DNA of 64,000 nt from positions 10,178,917-10,242,916 of the forward strand of contig OY727101.1 of the NCBI GenBank assembly GCA_963402885.1, read 5' to 3'. Source of the stretch: Antedon bifida (lineage: Eukaryota > Echinodermata > Crinoidea > Comatulida > Antedonidae). The position numbers were made by a program, and so were the translations under genes. The notes under the pieces are model-generated. The model did no database searches and was not told where the DNA came from. It saw only the letters and a program-made list of their open reading frames with translations. Below are positions 1-64,000 of this stretch, in pieces (position 1 is the stretch's first letter; every line of letters begins with the position of its first letter).

Positions 1-337
1 GAATTAATGTTCTTTGCCTAATGTGTTTATATATATATATCATACTCCTATTCAGACTCCACCCTGCCTCCTTTTGTTGTATTTCTTTTATTCCTGTCCA
101 CCCAGGCAGGGCACTTGCTAGCTCTTATACTATGACGTTATCCAAATTCCTTCACTTGCACTGATGAAGGGCTAATGTTGCCCGAAGCTCTGCTAAATTT
201 TCTGGCTGTTTTACTTATCGTTTTGATTTAGCTTTTCGCTTTTTTTTGTATCTCCATTGAGATCCAGCCACTGATACCCACAGCATTGTCATTTTTCAGT
301 AATTTGCCTTTGGATTTATATATATATATATCATATA
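1..337. other. Left flank, no gene
   Basis: I see no coding region. The stretch has two (TA)n runs (about 29-40 and 319-337) and a C/T-rich middle. The block CTGATGAAGGGC...GCCCGAAG at 161-187 looks like a worn retroelement end. The second (TA)n run abuts the Penelope-like composite that begins near 338. Confidence 0.5.
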
Positions 338-381
338 TAAATAAAATAACAGCAGAAAACTTGGTTACTTCATTGTTTTAA

Positions 382-437
382 TCACTACAAATTTGTTTCG
401 TACGACCAGCATGTAGCTGGCCGCACTCTTCAGGTGA
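382..437 (-). ncRNA. Hammerhead ribozyme motif, left PLE terminus
   Basis: Read on the minus strand: TCAC (stem I), core CTGAAGA, an 11-bp stem II starting GTGCGGCC with loop TACAT, core GAAA, palindromic stem III ACAAATTTGT, cleavage-site A, then GTGA closing stem I. This fits the hammerhead consensus CUGANGA - stem II - GAAA - stem III - UH. PLEs are known to carry small hammerheads in their terminal repeats. Activity is inferred. Confidence 0.75.
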
Positions 438-2237
438 AATGTAAAACATAAGTGACACAGTTGTCTCATAGTGCTTAATAGAAGTGAGTCATCAGGAAGT
501 CGTATACAATAGCCTATTGTTTTAGATTTAGATAAACTATTTGGATCTGCAATTTAGTAAGAATTTTTTCCTATGTCTACAAGTAGAGACTAACTCGTTC
601 TTACGGTTCAGTGAGCATAGCTCTGGTTGACATAATAATATACTTTTCATATATACATAAATTACATCTTTTGTTAATATTTGAGTAAGGTTTGCATTTC
701 TTTATAATTTTCCATTTAATTGAGTAATTTGTTTTAGAGTCTTTAAGTGTCCATATATATTTACTGAGTTCCGTTGCGTTTCTTAGTTTTTCGTTTCGGA
801 ATGAAGACGTATGGTTTCTGTATCTGGTTTTAAACTGGTTTTCAGTTAGTCCGAAATATGTTTCTTCTTTTGATGAATCTTCTCTCTTTACTGTAGCTTG
901 GTAAACTACACCTTTTGTTAGGCAGTTACCTGGGAGCGGGCATTCATTGGGATTGCGGCAGTTACATTCGCTTGTTTTCGCGTTGGTTTCAGTAGACTTT
1001 TCTTTGGCTATCACATATTTGTTGTGTGCGTTAATTACTTTGTCTACGCTCGGCATGCAACTGTAGCTTAGTTTCAAGGTATTTCTGTTAAATATTTTTC
1101 TGAGCTTGTTGCCGGTAGGAAAACAATCTTCTACTATAGCTAAAAACTTGTGGCCGATGTTGGTTGCTACGTTTTTGCTGAATGGTGGGTTAAACCAAAT
1201 TATGTTTCTGGTACGCGATTTTTTGGGCTTCTGCTGTTCAGCATTGAACTCAAGTTGATGATTATACCCGCTTTCTTTGAGGGCTTCCTGGTACAGGGGT
1301 GCAGATGCATGGAATGTATCTTTGTCTGATGAGATGTCAGAAAGGCGTCTATTTATAGCAAGTGGGATGTTGCGGATACTAGATGGAGGATGGTTGCTGT
1401 CATGGTGCACGTAGGTTGGTTTGTTATTAGGCTTAGTGAAAGGTCGGAAGATCCCTGTCCTTAGGTCGAACGTTACATCCAAATAATTGACTATTTTCTT
1501 GTTAGCATCAATTGTTAGCTTGAGGTTGTTCTCCTGGAAAACCTTACAAATATCTTTCTTGATTAGCTCAATTGTTTTGGCTGATTCGCGAAACGCAGCT
1601 AGGCCATCGTCGCGGTATAGACCAATTTGGTTGCCATATTTGTTAGACAGTTGCGACAAAAGATATGTATCTACGATTTCACAGGTTTCAGCACCGTCAA
1701 AGCTTCCCATTGTGACGTCAAACACAGGTTGGTTTTCAGTTCCTTTTTTGCACCATGTAGCGTTATCATGGAAAAGGAGTGACTTTTTCGCTTGGATGAT
1801 AATATTTGTTTCTTCATCGGAGATTGCTTCAAACTCGGATGCGAATTCAAGGGCTTTTTTAAGTAGGTCAATGGTTATTGACGGGTAGAAATCAACTATG
1901 TCGAAGCAAATAAACGAGTGCTTCTCCTTGTTTTGAATGTTCTTATACCAATCAATAACAGAATTAGTGTTCTTCCATTGATTTAATCCTGTTGACGCTA
2001 TTATTTTCTTATTTATTCTTTCAAGGATTTGTTTACTTACGATGCCAATTTCTGATTTCGATGGGTTGATCAATCTACATGTCAGGTTGTTCTCGAAGTT
2101 GGGTTTGTGGTCTTTTAGTGTTATAAAAGCTTCCTTCTCGGCTAAGCATTCGATTCTGCTTTCCAATTTTAGTTTTGCGGCGGTTTCATATTCATCTCTG
2201 GCTAATTTTGAAGTTGTGCTTTTGTTCGTCTTCTTAT

Positions 2238-4664
2238 GGGGCATTCCACAGTATTTTTTTGTTACGGACGGGACATTTTTGAGAATATAACTAAACATAT
2301 CTTAAAAATAAAAAAGAATACAAGATTCAAAGTAGAATAAATGTATACATATATGGCCAATGTTTATTATGAAAGTCAAAAAAAGAAAAAAGACTGTACA
2401 AAAAAATTTTTATTATGAAAATTGTATGCGTCGCGGACAGGACGGCAAATGGACATGACTTTTGAGAAGGTTTATGTATTGTAATATTTCTCCTCATTTA
2501 AAAGAGATTTTAAAATTTGTTTTGTATTATTATGTTGCCAGATAGTTGTTTTAGATAACTGAATGTTAATTATAAAAATTGAACTGCAAATTTATTAATA
2601 AATATGATTTATATGTCGTTACGGACAGGACATTTCTAACGTCGCGGACAGGACAACTTTGTCCACGTTAAAAAATTGTATAATTTTGCTATTAAAAAAA
2701 TTAAAAAATAAGTTTTTTACATCAGTGTAATCTTTTATTTACAAATCAAAAAATAATTCAAACTTTGAAACACTGTTTAAAAGTTTATGTCAAGTGAAAA
2801 TATTAAAATTCATAAATATGAAATATTATTTATAAAATTAATTATTCAAAGAGTTATAATGAGAAGCAATATTGTAAAATGTTATCAAAATATTTATTTA
2901 CACTAATATAAAAGTTATGCTTGGCATATTAAACAAGACTTCAAGATATTAACACATTTAAGGCGAATCTTTAAAAATTGGCGTTGGCGTTTGTCTAAAT
3001 TTGTTAGTGGATTCAAGTTGCATCTGAAATTTTCTTCTATCCTTGCTTAGATTTAATAACTGTAGGCCTACTTCTATTAAAATTCAATCTTAATTATTTA
3101 GTATCTGATTTATAAAAGGTTCTTGGTTGCAAATTCACCAAAGAATGAAATCTACAAAGCGATGACCGCACCCAATACTCCCATTCATACTGGTCATGTT
3201 GTTTTGAATTTAGGTATTGTTCTTTTGTGGATTGTTATTTTAAATACAGACCACAATGTTTTGTGATTAATAAACAACAGTTAACACCTTTGTACAGTAC
3301 TTCTCAGCCTACAGTACAAAAACACTTTTTCATTCTTACAATATTGTCATCACATCTTTAAAAAAAATGTCCCATCCGTAACATTCAATAAATTTTGATA
3401 GTAATGTATTTTTAATAAAAAAATACAAGTTTTAAAAAACTTGTTTAAATCTATTGCAATTTAATATCCTTAGGAGTTGAAAATTAAGATTTAAAATTAG
3501 GAATTAAATAACAATTTTGAAGCCATTACTTCAATAAAAAGTGAGGAAAAACCCCCAATCGAAATGTCAATTATGAATTTTGAAATGCAAGTATGAAATT
3601 AATAAACAATTTTAATAAAATACTTTATTATGAATAATTGGAGCTTACTTTGAAAAAAAAGTAACTGCAGTATATTTATGGGCAAAAATGTTAACAAGAT
3701 GCATGGTTTTATTATGAAATAAAAAGGATTTAAATGATATGTCCCGTCCTTAACAAAAATGTCTGTCCCGTGCCTACGAAAAATGTCATCAATATATTTT
3801 TGAATATGATATTTTCACCAAAAGTTTCAAAATATTTGTTTATAATATATTGCATATAGTTTTAAAAGGAGAAAACAAAATATTAAATTGTGGTATCAAT
3901 ACTTTTAACTGAAATGTAAAAAACACCATAAAACTACTATTAAAATGTCGCGGATGGGACAATTATGAATTTTGAAATGTATATATGAAATTTAATAAAC
4001 AAAATATGTGTTATAAAATGCTTGAATATGTATAATAGGGACATAGAGTAACTATATCTGGCAAAAAAATGTTCAAAAGATGCATGGTTTGTGAAATAAC
4101 TAGGATTTAAATGATATGTCCCGTCCGTAACAAAAATGTCCCGTCCGTAACAATATATTTTTGAAATATGATATTTTCATCAAAATCTAAAATTAAAAAA
4201 AAATTTGTTCATAATATAATGAGATATAGTCCTCAGGAGGAGAAAATGAAATATCAAGATTTTTGCATCATTACTTTTAAAATAAATGTAAAAAAAACAC
4301 CTAAAACGTCGCGGACGGGACATTTATGAATTTGAAATGGATGTATGAAATTAATAAACAACAAAATTTTAATTAAATACTTGATTATGTATTATTGAGA
4401 CATAAAGTAACTATATCTGTTGAAAAAACAGTAATAAGATGCATAGTTTATGAAATAAATAGGATTAAAAATGTCCCGTCCGTAACGCCAAATATGACTT
4501 TTTCATATTTAATATTCAATAACTTAAAAAATCAATATCAGAAAAATAAAAAAAATGTTATTTAATAAACTTCAACATGTCTACTTTGAGAAATGGCCAA
4601 GAGTTACATCAAAATCAGTAAATGAAATTTTTAAACCCACGGACCAAATACTGTGGAATGCCCC
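2238..4664. mobile_element. 2.4-kb non-autonomous DNA transposon, copy 1
   Basis: The ends are an 18-bp terminal inverted repeat, GGGGCATTCCACAGTATT and its complement. It is flanked by TTAT at 2234-2237 and 4665-4668. PLE copy C has a single TTAT at this site, so the 4-bp duplication is confirmed by an empty site. No credible ORF is seen. Inside are about 12 boxes of the type GTTACGGACGGGACA or GTCGCGGACGGGACA in both orientations, likely transposase-binding subterminal repeats. The superfamily is not settled; a 4-bp TSD leaves several options. A second copy is at 36031-38458 in the opposite orientation. Confidence 0.9.
2261..4486. repeat. Dispersed iterons GTTACGGACGGGACA / GTCGCGGACGGGACA
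   Basis: Plus-oriented boxes start at 2261, 2431, 2618, 2641, 3947 and 4308. Minus-oriented boxes start at 3368, 3740, 3764, 4117, 4137 and 4472. Most differ by 0-3 bases from the two consensus words. The GTTACGG and GTCGCGG flavours occur on both sides. The left half is mostly plus and the right half mostly minus, so the boxes point inward like a binding array. Confidence 0.85.
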
Positions 4665-5113
4665 TTATAAGATTTTGTAACATTGTTGTTGAGTAGGTTG
4701 TTGTATACTGGGGTATCGACTCGATAAAAATTCGTTGTTTTGTCGGCGGGTATTATTAGCTTGTTGTCTTTCTTGATTTTCTTGACATCTTCTAGCAATT
4801 TATCTTGGAATTCACTGTTGCAACTCTTGAATTGAACATTTCTGACAAGATTTAACATTTTTTCTTCAAATTCACAAAGCTCCACTACGGGTTTCGGAGA
4901 TGTAGATGTTTTAAATCCATACGTTTCATTTTTTGTTGATGTTTGCGGTTGCGGATTAAGGAAATAATATGCTTTCCAGCGAACTCTTCTAAGGAACGAC
5001 TCAGTCTTCTCGATTAAACACTTCAAATAATCCTGTGGTTGTGCCAGTGGGATGTTTTTAGTGGAGTATCCAAGGTTAATGCGTTCCATATTGATCTGGA
5101 GAGTGCTCGACAA

Positions 5114-5387
5114 TTAAGGAGCGTAATATTCAGGTTGAAATTATCAGACCGTTAGGGATAGAGTGCTCAATACCAAGGTAGAGCATAAATAAATAAAATA
5201 CAGCAGAAAACTTGGTTACTTCATTGTTTTAATCACTACAAATTTGTTTTGTACGACCAGCATGTAGCTGGCCGCACTCTTCAGGTGAAATGTAAAACAT
5301 AAGTGACACAGTTGTCTCATAGTGCTTAATAGAAGTGAGTCATCAGGAAGTCGTATACAATAGCCTATTGTTTTAGATTTAGATAAA
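5114..5387 (-). repeat. PLE terminal repeat between copy A and the partial copy
   Basis: This serves as the upstream repeat of copy A and the downstream repeat of the partial copy. It contains the conserved ATGCTCTACC and TATTGAGCAC words in reverse, an A/T stretch, a hammerhead-like motif at 5233-5288, and the 3' untranslated part to the stop at 5388. Confidence 0.8.
5233..5288 (-). ncRNA. Hammerhead motif with mutated core G
   Basis: It is identical in layout to the motif at 382-437, but the plus-strand text reads TTGTTTTGTACG where the others read TTGTTTCGTACG. On the minus strand the conserved GAAA box becomes AAAA (G12 to A). G12 is a catalytic core base of hammerheads, so this copy is predicted inactive. 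Confidence 0.7.
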
Positions 5388-6175
5388 CTATTTGGATCTG
5401 CAATTTAGTAAGAATTTTTTCCTATGTCTACAAGTAGAGACTAACTCGTTCTTACGGTTCAGTGAGCATAGCTCTGGTTGACATATAATAATATACTTTT
5501 CATATATACATAAATTACATCTTTTGTTAATATTTGAGTAAGGTTTGCATTTCTTTATAATTTTCCATTTAATTGAGTAATTTGTTTTAGAGTCTTTAAG
5601 TGTCCATATATATTTACTGAGTTCCGTTGCGTTTCTTAGTTTTTCGTTTCGGAATGAAGACGTATGGTTTCTGTATCTGGTTTTAAACTGGTTTTCAGTT
5701 AGTCCGACATATGTTTCTTCTTTTGATGAATCTTCTCTCTTTACTGTAGCTTGGTAAACTACACCTTTTGTTAGGCAGTTACCTGGAAGCGGGCATTCAT
5801 TGGGATTGCGGCAGTTACATCCGCTTGTTTTCGCGTTGGTTTCAGTAGACTTTTCTTTGGCTATCACATATTTGTTGTGTGCGTTAATTACTTTGTCTAC
5901 GCTCGGCATGCAACTGTAGCTTAGTTTCAAGGTATTTCTGTTAAATATTTTTCTGAGCTTGTTGCCGGCAGGAAAACAATCTTCTACTATAGCTAAAAAC
6001 TTGTGGCCGATGTTGGTTGCTACGTTTTTGCTGAATGGTGGGTTAAACCAAATTATGTTTCTGGTACGCGATTTTTTCGGCTTCTGCTGTTCAGCATTGA
6101 ACTCAAGTTGATGATTATATCCGCTTTCTTTGAGGGCTTCCTGGTACAGGGGTGCAGATGCATGGAATGTATCTT
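5388..6175 (-). pseudogene. 5'-truncated PLE copy, C-terminal RT and GIY-YIG part
   Basis: The open frame runs from the break at 6175 down to the stop at 5388. It covers the region after the RT core, including NIIWFNPPFSKNVATNIGHK, the Cys-rich linker CNCRNPNECPLPGNCL, and a complete GIY-YIG domain (VVYQATV ... TYVGLT ... TRYRNH). It begins abruptly at 6175, where it meets an inverted terminal repeat of copy C. No start codon of its own is expected. It is a typical 5'-truncated PLE insertion next to a full copy. Confidence 0.85.
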
Positions 6176-6334
6176 CCAGCTACATGCTGGTCGTACGAAA
6201 CAAATTTGTAGTGATTAAAACAATGAAGTAACCAAGTTGTCTGCTGTTATTTTATTTATTTATGCTCTACCTTGGTATTGAGCACTCTATCCCTAACGGT
6301 CTGATAATTTCAACCTGAATATTACGCTCCTTAA
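6176..6334 (+). repeat. 5' terminal repeat of PLE copy C, beginning inside the ribozyme
   Basis: It starts with CCAGCTACATGCTGG, the distal part of hammerhead stem II, so the CTGAAGA core is missing. It keeps GAAA, stem III and GTGA. It continues through ATGCTCTACC and TATTGAGCAC to the ATG at 6335. The junction with the inverted copy falls exactly in the ribozyme hairpin. Confidence 0.75.
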
Positions 6335-8482
6335 TTGTCGAGCACTCTCCAGATCAATATGGAACGCATTAACCTTGGATACTCCACTAAAAACATCCCA
6401 CTGGCACAACCACAGGATTATTTGAAGTGTTTAATCGAGAAGACTGAGTCGTTCCTTAGAAGAGTTCGCTGGAAAGCATATTATTTCCTTAATCCGCAAC
6501 CGCAAACATCAACAAAAAATGAAACGTATGGATTTAAAACATCTACATCTCCGAAACCCGTAGTGGAGCTTTGTGAATTTGAAGAAAAAATGTTAAATCT
6601 TGTCAGAAATGTTCAATTCAAGAGTTGCAACAGTGAATTCCAAGATAAATTGCTAGAAGATGCCAAGAAAATCAAGAAAGACAACAAGCTAATAATACCC
6701 GCCGACAAAACAACGAATTTTTATCGAGTCGATACCCCAGTATACAACAACCTACTCAACAACAATGTTACAAAATCTTATAAGAAGACGAACAAAAGCA
6801 CAACTTCAAAATTAGCCAGAGATGAATATGAAACCGCCGCAAAACTAAAATTGGAAAGCAGAATCGAACGCTTAGCCGAGAAGGAAGCTTTTATAACACT
6901 AAAAGACCACAAACCCAACTTCGAGAACAAACCGACATGTAGATTGATCAACCCATCGAAATCAGAAATTGGCATCGTAAGTAAACAAATCCATGAAAGA
7001 ATAAATAAGAAAATAATAGCGTCAACAGGATTAAATCAATGGAAGAACACTAATTCTGTTATTGATTGGTATAAGAACATTCAAAACAAGGAGAAGCACT
7101 CGTTTATTTGCTTCGACATAGTTGATTTCTACCCGTCAATAACCATTGACCTACTTAAAAAAGCCCTTGAATTCGCATCCGAGTTTGAAGCAATCTCCGA
7201 TGAAGAAACAAATATTATCATCCAAGCGAAAAAGTCACTCCTTTTCCATGATAACGCTACATGGTGCAAAAAAGGAACTGAAAACCAACCTGTGTTTGAC
7301 GTCACAATGGGAAGCTTTGACGGTGCTGAAACCTGTGAAATCGTAGGTACATATCTTTTGTCGCAACTGTCTAACAAACATGGCAACCAAATTGGTCTAT
7401 ACCGCGACGATGGCCTAGCTACGTTTCGCGAATCAGCCAAAACAATTGAGCTAATCAAGAAAGATATTTGTAAGGTTTTCCAGGAGAACAACCTCAAGCT
7501 AACAATTGATGCTAACAAGAAAATAGTCAATTATTTGGATGTAACGTTCGACCTAAGGACAGGGATCTTCCGACCTTTCACTAAGCCTAATAACAAACCA
7601 ACCTACGTGCACCATGACAGCAACCATCCTCCATCTATTATCCGCAACATCCCACTTGCTATAAATAGACGCCTTTCTGACATCTCATCAGACAAAGATA
7701 CATTCCATGCATCTGCACCCCTGTACCAGGATGCCCTCAAAGAAAGCGGATATAATCATCAACTTGAGTTCAATGCTGAACAGCAGAAGCCCAAAAAATC
7801 GCGTACCAGAAACATAATTTGGTTTAACCCACCATTCAGCAAAAACGTAGCAACCAACATCGGCCACAAGTTTTTAGCTATAGTAGAAGATTGTTTTCCT
7901 GCCGGCAACAAGCTCAGAAAAATATTTAACAGAAATACCTTGAAACTAAGCTACAGTTGCATGCCGAGCGTAGACAAAGTAATTAACGCACACAACAAAT
8001 ATGTGATAGCCAAAGAAAAGTCTACTGAAACCAACGCGAAAACAAGCGGATGTAACTGCCGCAATCCCAATGAATGCCCGCTCCCAGGTAACTGCCTAAC
8101 AAAAGGTGTAGTTTACCAAGCTACAGTAAAGAGAGAAGATTCATCAAAAGAAGAAACATATGTCGGACTAACTGAAAACCAGTTTAAAACCAGATACAGA
8201 AACCATACGTCTTCATTCCGAAACGAAAAACTAAGAAACGCAACGGAACTCAGTAAATATATATGGACACTTAAAGACTCTAAAACAAATTACTCAATTA
8301 AATGGAAAATTATAAAGAAATGCAAACCTTACTCAAATATTAACAAAAGATGTAATTTATGTATATATGAAAAGTATATTATTATATGTCAACCAGAGCT
8401 ATGCTCACTGAACCGTAAGAACGAGTTAGTCTCTACTTGTAGACATAGGAAAAAATTCTTACTAAATTGCAGATCCAAATAG
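6335..8482 (+). CDS. Penelope-like element reverse transcriptase with GIY-YIG endonuclease
   Basis: A 715-aa intact ORF encoding the retroelement's single replication protein (RNA-dependent DNA polymerase plus nicking endonuclease). The first about 150 residues are a charged N-terminal domain. RT blocks follow: PTCRLINPSKSEIG near residue 206, ICFDIVDFYPSI near 255 (first catalytic Asp), TMGSFDGAETCEIV near 325, and YRDDGL near 352 (catalytic Asp pair). A Cys-rich linker CNCRNPNECPLPGNCL lies near 570. The C-terminal GIY-YIG domain shows VVYQATV, TYVGLT, the catalytic-type Arg in KTRYRNH, and CNLCIYEK. The ATG lies just after the terminal repeat. No internal lesion is seen, so it could be recently active. 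The subclade is not assigned. Confidence 0.93.
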   Translation: MSSTLQINMERINLGYSTKNIPLAQPQDYLKCLIEKTESFLRRVRWKAYYFLNPQPQTSTKNETYGFKTSTSPKPVVELCEFEEKMLNLVRNVQFKSCNSEFQDKLLEDAKKIKKDNKLIIPADKTTNFYRVDTPVYNNLLNNNVTKSYKKTNKSTTSKLARDEYETAAKLKLESRIERLAEKEAFITLKDHKPNFENKPTCRLINPSKSEIGIVSKQIHERINKKIIASTGLNQWKNTNSVIDWYKNIQNKEKHSFICFDIVDFYPSITIDLLKKALEFASEFEAISDEETNIIIQAKKSLLFHDNATWCKKGTENQPVFDVTMGSFDGAETCEIVGTYLLSQLSNKHGNQIGLYRDDGLATFRESAKTIELIKKDICKVFQENNLKLTIDANKKIVNYLDVTFDLRTGIFRPFTKPNNKPTYVHHDSNHPPSIIRNIPLAINRRLSDISSDKDTFHASAPLYQDALKESGYNHQLEFNAEQQKPKKSRTRNIIWFNPPFSKNVATNIGHKFLAIVEDCFPAGNKLRKIFNRNTLKLSYSCMPSVDKVINAHNKYVIAKEKSTETNAKTSGCNCRNPNECPLPGNCLTKGVVYQATVKREDSSKEETYVGLTENQFKTRYRNHTSSFRNEKLRNATELSKYIWTLKDSKTNYSIKWKIIKKCKPYSNINKRCNLCIYEKYIIICQPELCSLNRKNELVSTCRHRKKFLLNCRSK

Positions 8483-8551
8483 TTTATCTGAATCTAAAAC
8501 AATAGGCTATTGTATACGACTTCCTGATGACTCACTTCAAAGCACTATGAG
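8483..8551 (+). repeat. PLE copy C 3' region, interrupted
   Basis: After the TAG the conserved 3' untranslated sequence (CTATTGTATACGACTTCC) runs to 8551. There the 2.1-kb transposon interrupts it. It resumes at 10656-10662 with the duplicated CTATGAG and continues to the hammerhead at 10690. Confidence 0.8.
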
Positions 8552-8566
8552 TTGGGATCCAGTCAA

Positions 8567-8760
8567 GTCGCCCCATCGCAAAGTCGCCTCATACAAAGTC
8601 GCCCAATACAAAGTCGCCCCATCGCAAAGTCGCCCCAAAACAAAGTCGCCCCGGCACAGTCGCCCCATCGCAAAGTCGCCCCATTACAAAGTCGCCCCAA
8701 CGCAAAGTCGCCCCATCGCAAAGTCGCCCCACCGCAAAGTCGCCCCATCGCAAAGTCGCC
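8567..8760. repeat. Left terminal array, 16-bp unit GTCGCCCCATCGCAAA
   Basis: About 13 units start with GTCGC. Variants include CATACAAA, CAAAACAAA and a shortened CCGGCACA unit. Apparent ORFs across it are repeat artefacts. Confidence 0.9.
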
Positions 8761-8765
8761 CACGG

Positions 8766-10447
8766 TTTTATTTCTGTATGATTATGAAGCGCCGCCGCTA
8801 GTAGTACGCTGTTTTAATCATATCGGTTGCGTTTGATATCGATTGCGTTGTTACTTTGGTCGCGCTAAATGTCGCATACATTATAATGTTTATCCTATTA
8901 TATACATAATTTGTGTTTTAATTTTTATTTTACAGGTTTTAATGGAGTGATGTGCTTTTAAAAATCATTAAAAAAATACTCCCTTGTTTGAAAGTTCTAA
9001 AAAGATTATCCCTGATTTATAGTTTCGAAAATGTTAATTTAATATGATTTTAAAATTAGTTACCAGAGCCACAATTACGAATCTTTCTTCAACCTACGCG
9101 TGGATACCAGCTCAATTTTTAGGATAATATAATAAATGTATAAATGTGTAGTAGGCCTTCGTATAGATTTACAGTAGTTAAAACAATAACAGTGTTGTAA
9201 GACAATGAGTGTTATAGGCTACTTGATCATTTTGCATTTATTGACAAGTTATGTGTCTTAATTTTATGACTTTTCAAAATGAAGAAAAAAAAAAAATATT
9301 TCATCGCCGATATGATTGTTTTACATGCAGGTATTTTAGTAAAATTTAAAACGCTACATATTGACCATGGAAAAACCATCGTACAGTATCGTGTGCGTGT
9401 TTTTTAAAAAGGGGAATCCCCGACGGTCAGCAGAAAGACGTAGCAGCTGTGAGGAAACAGATACCAGAAGGCGCAGCTCCGATTGGTTTCAGAGTTTCAG
9501 ATGGCGAGTCGCCTTTTATTCAACAGCACAATGATCATTTTACTGAAGAAATTCTTTTCAACCCTTTTGGTTATAGAACATTCTAATTATCATGCCTAAT
9601 AAATATCCTCATATCGGGTGTTTATTTAATTTTAAATTAAACAAGACAGAGACACGGAGTAATACGTACACGGACGTACGACGAATACACACACGCACGT
9701 CATCATTTACGACATATAGTGGTGATATGATGCAATTTTATAATGGATATAATGATGGGATTGCCTTTCAAGGCTTACAATCAATGTTCATTGTAATACT
9801 ATGTATATAATAGTAAACTGAATGTTTATAAATAAATTGTTTTACGTAATTTGTTGCATATAAAATAAAAGACACAGACGCAGCCTACGTTTCCTATAAA
9901 ATATTTCACATTTAAATAATTATGTAATGTTAAATGACATTACATTATGCTGGATAATACTATAATCTTAAACTATGTTTACAAATTGTCATTTTTTAAG
10001 GCACACATCTTTCTCATCATACTGACCTGTAAAATAAAAACAAAAATCAATTATTAATATAGGCCTAATAATAATAAATATTCATCGACCAAAGTAAAAA
10101 TAATCTAGATAGTATAACATCATTTTATCGCGACCAAAATTAAACGCGACCGATTTCGAACGCGACTGATATCATCGTAAAACTCCGGCGGGGTTTCCCC
10201 ATCTTCAGATGATGCGTTGTAGTGCGACAACGGCGGAGTATTACGGGGGTTTCCCTCTGGTAAGCTAGCACGTTAGTGCGACCGCGGAGTGATTAGTCGG
10301 GGTTTCCTCTCTGATGATCAGGGTGCGTGACGATCGTGTAACCTGAGACTACATGGCGGGACTTCCCCTTTTATGCATACACGTTCCGTGTTATTTTGTG
10401 TATCATTGCGACATTTTACGCACTTGTAAACTATTTTTTAACGTTTT
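8766..10447. other. Interior of the 2.1-kb transposon
   Basis: No credible gene. It contains GGGGAATCCCCG near 9411 next to GTGCGTGTTTT, matching in reverse the block near 43540-43575. It also has a G+C-richer part with GGGGTTTCCC-type words at 10190-10310 and ACGCGACC words at 10130-10170. Confidence 0.6.
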
Positions 10448-10647
10448 GGGGCGACTTTGCGATAGGGCGACTTTGTGATGGGGCGACTTTGCGATGGGGC
10501 GACTTTGCGTTGGGGCGACTTTGCGTTGGGGCGACTTTGCGATGGGGCGACTGTGTCGGGGCGACTTTGTTTTGGGGCGACTTTGCGATGGGGCGACTGT
10601 GTAAGGGGCGACTTTGTATGGGGCGACTTTGCGATGGGGCGACTTGA
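10448..10647. repeat. Right terminal array, inverted 16-bp units
   Basis: About 13 units of GGGGCGACTTTGCGAT. Counting from the tip, the order of variant units follows the order in the left array: standard, ATACAAA type, a variant, standard, AAAACAAA type, short ACAC type, standard, AACGCAAA type. The two arms therefore descend from one array. Confidence 0.85.
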
Positions 10648-10689
10648 CTAGCATCCTATGAGACAACTGTGTCACTTATGTTTTACATT

Positions 10690-10745
10690 TCACCTGAAGA
10701 GTGCGGCCAGCTACATGCTGGTCGTACGAAACAAATTTGTAGTGA
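10690..10745 (+). ncRNA. Hammerhead ribozyme motif, right PLE terminus
   Basis: TCAC (10690-10693) pairs with GTGA (10742-10745) as stem I. Core CTGAAGA is 10694-10700. Stem II is 11 bp around loop TACAT. Core GAAA is 10728-10731. Stem III is the palindrome to T10740, and the cleavage-site base is A10741. All conserved positions of the hammerhead consensus are satisfied. The tiny stem III suggests, as known for PLE hammerheads, action as a dimer. Confidence 0.78.
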
Positions 10746-10856
10746 TTAAAACAATGAAGTAACCAAGTTTTCTGCTGTTATTTTATTTATTTATTTATGC
10801 TCTACCTTGGTATTGAGCACTCTATCCCTAACGGTCTGATAATTTCAACCTGAATA

Positions 10857-11797
10857 TATATCATATATATATATATCTAAATTTACCGAAATAGACATTG
10901 CTAAGACGGTTTGATAAATAAGCTTAAGTTCAGCTTAAGCAACGATAATATTTTTATATTATAAGCAAATATTGATAATGACAACCCTAATTTTTAGCAC
11001 AATTGCTGATTTCACAACAGATGCTGTAATGCCGTTTTGGCGTGCCATGAATATTAGAACTCGTTGTTTGTTGTTTGTTTATAGAAACATCCGGGATGTC
11101 AAAATGGGCGTGTGACGTCGCGTTTAAATGCCAAGAGATGATGATGTGGGATTTCCCCTCGTCGTAAGATAAATAGGTTTCTCTAGATAAATGACCATCT
11201 ATGTAGAATGGAAATTGTGGTGAGTTTTGCCTAATTAATACTTATTAATAAGCTAGGCCTAGCAAGGTCAGGTATAGCTAGGCCTAGACTAGCCTTACTT
11301 ACTAGCTATAGGCCTAGGCCTAGTTTAGTAAGGTCGGGCCCGGCTGATAGAGCGACTATAATAGGCTAGCCCATACATAGTACTGTAGGTAGGTCAGCAG
11401 CTGCTACTACTATGTAGGGTGTCCCTATGCAGGTAGGCCTAGGCCAGACTTAGAAAGCCTACTACTATGTGGAAACATCTTGACGTCTTATTATAGTTAG
11501 TAATACATTTTTTTGTATTGGATGATGTTTCATTAGAGTACATTTTTGTTTATGAGGAATTTCCTTCCTTCCACATAAAGAAGCAACTTGCTGGTTAAGT
11601 TGTTATTGTTAGTGGAAGGTTTAAACAACTCCCTGGTTTAAATTAAGAGCTTATTTTAGGAAACAATGATTAATTTTTTAATTATTATTCAGCCTTGATA
11701 CTTACTGTTATACTTTTATTTTGAAATAGGGCAAACTATCATTTACAGTATTCTTTAAATTTTAGATTTGTGGTTGTTTTGATAAAACAATTCAATA
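10857..11797. other. Spacer and putative 5' part of the FBXO48-like gene
   Basis: No ORF of note. 11250-11460 is dense in TAGGCCTA words. At 11206-11225 the text ATGGAAATTGTG then GTGAGT looks like an untranslated first exon with a donor at 11220. An acceptor TTTTAG lies at 11760-11765, just before the coding exon. The short upstream ATG reads into a stop, so it would be an upstream ORF. Confidence 0.35.
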
Positions 11798-12695
11798 ATG
11801 GATTTCATAGATGTGCTTCCTCCTGAGATGATTTGCAATATACTACTGAACCTGGACTCAAGAAGCATGTGCAGCATGTCTGAATCCTGTAAGATATTGC
11901 ATGACATGGTTGAGACTGATTGGCTCTGGATGAAGTTGTGTAGCAACCATTGTGATACATCTAATCAACTGTTTCTCAGTGACCGAAGTCAAGGTTTGTC
12001 TTGGAAAGTAAGGGAATGATTTTTGCAACTGAAATTGTCTTAATATACAAAATAATGAATGTTTATGAGTTGGATGCTGAGAATATTTCATGAGTTGAAA
12101 AATTGACTGCTGTATATTTAATGAGGCGGAGCCAAGTATAGAACTCAAACAATTTTTCGTAAATAAAATATTCTCTCCACACAATGAATACAAGACATTC
12201 ATTATTTTGTTTTATAACAAACCTAATTTTTTTTCACTTTATTCATCGTAAATTATTGACAAACGCTAGGCTGGGAAACTAGGCTAAAATAGGCAGTACT
12301 CCAACTTCAGATGCTGGGAAGAACAGTTATAGGGGGTAATATTTTAGGGGGTGGTGTCAGGATACTATGAATGGTGGTTAGCCATGCATACAGTATAGCT
12401 ACATCCTAATAATATTAAAGTTATATCTAATAGTCATGATCACCACCACTAGAGGGAAGTGCAACAAACATTGCACTGCATATCTAAAATGAGTTAATTT
12501 CAACCATAATAATTTTCATTTTTATTTTTTCAGGAAACTTATATACGCAATGTTGGCTGTAATCTGATAAGGAGGAAATGGAAGCATGGACTTTTCAGCA
12601 ATATTACTTGCTATGAAGATCTTCCATCGCAAGTGTTCTGTCAAATGGACCGAGAAACATGGGGGGAAATACTAGAATTAGAGTTAACAAGATAG
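11798..12695 (+). CDS. FBXO48: F-box protein, FBXO48-like
   Basis: Two coding exons, 11798-12007 and 12534-12695, joined in phase 0 (donor AAA/GTAAGG, acceptor TTTTTTCAG), give 123 aa. Exon 1 is an F-box: DVLPPEMICNILLNLDSRSM, then CKILHDMVETDWLWMKLC. F-boxes bind SKP1 and bring a substrate to the SCF (Cullin-1) ubiquitin ligase. Exon 2 has RRKWKHGLFSNI and ends in MDRETWGEILELEL, closely like the C-terminal signature of vertebrate FBXO48 as I recall it. The vertebrate protein is about 155 aa; the difference is mostly at the N terminus. No other substrate domain is present. The intron holds a short inverted-repeat element. Confidence 0.82.
12047..12213. mobile_element. MITE-like inverted-repeat element in the FBXO48-like intron
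   Basis: The left end AAATAATGAATGTTTATGAG and the right end read in reverse, ACAAAATAATGAATGTCTTG, match imperfectly. Both are followed by GAGAATATTT. Related copies lie near 30645 and 30945. Confidence 0.55.
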
Positions 12696-13455
12696 AGATG
12701 GCAAACTGTAGGAATAGTGTTTCATACAGAAGATCACTAAAATGTGTAAAGAATGAAAGAAAACAAGATGACTGGATTTTATCAAAGATATGAAGTTCTT
12801 GGTGGTTTGGATGTGTTGCTACTATTCCCTGGGTTCAAATACTGTCAAATTTATTGTTTCATTTTTAACTATAATCCCAAAAACTTTCAAGACGTTGTTT
12901 GTGTAGCACATGTTATGTCCTGTAAAACAGATTGCTGCTTCTCTTGAGGACAGACAGCGTAATGCAACATAAAATACATTTCATCGGTTGCAATATTCTT
13001 ATTCAATATATATATACTTCAATATTTTATTTTATTCTTCAATTGCACATTTTAAATTATGCTATACTGTTGCTATAATAGTATTTTTAAATCAAGGAAT
13101 TATAATAGTTTATAAAAATGTATAAGAAAATGTATATTATTTAACTCATTTAGAAAAAAAGAACTTAAAATAGCTCTTAAATTTACCACTAAATTGTTAA
13201 TGTAAAAACATATATTTATATATTATTATATTGTAAATATAAATAGTTTTGAGATGCAATATGCAGTGATGCATATGGTTTTATAAAATATGATTTTTAA
13301 TATAATAGAACTAAAATACAAGTGTATATATTATCATATATTATCAGAGAATTTTAATAGTTAAAACTATTAAACTATTATAAATTATCATTTCTTATTT
13401 TATATATTCATTTTTCTAATTTATTTTATCAAATTGAAAAAAATCATCATCATAT
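12696..13455. other. AT-rich 3' flank of the FBXO48-like gene
   Basis: No second gene is seen. The first part is probably 3' untranslated sequence; no clean AATAAA close to the stop is visible. The rest is plain AT-rich spacer. Confidence 0.4.
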
Positions 13456-13509
13456 AAATTTTCGTTTATAGTGAACGACACATTTGTCCTTCACTATAAA
13501 CGAAAATTT
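13456..13509. repeat. Perfect 20-bp stem hairpin
   Basis: The left arm 13456-13475 is exactly complementary to 13490-13509, with a 14-nt loop. The arms start AAATTTTCGTTTATAG. A short transposon relic or a transcribed hairpin are both possible. Confidence 0.8.
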
Positions 13510-13679
13510 GGTTTCATATCTTGTTTTATTTATAGTATGTGCACTTTAATCAAGGCAATCTAACAACTTGCCTGGCTATAATACAGTACTTATAATAAAG
13601 TATTGTAGTTATAATGTATAACTAATATTTTAATTTGCAATTTATTATTTGATTATAAACAGATATACTCTTGACTCGA

Positions 13680-15170
13680 CTCTTTGTGCGCGCGTGGTGA
13701 ACCGTTTATAATCGCGCACCTCTACAAAAAGACCACCATCTCTATTAAGGGACCGCTTCTCATAATCGACCACCTCTCTTAAAAACGATTAACATATCTT
13801 GCATGGGACCACCTCTCAATATCGACCATATTTCATAACACCTCTGGTAAGCGACCACCTCTCCTAAAGGACCACCTTCTCTCATAAGGCACTGCTTTTA
13901 ATAATCGACCGTGGCTCGTAAGCGAGAACCTAGCTCTCTCCTAACGACCATTAGGCCTACCTCTCGTAAGCGACCAACTATTTAAAAGTACCACCACCTC
14001 TCGTAAAGCCACCACCTCTTGTAAGGGTCAAAGTCTAATAGACCACCTCTCGTAATCATATCTTAATAATAACCACCACCTCTTTTAAACGACCACCTTC
14101 TCTCATAATTGACTACCTCTCTTAACGACCACCACATCTGATGATACCATCTCTTTTATATTTATATTACTGTATATTTATATTTTATTAATTTCGGCAA
14201 ACACAGTTATACAGACATAAATCAGCCGGTAGCCCATTCCACATACGAATAAATCGAATTGGAATACAATATTTTTTGCTATCGGTTTTAGATATGAGAT
14301 GTTTGAAAGTTAAAACATTCAAATGCCTGCTGTCAATAATCAGCGTATTTAAAATCAAACAATTCTGTTTCTTGTATAAAATATTTAAAACAAAAATAAA
14401 AGTGAAATAATTGCTTTTAGATTCAATAGTGTTTGATTTAAGTACAAGTAATCTGTCTGCATAAGACGGTTCCAAAATTCGCTGGTGAAGTATAAATCTG
14501 CTAGCTCTTCTTTGAATCTTCTCTATCTTATCTATGTGAAATTTTCAGTAATGATACCAGATTGGAGAACAGTATTGGACATGAGGCAAAACAAGAGATT
14601 ATTTACATTATTATTAGAGTTGCAGCAGGACTGAAGTAGAACATCCGGTTGCAATGGATCGAAAACCCAGCATCTTATTGCATTTTAATGAAACCTTGTC
14701 CACTTGATGTGACCAAGACAAATCATGAGATATTACAACTCCAAGTAAAGTAATATCCTTAACATTTGAAAGCAAATTTCCATCAATTTGATGGAGTAGA
14801 AGGAACGATCGCCTTCTCGACAATGTTAGCACTTGGCCATCACTTCTCGTAAGCGCAACCTCTCTTAACAAGCACTATAACCCCTCTATTTAGTGACCAC
14901 CTCTGTTAAAGAAGACCACCTCTCGTAAGACCATCTTTTTTAAAGGACCACCTCGCGTAGAGATGGTTGTCGATAATGAAGCGGTCCTTATAATTATGAG
15001 AGGAGGCGGTCATTTACGAGAGGTGGTCGATTAAGACGCGGTCCCTTAAGAGAGCGGGTGGTCGTTTATGAGATGTGGTCGTTTTAGGTAATCGATTATA
15101 AGAAGCGGTCTCTTAAGGGAGGTGGCCGCTTTTTGAAAGTAGGTCACTTACGAGAGGTGGATGTAAAGAT
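13680..15170. repeat. Foldback array of GACCACCTCTCGTAA-type units
   Basis: From 13690 to 14160 and 14840 to 14957, degenerate units of about 14-20 bp contain ACCACCTCTC. From about 14958 to 15170 the same unit runs in reverse (GAGAGGTGGTCG). The whole is a large imperfect foldback. A non-LTR retrotransposon remnant (14188-14871) interrupts the left arm. Confidence 0.75.
14188..14871 (-). pseudogene. Non-LTR retrotransposon remnant, C-terminal RT region
   Basis: Read on the minus strand with stops and small frame changes: LLGVVISHDLSWSHQVDKVS, CNKMLGF, then LVLPHVQYCSPIWYH, then IEKIQRRASRFIL, then RFIRMWNGLPADL. This is the usual order downstream of the RT catalytic core in CR1/Jockey-type elements. 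The catalytic part is missing. Confidence 0.75.
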
Positions 15171-16264
15171 GCATTTGCACATGATTAGACACTAAAATAT
15201 ACTGTATAACATCATTTCTACATTTGCTGGTAATACTATTATAAACATTATCTTGAAGAAATTTCCGTTACTACATTAGCCGTTGACTGTTCTACATTAG
15301 CTGGTGTACTACATAAGCTGTTGGTGTTTCTACATTTGCTGGCCATACTATATTATAAACATTATCTTGAGGAAATTTCCGTTACTACTGTACTTAGCCG
15401 CTGACTGTTCTACACAGCTGGAGTTTTTACAGGCCCTCTAGGAAGGAGGAGAATTATATGATACCCCATTTTGGCTACCATCTAATACCCGATTATTCTG
15501 AAACCTTATGCAGGTTTAAGCTGCTACAGCTGTAGTACATCAACATTCAACATAAGCTAAGTATGTTTTAGATCAATGACATATCATTCCATGATACACT
15601 AGGTAATTGAGTAATTGTACATTCGTATACAATAGAACAGTTGAAGGCTTGTCAGTAATACCTCAGTGGTACTGAGGTTTGTTGTTCGGGTGGTTCAGCG
15701 GTGTGTACAACGGCTGCTGCAGTTACCGATCACCCTGGCTGCTGGTAAGCAATGCCTCGTCTGTTGTTTTGTTCGATATTTTCTATGATAAATACATGGG
15801 GAGTAGGCCTACATAAAGACAAATTCCGACTCGTAGCTGGCCTACTTGCCTTGGTGATTAATGGTAGTACGTTCACATCTATAGATATCTATTTATTCGA
15901 TTGTAGGCTTAGGTTAGGTTTTGTGTGAAGGTCAGAAGGTTAAAATACATAACCTCGTACGATTGATGTAGGCGATAATATGATCTGCCCATGAAATTAT
16001 ACCTCCATGATCTGCCATTAACTGCTACCCAAGTCGATAAAAGTTCAATAAAAGTGAACGCTGTTCATTACTTTTTCTTATGAATAAACATTAACATTAT
16101 ATTCGAAATAGATTATATTTCAAGGCTCGCTGAATTGTCTGGCCAACTCTAAAGTGATTTCAAGATAGCCATTACATATTGAATTGTAGTAATACAGGCT
16201 GGAAGCCTAATCTGTTGTGAAGAAAAAAAAACACAATCATGTCCGGCGAGCGATATTTCTTTTT
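15171..16264. repeat. Spacer with a tandem duplication of about 125 bp
   Basis: About 15207-15300 and 15332-15425 repeat the string of words TCTACATTTGCTGG, ATTATAAACATTATCTTGA, GAAATTTCCGTTACTAC, TAGCCG(T/C)TGACTGTTCTACA. Another word near 15549-15585 (CATAAGCTAAGTATGTTTTA) recurs at 24870. No gene is seen. Confidence 0.6.
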
Positions 16265-16566
16265 GTACAAAGCTGGGGACCCCTCGTGAAACGTCACAAA
16301 ATAAACATGAATATTCATTAGACATATCCATAATAAGGTGTGACGTAAGAATTGAGCTAACTACAATTCGCTAAAGCAAACGATTTTAGTCTGTGTAGTC
16401 GAGTGGATAAGACTATGAACTTTACATGTCGATGTATGGGGTTCGACTCCCATGAGCTACTTATTTTACTTTATAGTGAGAGAGAGATTATTTAGAGGGT
16501 TATGTTTAGTTATATTTAGGAAGTAATTCGGCTATCTTATACATGGGGTCCCCAACTTATGTACGA
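16265..16566. mobile_element. 300-bp inverted-repeat element holding a tRNA-like sequence
   Basis: The ends GTACAAAGCTGGGGACCCC (left) and GGGGTCCCCAACTTATGTAC (right) are nearly complementary. Between them at about 16385-16459 is a tRNA-like block. This looks like a MITE with a captured or SINE-derived tRNA part. Confidence 0.6.
16385..16459 (+). pseudogene. tRNA-like sequence (SINE head or tRNA pseudogene)
   Basis: An A-box-like TAGTCGAGTGG and a B-box GGTTCGACTCC are spaced as in a tRNA. The T arm forms a 5-bp stem ATGGG/CCCAT. Acceptor and anticodon stems do not pair well, so a functional tRNA is unlikely. Confidence 0.5.
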
Positions 16567-17440
16567 AAAAAAAAAATCGCCTACATGCGTACCATTTCAG
16601 ATATCATGGATCACAGACCCTTCTGAGACTGCAGCTGTAGGCTAATAACTTCTGTTACTTACCAGCAAAAATAGTAATAGCTTTGATTGATTAATAATTC
16701 TATAATAAAATATGATTATATCAACGTAAGATGAAGCGGCTGACTTACCGTATTGAACTTAACTGTATATCCGGCATCCCCATAAGGCTATAGCTAATGG
16801 GCGTAAGGCTAATCACCTTTCCCTGACAGCTGTTGCAACCAGCTGGAAGGGCAGTCTATGAAGTGTATAGATCCTGACCAGTTGATGACTATCCCCTACA
16901 CGTCAGACAGCCAGACATACTGAATGTAAATGGAGGATACAGTACTTGTGCTCCGACAATTCCATGCCCAGATCGGAATATAAGAGCAATTATATATTTG
17001 ACCTCCTCTGTCTGTCTGTGCCAAATTCTGATAAGTTAGTATCACATCGTGACATAAACCATCACGGAATAGGGAAGAAAAAAGTCTCCTGTTGACCCTT
17101 TGTGCGGAGAGACAACTGGTAATTACTAACACATTGTACAACCTGGAGTCATCTCCGTTGGCAACAAGTAGATTTTGTCATCATCAGACAACGCGATTTT
17201 CATGTCAAGCATCAACTTGCCATTCAGACTAGCATACATTAAACTATTAACATACGTTAACATTTGAACGGCAAAAATGATTATACCATCCTATGACAAT
17301 GACATGAAGTAAATGTTTAGAGTTATGAATTGTGTCTATTTTGTTTCATACAGTACACAGTATTTTTACAGAATACACTGTATATATTATATACAGTGTA
17401 GCATAGAAGAAATTGTGAGACCCATCTTTTATTCTAATTT
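16567..17440. other. Spacer without a recognised gene
   Basis: The only structure noted is a palindrome near 17371-17399 (ACACTGTATATA / TATATACAGTGT). The minus-strand ORF at 16896-17141 has no family features. Confidence 0.4.
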
Positions 17441-18920
17441 TTAACATGATGACGTCATCAAAATGAAACATGAAGGTAACAATTTTAGAGCATAATTATC
17501 TGAATAATTACATTCTTAAAAAGTAAGATGCGCGCTCTTTTAAACGCGACAAACATTTACGAACGAGATGAAAATCCGACTTTTTTAATTCAACTGGCCA
17601 TATGATGACGTCATGACATCAGATAGACAAATCTGTATATGAATTCATATCTACAATTCATCAGCTTCCATAATAAGTTTAAATCACGTGGGTCACTTTT
17701 CATTCCGAGGAGCTATAACAGGTTAAAATATAACGTATCGATGAAATTAAGTAAATCACGTTATTCTATTTTTTATATGATGGCGTAGTAAACATTAAAA
17801 TTGTTTTAACTCATGTGAAAGAAAATTGATTTAGCAAGAACATATTAAAATCTAGGAAAAAATGGGGAACGCATTAGCGCAATGCGCTCTATTAAATGGG
17901 ATTACTTAATACAAAAGAGAAACAAATTAAAATTCGCGTGGCCATATGGTGACATCCTGTAGGTACAAATTGTACATGAATTGATATCTACAACTCATTA
18001 GCTTCTATAATACATTTATAAAAATGGTGTAACCGGCCATCCTGAGGAGCTATAACTGATTAAAAATAGGTATATTTTTGCACAAATTTGCAGTAAATTA
18101 CCTTAGCACACGATTATTAAAGTTTAACATGCACGTGCGTCTTTATTTTGCAATTAAAGTTCATCAAAATAAATGAAATCTACTACAGGTGGTATGAAAA
18201 ATAAAATTCAATTGCAATAACCATTTTGTACGAGCTGTGCGCAAAACGCAAACAATATAGAAAACTCTGAAATGCTCAAAATGACCTAAAATGTACGCGA
18301 AATTGATTAGAAATTAGACAATTTTCCGTATTTTTTGCGTAGCATGCTATTTTTATCATGTCAAAATTTGCTCTATATTATGAAATACACTTTTGTTTAT
18401 AAGTTTCACAGAAAAATGAATTTTTGTTCAGAATTTATGATCAACCATAACATTTCATAAAATCGCGCGTAACTTACGCTGCGCGACTCTAAAGTCATAT
18501 AACAAAGTTTCTTGCACATTTACAGTTAGAGGTCAATCTTCTGACAAAATTCATAGAAAGAAAGACGAATAAGATAGAAAAAAGATCCTGACAATAACCA
18601 GGGGTTATCCGCCAAGATAAGAGATATGGCAATGCCTTAAAATTTGGGTCAATATATGGTACTTACGGTAATTTTCTTTCATAAATACTTAGAGTAATTA
18701 GGAATGTTTCATCATCAACTAAATTGAGGAGGATTATCAACAGAATTCTTATTATAATTAACAAATTCAACAAAGTTCTTATATGAATCATTTTTAACAC
18801 AGTTCAATAACTTCCTGTTAAAAGTAACATTAACATTGGTCAATAGAAAAATATCACTTAAATTTGGACATATTAAATTAAAAAAGAATAAAAATAGATA
18901 TAACAAGCACGAATGTGCAA
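17441..18920. repeat. Decayed interspersed repeat with internal direct repeats
   Basis: About 17630-17740 and 17965-18070 share ATATCTACAA, TCAT(C/T)AGCTTC and GAGGAGCTATAAC in order. TGATGACGTCAT-like words occur at 17447 and 17602. No gene is visible. Confidence 0.45.
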
Positions 18921-19878
18921 TACTCGGGGTACAGCGAAAGAAGCTGTAATGACGTCATAAGACCGGATGTAAAGTCACATACACATCAATAACCGCGCTA
19001 CCAAATACGGCTATACGGTACCATCTTCGAGACGTGATGTGGCTGCATCCGGTATGAAATTAAACAATGCCATATAGATGGCTGCAGTCGCGTGCTCATT
19101 AGGTTTACCGACCGACCGACCAACTTACCAACTGACCGAAATTACTGAACATGTTTAAAAATGTTGAAATGTAATTTCGAGTTGAAAAGTAAGTCAAGAA
19201 AACAGAAATCGGGCAAAAAGAGTGCGCAATAACATTTAACGCGCACTCATGGCAATTTTGTAAACGCTTAAAATTGCCTGAAACGTACTCTTATTTCATC
19301 GAAAATAAATTTTGAAATTTTTAAGCGCGCGTACGCATGCGTTACATGCGCTACGCACGTAATTGTATTGCCATATGATGATTTATGCCATGAAATTTAT
19401 GAGTACCAAATTTTATTTAATTGTGATTCATGGTTGTGAAGATATGATTACAAACGTGATTTCGTTAAATCGTGCGTAGACCGCGTAATTTTTTATTGCG
19501 CGCCGTGAAAACATAACCACATCGATTCCTGGCCATAAGGAATATACTGTGAAAAATTTACATAGCTAGATTAAACTGATATCAAGATAAGGTCAGAAAG
19601 CGATAAAACGCATAGTGATACCGGACCGACAGACAGACCGACCGACAGACCGACCGACCGACATAGCGAACTATAGAGTCGCGTCCACGCGACCAAAAAT
19701 CCGGCTCTATAGCTTTGAGGACATGTCCCTGTAGTATATTCATGCTAAATCCGAGCTCAATACTACAACGAATAAGGGAGGAGTAGTACTTTATAAATCG
19801 CACTTTTTGCTCAATAGTGTCCGGATGGAAGAAGAAGACGAAAAGATGAGAGAGTCCTAGACTCAGGTACCCCGAGTA
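18921..19878. mobile_element. Short element with TACTCGGGGTAC ends, interrupted
   Basis: TACTCGGGGTAC (18921-18932) and GTACCCCGAGTA (19867-19878) are perfect 12-bp inverted ends. The body matches the 324-bp copy at 20375-20698 except for a 0.6-kb block (about 19070-19690) absent there. Confidence 0.75.
19070..19690. mobile_element. 0.6-kb repeat with GACCGACC tracts, nested
   Basis: It is absent from the sister element at 20375-20698. It begins near CAGTCGCGTGC and ends in (GACCGACA)n, CTATAGAGTCGCG and the palindrome-like TCGCGTCCACGCGA. A reverse-oriented relative lies at 62707-63440. Confidence 0.7.
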
Positions 19879-19947
19879 ATAAAACGAGATATACTCTATA
19901 TCATATTACGTATACAGGATATTTCACCATAAAGTTAAAGAAAAATT

Positions 19948-20018
19948 GGTTTCACCAGGGCTCGAACCGAGACCTTCTGTGTGTTAAGCAATCTTGACAA
20001 CCACTACACTACGAAACC
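19948..20018 (-). pseudogene. tRNA-Val(AAC)-like pseudogene 1
   Basis: Minus strand: a 7-bp acceptor stem GGTTTCG/TGAAACC can form. TAGTGTAGTGGTT is a good A box, TTAACAC carries an AAC anticodon, and GGTTCGAGCC is a B box. Anticodon and D stems hold mismatches. It is a degenerate copy of tRNA-Val. Confidence 0.55.
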
Positions 20019-20227
20019 ACTTACACTAAAAATGTGGGTTACAGAAAGTTTTTTAATCCATTTAAATTACAAATAAATATGGTAATAAGCACAAAGCAAA
20101 ATAAACATGTGTAAAAGTGATAATTACCGATTACACAAAATAAGTATTTAAAAAAATAATAAAAATAAGATATACTGTATAATTATCATATTGCGTATAC
20201 AGTACTTTTCACCATAGTTTAAAAAAA

Positions 20228-20298
20228 AAGGTTTCGCCCGGGCTCGAACCAGGTACCTTCTGCGTGTTAACGTGATAACCACTACGCCAAGAAGCCGC
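20228..20298 (-). pseudogene. tRNA-Val-like pseudogene 2
   Basis: Minus strand: GGCGTAGTGGTTATCACG, then TTAACACGCAGAAGG, then GGTTCGAGCCCGGGCG. It lacks about 4 nt in the anticodon arm compared with copy 1, and the acceptor stem is mismatched. Both pseudogenes share flanks (ATATACT...CGTATACAG), so they arose by local duplication. Confidence 0.55.
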
Positions 20299-20374
20299 AT
20301 ATAACTACATAACGCTGTGGTGTGTGTCACACATTGTTAACAAATTAATTAACAAAAAAGCACGAATGTGCGTA

Positions 20375-20698
20375 TACTCGGGGTACAGCAAATGAAGCTG
20401 CAATGACGTCATAAGACGGGATGTGACGTCACATACACATCAATAACCTACCAAATACGGCTATATGGTACCATCTTCGAGACGTCATATGGCTGCATCC
20501 GGTTTGAAATTTAAAAATCCGGCTCTATAGATTTGAGGACATGTCCCTGTAGTATATTCATGCCAAATCCCAGCTCAATACTACAACTAATAAGGGAGGA
20601 GTAGTACTTTAAAATCGCACTTTTTACTCAATAGTGTCCAGATGGAGGAGGAGGAGGAGGAGAAAATGAGTAAGTCTTAGACTCGGGTACCCCGAGTA
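20375..20698. mobile_element. Short element with TACTCGGGGTAC ends, uninterrupted
   Basis: 324 bp from TACTCGGGGTAC to GTACCCCGAGTA. Both copies are preceded by GCACGAATGTGC. It holds a (GGA)n run at 20644-20662. It has no ORF and is a MITE-like sequence. Confidence 0.75.
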
Positions 20699-20990
20699 AA
20701 AAGAATCGCGTATGGGCTTGTTTAACCACAGCATGAAGCACCAGTCTGCGTCATTTGGTACTTAAACAGAAATTCAATATAATGTCTGTCTTGCACTGTA
20801 ATCTGGAAAAGTAATATTTTTTCAATAAAAAAACATGTTGGAACTTAAAAATAAAACATTAAACTAGATTGCTATAAGGAATCAAAATGAATGTCGAAAT
20901 GTCTGGTCGGTGAAATGTTCGGTTGGCGAAAAGTCTGTCGACGAAGTGGCGTTCCGTTGTAACCTTAATTTTATTTATGTTCTTTGTAGG

Positions 20991-23900
20991 ATGTCGTCTG
21001 AGCCTGCGCCGTACGGACAGTATGAAGATATCAACGCAGACAATAGACCGTCTCGCTTCAATAAGTGTTTGGCAGATAGCATCAGTACGACTGATCGGAT
21101 TGCACACTACGACACATGGGCAAAGACATATGACGAGGTTAGAATTGCGATAAAGGGCAAAAACAACACTTTTTAAACGCGCGAGTAAATGTGTTTAAAG
21201 CCTGTTTTCCATTAGCGAATATAATCACGCTAATCAAACATTACTTACAAACGTTTCTAGTTCTGATCATAATTGCGCATTTTTCATATCAGAGATCCAT
21301 GATCTGAATGGGTTGTTTCTTAACGCTTAGAGGATGAACGTTTCGCATGTCTGAAATCCTGTAAAGTTTTTTTACTATGGAAATTGGAGTAATTGCATAT
21401 ACATTTTAGATTGATATTAAACATTTTCTTTTTCAAGGATATGAGGTCATACGGTTTCACTGGACCAGAAATAGCCGTTGAATATATGAAGAGGTATTTT
21501 ACAAATACCAACGCCAAATATTTGGATTGTGGAGCCGGTACTGGACTTTTAGGTGTACACGTAGGTTATTGTTACTCGGATTCATTAAAAAAAACACTAT
21601 CATAACAATAGAAATTTTGAGATAATCTCCTACAACCGACAGCGTTTTTATATTTGATTTTCGACTCATTTTTAATTTATTTTATTTCATCAAACCCAAC
21701 AGCAACGAAAGTTGCCACTTAAAGGTATGAAACAGAACAGATACAGTAAATACTATATAAAGCAAACTTAAAAAAATAAAAAAAATATGTTAAATTAGCC
21801 TCTTGAGCACAATGGATGGTACAAGGATTAGCATTATCAATTTGTTTCTATTTCGTTTTCGACTAGATTAAGGAGTTGGGGTACACAGACTTCCACGCAC
21901 TAGATGCATCCAGCGTGGCACTGGAGAAGGCAAAATCCAGACAAGCATATACTAAATTTATTGAAGAATTCATTACTACAGGGAAACTTGGCATAGAAAC
22001 AGGTATGACAGTGCTGGAGGGTGAAGGGCTGAGGCCTTTACTTGTTGTGTAGTACTGATGATTTTACCAGAATGAAACAGCTTCTAGCGTCGGACATAGC
22101 GCTCGCAAAGAGACATAGTTAGTTAGTTTTTAGCTTGAATGAATGCGTGAATGGCATGGCTCTAGCTAGGCCTAAAAGAGGACGGGATCGCAGTCCCTAT
22201 GTTTAAATACAAGGTGCATTTATTTATTTCAATTGTTAGAAGAAATAATGGTATCAGTTAATATTTAGTTTGTAGCCTAGTTTTTTTTCAACAGTTGTAT
22301 TTGTAGTCAAGTTGGGCCTTATTTATTCTAGCCTTTGCTCTAGCTAGGCCTAAAAGAGGACGGGATCGCAGTCCCTATGTTTAAATACAAGGTGCATTTA
22401 TTTATTTCATTTCATAGAAAAAAATAATGGTATCAGTTAATATTTAGTTTGTAGCCTAGTTTTTTTTTCAACAGTTGTATATGTAGTCAAGTTAGGCCTT
22501 ATTTATTCTAGGCTTTTTTGTTGTTGAAATCCATCTCACACATTGACTATGACCAACTGTTCAGACACACATTCTTTTAGCGTCGTACGCTAAAACGGTC
22601 TAACGCCATGGGTCTGAACAGGGCCATAGTGTCCCCTACGTCTGCACATGGAGAAATAAGTTAAGAAGGAGTAACATCAATCATAGCCTACATCAAATGA
22701 ACAGACCTCCTCTCCGCTAATTGAATTATATTACTGTTACGTAACATTTAATTGACGCTGATTTGTCACGTGTCAAATCTGAGCATACGATATCCATTGT
22801 TTTGCTTGTGACGCGTCATCACTCGAGACTCGACCAAACGGACGGTTCAGCGAGGGCCCACGCGGTGCTGTGACTGCCTTGTTTTTTATCACACAACGTT
22901 CTCGAAAACGTAAATTTTTGTTTGCGCTTTAAAATCATCAATAATTAATTTGTATGTAAATTTCTGTCGTTTTCTATCTGCATTTTCTACGTTTTTGGTC
23001 TTTAGATACATATGATGGTTTGGTGTGTTGTGGTTGTTTTGTTCCCGGGCATTTAGAACCAGATTGTGTTGAAGATTGGTGCCGTATTGTTAAACCAGGT
23101 AGGCGTGACACGATTATTATTTTATTTTTTATGGCCGATGTCTGTCATTCATCTGGATTGATGAAACTAAGCCAGGACTGTTTAAAACACCTTTGGCCGG
23201 TCCTACCATTGACCAAGGGCTTCTCTCGTCCCGGGCCCATCTTGACCAGAAAAGAGGCATAAGCCAATGCGGCCATAAGAGTCAGCAGCGCTGATTTCAA
23301 ATGCCTAATGTGACCCCAGCACCATATACAGCACCCAATATTGCCAGATGGTCTCCCATCCAGCTCTACCGACCCAACGTTAACTTCGGTGATCTCACGA
23401 AAAGAAGAACCGGTGTTTCAACGTGGTAAGGCCGCATACACGATACACGATATATTTATTCTCACCTTTGGAAAATACAAAAGTAATTTTTTTTTCTGAT
23501 GCTAAAACAAGTAAAACGATTACTTAAAAAAGTAGATATGGTGTGGATTTAACATAAATTTTGTAACAATAAACGTAACCACCAAATGACCACGTAAAAT
23601 AAGGTCCAGCTTTGATTTTATTAGAATTTGGAAAATTATTACTAAAAATACATACAAAGTGATAATATTAACTACTGACATTTACAAATGAATCTATATT
23701 AGATTTTCCAATAATGCCCAAAAATTGAGTGAACGTTACCGGTCGACCACAGGTGTTTCTGCCAATAAACGAATTGTTCAACGAAGTGCTTTATGTTGGT
23801 ATCGAGCTTTGCTCCATTTCTTAATGATTTATCTAAACAGTTTTTTCTCGCTTTTTAGGTGGTATTGTATTCATTGTAATGAACCAACGATGGCTATCGC

Positions 23901-24046
23901 AAGAACCAGCTTACAACGAAGGCAAACTTGAGGCTGCTTTCCAGAAACGTGTCGACGAAGGCAAATGGGAGTTAGTTGTTAGAGAACAGAGAGATAAATA
24001 TTTTACAAATGATGTAGCAGAAGTGTTTGTTTTCAAAATAAAATAA
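20991..24046 (+). CDS. METTL27-like methyltransferase, copy 1
   Basis: Five coding exons: 20991-21137, 21438-21560, 21867-22002, 23006-23098, 23859-24046. All have GT-AG borders; the phases are 0, 0, 1, 1. The product is 228 aa. Exon 1 has IAHYDTWAKTYDE. Exon 2 has the SAM-binding motif I, YLDCGAGTGLLGVH. Exon 3 has LGYTDFHALDASSVALEKAK (acidic residue that would hold the SAM ribose). Exon 4 has YDGLVCCGCFVPGHL. Exon 5 has GGIVFIVMNQRWL. Layout and motifs match the METTL27 (WBSCR27) class of small Rossmann-fold methyltransferases; the substrate is unknown. The ATG follows TTCTTTGTAGG, which could be an acceptor, so a non-coding first exon is possible. It is paralogous to 35502-39873. Confidence 0.85.
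22160..22515. repeat. Tandem duplication, 178-bp period, in intron 3
   Basis: CTCTAGCTAGGCCTAAAAG begins at 22160 and again at 22338. The following about 175 bp match closely through TTATTTATTCTAG. Confidence 0.85.
23327..23437 (-). pseudogene. 5S rRNA-derived sequence (5S pseudogene or SINE3-type head)
   Basis: Minus strand, in order: GCGGCC, TACCACGTTGA, ACACCGGTTCT, GATCACCGAAGTTAA, AGCTGGATGGGAGACC, GGGTGCTGTA. These are the conserved segments of metazoan 5S rRNA including the box A and C region. Extra bases (TTCTTTT after CGGTTC) and substitutions rule out a functional gene. It lies in intron 4 of the methyltransferase gene, antisense to it. 5S-derived SINEs are known in animals. Confidence 0.8.
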
Positions 24047-24196
24047 CTACATAGACACACCTACACAGGGTCGTCAAATCGAAAGCCCCTAATATATAGC
24101 ATTTCCGTACATATTATACAGTACAATTTAACTTGTACAACACTATACTTAAATTCTATAAAAGTCATTTAAAACCATGTATAAAATAGTTTATGT

Positions 24197-24202
24197 AATA
24201 AA
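24197..24202 (+). terminator. Polyadenylation signal AATAAA
   Basis: It lies 151 bp after the stop of the first METTL27-like gene and is the first clean AATAAA seen. Confidence 0.4.
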
Positions 24203-25398
24203 GTAATTAACAGTTCTTTAGAATATAATTATATGTTATTATATACACCCTTTAAATGTAGGCCTATTTTTGGTGATCGATTTCCGTCAGTGATAAAACG
24301 TTTTTGTTTGGGTAATTATAATGTTTAAAGTGATTTAAAATTATACACTATGGAAATGCATTTCCATGTACGTCACATAACCGACCCGGGTTTAAGTAGG
24401 CAACGTTGTGCCTCAGTAGATGACCTAACCAGCTAATTACCAGGCACGACAAAATTAAATCTTATAAAGGAACTTAGCTTTAGGACGTTTCCGGAACAAT
24501 ATAATCAAATATAAAAATCGCATATTTCATTATACGCCTAAACAGCGGTCGTAAGAAAATGAACTTTCCGTGGTCCAATTTTGATGACAACATTAAAGGC
24601 AGTTGTTCATAAAAATGTTTGTTGTCGATTAATCCTCGACGCATATACATCATGTCAATAGAGAGACTGACATTAGACTGTGCATACGAGATACATAAGT
24701 ACAGTATCGTTGTGATTGATTTAGGATATTACCATTGATTTGCAACTTCCTATAGAGGGCCACGGTGTTAATAGAGATTGTTTGAACTTTATTGACAGAG
24801 CATTGTCCCCACTCCGAAACCTTGTTTAGCTGCAGCACTGACTGGGTGTGATAAACATCATTTCTTCAACATAAGCTAAGTATGTTTTAGATCAATATGA
24901 CGTATATATTATAGATAGTTAGGCCTACGACAATTTGTCTATGTCACTCTGTTGGTACAGAATACGTGTTGGATAGCTTAACACAATAAGAGGTGGGAAA
25001 GGGGACGTATGCGAACAATTGTAATGGAAAAAATGGTTAGTACACATAACTGCAACATGTTCGATTTTTCAAAAATTATAATCGTTTTTGAGCTCCTAAA
25101 AGATAAAAATATGTAATATACATAGCCTATCGGCCTATATTATATATATATTCTAGCTGTATACCAATGGTATCGAGCACTACGTAACCAGACGATATAG
25201 TTAATTATCTCTTACTCGTATAGTCGTATACATAATTATATTAGTATCTTGTTTTGTAGAGCACTCTTCAATTCGAAACGGTGTATTTTTGTTGTAAATA
25301 CTAATGGAATATTGCATAGCACGCTTGAGTATGTGTACTCTTTATGCTCATAATAAGTTTACCATGTCCCACATAAATGCCTCTGCATATTATATTGT
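24203..25398. other. Spacer after METTL27-like copy 1
   Basis: No gene. 24868-24898 repeats the word CATAAGCTAAGTATGTTTTA found near 15552. The rest is AT-rich with short (AT)n runs near 25140. Confidence 0.45.
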
Positions 25399-25430
25399 GC
25401 CAGTTTTGCCTCACATGAGGCAAAACTGGC
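25399..25430. repeat. Near-perfect 32-bp palindrome at the retrotransposon 5' junction
   Basis: Arm GCCAGTTTTGCCTCA, 2-nt centre CA, then the exact complementary arm. It lies at the 5' end of the non-LTR insertion; the open frame starts inside it. Confidence 0.85.
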
Positions 25431-27897
25431 TCAGATGGGGAAGAAATTCATGAGTTTAGAAAAATAAACTATACATCCCTGGAAAACTTTCGCATTGATG
25501 TGGCTTCACAACAATGGCTTGAAGTTATAAATACTGACGATCCCAACACTGCATATAACAATTTTGACAATAAATTAAAATCACTTTATAATAAACACTT
25601 TCCCCTCCAAAAATCAAAAAAAAAAAAAAATAAAATAAAATCCTGGATGACTAATGGATTGCTAAATTCAGTTAAATATAAACAGAAACTTTATTCTAAA
25701 TTCCTCCACTGTCCTTCTGTCGCCAATGAAAAAACATACAAAAAATTTCGCAATAAACTAAATACTTTGGTCAAACTGGCTAAAAAATTACATTACAAGG
25801 ACACTTTCATTAAACATAAAAATAATATCAAGGCAACCTGGAAAACTATCAATTCACTACTCAAAAACCCCAATAATCGAAACTCTGATATCTCTATCAA
25901 CTGTAACGGTGAACTGACTAAAGATCCCAATACAATATGTAATGCTTTTAACAAATACTTTGTAGAAATCGGTCCCTCCCTTGCTAACAAAATTCCCAAT
26001 GTCAACAACTCATTTAAAGACTTTCTGCCAAATCCAACTCATAATTCTTTATTTCTTAATCCAGTTGATGAGACGGAAGTTATAAAAATTATCACATCCT
26101 TTGAAACAAACAAATCCCCTGGCATTGACGATTTTAAAACTAAACCCATTAAATATGTCGCCAATTTGATCTCCTTCCCTTTATCCCATATTTTTAATCT
26201 TGTTTTAACTAATGGTGTGTTCCCAGACAGGATGAAGATAGCGCGCGTTACTCCTATTTATAAGTCCGGAAACAAATCTGATCTCTCCAACTATCGTCCT
26301 ATCTCAATTCTTTCAATTTTCTCGAAAGCCTTGGAGAGAGTGATTTATGAACGTACGTCCTCATTCATAAATAAATACAACATTCTCTACAAAAAACAAT
26401 TTGGATTTAGAAAAAGCCACAATACTGCATCCGCTCTAATCGACCTAACTAATAAAATTGTTGATGGTTTCGAAGACCGTCACCTCACATTAGGAATTTT
26501 TATAGACCTCTCCAAGGCTTTCGATACAATTGATCACAATATACTCTTATTCAAATTATCTCACTATGGAATCCGTGGCCCTGCTTTAAATCTCTTCAAA
26601 AGTTACCTCTCTAATCGTGTCCAATGCACAAAATTCTCCAATTCAATCTCTAATTTCAATCATGTAACTTGTGGTGTTCCCCAAGGCTCCTTACTCGGTC
26701 CCCTTTTATTTATTCTGTACATTAACGATATCTATCTTTCTTCCCCATTACTTGATTTTTACCTATACGCTGACGACACAACTGTCACTTATTCTCACCC
26801 TGAAATCCAAACTCTGTTTAATACTACCAACTCCCACCTAGAGATGTTGTCCCAATACTTTGCTGCTAATAAACTTTCTATAAACCATAAAAAATGTAAC
26901 TTCATCCTGTTTGGGACTCCCCAGAAGTTAAAAAATGTTGACCCATCACTATACAATATTACCATTGAAAATATAAACATCCCCTCTGTTCAATCAGCAA
27001 AATTCTTAGGTGTCCATCTTGACTCTGGCCTGACGTGGAAAACACACATTAGTGTAACTGAAAACAAAATTTCCAAAAGCCTTGGTATTATTTTTCGTTT
27101 GTCTTCATATTTACCCCCTAATATCCTACGCATCCTGTATTGCTCTATGATTCTTCCCTATTTGAGTTATTGTAATATTGTTTGGTGCAACACATACCCC
27201 ACAAACCTTAATAAATTGCATACCCTCCAAAAGAAGGCTATCAGAATTATATCTGGCGCGCCTCCGCTTTCCCATTCCTCTCATTTATTTTCAAATCTTA
27301 ATCTCATCAAACTTAATGATATCAACTTAATTCAACAAACCATTTTTGTCTACTCTGCCTTAAACAACATCCTTGCTCACCATCTTTGTTATATATTTAC
27401 TTCCAATTCCTTCTATCATTCCCATCACACACGTACTAAAAATAAATTATCTATACCCTCCCATAGAACAAATTTTTTCCAACATAACATTCGATACTCT
27501 GGACCCACCCTATGGAACAACCTACCACCCTCCATTTTAAAATCTGCTTCCCCTAAGATACTTCTCTCAAAATTAAAAAAATACACCTTTTCTACTTATT
27601 AAATATTTATTAATCGGTCATGTCTCGATCTGCAGTACCAACAGATTTTTTTTTTTCTGTTATTCATATTTTAGATTATGAAATTTATTATGATTTTCTT
27701 CAATGCATTTCTTTTCTTTTTTATTTGTTTTAAGGCTCGCCCAACACAAGATGTTACAAACATCTTTCTGGGCTTTTGCCTTCATTTTCTGATATACTTT
27801 TATAATTCTGTACAATCCTGTTTCTTGTTTTCCTACTGTTTGTATTCAGATTTTGTAAATAAATGTCTTTTGAATTGAATTGAATTGAATTGAAACA
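25419..27897 (+). mobile_element. 5'-truncated non-LTR retrotransposon (CR1/Jockey-like)
   Basis: The open frame to 27602 (700 aa if counted from 25500) holds the post-endonuclease linker and a full RT. The 3' untranslated region ends in a (TTGAA)n tail at 27871-27894. The endonuclease and any ORF1 are missing, so the insertion is 5'-truncated near 25420. Target-site duplications were not found. Lack of stops suggests a young insertion. Confidence 0.88.
25500..27602 (+). CDS. Non-LTR retrotransposon reverse transcriptase (partial ORF2)
   Basis: RT blocks in order: RVTPIYKSG and YRPISIL (residues about 250-270), KKQFGFRKSHNTASAL (about 300), FIDLSKAFDTIDH with the first catalytic Asp (about 333), GVPQGSLLGPLLFILYIND (about 390), YLYADDTTV with the catalytic Asp pair (about 422), then KFLGVHLDSGLTWKTHI (about 500), and a C-terminal region ending RYSGPTLWNNLPPSI. 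This enzyme primes reverse transcription from nicked target DNA. In-frame codons upstream of 25500 are open to 25419 (EIHEFRKINYTSLENFRID), so there is no true start; the native one was lost with the 5' end. Confidence 0.9.
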   Translation: MASQQWLEVINTDDPNTAYNNFDNKLKSLYNKHFPLQKSKKKKNKIKSWMTNGLLNSVKYKQKLYSKFLHCPSVANEKTYKKFRNKLNTLVKLAKKLHYKDTFIKHKNNIKATWKTINSLLKNPNNRNSDISINCNGELTKDPNTICNAFNKYFVEIGPSLANKIPNVNNSFKDFLPNPTHNSLFLNPVDETEVIKIITSFETNKSPGIDDFKTKPIKYVANLISFPLSHIFNLVLTNGVFPDRMKIARVTPIYKSGNKSDLSNYRPISILSIFSKALERVIYERTSSFINKYNILYKKQFGFRKSHNTASALIDLTNKIVDGFEDRHLTLGIFIDLSKAFDTIDHNILLFKLSHYGIRGPALNLFKSYLSNRVQCTKFSNSISNFNHVTCGVPQGSLLGPLLFILYINDIYLSSPLLDFYLYADDTTVTYSHPEIQTLFNTTNSHLEMLSQYFAANKLSINHKKCNFILFGTPQKLKNVDPSLYNITIENINIPSVQSAKFLGVHLDSGLTWKTHISVTENKISKSLGIIFRLSSYLPPNILRILYCSMILPYLSYCNIVWCNTYPTNLNKLHTLQKKAIRIISGAPPLSHSSHLFSNLNLIKLNDINLIQQTIFVYSALNNILAHHLCYIFTSNSFYHSHHTRTKNKLSIPSHRTNFFQHNIRYSGPTLWNNLPPSILKSASPKILLSKLKKYTFSTY

Positions 27898-28089
27898 TGA
27901 GTTGCACTGACGAGAGCTAATATAAGGTCGTGTCACTATCAAACTAGTTTGTCAAAAAATTGTAGACAGAGCTTAAGATTGAAACAGTATGCCTACTGTA
28001 TGTAGATTGCATAGCCTATATACCGTACTATATATTTCTCCCGCATGAGAGTAAGAAAGACTGAGATGCATTATTTTTCCCTCAACACT
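27898..28089. other. Spacer
   Basis: No gene or repeat was recognised here. Confidence 0.4.
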
Positions 28090-30430
28090 TGCATTTTGTA
28101 TACTGTATTGTTGTGAGGTCAAACCTTTTTTACGAAAGAGTATTCCTCTGCTACAAAAGAGTGTGCTCTATATCAAGCTTTACTTCTGTTGTGTGTAAAC
28201 TCCTTGAGAAGTTTATAAAAAAATATATTATGTACCATCTTGAATCTAATAATTTATTGAGCAACCACCAACACGGGTTTTTTTCGATCCCATCGATCCT
28301 GTCTTATCCAATTTTTAAAATGTTTACACAATGATAAGGACGATGGTGACCCAATTGATATTAGAGAGGTTTCGCAATCTTACGAATACGATAACGAAAA
28401 CGGATACGTCACGCACACGTATTCGTTTTCGTAAGCCAGTAAAAATCTGTTTCGCATGGCAACGAAATATTGAGGGCGCCCAAAATATGACTGCGGTAAA
28501 TATGAGCGAAGCGCAGGTACGTGTTGCTTGGTTCTTGGCTGCCTAGGCCTAGCGTAACATAAAAGCAAGTGAGGACTTTAAAAACTGCTATTAATCAAAA
28601 TTGACCTGGCATTTTAGTAAATTACTTTAGTAAATTACTTTCAATAAATCTATAATTATATTATAATCATGAATCATTCCTGATTCAAATGCAAAATGTG
28701 CAAAATAGATCAAAAACTATACTCGTTTTGTAGTTACGAATATGACTGGTGATATTCGTCAACACGAATACGCTTTACGAATATGAAATGGGGATCAGCT
28801 CAAAAGTTTCACAAATGCGTGACGTATCCGTTTTCGCTATCGTATTCGTAAGGTTGCGAAACCTCCCTAATATCTATTGCAGAAAGGCTTTTGAAACTGT
28901 ACCGCATATGCGTCTCATGTCCAAAATTAAGGCTAACGGTATAAATGGTATTCTTATTCTAGACGTCAATGTTTCCGTCAAAGGATCATTTTCTCCATAG
29001 CTTCCAGCTTAGGGCTCCATCCTGCTTTGAATTTACAGACCAATACGTAGCCCAGCCCATCCGGTTTACGCGTGATATGTTCCATCCAGGGACCAGAATG
29101 TTGGTACTGTAGTTACTTTCCAGACGAAGGAAATAAACTGATTTCTCCAACGGAAAATGGTCTACGCTTGCGGACGCATTCCCCTCCCAAAAAAGGCAAA
29201 CAGGGCCACTTTTTAGCCCTCTAGGCCTGATATTTTTTAAGTATAAGCGTAATTTTTGAAGACCTGCAGCTAGTTTCCAAAATTTTCTTAGCTCAGTCCC
29301 AATTATAGAGCTGGTCATGGATACTTTTACATTTCGTTTCATATTTCGAAGTATAATACAGTCAGTGCATTGTGTCTCGCGCATTTACAATTTTCGCACT
29401 CCAGACAGCAACCAGCCTACGCCTCTGCGATTAACGATATACCTCTTGGCCCATGGGTAGGTTTTACGTTCGTGTATACTTTCTATGATAGGCATATTGA
29501 ACTTTAAACACTTCATTTTTAAAATTGAAAGAATGGATTTACACAGTCATCGCAGCGGACCTTGTGCAATGTGTTTTTCACACAGTATTTTATTTATGTA
29601 CCATAAAAAATGGAAAAAGTTGGCTAACCTACACTCATCTGATTAAAACGGCCTCAAATTATATAACGCGTTACTTCCTGGGAATTCGCCCCCTAAACCC
29701 CAGCCTAAGTGATGCTCTCGCCCCCGCATCGGAAAGATTCGGCGCCACCGCTGCGCTGGAGTCATAAATGGTTGTTACATTTCAAAGAAAAGAAATGCAC
29801 AACTTTGGATGTTGGACTACGAAATCCACAACATAGTTATTGCTTAGGTGGCTCATTGTTAACTACGGTACCTCTAAAGAGCAAAACGATTTAGGTATTA
29901 CTGTTACCTCTGACTTCAAGTCTACGGTCCATGTTGGTAAGCTTGCCGCAAAAACAAATTCAATGTTAGGTACAATTTGACAGGCCTTTACCTTTATGGA
30001 TTCTGAAATGTTTCTTGCCTTATACAAAACTTTAGTTCGTCCTATTTTGGAGTTTCTGTTCAATTATGGTCACCACATCTTAAGAATGATATTATTAAAC
30101 TTGAGAAGGGTCATAATCCTCCAATAAAAAAGCTAGTGCCAGAACTCCAAAATCTTTCTGCACAGGAACGGCTTTTCTAGTTTTTGGGTCTTTTGTCACT
30201 CGAAGATAGACGTAGTAGAGGTGATTGAAACTTATAAGATTGTCCATGGTCTCGAAAAGGTTTGTTTTTCTGATTTTTTGGCCATTTTACACGAGGTCAT
30301 CCTTTTAAGCTGTGTAAACTTTGGTTTAATACCTTCGGTAGAACTTCTTTCTTTGACTTACGTATCATAAACAAATGGAATTCATTACCTTACCACATTG
30401 TTTCAAGCCCAACACCAACATTGTCAAAAA
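28090..30430 (+). pseudogene. Decayed non-LTR retrotransposon
   Basis: Plus-strand fragments in the order of an ORF2: SVVCKLLEKFIKKYIMYHLE and LLSNHQHGF near 28170-28275 (RT blocks 1-2), RKAFETVPHMRL near 28880-28915 (around the first catalytic Asp), then LGITVTSDFKSTVHVGKLAA near 29895, LYKTLVRPILEF near 30022, and KLVPELQNLSAQERL near 30130. Stops and frame changes separate them. A MITE (28357-28874) splits the RT core. The block 28980-29790 gave no recognisable motif. Confidence 0.75.
28357..28874. mobile_element. 0.5-kb MITE with inverted ends of about 50 bp
   Basis: The left end starts GATATTAGAGAGGTTTCGCA and the right end, read in reverse, GATATTAGGGAGGTTTCGCA. The match continues through ACGAATACGATA, CGAAAACGGATACGTCACGC. 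It interrupts an RT reading frame. A TA target duplication just inside these coordinates is possible but not proved. Confidence 0.8.
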
Positions 30431-32837
30431 ACATGACTCACACATAAAAACTATATGCGAGAAGCCTATACGAGTAATACTCTTTGCCTCCTTCATTCGA
30501 TTAAGGTAAGCATCACCTAAGGTAAGCTCAGCATTTTGTTCGATTGCATTGGCTGAAGACTTTTTTTCAGGCACGTCTAATCAAATAGATTATTATACAA
30601 TGGGCCTTTTTATTCCACAGGAAATCTAGTACACTGTATTACTGTATACAAAATGAATGGTTATGAATTGGATTGTAGAGAATATTTAATAAGTTGAAAA
30701 ATGGACTGCTATTTACAGGGGCTGGAACCTTGAAGAAAAGAGGGGCGTAGTTCGTGACGAATATTCAGCTGGAAAAAATTATGAATGTTAATGTAGGACT
30801 AATACATTTGAACTCGGCTCCGGCTCGTTTAATAGAGCAGTCAATCTTTCATCGAATGAAATTCTCTCCATTTAAATTCAACATTTTCGAACGCGGAGAT
30901 TCTTAAAATGTTTAAAAAAAAGCTGAAGGTGCATTAGTATACAAATAATGAATGTATATATGAGTTGGATGGTGGAGGAAAATATATGAAAGCAGTCAAT
31001 CTTTCAACATTGTTTTCACATATTTCACTTTCACATATTATTAATCCATCATGATTCATGATAAGTTGTCTGGAGAAATTACCAACATTTAGTACACAGT
31101 AAACCATATAAATATAATTCTTTTATTGGTGCCGTATAAAACTCGTATTATTAATTTATTAATAAAAGATATCCAGTAGAATAGCGCTGCTTTTTATAAA
31201 AAACAAGGTCGGAATACATGGTTCAGTTATAGGTCTACAAACAGTATAGTACACCTTTCACGCTTGAACGCACATCGCCTAGCAAGAGTATTGTGACGTC
31301 CTAATTAGTCTGGGCTCCAGACGGAGTTTTGTAAAAATATAAATATTTTTGCAAATATGGCGTTTCATACGTGTATTACTTGAGTTTGGATACTCCGTCT
31401 GGGGAAACACGCATAAGTCACGTGGTTTGACACCAAGAATTCTTGGTGCATAAATTATCCAGTTGACTAGTTTCAGCCGCATGCCATTGGCTACTCACTC
31501 GTACGTCGTTTTAATATTCATATTTCAGAATTTCAAAGACTCAACGTCTAAGACGATGCGCATGCGCTATGTTACGTTTAGACAATGTGTACTTGGGTAC
31601 ATTGATGAAAGTTTCTGAAGGCTAAAAATGATTTTATATGCCTAGTAGTCTGGTAAACATTTGATGAGATTTTTCCCAAGAACATGAAAACTCGTCTTGA
31701 TATGATATGATAGGCTATATAGCTTCTCCGCCAAATCTAACATTGAATGGATCATTTATTATGCGGAGAAAATTTGATTTAATTCCCACCCAGACCCTGT
31801 CCTGTTCTGTGTGGTGGTGTAGCCCTGTTGTGTGCCGGTCGGTGGTGGTATGTACCTTATTGACGTTTTTGGAAGGTCATACGTACGAGTTGAGTAGCCC
31901 TACGAAGGAGGCCTAGGTCAGGACTGGACTAAACAATTAATATTAATAAACAAAACAACTTGGCAACACGATTTTATATTTCAACAGTTGTTCAGTCTCG
32001 ATCGTACATTCAGCACACTGTACGTACTCGATCTTTTTCATTTTGAAACAAAATGATCATTGGTTGATTCGAAATCCATATTTACATACCGCCCGCCCCA
32101 TATAGCCAAATACGGTATGATAACCTACGTCATTCTTATCGGATGTTTGCGGTTTGCAAATCGATTTCTATACGTGTTTCACAAGTCTGTATTTTCAGAC
32201 AAAAATCGCGGTCGAAATAAAAACAAATAAATAAAAAAAAAGACAATAAATACAGACTTGGGGCAAGTCTACGTCCTAATACGCATGTACTTACACCAAA
32301 ATTGACCGTCCGTGGGCAGTAAACATTGTAATCATTGCTAATTGGGTTACGTAACGGCAGTGTTTAGCACCTATTAAATACTCATTACAAGCATAGCCTT
32401 AAGGAAGCGGTAAACACGGTGAACTGACTGAACTATTCAAGTTGTTTCTCCTCTTATTCTTTACTCCATGCATGCTAAGACACTGTGAAACAGGTTAGTG
32501 AGTAAGTTTAGTTTTACGAATATGAAGCATTTCAATAATGGTAACCGGCCGAAAACGTCCAGGCCAGAATGTCCTTCTAAAACCTTTTTACCTGAGTCAT
32601 TATCATTCCGAGAACCATCACCTACACTACCTAGAGGGGGAGCGAGCGAAGCGAGCTCACCCTCTAGTATACATAATGTATCTATATTTATGTAACACCT
32701 CCTAACGCACTATTAAAAGATAACTTAATAGTACCTTTTTTGTGTACGAAACAAAATCTGTTTTTTATACTATTAAACGTCACGTGATATTCGATTTTGT
32801 CGATAGGTGGCGGTATAAATTACGCAATATTTGTCTG
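30431..32837. repeat. Repeat-bearing spacer, no gene recognised
   Basis: 30645-31020 holds two or three pieces of the ATGAGTTGGATG / GACTGCT element that also sits in the FBXO48-like intron. 31317-31402 is an inverted pair CCAGACGGAGT / ACTCCGTCTGG. 31556-31567 is TGCGCATGCGCT, an NRF1-like word. I found no supported ORF. Confidence 0.5.
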
Positions 32838-33110
32838 CATGACGATTGGTGTGTACTGCATGACGATTGGTGTGTACTGCATAACCATTGGTGTGTACTG
32901 CATGACCATTGGTGTGTACTGCATGACGATTGGTGTGTACTGCATGACGATTGGTGTGTACTGCATGGTGATTGGTGTGTACTGCATGATGTTTGGTGTG
33001 TACTGCATGACGATTGGTGTGTACTGCATGATGTTTAGTGTGTACTGCATGACGATTGGTGTGTACTGCATGACCATTGGTTTGTACTGCATGACGATTG
33101 GTGTGTACTG
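32838..33110. repeat. 21-bp minisatellite, 13 units
   Basis: The unit is GTGTACTGCATGACGATTGG plus T. Variants are mainly in the GACGATT part (ACCATT, TGTTT, TGATT). Because 21 is a multiple of 3, open frames run through it on both strands; none is a believable gene. Confidence 0.92.
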
Positions 33111-33720
33111 CATAATAAATGTGAACTGAAGGCAGAGGAGGCGTTCCATAACTTTCTGCAATTGTTGGTTTTATTGTTATGTGAAATGTTTTGGCCTTCC
33201 GAAAAATGCATTTTTTGGACCTAGGTCAAAGGTCAAATGCTCAAAAAGTGCAATTCAGTGACCCCAAAAAGTCAACCCGTACATATATGGGCCTCGTGTC
33301 CTAGGACAGTAAATTACCCGTATGGGATACGGGCCACGTCTTCAAAAGGTTAAAATAATTTCAAATTTTATCCATGGGTTTTCACAGACTGGCTTATTGA
33401 GCTCAGTTAGTTTAGCTAAATGTAAATTATATATTAAAAACACCGGAACATGCCCTATTTCAGGAGTTCGAACTGCTACTTCCTGTGTAGAAAAAACGAT
33501 TCTTTTATGTAACCATATGGATGGGTCTGGGATTATTCCTCCCAGTGACAATTGTTCATGGGTCATAGTATTATGATTTATGTAAAGGATAAATATGGAT
33601 CTTGTAAATTTAAGATGTTACGTTATTATTACTATGTATTTTATTTATTTATCATTTCAGTCCTTGTTGAAATTGCCCCACGTGGGATAAATAAAGAATT
33701 TGAATTGAATTGATGATACC
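33111..33720 (+). repeat. Spacer ending in a retroposon 3' tail
   Basis: 33660-33715 reads GTCCTTGTTGAAATTGCCCC, then GGGATAAATAAAGAATTTGA, then ATTGAATTG repeats. This has the form of a LINE or SINE 3' end. The ORF at 33322-33576 has no family features. Confidence 0.5.
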
Positions 33721-33899
33721 GTTAACCGCAATAGAGTATAAATAATTTCTTATATTTACAGTTACACCCTAGAAGGAGTTCCTTAAACGAACTACTGCTG
33801 TTGCATATTATTTTACATACGTTTGACAAGTTTTCTCGATGCGGTTCAAATCAGCGGGGCTCACACCCGTCGTAGACGGGTACTAATTCTAGTATCTTA

Positions 33900-34310
33900 T
33901 ATAATATCTAGAATCTGAATTGTTTCATCAACCTAATTTAAACTACAACACTTTGTTCCAATCCAATTGGTGTTTGTCATACCAGACACCTTACACAAAT
34001 TAGTAACAATATTTAAACCAATCTCTATGCTTTCTTCGTTTGGTACAAAGAGCACAGTGTCATCTGCAATATGTGCACCTCTTCGTAGATATTATTATTA
34101 GGTAAAGATATACCTTTATAACCTGTATCATTTCTTATATTGCAAGCCATGACTTCCACAACAGGTATAAAGAGTAGCGCCGACAATGGGAAACCCTGTC
34201 TAATTCCATATTCCATTTCGAAACTTTCTAACGTCGAACCACTATTAATGGTAACACATTCTGTCCTATTATTTTGTTTGTAAATGGGTCTCTAGCGATA
34301 TTTCGAATTG
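33900..34310 (-). pseudogene. Non-LTR RT fragment, minus strand
   Basis: The minus strand reads GIRQGFPLSALLFIPVVEVM, then ACNIRNDTGYKGISL, then ILQMTLCSLY in a shifted context. This is the block just before the catalytic YADD in L1-like RTs. It is a short decayed piece. Confidence 0.65.
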
Positions 34311-34439
34311 ATCGCCATCGTCATCATTGGAATAATCAGAAGAATCAAAAGGATAATCAACAACTGCCTGTTCGAGATGTCGGATACTCTTTATAAAGGC
34401 GCTGACAAGCCAAACACTGGTTGCAACTTACTTCATAAA

Positions 34440-34670
34440 GGCTTTTGGCTCCATTGATCTATGATGTTCGATTGCCACGCTCTTACCAGACGCCATTCTC
34501 TGAATGGGTTACTCTTTCTTGTGGTGTCCCTCGGAACACCAACTTTGAAACAATTATATTTATTTTTTGTAATTAATGATGCTTCTGACAATGCCCAATT
34601 ATTCAAATTTAAGTATGTTGACGATCAAAGCTTTGTTGAGGTCCGTCGTGTTGATCATCCTACTTAAATA
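34440..34670 (+). pseudogene. Non-LTR RT fragment with YVDD box, plus strand
   Basis: VVSLGTPTLKQLYLFFVIND then FKFKYVDDQSFVEVRR resembles the RT segment GTxLGPxLFxxxIND ... KYVDD. The flanks are decayed. Confidence 0.55.
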
Positions 34671-35501
34671 TGTTGATTCGGACATTTACGTTCTATACAA
34701 CTATATGCCAACTTTATAACAAATATTTAAAGCCATGAATTACAAGTTTATTTTAAAATCACCCGCCCGTCCCTCCAAACTTAGTCATGAGGATGGGTGG
34801 TAGAATGCTGGATTTAGTTCCCGAAATAAAAAATGATTGGTATTCATATTCAAGGCAATTTTAAAGTGGGATATAATTATTGTTTGTAATATGTTTTCTA
34901 ATAGTAGTCCTGAAGGATCTATTGGTCGTTTAGCTTGTCTTCTGTGGACAAAAAATCAGTCAAATCCGTCGCTATTAGTCGAGGTAGACGTGTTTCAGTC
35001 ACAGATTTAGTTCATTTTCTGAATTAAAATGACGACCAAAGTATGAGTATGATGGGAAATAGGGTCATGACTCTTTCATTATCGTATGTCGCACATCTGC
35101 GACACTGAAGCTGGTAGGTACCACCAGCAACATTATTACAGTACATTATGTTATTTGGGTTAATAATTACGTAAAATATGAAATAATAGTTGATGCTGCT
35201 TTAGCTTGTCTGTTCCGAACGAATAACGAAATAAAAATGATGAAATTCCGTCTGGATTTAGTAGAAGTAGTAGTAGAAGTAGTGACTTAGTCACATATTA
35301 GTTAAAACGATGACCAAATAATACGGCTTAGGGTCATATTTGTTTTGGTTACTAATTAACCAAAAAATCAAACTCTTTCAACAACAAAATATTTTATTTA
35401 AAGGCATTGACTTTTTGCAACGCGATTTCACTTTCTAAAATCATTAAATTGTATTTTGCAATTTGGATTTATTGTATTTCGTAATTATATTGATGTTTAG
35501 G
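34671..35501. other. Upstream region of METTL27-like copy 2
   Basis: AT-rich; GTAGTAGAAGTAGT runs near 35262-35283. No core promoter was identified. TGATGTTTAGG just before the ATG resembles a splice acceptor, as in copy 1. Confidence 0.35.
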
Positions 35502-38500
35502 ATGACGACTGAGCCTGCACCGTACGGTCATGAAGATACCAACACAGACGATAGACCGTCGCGCTTCAAAAAGGCAATATCTGGAGGCTTCAGTGTTACT
35601 GAGAAGATTGCACACTACGATGCATGGGCAAATACATATGACGAGGTATAATATTGTGAAGATAATGGGCGCAATTTATTAGCGTTTGTTAAAACGCGCG
35701 AGAGACAATTTTAAGTCTGTATATAGATAATCTGACAGAATTACTTTCTGGAGTATAGTCGAAGAATAGCCTCGGAAGCATAATACATTTATATTATACT
35801 TTTTCCTTTTAAGGATATGAGGTCATATGGTTTTACCGGACCGGAAATAGCCGTTGAATATATGAAGAGGTATTTTAAAGATACCAACGGCAAATATTTG
35901 GACTGTGGAGCCGGTACTGGACTTTTAGGTGTACACGTACGTTTTTTTACTCTTCTTAGATGTAGTCCTAAACATAATTGTTACTATTAAAAACTTAACA
36001 GAAAAAAATTACAAAACCTTTTCTTTTAAAGGGGCATTCCACAGTATTCGGTCCGTGGGTTTAAAAATTTCATTTACTGATTTTGATGTAACTCTTGGCC
36101 ATTTCTCAAAGTAGACATGTTGAAGTTTATTAAATAACATTTTTTTTATTTTTCTGATATTGATTTTTTAAGTTATTGAATATTAAATATGAAAAAGTCA
36201 TATTTGGCGTTACGGACGGGACATTTTTAATCCTATTTATTTCATAAACTATGCATCTTAATATTGTTTTTTCAACAGATATAGTTAATTTATGTCTCAA
36301 TAATACATAATCAAGTAAATTTTGTTTATTAATTTCATACATCCATTTTAAATTCATAAATGTCCCGTCCGCGACGTTTTAGGCGGTTTTTTTACATTTA
36401 TTTTAAAAGTAATGATGCAAAAATCTTGATATTTCATTTTCTCCTCCTGAGGACTATATCTCATTATATTATGAACAAATTTTTGGAAAATTTTAGATTT
36501 TGATGAAAATATCATATTTCAATAATATATTGTTACGGACGGGACATTTTTGTTACGGACGGGACATATCATTTAAATCCTAATTATTTCACAAACCATG
36601 CATCTTTTAAACATTTTTTTGCCAGATATAGTTACTCTATGTCCCTATTGTACATATTCAAGCATTTAATAACACATATTTTGTTTATTAAATTTCATAT
36701 ATACATTTCAAAATTCATAATTGTCCCATCCGCGACATTTTAATAGTAGTTTTATGGTGTTTTTTACATTTCAGTTAAAAGTATTGATACCACAATTTAA
36801 TATTTTGTTTTCTCCTTTTAAAACTATATGCAATACATTATAAACAAATATTTTGAAACTTTTGGTGAAAATATCATATTCAAAAATATATTGATGACAT
36901 TTTTCGTAGGCACGGGACAGACATTTTTGTTAAGGACGGCACATCATTTAAATCCTTTTTATTTCATAATAAAACCATGCATCTTGTTAACATTTTTGCC
37001 CATAAATATACTGCAGTTACTTTTTTTTTAAAGTAAGCTCCAATTATTCATAATAAAGTATTTTATTAAAATTGTTTATTAATTTCATACTTGCATTTCA
37101 AAATTCATAATTGTTACTTCTGAGACATTTCGATTGGGGGTTTTTCCTCATTTGTGTTTATTGAAGTAATGGCTTTAAAATTGTTATTTAATTCCTAATT
37201 TTAAATCTTAATTTTCAACTCCTAAGGATATTAAATTGCAATAGATTTAAACAAGTTTTTTAAAACTTGTATTTTTTTATTAAAAAAACATTACCATCAA
37301 AATTTATTGAATGTTACGGATGGGACATTTTTTTATGGATGTGATGACAATATTGTAAGAATTAAAAAGTGTTTTTGTACTGTAGGCTGAAAAGTACTGT
37401 ACAAAGGTGTTAACTGTTGTTTATTAATCACAAAACATTGTGGTCTGTATTTAAAATAACAATCCACAAAAGAACAATACCTAAATCCAAAACAACATGA
37501 CCAGTATGAATGGGAGTATTGGGTGCGGTCATCGCTTTGTAGATTTCATTCTTTGGTGAATTTGCAACCAAGAACCTTTTATAAATCAGATACTAAATAA
37601 TTAAGATTGAATTTTAATAGAAGTAGGCCTACAGTTATTAAATCCAAGCAAGGATAGAAGGAAATTTCAGATGCAACTTGGATCCACTAACAAATTCAGA
37701 CGTCAAACGCCAACGCCAATTTTTAAAGATTCGCCTTAAATGTGTTAATATCTTGAAGTCTTGTTTAATATGCCAAGCATAACTTTTATATTAGTGTAAA
37801 TAAATATTTTGAGAACATTTACAATATTGCTTCTCGTTCTAACTCTTCGAATAATTAATTTTATAAATAATATTTCATATTTATGAATTTTAATATTTTC
37901 ACTTGACATAAACTTTTAAACAGTGTTTCAAAGGTTGAATTATATTTTGATTTGTAAATAAAAGATTACATTGATGTAAAAAACTTATTTTAAAATTTTT
38001 TTAATAGCAAAATTATACAATTTTTTAACGTGGACAAAGTTGTCCTGTCCGCGACGTTAGAAATGTCCCGTCCGTAACGACATATAAATCATATTTATTA
38101 ATAAATTTTCAGTTCAATTTTTATAATTAACATTCAGTTATCTAAAACAACTATCTGGCAACATAATAATACAAAACAAATTTTAAAATCTCTTTTAAAT
38201 GAGGAGAAATATTACAATACGTAAACCTTCTCAAAAGTCATGTCCATTTACCGTCCCATCCGCGACGCATACAATTTTCATAATAAAATTTTTTGTGTAT
38301 AGTCTTTTTTCTTTTTTTGACTTTCATAATAAACATTGGCCATATATGTATACATTTATTCTACTTTGAATTTTGTATTCTTTTTTATTTCTAAGATTTG
38401 TCTAGTTATATTCTCAAAAATGTCCCGTCCGTAACAAAAAAATACTGTGGAATGCCCCTAAAACGGGTTCACAACTCACTTTACAGTTACGTGAAGTTAG

Positions 38501-39873
38501 ATTAATATAATCTAAGTTGAATTTCTATTCCTTGTTGACTAGATTAAGGAGTTGGGGTACACAGACTTCCACGCACTCGATGCATCCAGCGTGGCACTGG
38601 AGAAAGCAAAATCCAGACAAGCATATACTAAATTTATTGAAGAATTCATTACTACAGGGAAACTTAGCATAGAAACAGGTATGACAGTTAGTAGCAGAGA
38701 GATGAGCAGACTTTGTTTAGTCGTTTAGGTCTACCTACATTTCCTATTTAATATGGATTTAGTTGTGAGACTCGCTTCTAGATTCTAATCACTTCCCGAG
38801 AAAACCTGGAAAATATGGTTTTGGAGTTGCTGACAACAAAGTTTTTTTTTGCTTCCCATGTCAGAATGTAAAAAGCGACAATAACTTTCCTTTCCCGAAT
38901 TCTAGATACATATGATGGTTTAGTCTGCTGTGGTTGTTTTGTTCCTGGACATTTAGAACCAGATTGTGTTGAAGATTGGTGCCGTATTGTTAAACCAGGT
39001 AACGATACATTGATGTGTTAGGCTTTATCTGAGTATATATAACTAATATTTTAATAGCCCTTAGATTTTGGAAAATTTGGAGCATTTAATAAATTATGAT
39101 GACTACGTCACCTAATTAGAAATTCCATCGCGTTATGCACCCTACTTCATGTGGTTTCCCTTCTACGACTGTATGTTTTATGTCAGTTTGATCATGATGT
39201 AGACACATAACTATTGAAATATTCACATTAATGTAACTTATCTGAACCTGCAATCCGTATATTTGGTCAGCCATGTTCTCGTCACTGCAAAGTTATTCTG
39301 TGAATAATTTTCTATTTTGAGAAAAGCGATTAACTACATTTTTTTTCGAAATTGAGATTTTTGTCTTATTTATTGACCAGTTATCCTAAAATATGTCTAT
39401 AAATATGAAATTTATAATAATAATTATTATTATAATATAGAAATATTTTGACAAAAGTCCTCAACTACAGAAGTTGACCAATCAGATAACAGTATGATGA
39501 ATATATAATGATTCAAAATTATTGCTCTTAGGAGAAAAGTCTTTTTCATATATTTTGTAATTTTAGCAAAATTTTGTAAAATTAGCTTTTTGTCGATACC
39601 CTTTTTCTCAAAGTACAGCAGTATTGATTTTCATGTTGAAGCTCTATTCCATTTTAATAATGAATATTTTCGTTTGCTTTATTAGGTGGAATTGTGTTCA
39701 TTGTGTTGTGCCAACGATGGCTATCGCAAGAACCAGCTTACAACGAAGGCAAACTTGAGGGTGCCTTCCAGAAACGTGTCGACGAAGGCAAATGGAAGTT
39801 AGTTGTTAGAGAACAGAGAGATAAATATCTAACCGAGGATGTAGCAGAAGTATTTGTTTTTAAAGTGAAATAA
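35502..39873 (+). CDS. METTL27-like methyltransferase, copy 2
   Basis: Five exons: 35502-35645, 35814-35936, 38543-38678, 38906-38998, 39686-39873. The phases match copy 1 exactly; the product is 227 aa. Motif I is YLDCGAGTGLLGVH, the acidic-loop segment is FHALDASSVALEKAK, and the last exon starts GGIVFIVLCQRWL. Exon 4 encodes the same peptide as copy 1, and its base changes are all synonymous, so both copies look to be under purifying selection. Exon 1 diverges most (SGGFSVTEKIAHYDAWANTYDE). Intron 2 is enlarged by a 2.4-kb DNA transposon (36031-38458). An AATAAA at 39966-39971 could serve polyadenylation. The substrate is unknown. Confidence 0.85.
36031..38458. mobile_element. 2.4-kb non-autonomous DNA transposon, copy 2
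   Basis: Same family as 2238-4664, reversed. The ends are GGGGCATTCCACAGTATT and its complement; TAAA flanks it at 36027-36030 and 38459-38462. Nearly the whole length matches copy 1, including the GTTACGGACGGGACA boxes. It sits in an intron of a gene whose coding sequence is intact. Confidence 0.9.
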
Positions 39874-40634
39874 CAAATGTGTAACACGTCATGTCAATAA
39901 TTTAGATATTAGTCATATATATTTTAGAAACTTTGAAAATGATGAAATCTGTGAGAGCTAAACAAAATAAAATTCTGGGCTGGGCTTTCATGGTTGGTAT
40001 GTTCGATTGGCTCTAAATACTGAAATTACTAACAATTTAGGAAAGTTTCTTCTAGTTCGATTCTTATTTAGAAATTGTGTATAATTATATATTGTACACC
40101 GTTGAAATGTATTAATTTAATCAATCAGATGAATATAAAAGTTCGGAAAAGGAATGAATGAACAAAATATGGAATTGATTGATCTTGTGGTTTCTTAGCT
40201 TAATGTCATCAAGTGATCTATGCACAAAAGTAAAAAACAGTTATTATAACACCTGCAGTTATTTCTTTTTCAAATAGGCCTCTAAACAAAACAAATTCAA
40301 TATTCTCATTTTTTGAAAAAAAAATGCAGTTTCTATAATTATGGATAAAACAGGAATGTATTTTAGGGTAGTAGGCCTACTTACTGTAAGTTAGTACTTG
40401 TATGTTGTGCCATATCAAAACACAATACATTAATATTACAAGCACAAACACCTTATATATCGTATCAACATACATTCCACATACTGTAATCAAATGTGAG
40501 CAATGGCATAAATGCACATTTTTTTTATCAAAAATATAGCTAAAAACTAAAATGTCCGGCCAACTAAAAGGTAATTAAATGGACAACCACATTTATAAAG
40601 ACATTTCTAAAAAAATAAAGCAGGAGTTCGGAAT
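39874..40634. other. 3' flank of METTL27-like copy 2
   Basis: AT-rich with an AATAAA at 39966. No other gene was recognised. Confidence 0.4.
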
Positions 40635-40999
40635 CAGGGCCGTAGCCAGGATCTGTCAAGGGGGGGTTCGGAAACTAAGTATTTGGGTCACTGCCCCGCG
40701 CCACCCCAACCCGGTGGGGTCTGAGGCGAATTTTGTTAAATGACACCCCTTGATGGCCGGAAATGGTACTCTCGCCCATAACATTCATGATAAATGGCAC
40801 CTCTAATTGGCCGGAAAAAACACTCTCATGCAGCATGCTACCATTGAACAAAACTTTTTTCCTCCTCCTCACACACGTGGACTATTTAAAGGACGATAAC
40901 ATTTGTTGCCGTATCTTAGATGCGCGTGCCCTGTGTGCGGAACCACCGCCGATTGTTTGATCATTCACTCGGTATTTTGTTTTGCGTTCAAGTTACAAG

Positions 41000-41019
41000 C
41001 CCCCCCCCCCCCCCCCCCA
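41000..41019. repeat. Poly-C run
   Basis: About 20 consecutive C, rare in this AT-rich window; the length may be uncertain in the assembly. Confidence 0.8.
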
Positions 41020-42670
41020 AAAAAGCACAATTTGGGTGAGAAGGCAAATTCAATGCTTATTATAGCCAGGGGCGGACCCAGGGGTGTTTTCCTTGTGACC
41101 CGGACAACACCCTTAATTTCATACTAAATGTTGTTTCTGCCACTAAATTAAAATTGAGTTCCATTTCATCGCATACAATATCCATCCGGACCCGGAACTT
41201 GATAGGCTTAGTCATAAAGTAGTTACAGAGTTGCAGGGCATTTTATCATTGTTGAAGGTTTTGATATTAGCCTAATTGTTAAAACGACCTTCACAACCAA
41301 AATATTTCTTTGTAATAAAATTTATTTTAAATGGAACGCTATAAAAATAATTCCTCTGCTTCATCAGAGCATGAATACCTAATAACCAGACAAGAACGTA
41401 TCTTTATTACGTTTTACTATCAATCCATTTTCATATCACGCAATCCATTTTTCAACAATATAGTATAACAATAACATTTTGATTGAATAGTGAGGGATTA
41501 GTTACAGTTTGACTTTGAATAAACCATTGGTAATTTACTGAAAATCCAAAATGAACTTGTGTTATAATACAAACAATATTATTCAATCAAAGAAACGCTC
41601 TACTACACATGCTACACATGAGAAATAGATGTCGGTCGATAAACTTCTGACGACGACTGAAACAACGACAATCAGCTAAATGTTAGTGATTCTATTTCAT
41701 CTCTGGCTTGTTACATTTTTCATGACACATTACCGGACTCCCCCCTCCTCTCGCAATGAACTACAGTACAGATCTTCCCTATCTAGGCTCGTGTATGTAG
41801 CATACTATGCTATTCACAAATTACCCACGCATAGCAGTGTTACTAGAGCCACCACAGATTACCTCTAATGGATCAATCATTCACACATGAATTCAAAAAT
41901 TCATCGACAAACGAAATATAGCCTATATTCATTCCTTTTAAATATTAGGCATATTGCCAAGGCTAATAATCGATTTGTCCATAATTATTGCGTTTTGCCG
42001 GGGGTTTTCATAATCTAAGGCCAATTTTTTGGCCAAATCATAATTGTGCGTATAGTTTTGTATTTCCGATGCGTGTAGTACCCTATTTATCTTCATTTCC
42101 GTACGTTCGTAAATATTAGGCCGAATTTCCGTAGTAATTTATAGACGTTCCGAAATTTGAACCGTGTTATACCGGTAGCAAAGCAAAGTTTGCTTCTTTC
42201 ATGTCCTATCATTATTTTCTTTGTTTTATTTGAAGTGTGGTTTAAAACAACACTTTTGTAAAGTTTATAGTGGATAAATAAAAATGAATTTTTGGAAATT
42301 GTGGTTTTAACATCTGACTTTATTTAGCATTTTTAAATGAATTAAAATTCCAAATTATACAATTTAACCTTTTGCTCAATATATTTATAGCAACAGCTTC
42401 ATATTTTTTGTATAACTTTTTAAAATTATTATTTGATAATTAATTTACATTAATTGAGTACAGTTATTAGAATGTATTACCGTACCAAAAGTACCTTCAT
42501 CGGGGACTTCCATGTGACGTTCGCATTGAACGATAAAAAATTTATCATGAATTTTATGTGCGAGAGTACCATTTACGGCCATCTAGGGGTGTCATTTAAC
42601 AATTTGCTTGCTCAAATACTCAGTGTCTACAGCCCTGGAGTCTTTGGGCAGCCCTCTTAAAATGGTTTAC

Positions 42671-43160
42671 GATGAAATCGGTCGCGTCTGAAATCGGTCG
42701 CGTTTGAAATCGGTCGCGATAAAATCAACTTCCGGTATTTTATATGGCGCGCCGCTAGAGCTATACTTTTGATGATATCGGTCGCGTTTGAAATCGGTCG
42801 CGCTATTTTTTATGGATCGAGCGGGATGCATGCTAGAGCGGGATATACATTTTTCGTTTATATAGATTTAATTGATATTTTTTAGGAACTAGATTATTTA
42901 TGTGGATATTTTTTACTTGGTTAATAAATATTTATTATCAATCATTAAATAATTTTTTTTTTTGTATTTCACAGGTCTCGGAGAAGGATTGTGTCTTTTC
43001 AAAATGGCCATTTCTAAACACGTTTAAATATTATATATTAATTAGGCATAATGTTATATTAGGCATATAATAATTTACCTCTATTTATATGTACTGTAAT
43101 TAATATATTATATAGAGAATATACGTCTGTCGTGTCTTTTATTATGCAAACAATTACGTA
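42671..43160. repeat. Left long terminal inverted repeat
   Basis: It starts with three units of TGAAATCGGTCGCGTT, then ACTTCCGGTATTTT, GGCGCGCCGCTAGAGC, two more units, and AT-rich sequence to ATTACGTA. It differs from the right arm by a few bases and a duplicated ATTAGGCATA. Confidence 0.9.
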
Positions 43161-44207
43161 AAAGAGAACAATTTATTTAAAAACAATAATGTTTACAATA
43201 TAGCCCGTAAAGCCAGCGTATCTATTTTTATACTTATGCATACTGTGGCAGATTATATATCCATGTCGTTAACAACATACTATTCGATCACCTTATTTTT
43301 ATTTCTATTTTATTAATTTCCGTTATGTAGGATATTATTAGGTGTATAATGATTATTGTTGAGGCAAATCACGTGTATATTTTTATTTCTAATGTTTAAA
43401 ATAGTTTTTAGTAAAATGATCATTATATGCGGATGGTTAAAAGGCGAGAATACTGAAATAAACCCCCGAACAAGCCATATCGGTGATGCGCCTTCTATGA
43501 TCGTGCAGCTGTTTCCTCTAACAATACGTTATTTTGCTGACGGGGTTTCCCCTTTTTCAAAAACACGCACTTGTTAGTGTGTCAAACCATGGACAAAACA
43601 CGTCCGATCGTTGTCCATGGCGAGTAAAGATGACGTCTAGGCCTATTACTAATAACCATACGTTTGAAACGTCTAGAGGCCTCCTGCACGTGTTTTTGTG
43701 AAACGATCCAATGAGCTATAGATGCTCGACGCGATTATGAGATCATGTTCATTCATTAATTCATTCTTTATTTAGCCTTTAAAATCGAACCAAATCAAGA
43801 CACGTGGAAATATAAGGAGGCAAGGATAATCAAAAGCAATTAAAGTCGCTGTAGCTCACAGGCTTGCTTATCCATAATAATTCCGAATAAAGCACTTTTT
43901 CTATAATTTACGTATATACGTCGGCGATACTATAGATTTTAATTTGAATATCTTTTATTTCTTCATTTATAATAATCATTTAATGTAAATAAGTAAGTGC
44001 AACTCAGTGTCTCACATTCGTACGCCGTTCGTAAATCTAAATGTTTAAAAATCAGTGCAGATTACCTCTTTGAGAATCGTGTCCACCTTTATTATCCATA
44101 CATTATTATTCTCATATCTATCATTGTACATCATAGTCCTACTGTAGGCCGGTAGATTGATTTATAACGGCATATTATCTATATATTTTATTAATATCCT
44201 AAAACCA

Positions 44208-44674
44208 TACGTAATTGTTTGCATAATAATAGATACGACAGACGTATATTCTCTATATAATATATTAATTACAGTACATATAAATAGAGGTAAATTATTA
44301 TATGCCTAATATAATATTTAAACGTGTTTAGAAATGGCCATTTTGAAAAGACACAGTCCTTCTCCGAGACCTGTGAAATACAAAAAAAAAATTAATTTAA
44401 TGATTGATAATAAATATTTATTAACCAAGTAAAAAATATCCACATAAATAATCTAGTTCCTAAAAAATATCAATTAAATCTATATAAACGAAAAATGTAT
44501 ATCCCGCTCTAGCATACATCCCGCTCGATCCATACAAAATAGCGCGACCGATTTCAAACGCGACCGATATAATCAAAAGTATAGCTCTAGCGGCGCGCCA
44601 TACAAAATACCGGAAGTTGATTTTATCGCGACCGATTTCAAACGCGACCGATTTCAAGCGCGACCGATTTCATC
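44208..44674. repeat. Right long terminal inverted repeat
   Basis: Reverse complement of 42671-43160, ending AACGCGACCGATTTCA units and CATC. The minus-strand ORF at 44460-44657 is an artefact of the repeat. Confidence 0.9.
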
Positions 44675-45014
44675 TGACACCCTTAAAATAGTCTTGCGAC
44701 TGCCCCTGATAGCTCTATCTATATTTATTTACAGCAATTTGTTGAGGAAACTAAATATATCAATGTAAATAGGTGGTATTGATACAGTTGAGTAGGCCTA
44801 CGTATCGGCTGGTGGTCTAGAAAAAAATAATCGAATGCTATAGGCCTAATGTAAACTACAGTACATGATACCATAGATATTATAGTGTAATATATTAAAT
44901 TCACTATAATCCTCTATGATGATGATGATACATTATACTTCATAGAACAGGGTTCGCTGTAAAGGGGGGTTCGCCCGAACCATAAAAACCCCCCCTGGCT
45001 ACGGGCCTGGGAAT

Positions 45015-47185
45015 AGACCTGCTCCAAAGCAAGTAAATTCAAAGCTAAAGAGCCTGCAAAAGCAGTACACCATTGCAAAAGACAATAACTCGGGGAGGGA
45101 ACGAATTACTTGTCCCCATTACGATGTTTTCTGTGCTCTCACAACATCTCTATCACTAGGGCTAGGCTCTTGAAAGTGAGGCGTAAAACTCCCTTTATTT
45201 TAATTATCGACCAAATAAATGAATGGCAAGATGAACTTTAACACGACCACCCAAGAAGTATTGTTAGCAGAAACAGGGTACTAAAAAATACAGTATAAAA
45301 AATACCGTATTTTATACCGTATTTTCATACCGTATTTTGTGCAGTTGCAGCAAAAAACAGGCCCATAGAGACATGTATTTGGTCTTAAATTGTTCCAAAC
45401 ATATGTTTATTTTCATTCTAATGAAACATTTTATCAATATGTGGTAATTTGTTTTTACTCGTTGTAAGGATGTGATTTCTGACATAATTCCGTAATTCTA
45501 TTTTTTAACACATAATTCCATAATTATATTTCTGAACAAATTAAAGGCCAAAAATAGTACAAAATTTCTTTTTACTCCAAATTGTTTAATTGGAAAAAGA
45601 CATTGCTGCAAGTTATTGTTATTATTCAGACAAATTAATGATGACACTGCCTGGAATTTTGTTTCAATAAAACATAAAGTATAGTATAGTAGGCCTACCA
45701 TTACAGTAGATATAAAATACGGACATTTTAAAAATAAAAATAAATTTGAATTTGGAAAATTAGAGCTAATAATGCATAAAGCATCTATGTGTAATTATGG
45801 TGGCGCTAGACCCCAATTTGCATACACACCTGAGTGGTGGCGTGCTAGGTATTACTGTATATAAAGGACGTGTTGTTTTGCCATTAAACACTTGTACTTA
45901 TCGTAACTTACATGGTCGTCTCTCTGTCTCATTTCTTTCGTCTAACACCAGATTTTACACTATGCGCTTCACAAAAATATAACACGTTTTCAATAAAACA
46001 ACAGAAACTAAACTACCAACATCTTGCCAAACCCACATAACTATATTCGGTTTACCAGCAATTTCATACCTAGACAAAGTGAATCAGGGAAGAATGCAAT
46101 TACATGTTTTAATGTTTGATGTAAGATTCGCGAGTTTTCCATGTAATTCACAATAAAGAATGAAAGTGTTTGTCGAAGAGGTGATTTTTAAAAGCTGCTT
46201 AAATATGGGGATTGAAAGAGTCTGATGATTGACGAAAAGTATGTTCGCAATGCAATTTTGTAGATAGACAATACTGGTATGAACAAGAGTCTGAAAAAAT
46301 ACAGGTCTCAAATACCTAATTCTAGTCACTATCAGACAAAATGTTTGTTATAATGAATACAAAAATATACATGCTCTGACCAATTTAAATCAAATGTTAA
46401 CTTTGTGTGATCAATATATATTGAGATACAAGAAAACCGAGGTCAAATGTCAATTCAGCCATTTCTGGCCACAATTTACTAAAATTACAATCATTAGAAT
46501 GAATATAAACATATATGTTCGGAACAATTTAAGACCAAATACATGTCTCTATGACCAGTAGTTATCAAGATAGGAGGTCAGGGTCAAAGGTTAATGAAGC
46601 CATTTCTGGCCACATATTGATAACATGTTTTATTAGAATGAATATAAACATATATGTTCCGAAGAATTTAAGACCAAATACATGTCTCTATGACCAGCAG
46701 TTATCGAGATAGAAGGTCAGAGTAAAAGATCAATAGCAATATTTCCATTCATGTCTCTCGGTTGAAGTTGTTATTGCATAATTATAGAAGACGCGCTGTT
46801 CTCTCGGTTGTAAACTGAATGCTTAAACATTGACGCGCGCTGTCATTGGCGTCGAAGGAAAGCTTTTCATTATTTTTTGCTAATGCTATGTCTCTACCTG
46901 TTGAATGCTTTAACAATAAACGCGCACTGTCCTTGGGTCTTGAAGATGAGTTTTTCATAGATGTTTAATGTCCCAAAGCATTATATACATCGAACGGATG
47001 CTATTGTTTAAACGGCAAGTTATGTAATATACCCGCCTACTACCTGTTAAATGCTTAAACACAATGATGCGCGCTTTGCCAGATTAGCTCTATCGTCGAC
47101 AAAGAGAGATGGTCTATTGCAGAGGATTTCTGTTTGCAATCTTCTGCTTACACAATAAAGGCGCGGGCTGTCGTTGATTAATTTA
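45015..47185. repeat. Repeat-bearing spacer before the receptor cluster
   Basis: 46444-46583 and 46584-46728 are a tandem duplication (GCCATTTCTGGCCACA, GACCAAATACATGTCTCTAT). An inverted partial copy is at 45358-45450. 46810-47180 holds four degenerate units with AATGCTTAAACA...GCGCGC. ATACCGTATTTT words repeat at 45302-45347. No gene is seen. Confidence 0.6.
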
Positions 47186-48560
47186 ACAATGGATTATAAC
47201 CAACAGCTGTATAAACTTTTGCCCTGGCTTGATGATCTCGTTTCTTTAGAACAATTACATATAAGGCATTGTGATTATCTACAATATATCCTAAGGTATT
47301 TAACAATTGTAAAAAACTAATAAAAGTTAATTTTACAAGAAACTCTATAACTATATATTCACTCCGGAACTTTCCAGAATTTACCAGATCTTAAATATTT
47401 ATATCTAAACAACAATAAGATTACCAGTATACCACTATTCGCATCTAAAGGTTCATCGCGATTACAATGATGACTCTAGATAACAACTTGCTGACTAAAA
47501 TCACAAAGTATGCTGGACTCCAAAATCTGACTCAATTACAGTTTCTAAATTTGGCGTACAACAAATTTCATTGTGATTTGGTGTGGTTTAGAAAATGGAT
47601 TGGGACAACGAATGTTACAATTCAAGACATCAACAACACAAAATGTATCCCATATGAAGGCGTCCATTACAAGAAAATAATGGAATTTAATCCTAATGAA
47701 CTAAACAACAGCAAATTTGAAAAAATCTTTAAATATACAATTCCCTCTCTTTCAGCTGGGCTTAGTGTTGTAATTGTGTATGCTGTTTTTTACCGTTACA
47801 TATTCTATTTAAGGTAAGATCAGGTGTATTATAAATAAAAAAAACCCAAAAGTGAAATATCGATATCTGATTAGTTAGTTTTTTTTCAACATTTTCAATA
47901 TTAAATATAGACCTATTTAATCATATTGAATGTTACCGTTTTATAAATGTTTAAACCATACGTTTTTCTTTTTAATTTTAATTTTAAAATCAAATATATT
48001 GCGAAAGATAAGTTAATTGTAAGTAAGTAAGCCCCTCTGCTAAAATCAGAAGCAAGATAATATATAGAAACACGTCGAGGGACACACAAGCTTCGGCTTT
48101 ATAAGTCTCAACATCAAGTAAATCAAGATAAAACTATTTTATGAATTATCTTGCATTATGTAAATCGGCAATGAATTTTATTTATTTCAATGCAACCAAG
48201 GACTTCCTACTGTTAACGAAGAAAACATTCGGTATGACGTGTTTGTCTGTTACAACAGCAAAGACCAACAATGGGTTCTGAAAACCTTACAGCCATCGTT
48301 GGAGGTGCAGCGAAATGTTAGACTCTTTGTTGACTATCTAGACTTTATTCCAGGAGAAGCAATCGTTACAAACATTGCAAATGGTGTTAAACACTGTCGT
48401 AAGGTTTTGTTAGTTGTGTCCAAATATTTTTCCAAAGTAAGTGGTGTAACTTCGAATAAGAGATGGCGCGCATGCGTATGTTTGACAACCATAAAGATAT
48501 CTTGATAATGGTATTACTTGAAAAGGTGTCACCTAAAGACATGCCGATACTCAATCATTT
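47186..48560 (+). pseudogene. TLR-like receptor copy a (truncated)
   Basis: It begins abruptly at the sequence equivalent to residue about 145 of copy d (NNGL-type region TAACAATGGATTATAACC), so the signal peptide and first LRRs are missing. The remaining LRR part has frame breaks before 47467. Then come NLTQLQFLNLAYNKFHCDLV WFRKWIG (LRR C-cap, one CDC reduced), a TM segment, and a donor at 47814. The TIR exon lacks its acceptor and first about 50 bp, keeps YDVFVCYNSKDQQWVLKTLQ and FIPGEAIVTNIA, shifts frame near 48440, and stops short near 48553. A dead copy. Confidence 0.85.
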
Positions 48561-49034
48561 CTAACAGCAAGCACATGACTCAAGTTAATGCTTTCTGACT
48601 AATACCACATTCACATCGACTAGCAAACTCCACACCTGTGTTATTTTGGTGTGCGTTCCGGCAGGGAAGACTAAAATTAAATTTTACTCTTCCTTGATTC
48701 AGGTGTGCTTAAACTCCAAAATATCTGAGGCAAAGGAAAAGGGTATGATGTATAGTATTATGATTAGGCAGTAGTGCTCTTTTTGGCAATGAGAAATATC
48801 CTGATGATATTGCCTTATAAATTGATTGTACTCTAAATGTAGTACTGTATATAATGCTTTTAAAAGTTCTATTAGGTTAAATTAACTATTAAGAATTGAC
48901 TTTTTAATAATTAATTAATTAATTAATTAAACTACTTATTAATGTGTCTTCCTCTCGTATCTAATTTGCTAATTAAAGCTTTGTTAATGTATTTCTTTAT
49001 TTGTAACTGACTTATGCTTGCATACGGATCCGAA
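48561..49034. other. Spacer after receptor copy a
   Basis: 48610-48740 shares CTCCACACCTGTGTT, GTGTGCGTTC and AAACTCCAAA with 58520-58575 behind copy c, so this is duplicated 3' sequence. (TTAA)n lies at 48906-48929. Confidence 0.55.
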
Positions 49035-51411
49035 TATATGTACATGTGGTATCTGATTGGCTAATTCTTGCTTCAACCTTAAACTCCCTACATATTCTAA
49101 GTACATGTGTTATCTGATTGGCTAATTCTTGCTTCAACCTTAAACTCCCTACATAATCTATGTACATCTGGTATCTGATTGGCTAATTCTTGCTTCAACC
49201 TTAAACTTCCTAAATATTCTATGTACATATGTTATCTGATTGGCTAATTCTTACTTCAACCTAAAACTTCCTACATATTCTATGTACATGTGTTATCTGA
49301 TTAGCTAATTCTTACTTCAACCTAAAACTTCCTACATATTCTATGTACATGTGTTATCTGATTGGCTAATTCTTGCTTCAACCTTAAACTCTCCACAAAT
49401 TCTAAGTAAATGTGTTCTCTGATTGGCTAATTTTTGCTTCAACCATAAACTCCCTACATATTCTATGTACATATGGTATCCGATTGGCTAATTGTTGCTT
49501 CAACCTTAAACTTCCTACATATTCTATGTACATATGGTATCTGATTGGCTAATTCTTGCTTCAACCTTAAACTCCCTACATAATCTATATACATATGTTA
49601 TCTGATTGGCTAATTCTTACTTCAACCTTAAACTTCCTAAATATTCTATGTACATGTGTTATCTGATTGGCTAATTCTTACTTCAACCTTAAACTCCCTA
49701 CATAATCTATGTACATCTGGTATCTGATTGGCTAATTCTTGCTTCAACCTTAAACTTCCTAAATATTCTATGTACATATGTTATCTGATTGGCTAATTCT
49801 TACTTCAACCTAAAACTTCCTACATATTCTATGTACATGTGTTATCTGATTAGCTAATTCTTACTTCAACCTAAAACTTCCTACATATTCTATGTACATG
49901 TGTTATCTGATTGGCTAATTCTTGCTTCAACCTTAAACTCTCCACAAATTCTAAGTAAATGTGTTCTCTGATTGGCTAATTTTTGCTTCAACCATAAACT
50001 CCCTACATATTCTATGTACATGTGGTATCTGATTGGCTAATTCTTGCTTCAACCTTAAACTCTCCACAAATTCTAAGTAAATGTGTTCTCTGATTGGCTA
50101 ATTTTTGCTTCAACCATAAACTCCCTACATATTCTATGTACATATGGTATCCGATTGGCTAATTGTTGCTTCAACCTTAAACTTCCTACATATTCTATGT
50201 ACATATGGTATCTGATTGGCTAATTCTTGCTTCAACCTTAAACTCCCTACATAATCTATATACATATGTTATCTGATTGGCTAATTCTTACTTCAACCTT
50301 AAACTTCCTAAATATTCTATGTACATATGTTATCCGATTGGCTAATTCTGACTTCAACCTAAAACTTCCTACATATTCTATGTACATGTGTTATCTGATT
50401 AGCTAATTCTTACTTCAACCTAAAACTTCCTACATATTCTATGTACATGTGTTATCTGATTAGCTAATTCTTACTTCAACCTTAAACTCCCTACACATTC
50501 TATGTACATCTGGTATCTGATTTGCTAATTCTTACTTCAACCTTAAACTCCCTACATAATCTATGTACATAAGGTATCTGATTGGCTAATTCTTACTTCA
50601 ACCTTAAACTCCCTACATAATCTATGTACATGTGTTCTCTGATTGGCTAATTTTTGCTTCAACCATAAACTCCCTACATATTCTATGTACATGTGGTATC
50701 TGATTGGCTAATTCTTGCTTCAACCTTAAACTCCCTACATAATCTATGTACATGTGTTCTCTGATTGGCTAATTTTTGCTTCAACCATAAACTCCCTACA
50801 TATTCTATGTACATGTGGTATCTGATTGGCTAATTCTTGCTTCAACCTTAAACTCTCCACAAATTCTAAGTAAATGTGTTCTCTGATTGGCTAATTTTTG
50901 CTTCAACCATAAACTCCCTACATATTCTATGTACATATGGTATCCGATTGGCTAATTGTTGCTTCAACCTTAAACTTCCTACATATTCTATGTACATATG
51001 GTATCTGATTGGCTAATTCTTGCTTCAACCTTAAACTCCCTACATAATCTATATACATATGTTATCTGATTGGCTAATTCTTACTTCAACCTTAAACTTC
51101 CTAAATATTCTATGTACATATGTTATCCGATTGGCTAATTCTGACTTCAACCTAAAACTTCCTACATATTCTATGTACATGTGTTATCTGATTGGCTAAT
51201 TCTTACTTCAACCTAAAACTCCCTACATAATCTATGTACATGTGTTATCTGATTGGCTAACTCTTGCTTCAACCTTAAACTCCCTACATAATCTATGTAC
51301 ATGTATTATCTGATTGGCTAATTCTTACTTCAACCTTAAACTTCCTACATATTCTATGTACATCTGGTATCTAATTGGCTAATTCTTTCTTCAACCTTAA
51401 ACTTCCTACAT
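49035..51411. repeat. 61-bp satellite, about 39 units
   Basis: The unit has ATCTGATTGGCTAATTC, TTGCTTCAACC, TAAACTCCCTACATATTC and TATGTACATGTGGT. The period is 61 bp throughout. The variant CTCCACAAATTCTAAGTAAA starts at 49391, 49940, 50062 and 50855; the spacings are 9, 2 and 13 units, which shows block duplication within the array. Single degenerate units also exist at about 54400-54455 and 54605-54665 behind receptor copy b. Most units hold CTGATTGGCTAA, an NF-Y (CCAAT box) type word. Confidence 0.95.
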
Positions 51412-52071
51412 ATGTGAATATCTACAACCGAAAGCTAATGAAAACTTAGAGAAATACTCACTCATGCTCTGCTATTCACTGTATCATGATGCACCGATCC
51501 TTTATTTAACTATTACCATTCAGCGTTTGCTAGTTCTTTTTTAAACGATGCAAGTTCATTCCTTCGCGTTCAGAACCAGCAACATCTACCATTTGCGTAC
51601 ACGACATTTTGCATGCTATTTGCATAATTAATAAATCATGTTGGCGCTTTCGTAACAAACTGCTGTCACTAATTTGTAAATAACGAATTTTTGTTTTTTG
51701 TATTTTATGGGCTCATCCCACTTTTATTTAATTTTTAAATAAGAATATAGAATATCTTATATTAGAATATTATTATTTTATCATTATATAATATAATAAT
51801 AGATCTCGTAGTTGAAAACAAAATAAAGGTTGCTTTAGCAATAGTTACATAAAATGTATAGGATAATAAAGATGTATACTCGCTACGTATATACTTAAAT
51901 AGGGAAGAATGCACCAAGAGATTTTGAGAAGCTTTATTGTCGCCTAACTGTCGCGCTGAATACCAATTTGATAGTGAAACCAGATCGAGATCATGCAAAT
52001 GTAGACATCATAGCAATGCTTAAGTAATTGGAAACATAAAAATGGAATTAATAATATTGTATATTTGATAC
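51412..52071. other. Region between satellite and receptor copy b
   Basis: 51420-51640 is homologous to 54690-54930 and in part to 62385-62500 (AGAGAAATACTCACTC, GATCCTTTATT, GACATTTTGCATG). It marks the 3' part of the duplicated receptor unit. No gene. Confidence 0.6.
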
Positions 52072-52081
52072 GAAAGTGAAA
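52072..52081 (+). promoter_or_regulatory. ISRE-like GAAAGTGAAA upstream of copy b
   Basis: Fits the IRF core GAAANNGAAA. It starts 160 bp before the ATG at 52232 and is followed by TATTAATAAAT, as in copies c and d. Confidence 0.5.
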
Positions 52082-52231
52082 TATTAATAAATAGTAATGA
52101 TATGTTTTGTACAATAAGAAATTTATCTATTCACTTTAAAAGGTTTCATTATCACTTCCTCTTAACATATTGTAAGCCTTCATTTTACAGTCAACTTGTA
52201 CTTCAACATAAAAGGTTTATACATTAAAACT

Positions 52232-54129
52232 ATGAATAATATGTGGAGTTTTCTTCAGGTTAATATCGTTCTTTCGGTAATATTTTGTCCTATAATTAGA
52301 GGTAAATTAACGTGTTACAAATACAATCCGTTGGAAAATGGAACTCAGCCGCTTGATGATTTCAGATGTCCTAAGCAATGTGACTGTCAATATTGCAAGG
52401 AAGAAACGGAAGTACACTACAGTCATGAAGTGTATTGTTCAAGCAGAGGATTGAAAGCTATTCCATCGCAAGATACGATGCCAACTGATGTTAATTATTA
52501 TCATCTGCAAGAAAACAGTATTTCGTTTCTGAAGAACTACTCTTTCCTGAATTTAACTAACCTGAAGTATTTACTACTTGATGGAAACAACCTGAATTAT
52601 AACAAAATTGAGATTGATGCATTTTAGTTTTGGATGAAAATGGTTCCTTATATAAACTTTTGTCCTGGTTTGATGATCTCGTATCTTTAGAACAATTATA
52701 TCTAGAAAAGTGTGGATTAACAACAATATATTCTAAGGTATTTAACAATTGCAAACAACTAATAAAAGTTGTACTTACAAGAAACTCTATAAACTATATT
52801 CACTCTGAAACTTTTCAGAATTTATCAGTTCTTAAATATGTATATCTAAGCAACAACCAGATTACCAGTATACCACCACAAGCATTTAAAGGTTCATCGC
52901 AATTACAACAAATGTCTATAGATAACAACCTGCTGACTACAATCACAGAAGATGTTGGACTTCAAAATCTTCTTCAATTACAGTTTATACATGTGGCGTA
53001 CAACAAATATTTATGTAACTGTTATTTAGTGTGGTTTAGAAAATGGATTGGTACAACGAATGTTACAATTCAAGACATCGACCACACAGAATGTAGCCCA
53101 TCTAAAGATAGTCAAGAATACACGACAATGTTGAATTTCGATCCCGATAAACTGCACTGTAGCAAGTTGGATAACATCTTAAGAATTACAATTCCTTGTG
53201 CTTCAGCTGGGCTTATTGTTGTAATTATGGTTGTCAATCTTTACCGTTACAGATTTCATTTAAGGTAAGATCAGTGCTATTAGTATTGTAACTATCTGAT
53301 TGCTTACGAAAAAAAACCAGACTTTTAATGTATTTAAAAATGTTTTGATTTTAATTTGTTTAAATTCCTTATAATTACTGACATTACAACACTATACGTT
53401 TATAAAATATTTTCCATGATAGCCCAAAAAGCTTATTAGGATCCAATTAAAAATTCATATCTGTATACTAGGTGAATCATTAACACAATCAGCATCAGTC
53501 GTCGATTTTAATGTTAACGTTTAATAAAATCTATTACATTATGTAATTTTTTTTTCAATTACTTATTTCAATTTAGGTATTGGAACCAACGACGACGCCT
53601 TCGCAAACAGTACCAGCGAATTTGTAACCAAGGACCTCCTCCCATCAACGGAGAAGACATCCGGTATGACGTGTTTGTCTGTTACAACAGCAAGGACATA
53701 CAATGGGTTCTTGATGTTTTACAGCCATCGTTGGAGGTGCAGCGAAATTTTAAACTATGCGTCGACTATCGAAATTTTATTCCAGGAGAAGCAATCGTTA
53801 CAAACATTGCAAATGCTGTTAAACTCAGTCGTAAGGTCTTGTTAGTTGTCTCCAAACATTTTGCCAAAAGTGAGTGGTGTAACTTTGAACTAGAGATGGC
53901 GCGCATGCGTATGTTCGACCATCATGAAGATATCTTAGTCGTCGTATTAATTGAGAAAGTTTCGGCCAAAGACATGCCGATACTCTTGCACAAGATATTA
54001 ACCACGACAACTTATATCGAGTGGGAAGAACATCCGGAGAGACAAGCATTGTTCTGGGCCAAGCTTGAAACAGCTCTTTTGTCACCTAACTGTCCTAAAG
54101 ATAGGCTCATTGATAACACCAGATATTAA
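52232..54129 (+). pseudogene. TLR-like receptor copy b (one frame break)
   Basis: Exon 1 52232-53264, exon 2 53577-54129 (donor AAG/GTAAGA, acceptor TTTAG). Exon 1: signal peptide MNNMWSFLQVNIVLSVIFC; LRR N-cap with CPKQCDCQYC; about seven LRRs; LRR C-cap NCYLVWFRKWIG; TM segment ASAGLIVVIMVV; then RYRFHLR. Exon 2: YDVFVCYNSKD (box 1), YRNFIPGEAIV (box 2, N in place of the usual D), SEWCNFELEMAR, and ALFWAKLE (box 3). About 25 bp are missing at 52622-52629 relative to copies c and d, so a TAG at 52625 ends the frame in the middle of the LRRs. It would be a cell-surface or endosomal pattern receptor signalling by TIR contacts. The frame break may be real or an assembly error. Confidence 0.85.
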
Positions 54130-55754
54130 TATCCGATAAGCAGTGGCCCTGTATGGTGATGATATTGTGTGTATATTTCTTGTACCACAAATTTAGTACT
54201 GTATACTAACATAAATTCTAGTCGGTTAGATTACCTAAATAAGCGTTTTCACCTCCTTGTCAGATGATTTTTAATTCAATTCTAATCAACTACTTATTAA
54301 TTTGTCCTCATCAAGTATCTAATTCGCTATGTATATAACATCTTTATTAATGTTTTAATAAATTATGTTGCATACGTATCGCATCTACATCTGTATCTGT
54401 TGTCTGATTGGCTATTTCGTGATTCAACCAGAAACTCTCTACATAGTCTATAGGCCTATTCTTGTTTACGTGAAAGCTAATGGAAACCTAGTCTAGATTG
54501 TGTGTCTACTTAATATTAGTAACAATATTTTGGCAAATTTGGCGTTCCATATGTATAATCTCGCAATCTCGACAATCTAAAAGCCGACTATCATGTGTGT
54601 TCGCATTTTACATCTGGTATTTGATTGGCTACTTCTTGCTTAAAACCTTAAACTTACATATTCTAAACTCGTGTTTTTGTGAAAGTTTACAACCGAAAGC
54701 TACTAGAAACCCACAATAAATAAAGAGAAATACTCACTCAATACTGCTTAGTCACATTACTTTGCACTGATCCTTTATTGAACTAAAACCGTTCATGTTT
54801 TGCTTGTCCTTTTTCAAGTGCAAGTTCATTCCTTCACGTTCATAACCAAATCAGCACCTACTCTTTGCATACAAGACATTTTGCATGGTATTTGTATAAT
54901 TAGTAAAACGTGTTTCTTTAGTTAACAAACTGCTATCACTAATTTTTAACATAACCTTGTGTTTTTGTGCATAAGATTATAGTGTGTAATTATTGATATA
55001 TTTCGTTATTTTATATAATGTAGGCTAAATTAAAAAAAACATAATTAAAACTTGAATCATCACTGTTATTGTTCAATTTCTAATGTAAATTTGAATAAAG
55101 GTGGCGTAAGCCTTAAACACATTTAAGAAGTAAATGTGGTATAAGATTTGTTCCCAGCAAACACAAAACGTTTGTAAAACCTAAACCAAACGTTTGAATT
55201 TGGGTTTTTTAAGGTTTAGTTTTATGCTAAAACGTTTTAAACACGTTTATCAACTTCAAATGTTCTAATCAAACAATGTTTGCATCAAAACGTTATAAAA
55301 ACGTTATAATAACGAATGCAAAACACTAAATTGAGAAATAATATATTTAAAATAACATGTTAGTTAGAATATAAACTAAAGAAATCAAAAATACAGTATA
55401 CCAATCCGATACTTCTCAATGTAAGTAGTGGTGACGAGGAGATTGTCTTCGGCCCAATCACTGATTTGTTTAAACTGATACGAATAGGTGACGGTTATCT
55501 ATGACATGATAGAACAGGACAGGGTGTGGTTAATTGTTCAGTGCAAAAGCAGCCCACAATACATCATGTAGTACCATATCTGCTGACGCCAACACACATA
55601 CACACACCATACAACTTTAGTTAAAAGTAGTTAAGACTACTAAATATTTTACCTTAAACCTTACCTAAAATTTTAAATAATCCTCAATTGTGTACAAACT
55701 ATGGTCTACCGATTGGAAAGCTTAAGCATTAAACAATCAGCCGAACAGCTGGGT
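54130..55754. repeat. Spacer after receptor copy b
   Basis: Single units of the 61-bp satellite sit at about 54400-54455 and 54605-54665. 54690-54930 is homologous to 51420-51640. 55155-55320 is rich in AAACGTTT words after CCCAGCAAACACAAAACG, likely a transposon end. No gene. Confidence 0.55.
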
Positions 55755-56020
55755 CCATGGGATGAAGGTTGTTGTTAGAAGACGCGATACTGCACGATGT
55801 ACGATGTGTCAAGATACAGCGTGCATAGCATGGCACAAGACATTAACTTTACAAAGTCCTCGTGATGTATCTTACATTAGAAAATTCAACATTTATCGTA
55901 CAATAAAGTTCCGACACTATTATGTACACACTTCAGTAGTTACTTTAATAACTTTCTACTGTACGCCGATTGTAGGTTTACGAGCCATACGTTGGTATTT
56001 TAAGACATAAGACATAAAGT
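55755..56020. repeat. Duplicated block upstream of receptor copy c
   Basis: Matches 60110-60360 upstream of copy d: GATGAAGGTTGTTGTTAGAAG, GGCACAAGACAT, ATTCAACATTTATCGTACA, ATAAAGTT. It is part of the receptor duplication unit and is not a gene by itself. Confidence 0.65.
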
Positions 56021-56305
56021 TTTAGTTTGGATGAAAGTCGATGAATTTCAGAAGTAATTAATGATTTTTGTAAAGAATTATTGAAGTTTTAGCGCATTAA
56101 ATTCTTGCATTTGTTTTAACAGTGGAATATTAATTAAATCATTAATAATTAGATTGTTTTGTCCAAGATGAAAGTTATAATAATTTATTTGAACCATTTA
56201 CATAAAAAGGAGATTAGAACGTCAAATTATTGCAGAAATAATGAAATTGATTGTTTGAAGAATTATTTCACTTTTATTGGAGCACCAAATTCTTGCATTT
56301 GCTAC

Positions 56306-56315
56306 GAAAGTGAAA
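56306..56315 (+). promoter_or_regulatory. ISRE-like GAAAGTGAAA upstream of copy c
   Basis: It starts 166 bp before the ATG at 56472, in a block of about 100 bp shared with copy d (AATTCTTGCATTTGCTAC before it, TATTAATAAATCATTATTTT after). Confidence 0.5.
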
Positions 56316-56471
56316 TATTAATAAATCATTATTTTCACATGTTGAACCATTACCTAAAAAGGAGATGTATAACGATATGTCATTCTCACTTCTCCTTATT
56401 ATAATACATACAGTATAGATTTCTCTCATTGTTACGTTATACTTTAAATAAAAAGTACATACAGTACCACT

Positions 56472-58377
56472 ATGAATATGTGTACTCTTCTTCCCGTTAG
56501 TATCGTTCTTTTCTTAATATTCCACTGTCCTATTAGAGGTAAATTATGCCACAATTACAATCCGTCAGTAAATGGAACTCAGCCTCTAGATGATTTCAGA
56601 TGTCCTAAGAAATGTGACTGTAAATATTGTAAGTTTGACACGGAATTATACTATAGTCATTATGTGTATTGTTCAAGTGCAGAATTGAACATCACTCCAT
56701 CGCAAGATACGGTGCCAACTGATGTTGAATATTACCATCTAGACGACAACGGTATTTCGACACTAAAGAACGACTCTTTTCAGAATTTAACTGTTCTACG
56801 ATATTTAAATATTATTAGCAACAAGCTAATTTATCATAACATTGATATTAATGCATTCCGTGGTTTGCAAAAATTGACTCAATTAGCAATGGATGAGAAC
56901 CAACATTTGTATAAACTTCTGCCCTGGCTTGATGATCTCGTTTCTTTAGAAGAATTACATCTACAATACTGTGGATTAACAACAATTATTCTAAGGTATT
57001 TAACAATTGTAAAAAACTAATAACAGTTGATCTTGCAAGAAACTCTATAAACTTCATTGACTCCGGAACTTTCCAGAATTTATCAGATCTTAAATATTTA
57101 TATCTAGGTGACAATCATATTACCAGTATACCACTATTCGCATTTAAAGATTCATCGCGATTACAAGGAATAACTCTAGATAACAACCTGCTGTCTACAA
57201 TCACAGAGGATGTTGGACTCCAAAATCTGACTCAATTACAGTTTCTAAATTTGGCGTACAACAAATTTCATTGTGACTGTGATTTTGTGTGGTTTAGAAA
57301 ATGGATTGTGAAAACGAATGTAACAATTGAAAACATCAACAACACAAAATGTATACCTTATCAAGGCACAGAATTAAAGAAAATAATGGAATTTATTCCT
57401 GATAAACTAAACTGCAGCAAATTTGAAAAAATCTTTACATATATAATTTCTTCTGCTTCAGCTGGGCTTATTGTTGTAATTGTGTGTGCAGTCTTCTACC
57501 GCTACAGATTCAATTTAAGGTAAGATCATTCGTATTCAAGAATAAATGCCTGTTGTTATGTATACGCAAAAGACACACAATATCGATATCTTATTAGTTA
57601 TTTTTTTTTTCAACAGACTTTTAATATAGACCTATTTAATCATATTGAATGTAACATTTTATAAATATTTTTTCAACTATACGTTTTTCTTTAAGTTTTA
57701 AAAACAAATCTATTGCTAAAGATAAGTTAATTGCAATACTAAAATCAGAATCCAGATGAGATTATTTTATGAAATATGTTGCATTATGTAAATCGTCAAT
57801 TAATTCTATTTATTTCAATTTAGGTATTGGAAACAGCGACGACGCCTTCGTAAACAATACCAGCGAATTTGTAACCAAGGACCTCTTCCCGTCAACGGAG
57901 AAAATATTCGGTATGACTTGTTTGTCTGTTACAACAGACACACAAAAAGACACACAATGGGTACCTGATGTTTTACAGCCATCGTTGGAGGTGCAGCGGA
58001 ATTTTAAACTATGCGTCCACTACCGTGACTTTCTTCCAGGAGAAGCAATCGCTACGAACATTGTAAATGCTGTTAAATTCAGTCGTAAGGTTTTGCTAGT
58101 TGTCTCCAAACATTTTGCTAAAAGTGAGTGGTGCAACTACGAATTAGAGATGGCGCGCATGCGTATGTTTGACAACCATGAAGATATCTTGATATTGGTA
58201 TTACTTGAAAAGGTGTCACCTAAAGACATGCCAATACTCTTACACAAGATATTGACCACAAAAACTTATATCGAATGGGAAGAACATCCACTGAGACAAG
58301 CATTGTTCTGGGCCAAGCTTGAAACTGCTCTTTTGTCACCAAACTGTCCAAAAGATAGGCTAATTGATAACCCATAG
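56472..58377 (+). pseudogene. TLR-like receptor copy c (two frame breaks)
   Basis: Exon 1 56472-57519, exon 2 57824-58377. Signal peptide MNMCTLLPVSIVLFLIFHC; N-cap CPKKCDCKYC; LRRs; C-cap HCDCDFVWFRKW; TM ASAGLIVVIVCAVF; RYRFNLR. One base is missing near 56991 compared with copy b (ACAACAATTATTC against ACAACAATATATTC), ending the frame at 57020. In exon 2, 7 extra bases near 57932-57945 (ACACACA in the box 1 segment CYNS...) give a stop soon after YDLFVCYN. The rest of the TIR is well kept: YRDFLPGEAIATNI with the usual RD..PG box 2, SEWCNYELEMARMRMF, and ALFWAKLETALL. The kept TIR suggests recent inactivation or sequence errors. Confidence 0.85.
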
Positions 58378-59690
58378 AAACGGAAGGTATCCGCATAAGA
58401 AATATTACTTTACCAAATGTAAAGAAATACATTTATTAGCATATTTAAGATTTAATACAATATAGATTTTGTTTTCAACCATAAACAACAGCAACTTACA
58501 GGATGGCAAACAAGCCAATGCTCCACACCTGTGTTTTATAGGGTGTGCGTTCATATGTGTAAACTCCAAATATTTCATAGGCAAAGGAAGGGATATAATG
58601 TATAGTATTATGATTAGACAGTGGCCTGAGAAATACCCTTCTGATATTGCCTTATGTATACATTTACTCCAAATTTTATTACAGTAGAATGATTTGGATG
58701 ATTAGTCAATTTGTATAAAACTACCATTTAATTCAACTCAACTATTAGCCTCATTACTTAAAAAAGTACATATTTGTTACATTTAAAAAAATGTGAAACA
58801 TACATTAGCAAAGCCATAGGAAGCCTAAAGTAAGGAAGAAGGCGCACCCAGAGACTCTAGACGCACCGTGGTCTTGAATAAGCGTTATTGTAACCTGACT
58901 GTGAGAATCAAAAAAGTTAGGTACAAATTTAAGCCTAATATAGGTCAAATTAGCAAATGAAGTGACGGTACCTATCTCTTGTATGTTAACAACAGTGAAA
59001 ACTCATGAGGTAGATTTTGCCATGCACTTGTGACGTCACAGCAATTTACGGTGACGGCTGTACGGCGAGCTCGCGCGGAGACATCATAAATCTCGCGATT
59101 GTTCTTCTGAAATCATATGTACATCTCTAATACGTTGTTAAAATATGGTTCTGGGTCAAGTTGTCCTTTAACTCCTAAATATTAACTTAACCTAATCTTC
59201 TCACTGGGGTTCAAACCATGGCCTGCCGATTGGAAAGTACTAACCAATCGAAAATCGGAAAAAGCCACCCCTGTTAAAAGACACCTAACAATGTTGTGCT
59301 GGACAATCAATTTTTATTCAATTTTGTTAGCCTGTGTCATTTGGAAACAATATCAAAGCTATTAATCAAAGGAAAGCCTACACCTTTCATGTTACCTCTT
59401 CCAACTTCCACTGCCAAAACACTTTCTATACTTAGTTAAGATTCATATTTTATGTAAATTTTTAGAATTGTCATTGTCATGTTATGTTTAAATAAATCAC
59501 ATTTTCCAAATACAAATCATTTCAAAATGAAGTTCACTAAAATAATAAGGGATGTCGGAAATTAAGCTATGATGGTTATCTTTATACTAAACGCAAGTGT
59601 ACCAGAAGTTCAATTATTATGCATTTTTTCAACAAACCAACACATTTGCTTGTAAGGGTAACGGACAGACATCGATATGACCAAAGTGTA
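58378..59690. other. Spacer between receptor copies c and d
   Basis: 58520-58700 is 3' sequence shared with copy a. 59030-59100 is a locally CpG-rich stretch with GTGACGTCAC (CRE-like) and CGAGCTCGCGCG. No gene was recognised. Confidence 0.5.
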
Positions 59691-60290
59691 GTATATATCT
59701 GAGCACAACCATGCAGTTGACATCATGAAGGCTCATGCGCTGAGAAAGTAAGACATGAAATTATGGACAACTGCTAGAGCAACTTCAGCTCAGATAGCCA
59801 TTGATGAGAAAGCCAAACAATCACTCAATATCTAGTTTAGAAAGTCTAACAAGAACATCAGAATCAAAAGAAGTAAAAGTCATCCTGGTCACCATCGCTA
59901 GAAGAGACTTAGTTCATTGATGGTGAATGGACGAAAACTGTTGACGACATACACTCTCTGATCCATGATGCATATGATTGGTAATAATGATGGTGCCACA
60001 GTTTTTGCAACTTCGGATAGTTTGCGTTACCTATGCAATTCAACAATCGGGTTTATGGATGAAGAAGAGGCAATAAACTGTATAGTACCATACACATACA
60101 GTATCCCATATGGGATGAATGTTGCTGTTAGAAGACCGATACTGCGTGGTATGTATTGTTACCAGACACGAAACCGCGTGCATCGGATGGCACAAGACAT
60201 CAACTATACAAATTCCTCACGGCGTATCTTATATGGAAGGATTCAACATTTATCGTACAATAAAGTTGCAATTTACTAGTTATTAATTCT
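59691..60290 (+). other. Degenerate block, possible transposase remnant
   Basis: The plus frame at 59965-60279 begins DGATVFATSDSLRYLCNSTIGFMD, which faintly recalls the start of MULE-type transposase domains (FAT...L..L......FMDGTF). Upstream translation has stops. The second half (from 60110) is the block also found at 55755-56020. Identity is uncertain. Confidence 0.25.
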
Positions 60291-60611
60291 ACTGTACGCA
60301 CATCGTAGGGTTTAACATAGCTATACGTTGGTAATTTTTTTTGACATAGAAATAAAGTTTTGGTTTGGACGAAAGTCGATGAATTTCCTAAACAATTGAA
60401 TCGGTTGTTGTAAGAATTATATGAGGTTTAGTACATTAAATTCTTAAATATTAATAAACCATTATTAATTATAATGTTTTGTCTAAAGATGAAAGTGAAA
60501 ATAATTTACTTGAAAATGAGATTATAACGTCAATTAATTTTTAGAAATACTTAAATTGATTGTTTGAAAAATTATTTTAGTTTCATTGCTCCAAATTCTG
60601 GCATTTGTTAC

Positions 60612-60621
60612 GAAAGTGAAA
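60612..60621 (+). promoter_or_regulatory. ISRE-like GAAAGTGAAA upstream of copy d
   Basis: It starts 159 bp before the ATG at 60771. A second GAAAGTGAAA is at 60491-60500. It lies in the same conserved block as in copy c. Confidence 0.5.
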
Positions 60622-60770
60622 TATTAATAAATCATTATTTTTCCAGCTTGAACCATTACCTAAAAAGGAGATATGTCCTTATCACTTCCTTATTAGAATA
60701 CATGTACAGTCGATTTCTCTCATTGTTACGTTATACTTCAACGGTTCAAAAAGGTTCATACAGTACCACT

Positions 60771-61754
60771 ATGAATATGTGTACTCTTCTTCCCGTTAGT
60801 GTCGTTTTTTTTGTAATATTCTACTGTCCTATTAGTGGTAAGTTAACATGCCACAATTACAATCCGTCGGTAAATGAAACTCAGCCGCTAGATGATTTCA
60901 GATGTCCTAAGCAATGCTACTGTAAATATTGTAAGAATGCAACGGAATTCTACTCAAATTACACTCATAACGTGTTTTGTTCATTTCAAAAATTGAAAGC
61001 TATTCCATCGCAAGATACGGTGCCAACTGATGTTGAATATTACCGTCTGGAAGACAACAGTATTTCGTTTCTGAAGAACTATTCTTTCCAGAATTTAACT
61101 TTTCTAAGATATTTAAATATTAATAGAAACAATCTAATTTATGATAACATTGATATTAATGCATTCCGTGGTTTGCACAAATTGACTGTTTTAACAATGG
61201 ATGAGAACCAACAATTGTATAAACTTCTGCCCTGGCTTGATGATCTCGTTTCTTTGGAACAATTACATCTACAGTATTGTGGATTAAAAACAATATTTCC
61301 TAATGTATTTAACAATTGCAGAAAACTAATAAAAGTTGATCTTACAAAAAACTCTATAAACTACATTCACTTCGGAACTTTCCAGAATTTACCAGTTCTT
61401 AAATATTTATATCTAAGCAACAACCAGATTACCATTATACCACAACAAGCATTTAAAGGTTCATCTCAATTACAACGAATGTCTATAAATGACAACCTGC
61501 TGACTACAATCACAGTGAATGTTGGACTTCAAAATCTGACTCAATTACAATATCTAGATGTGGCGTACAACACATTTATGTGTGACTGTGATTTAGTGTG
61601 GTTTAGAAAATGGATTGGGAAAACGAATGTTACAATCCTAGATATCAAACATACAGAATGCAGATCAAATCATGGAAAAACATACGTTAACATACTAGAA
61701 TTTGATCCTGATGAACTAATCTGTAGCAAATCTCAATTTAAGGTCCATCCATGA
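60771..61754 (+). CDS. LRR ectodomain-only receptor (copy d, lacks TM and TIR)
   Basis: 327 aa, uninterrupted. Signal peptide MNMCTLLPVSVVFFVIFYC (about 1-23); LRR N-cap with CPKQCYCKYC (about 45-55); about seven LRRs (for example LKYLYLSNNQITIIPQQAF near 220-240); LRR C-cap CDCDLVWFRKWIG near 285. It ends SKSQFKVHP. Copies a-c continue with a TM segment. Here AGCAAAT is joined directly to CTCAATTTAAGGT, so about 95 bp carrying the TM is deleted; the old splice donor became AAGGTCC. No TIR exon follows in the next 1.5 kb. The product, if made, would be a secreted LRR protein, possibly a soluble binder. It is the only copy with an intact exon 1 frame. The frame is open upstream of 60771, but this ATG matches copies b and c and precedes the signal peptide. 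Confidence 0.8.
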   Translation: MNMCTLLPVSVVFFVIFYCPISGKLTCHNYNPSVNETQPLDDFRCPKQCYCKYCKNATEFYSNYTHNVFCSFQKLKAIPSQDTVPTDVEYYRLEDNSISFLKNYSFQNLTFLRYLNINRNNLIYDNIDINAFRGLHKLTVLTMDENQQLYKLLPWLDDLVSLEQLHLQYCGLKTIFPNVFNNCRKLIKVDLTKNSINYIHFGTFQNLPVLKYLYLSNNQITIIPQQAFKGSSQLQRMSINDNLLTTITVNVGLQNLTQLQYLDVAYNTFMCDCDLVWFRKWIGKTNVTILDIKHTECRSNHGKTYVNILEFDPDELICSKSQFKVHP

Positions 61755-62706
61755 TGTACGTATGTATAGGTATTCTAAATATAGCATATACCGTACCTCG
61801 TTCACACGTACAAAATCTTTAAAACATTTTAAAAAAAAATTGACATACATTGAGATAGCACACACCTGTATCTGCGCATACAAGCGATTCTTGCTAATGC
61901 GTTTTACACGATATGACAAAGTAGCGCATTTAAACTCATTGAAACTATCCCGGGTCGGAGATATCCATGTAGCCTAACAATTTACTACATTTGTGTTATA
62001 CGTGTGAATCGGATGAGATATATATTTCAGATATTTCAGACTTTTAGTACCATATCGAATCTTCAGTTAAATTGATATAAAATAAATTTATTTAATATTG
62101 ATATCTGATTAGTCGTTTTAAATTTTAAATCAGTCTTTTCCTTTCCAATGAAATACAAATCAATGTATTCGAGGAATTAGATTTAAAACGAAAATAATCA
62201 TCTTAGAATAGGATGAGATAGGATTATAAAAGCACGAGTTATGGACATAATGCTACAACTACAAAATGACCTATTTGAAGTTTTTTTTTATTAACCTTAA
62301 TTGTTCATAATTATATTTGGGGGAAAATACATCTATAAGTAAGAAAATCGACGGCCGAATAGTATTAATGAAAACTTTGGTTAAATACAGAGAAATACTC
62401 ACTCACTAATTTATGTTTTGCTAGTCCTTGTATTTCAAGTCAAGTTATTTCTTCAGGTTCAGAATTAAAGCATGTATTTGCATAGTTAGTAAAACATGTT
62501 GGCCTCTTTTTTTCGACAAACTGTTTTATTAAAGCCGTTTAAATTTTTTTTTAAAGTATTTATTATAGACATAGTGTCATTAATTGTTATTGTTAATTAT
62601 TGATAATTTGTTCTTAGGTTATTTTACTATGTACTATTCATTTATTGCTATTCAGTGACATCTTTATTGTATGTGTTTTAATTTTCATTATTTCCTGTAT
62701 TTATTA
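61755..62706. other. Spacer after copy d
   Basis: No TIR exon is found. 62385-62500 matches the receptor 3' block (AGAGAAATACTCACTCA). The rest is AT-rich. Confidence 0.5.
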
Positions 62707-63440
62707 GTCGCGTGGACGCGACTCTATAGTTCACTATGTCGGTCGGTTGGTCTGTCTGTCTGTCTGTCTGTCTGTCGGTCCGGTATCACTATGCGTTTTA
62801 TCACTTTCTGACCTTATCTTGATATCAGTTTAATCTAGCTAAGTCAATTTTTCACAGAATATTCCTTATGGCCAGGAATCGATGTGGTTATGTTTTCACG
62901 GTGCGCAATAAAAAATTACGCGGTCTACGCACGATTTAACGAAATCACGTTTGTAATCATATCTTCACAACCATGAATCACAATTAAAATAAAATTTGGT
63001 ACTCATAAATTTCAGGGCATAAATCATCATATGGCAATACAATTACGTGCGTAGCGCATGTAACGCATGCGTACGCGCGCTTAAAATTTTCAAAATTTAT
63101 TTTCGATGAAATAAGAGTACGTTTCAGGCAACTTTAAGCGTTTACAAAATTGCCATGAGTGCGCAGACTTTTGCGCACGCACTGCGCGTTAAATGTTATT
63201 GCGCACTCTTTTTGCCCGATTTCTGTTTTCTTGACTTACTTTTCAACTCGAAATTACGTTATACGAGCACGTCAAAAGTGACAGGCTACGCACGTGTAAA
63301 TTAAAAAAATATAAATGTTTTTAAACATTTCAACATTGTTAAACATGTTCAGTAATTTCGGTCAGTATAGTTCACTATGTCGGTCGGTCGGTCGGTCTGT
63401 CTGTCGGTCTGTCTGTCGTTCCGGTATCACTATGCATTGT
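62707..63440. mobile_element. 0.64-kb repeat bounded by GGTCTGTC tracts
   Basis: 62727-62797 and 63367-63437 are direct repeats (TAGTTCACTATGTCGGTCGG, (TGTC)n, CCGGTATCACTATGC) 640 bp apart. The interior matches the reverse of 19070-19690. Begins near the palindromic AGTCGCGTGGACGCGACT. Confidence 0.75.
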
Positions 63441-63489
63441 AGCACGCGACTTAATGGCAGTTGGCCTTGTTTACAATTATTTCAGTCTC

Positions 63490-63679
63490 AATGCATCAAG
63501 TTCGTTACAAAAGTGAAATATTAATAAATCATTAATAAGGATATTGTTTTGATAAAAGTGAAAATATTTTTCTCTCTTTACTTAAAAAGACTATAACGTC
63601 AATTAGGCCTAATTTCATAAAAATTGAAACTTATTATTTTCAAAATTATTTTAGTTTTATTGTAATTCTTGCATTTACT
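63490..63679 (+). repeat. Orphan upstream block of a receptor copy
   Basis: AAAAGTGAAATATTAATAAATC, then AAAAATTATTTTAGTTTTATTG-like sequence and TTCTTGCATTT resemble the 5' block of copies c and d. The ISRE-like word is mutated (AAAAGTGAAA at 63509-63518). No receptor start follows before 64000; a MITE begins at 63680. Confidence 0.55.
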
Positions 63680-63858
63680 ACAGATATTGCCTGCTTAGAG
63701 GTAAAATATAAGATTTGACATCCCCGAGGGAATGATATTTTGCTCAATGGAATTTATATTTCCCGAAGTGCTAGTTGAGTCAAATTCTCGAGATCATAAT
63801 ATCATTCCCGAGTGGATGTCAAATCTTATATTTTACCGATATAAAAGGCGATATCTGT
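63680..63858. mobile_element. 179-bp MITE with perfect 24-bp inner arms
   Basis: 63700-63723 is exactly complementary to 63814-63837 (GGTAAAATATAAGATTTGAC...). Outer ends ACAGATAT(T/C)GCC match with small gaps. No ORF. Confidence 0.75.
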
Positions 63859-64000
63859 TATATTATATAGCCAACAAGTAGAATATCTACTGGGTCGGGT
63901 AGCTAGGCCTCCTTTATTTAATAAGCCTGCCTATAGTTGCGAAGAATAATGTACAGATAATTACTAATTAATGATTCCTTGGCAACAAAATATTCACTAA
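63859..64000. other. Right edge of window
   Basis: No feature recognised apart from a TAGCTAGGCCTCC word. Confidence 0.4.

Follow-up and report, generated by a model that had tools for sequence, protein, structure and literature searches.

A 61-bp minisatellite with an NF-Y-like box in a Toll-like receptor gene cluster of Antedon bifida, probably expanded from a unit of the receptor 3' flank

The window, by which we mean the whole 64,000-nucleotide stretch of Antedon bifida DNA analysed here (contig OY727101.1), contains the receptor copies a to d, which from their domains are predicted to be Toll-like receptor type genes in tandem, and a minisatellite array between the first two. According to Pfam, copies b and c carry both LRR and TIR domains, whereas only LRR was identified in copy d and only TIR in copy a; for copy a the LRR piece submitted to Pfam gave no match, and its LRR is known through tblastn only. 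Copy a is broken: its LRR region lacks the beginning, the match starting at about residue 205 of the fragment of copy d, it contains in-frame stops, and its TIR part has a frame shift and a match ending at residue 158 of 203. The initial annotation had placed the array between immune receptor genes, which holds in that the neighbours carry LRR and TIR domains but must be amended for the broken left neighbour. The array begins 479 bp behind copy a, and the first ATG of copy b, at 52232, lies 819 bp beyond the array end. The features concerned are the following:

47162..48558, plus strand: receptor copy a, broken (TIR by Pfam, LRR by tblastn)
48559..49036, plus strand: 3' flank of copy a, piecewise homologous, as far as the first unit, to the flanks of other copies of the receptor
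49037..51413, plus strand: minisatellite array, 39 x 61 bp, 22 distinct units (TRF, and cutting at 61 bp)
51414..51450, plus strand: continuation of the native 3' flank after the array, also present behind single-unit copies
52232..54129, plus strand: receptor copy b, LRR and TIR exons (Pfam)
54395..54448, plus strand: single diverged unit behind copy b
54609..54663, plus strand: second single diverged unit behind copy b
56448..58377, plus strand: receptor copy c, LRR and TIR exons (Pfam)
60555..61754, plus strand: receptor copy d, LRR part (Pfam)

The two diverged units behind copy b are the single old units that had been described there; within 1.7 kb behind copy c no unit was found. Elsewhere in the window, positions 601-8482 hold retroelement reading frames in opposite orientation, one of 566 aa (minus strand, 601-2301) and one of 715 aa (plus strand, 6335-8482), very similar by eye, which we take to resemble Penelope-type elements, and an open frame of 727 aa at 25419-27602 is presumably akin to a non-LTR reverse transcriptase. 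Short tandem repeats form two inverted pairs, each about 2 kb apart (8565-8761 and 10447-10645, AAGTCGCCCC; 42673-42718 and 44627-44672, TGAAATCGGTCGCG), and we assume that such facing pairs resemble foldback-type element ends. A second minisatellite, with 13.3 copies of a 21-bp unit (CTGCATGACGATTGGTGTGTA), occupies 32835-33113.

TRF delimited the array at 49037-51413, with a period of 61, 39.0 copies, 90% matches and 0% indels, and reported it as the sole 61-bp tandem array in the window; about 39 units at exact 61-bp spacing had been claimed from the initial reading, and this was confirmed with the coordinates moved two bases to the right of 49035..51411. When the array was cut at 61 bp, units 17-22 proved identical in every letter to units 30-35, as did units 3-7 to units 12-16, and mean unit-to-unit identity was highest at lags of 9, 11 and 13. 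Minisatellites with multi-unit blocks are a known kind, enlarged by unequal exchange. With these the array shares a fixed unit length, here within the 10-100 bp typical of head-to-tail minisatellite units, the lack of indels, a single-copy ancestor in flanking DNA, and block repeats, its exact six-unit and five-unit blocks and lag peaks being those of growth via unit or block duplication; it differs in that its unit is matched, among the best candidates scored, solely in DNA flanking a single immune gene family. A coding array was rejected, as no ORF of at least 80 aa was found in it and 61 is not a multiple of three.

The 12-mer CTGATTGGCTAA is exact in 28 of the 39 units and differs by one mismatch in the remaining 11; allowing up to two mismatches, it is matched 48 times in the window, compared to a maximum of 12 in 100 dinucleotide shuffles. 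ATTGG is present in 34 units, and RRCCAATSRG, which we take to be the NF-Y decamer consensus, is matched on the minus strand in 33, bearing out the description of an NF-Y-like box in nearly all units with its CCAAT on the reverse strand. When the consensus unit was dinucleotide-shuffled 20,000 times, just 0.23% of the shuffles contained the full decamer on either strand, and 17.5% the pentamer. Moreover, no other part of the window is as dense in CCAAT pentamers as the array (33 in 2.4 kb, against a median of 4); the 21-bp minisatellite also repeats ATTGG, in 11 of about 13 units and without the full consensus, so that a repeated CCAAT pentamer is not unique to the array in the window.

The consensus count and the pentamer density of the array would fit a reading in which it is a working NF-Y platform, whose CCAAT boxes would bind NF-Y, exclude nucleosomes and increase the expression of copy b, 819 bp downstream. 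A precedent is offered by the U3 region of ERV-9/LTR12, which has 5-17 tandem repeats of ~41 nt in a retroviral LTR, with CCAAT motifs and reported NF-Y binding in the human LTR12 enhancer (PMC11853044). The likeness lies in fixed-length tandem repeats with a CCAAT box, and the NF-Y consensus is found in most repeats of the array as in an LTR12-type enhancer; the difference is that LTR12 is a retroviral LTR bound by NF-Y, whereas the array is host gene flank known from its sequence and its core is not outstandingly kept (see below).

To place the unit in the genome (315.6 Mb, 27 contigs), three DNA searches were run and their best candidates scored: 366 bp of the array (10 candidates), unit 1 taken twice (6) and one unit together with the native DNA on either side (10). 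Matches among these best candidates, which give lower bounds, fell on C7, C8, C9, C14 and C15, in every case at a receptor locus with TIR matches, and none lay outside receptor loci. The unit is, in this sample, confined to the vicinity of receptor copies and not spread randomly, nor did we see copies away from this gene family, as a dispersed satellite or transposon would leave them. A TIR protein search of the genome gave 75 matches, and in the fetched blocks 40 TIR 3' ends were counted, defined as matches reaching residue 185 or beyond and not including copy a. At least one same-strand unit, mostly single, lies within 1.7 kb downstream of 18 of these 40 ends and none behind the other 22; two further TIR ends on C13 also had none.

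Outside the window array we found 19 unit groups, all on the same strand as the receptor and 269-656 bp past the point where the TIR match ends. Tandem units, from two to five, occur at three of these loci only, namely a C7 locus with five and two matching C8 loci with two full units and a 24-bp piece each; two C7 loci retain a 21-bp piece only, and the remaining groups have one unit apiece, except that copy b has two separate units. On C8, four receptor copies with their units recur pairwise about 340 kb apart (L011/L028 at C8:20741000-20759500 and L012/L027 at C8:20401000-20419500), either as a segmental duplication or as both haplotypes in the assembly. The next receptor start follows 460-4481 bp past the unit in 16 of the 19 groups, and none was found in 2.1-3.2 kb of fetched DNA in the other three. 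On these distances the position of the unit appears fixed relative to the preceding gene and not to the following one, which, together with the 22 ends that have no unit, speaks against a platform acting on the next gene.

The sense-strand position at 269-656 bp behind the TIR match, and the AATAAA that follows the unit in some copies, could also point to an element of the receptor 3' untranslated RNA, a reading compatible with minisatellite growth. Against it, the position of AATAAA varies among copies, conservation of the unit is no higher than that of the preceding flank, and the fold of a two-unit stretch did not exceed its shuffles (z -0.37 and -0.63), on which we rejected RNA structure in the unit. 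We consider an RNA element improbable.

Single-unit and array copies have in common the left flank CGTATCCG and, slightly changed, the right flank TTATGTGAATATCTACAACCGAAAGCTAATG, and TCTA occurs at both borders of the unit. The unit is a native 61-bp piece of the 3' flank in this Toll-like receptor (LRR + TIR) family. Because single units are colinear in the 3' flanks of paralogues and genome matches lie at receptor loci only, the array probably grew from such a native unit, in agreement with the origin first suggested for it. The states observed range from a single unit with homologous flanks on both sides, through small arrays at three other loci, to 39 units with block repeats. In a tree of 37 of the 40 TIR segments (three short unit-carrying segments were omitted), unit-bearing copies fall in the larger clade, intermixed with unit-free ones, and are absent among the C10 and C15:4.7-Mb copies, a distribution that fits a single origin of the unit followed by losses. 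The eight full-length units on C7 and C8 each agree with a window unit in 58-59 of 61 letters, and for six of them the nearest is unit 1, the leftmost; support in a tree of the units (61 columns) is too weak to tell whether the C14, C7 and C8 arrays have a common multi-unit ancestor. A transposon origin was rejected on the receptor-flank homology on both sides of single units and the lack of genome matches elsewhere among the best candidates. Inverted repeats as element ends were likewise discarded: six of 25 listed pairs span the array, but with arms of 19-36 nt at 73-84% lying 7.8-13.7 kb apart, and only one of the six has an arm at an array border (48964-48986, 78%).

Conservation was assessed in an alignment of 11 of the 19 unit-bearing flanks, with arrays collapsed to one unit; the flanks left out were those of three near-duplicate C8 copies and of five copies in which the unit follows the TIR match at ~270-302 bp. 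Mean column identity was 0.80-0.83 over the unit windows and 0.70-0.89 in the windows of the preceding flank (one of these had too few columns). Downstream of the unit it was 0.86 for 21 columns and, once past columns covered by too few rows, 0.63-0.79, with about 0.5 further on. The box therefore appears to be preserved to much the same degree as the preceding flank, and more strongly than the distant one. ATTGG is intact in six of the 11 flanks, reads ATTAG in two, is deleted in one and cut off in two, whereas CTGATT is unchanged in all eight flanks that retain the whole region. Ranked across these eight loci, ATTGG has two variants against a mean of 4.7, with eight of 57 windows having fewer and 11 equal. 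Within the array it has five variant cells against a mean of 12.6 over 61 five-column windows (nine have fewer, six of them none), and the decamer CTGATTGGCT has 11 against 25.2, with fewer in three of 61 windows; the ranks weaken when only the 22 distinct units are used, 11 windows then having fewer variants than ATTGG and five fewer than the decamer. Since nine of 61 array windows and eight of 57 between-locus windows vary less, ATTGG seems to be preserved above the average window, yet moderately and not exceptionally. On the question, raised at the outset, of whether the core is more conserved than the rest of the unit, what stands is below-average variation and a high rank for the decamer; ATTGG itself is outstanding neither in the array nor between loci, and the CCAAT core is not kept clearly above its surroundings as expected of an LTR12-type enhancer, the decamer ranking higher than ATTGG.

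The proposed NF-Y platform is affected by these data in both directions. In its favour are the well-kept decamer, the invariant CTGATT and the retention of ATTGG, in one unit or more, by 12 of the 19 groups elsewhere; against it are the unremarkable preservation of ATTGG and its absence from the other seven groups. Nor did the 34 receptor starts share a promoter CCAAT at a common position, the best candidate being ATTGG at -75 in six of them, all related C7/C8 copies, and a family-wide promoter CCAAT was rejected. The dense NF-Y platform first envisaged is not borne out by the conservation of ATTGG or of the unit, which is no better conserved than the flank preceding it, and we judge it very unlikely.

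A different role is suggested by sea urchin Sp185/333 (SpTransformer) genes, where flanking microsatellites are proposed to act in gene exchange and rearrangement and in repeat-mediated duplication; each of the six genes described is bordered on either side by GA microsatellites, which mark a drop in similarity, with repeats ~300-350 nt behind the stop codon in five of the six (PMC3091723). By analogy, the 61-bp repeat could be a recombination platform promoting exchange or rearrangement among receptor copies, which is compatible with the minisatellite reading. Like those repeats as described there, the unit lies at a set distance behind clustered immune genes, and it does so in the same orientation behind many copies; the two C8 receptor sets match pairwise; and in four copies (two C8, two C7) right-flank homology breaks inside the unit near the CTGATTGG box. 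In contrast to the microsatellites that flank all six Sp185/333 genes in that account, however, the unit is found behind 18 of 40 ends, mostly singly and with more than one tandem unit at only three loci outside the window. Similarity breaks inside the unit in only those four copies, against the drop at the repeats reported in the sea urchin; where both flanks survive it runs past the unit, at 0.86 in the 21 columns just behind and at 0.63-0.79 in the next ones with enough rows. Moreover, unit-free receptor copies are likewise tandemly duplicated. A recombination platform is unlikely in our estimation.

By far the most probable reading is that the array is an ordinary, locally expanded minisatellite in an immune gene cluster and that its NF-Y-like box is a chance feature of the flank, in line with the alternative, already raised in the initial annotation, of its being simply a satellite. 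The starting unit would have been an ordinary 61-bp stretch of 3' flank inherited by the paralogues of one Toll-like receptor subfamily. Its first duplication may have been due to slippage, or to an unequal exchange between short matching stretches, with TCTA as a possible slippage point, and small arrays would then have formed behind some receptor copies. Block duplication later presumably enlarged the array behind copy a, which is decayed and whose neighbourhood would therefore be weakly constrained, and the NF-Y-like box would have been multiplied along with the unit. A chance CCAAT box multiplied 39-fold behind a dead copy might since have become a newly born, NF-Y-bound block of open chromatin driving the next receptor gene; such a gained function would be too young for a conservation signal to be expected, and we hold it to be most improbable.

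Among the titles listed, our literature search found none on this 61-bp repeat, which is no proof of absence. As an ordinary minisatellite, the array would be a clean case in which the single-copy ancestor still lies behind sister genes, suggesting that the copying of a flank can yield a motif-rich array of regulatory appearance. Were NF-Y to bind the array, the locus would provide a natural test of enhancer creation by repeat growth in an immune gene cluster.
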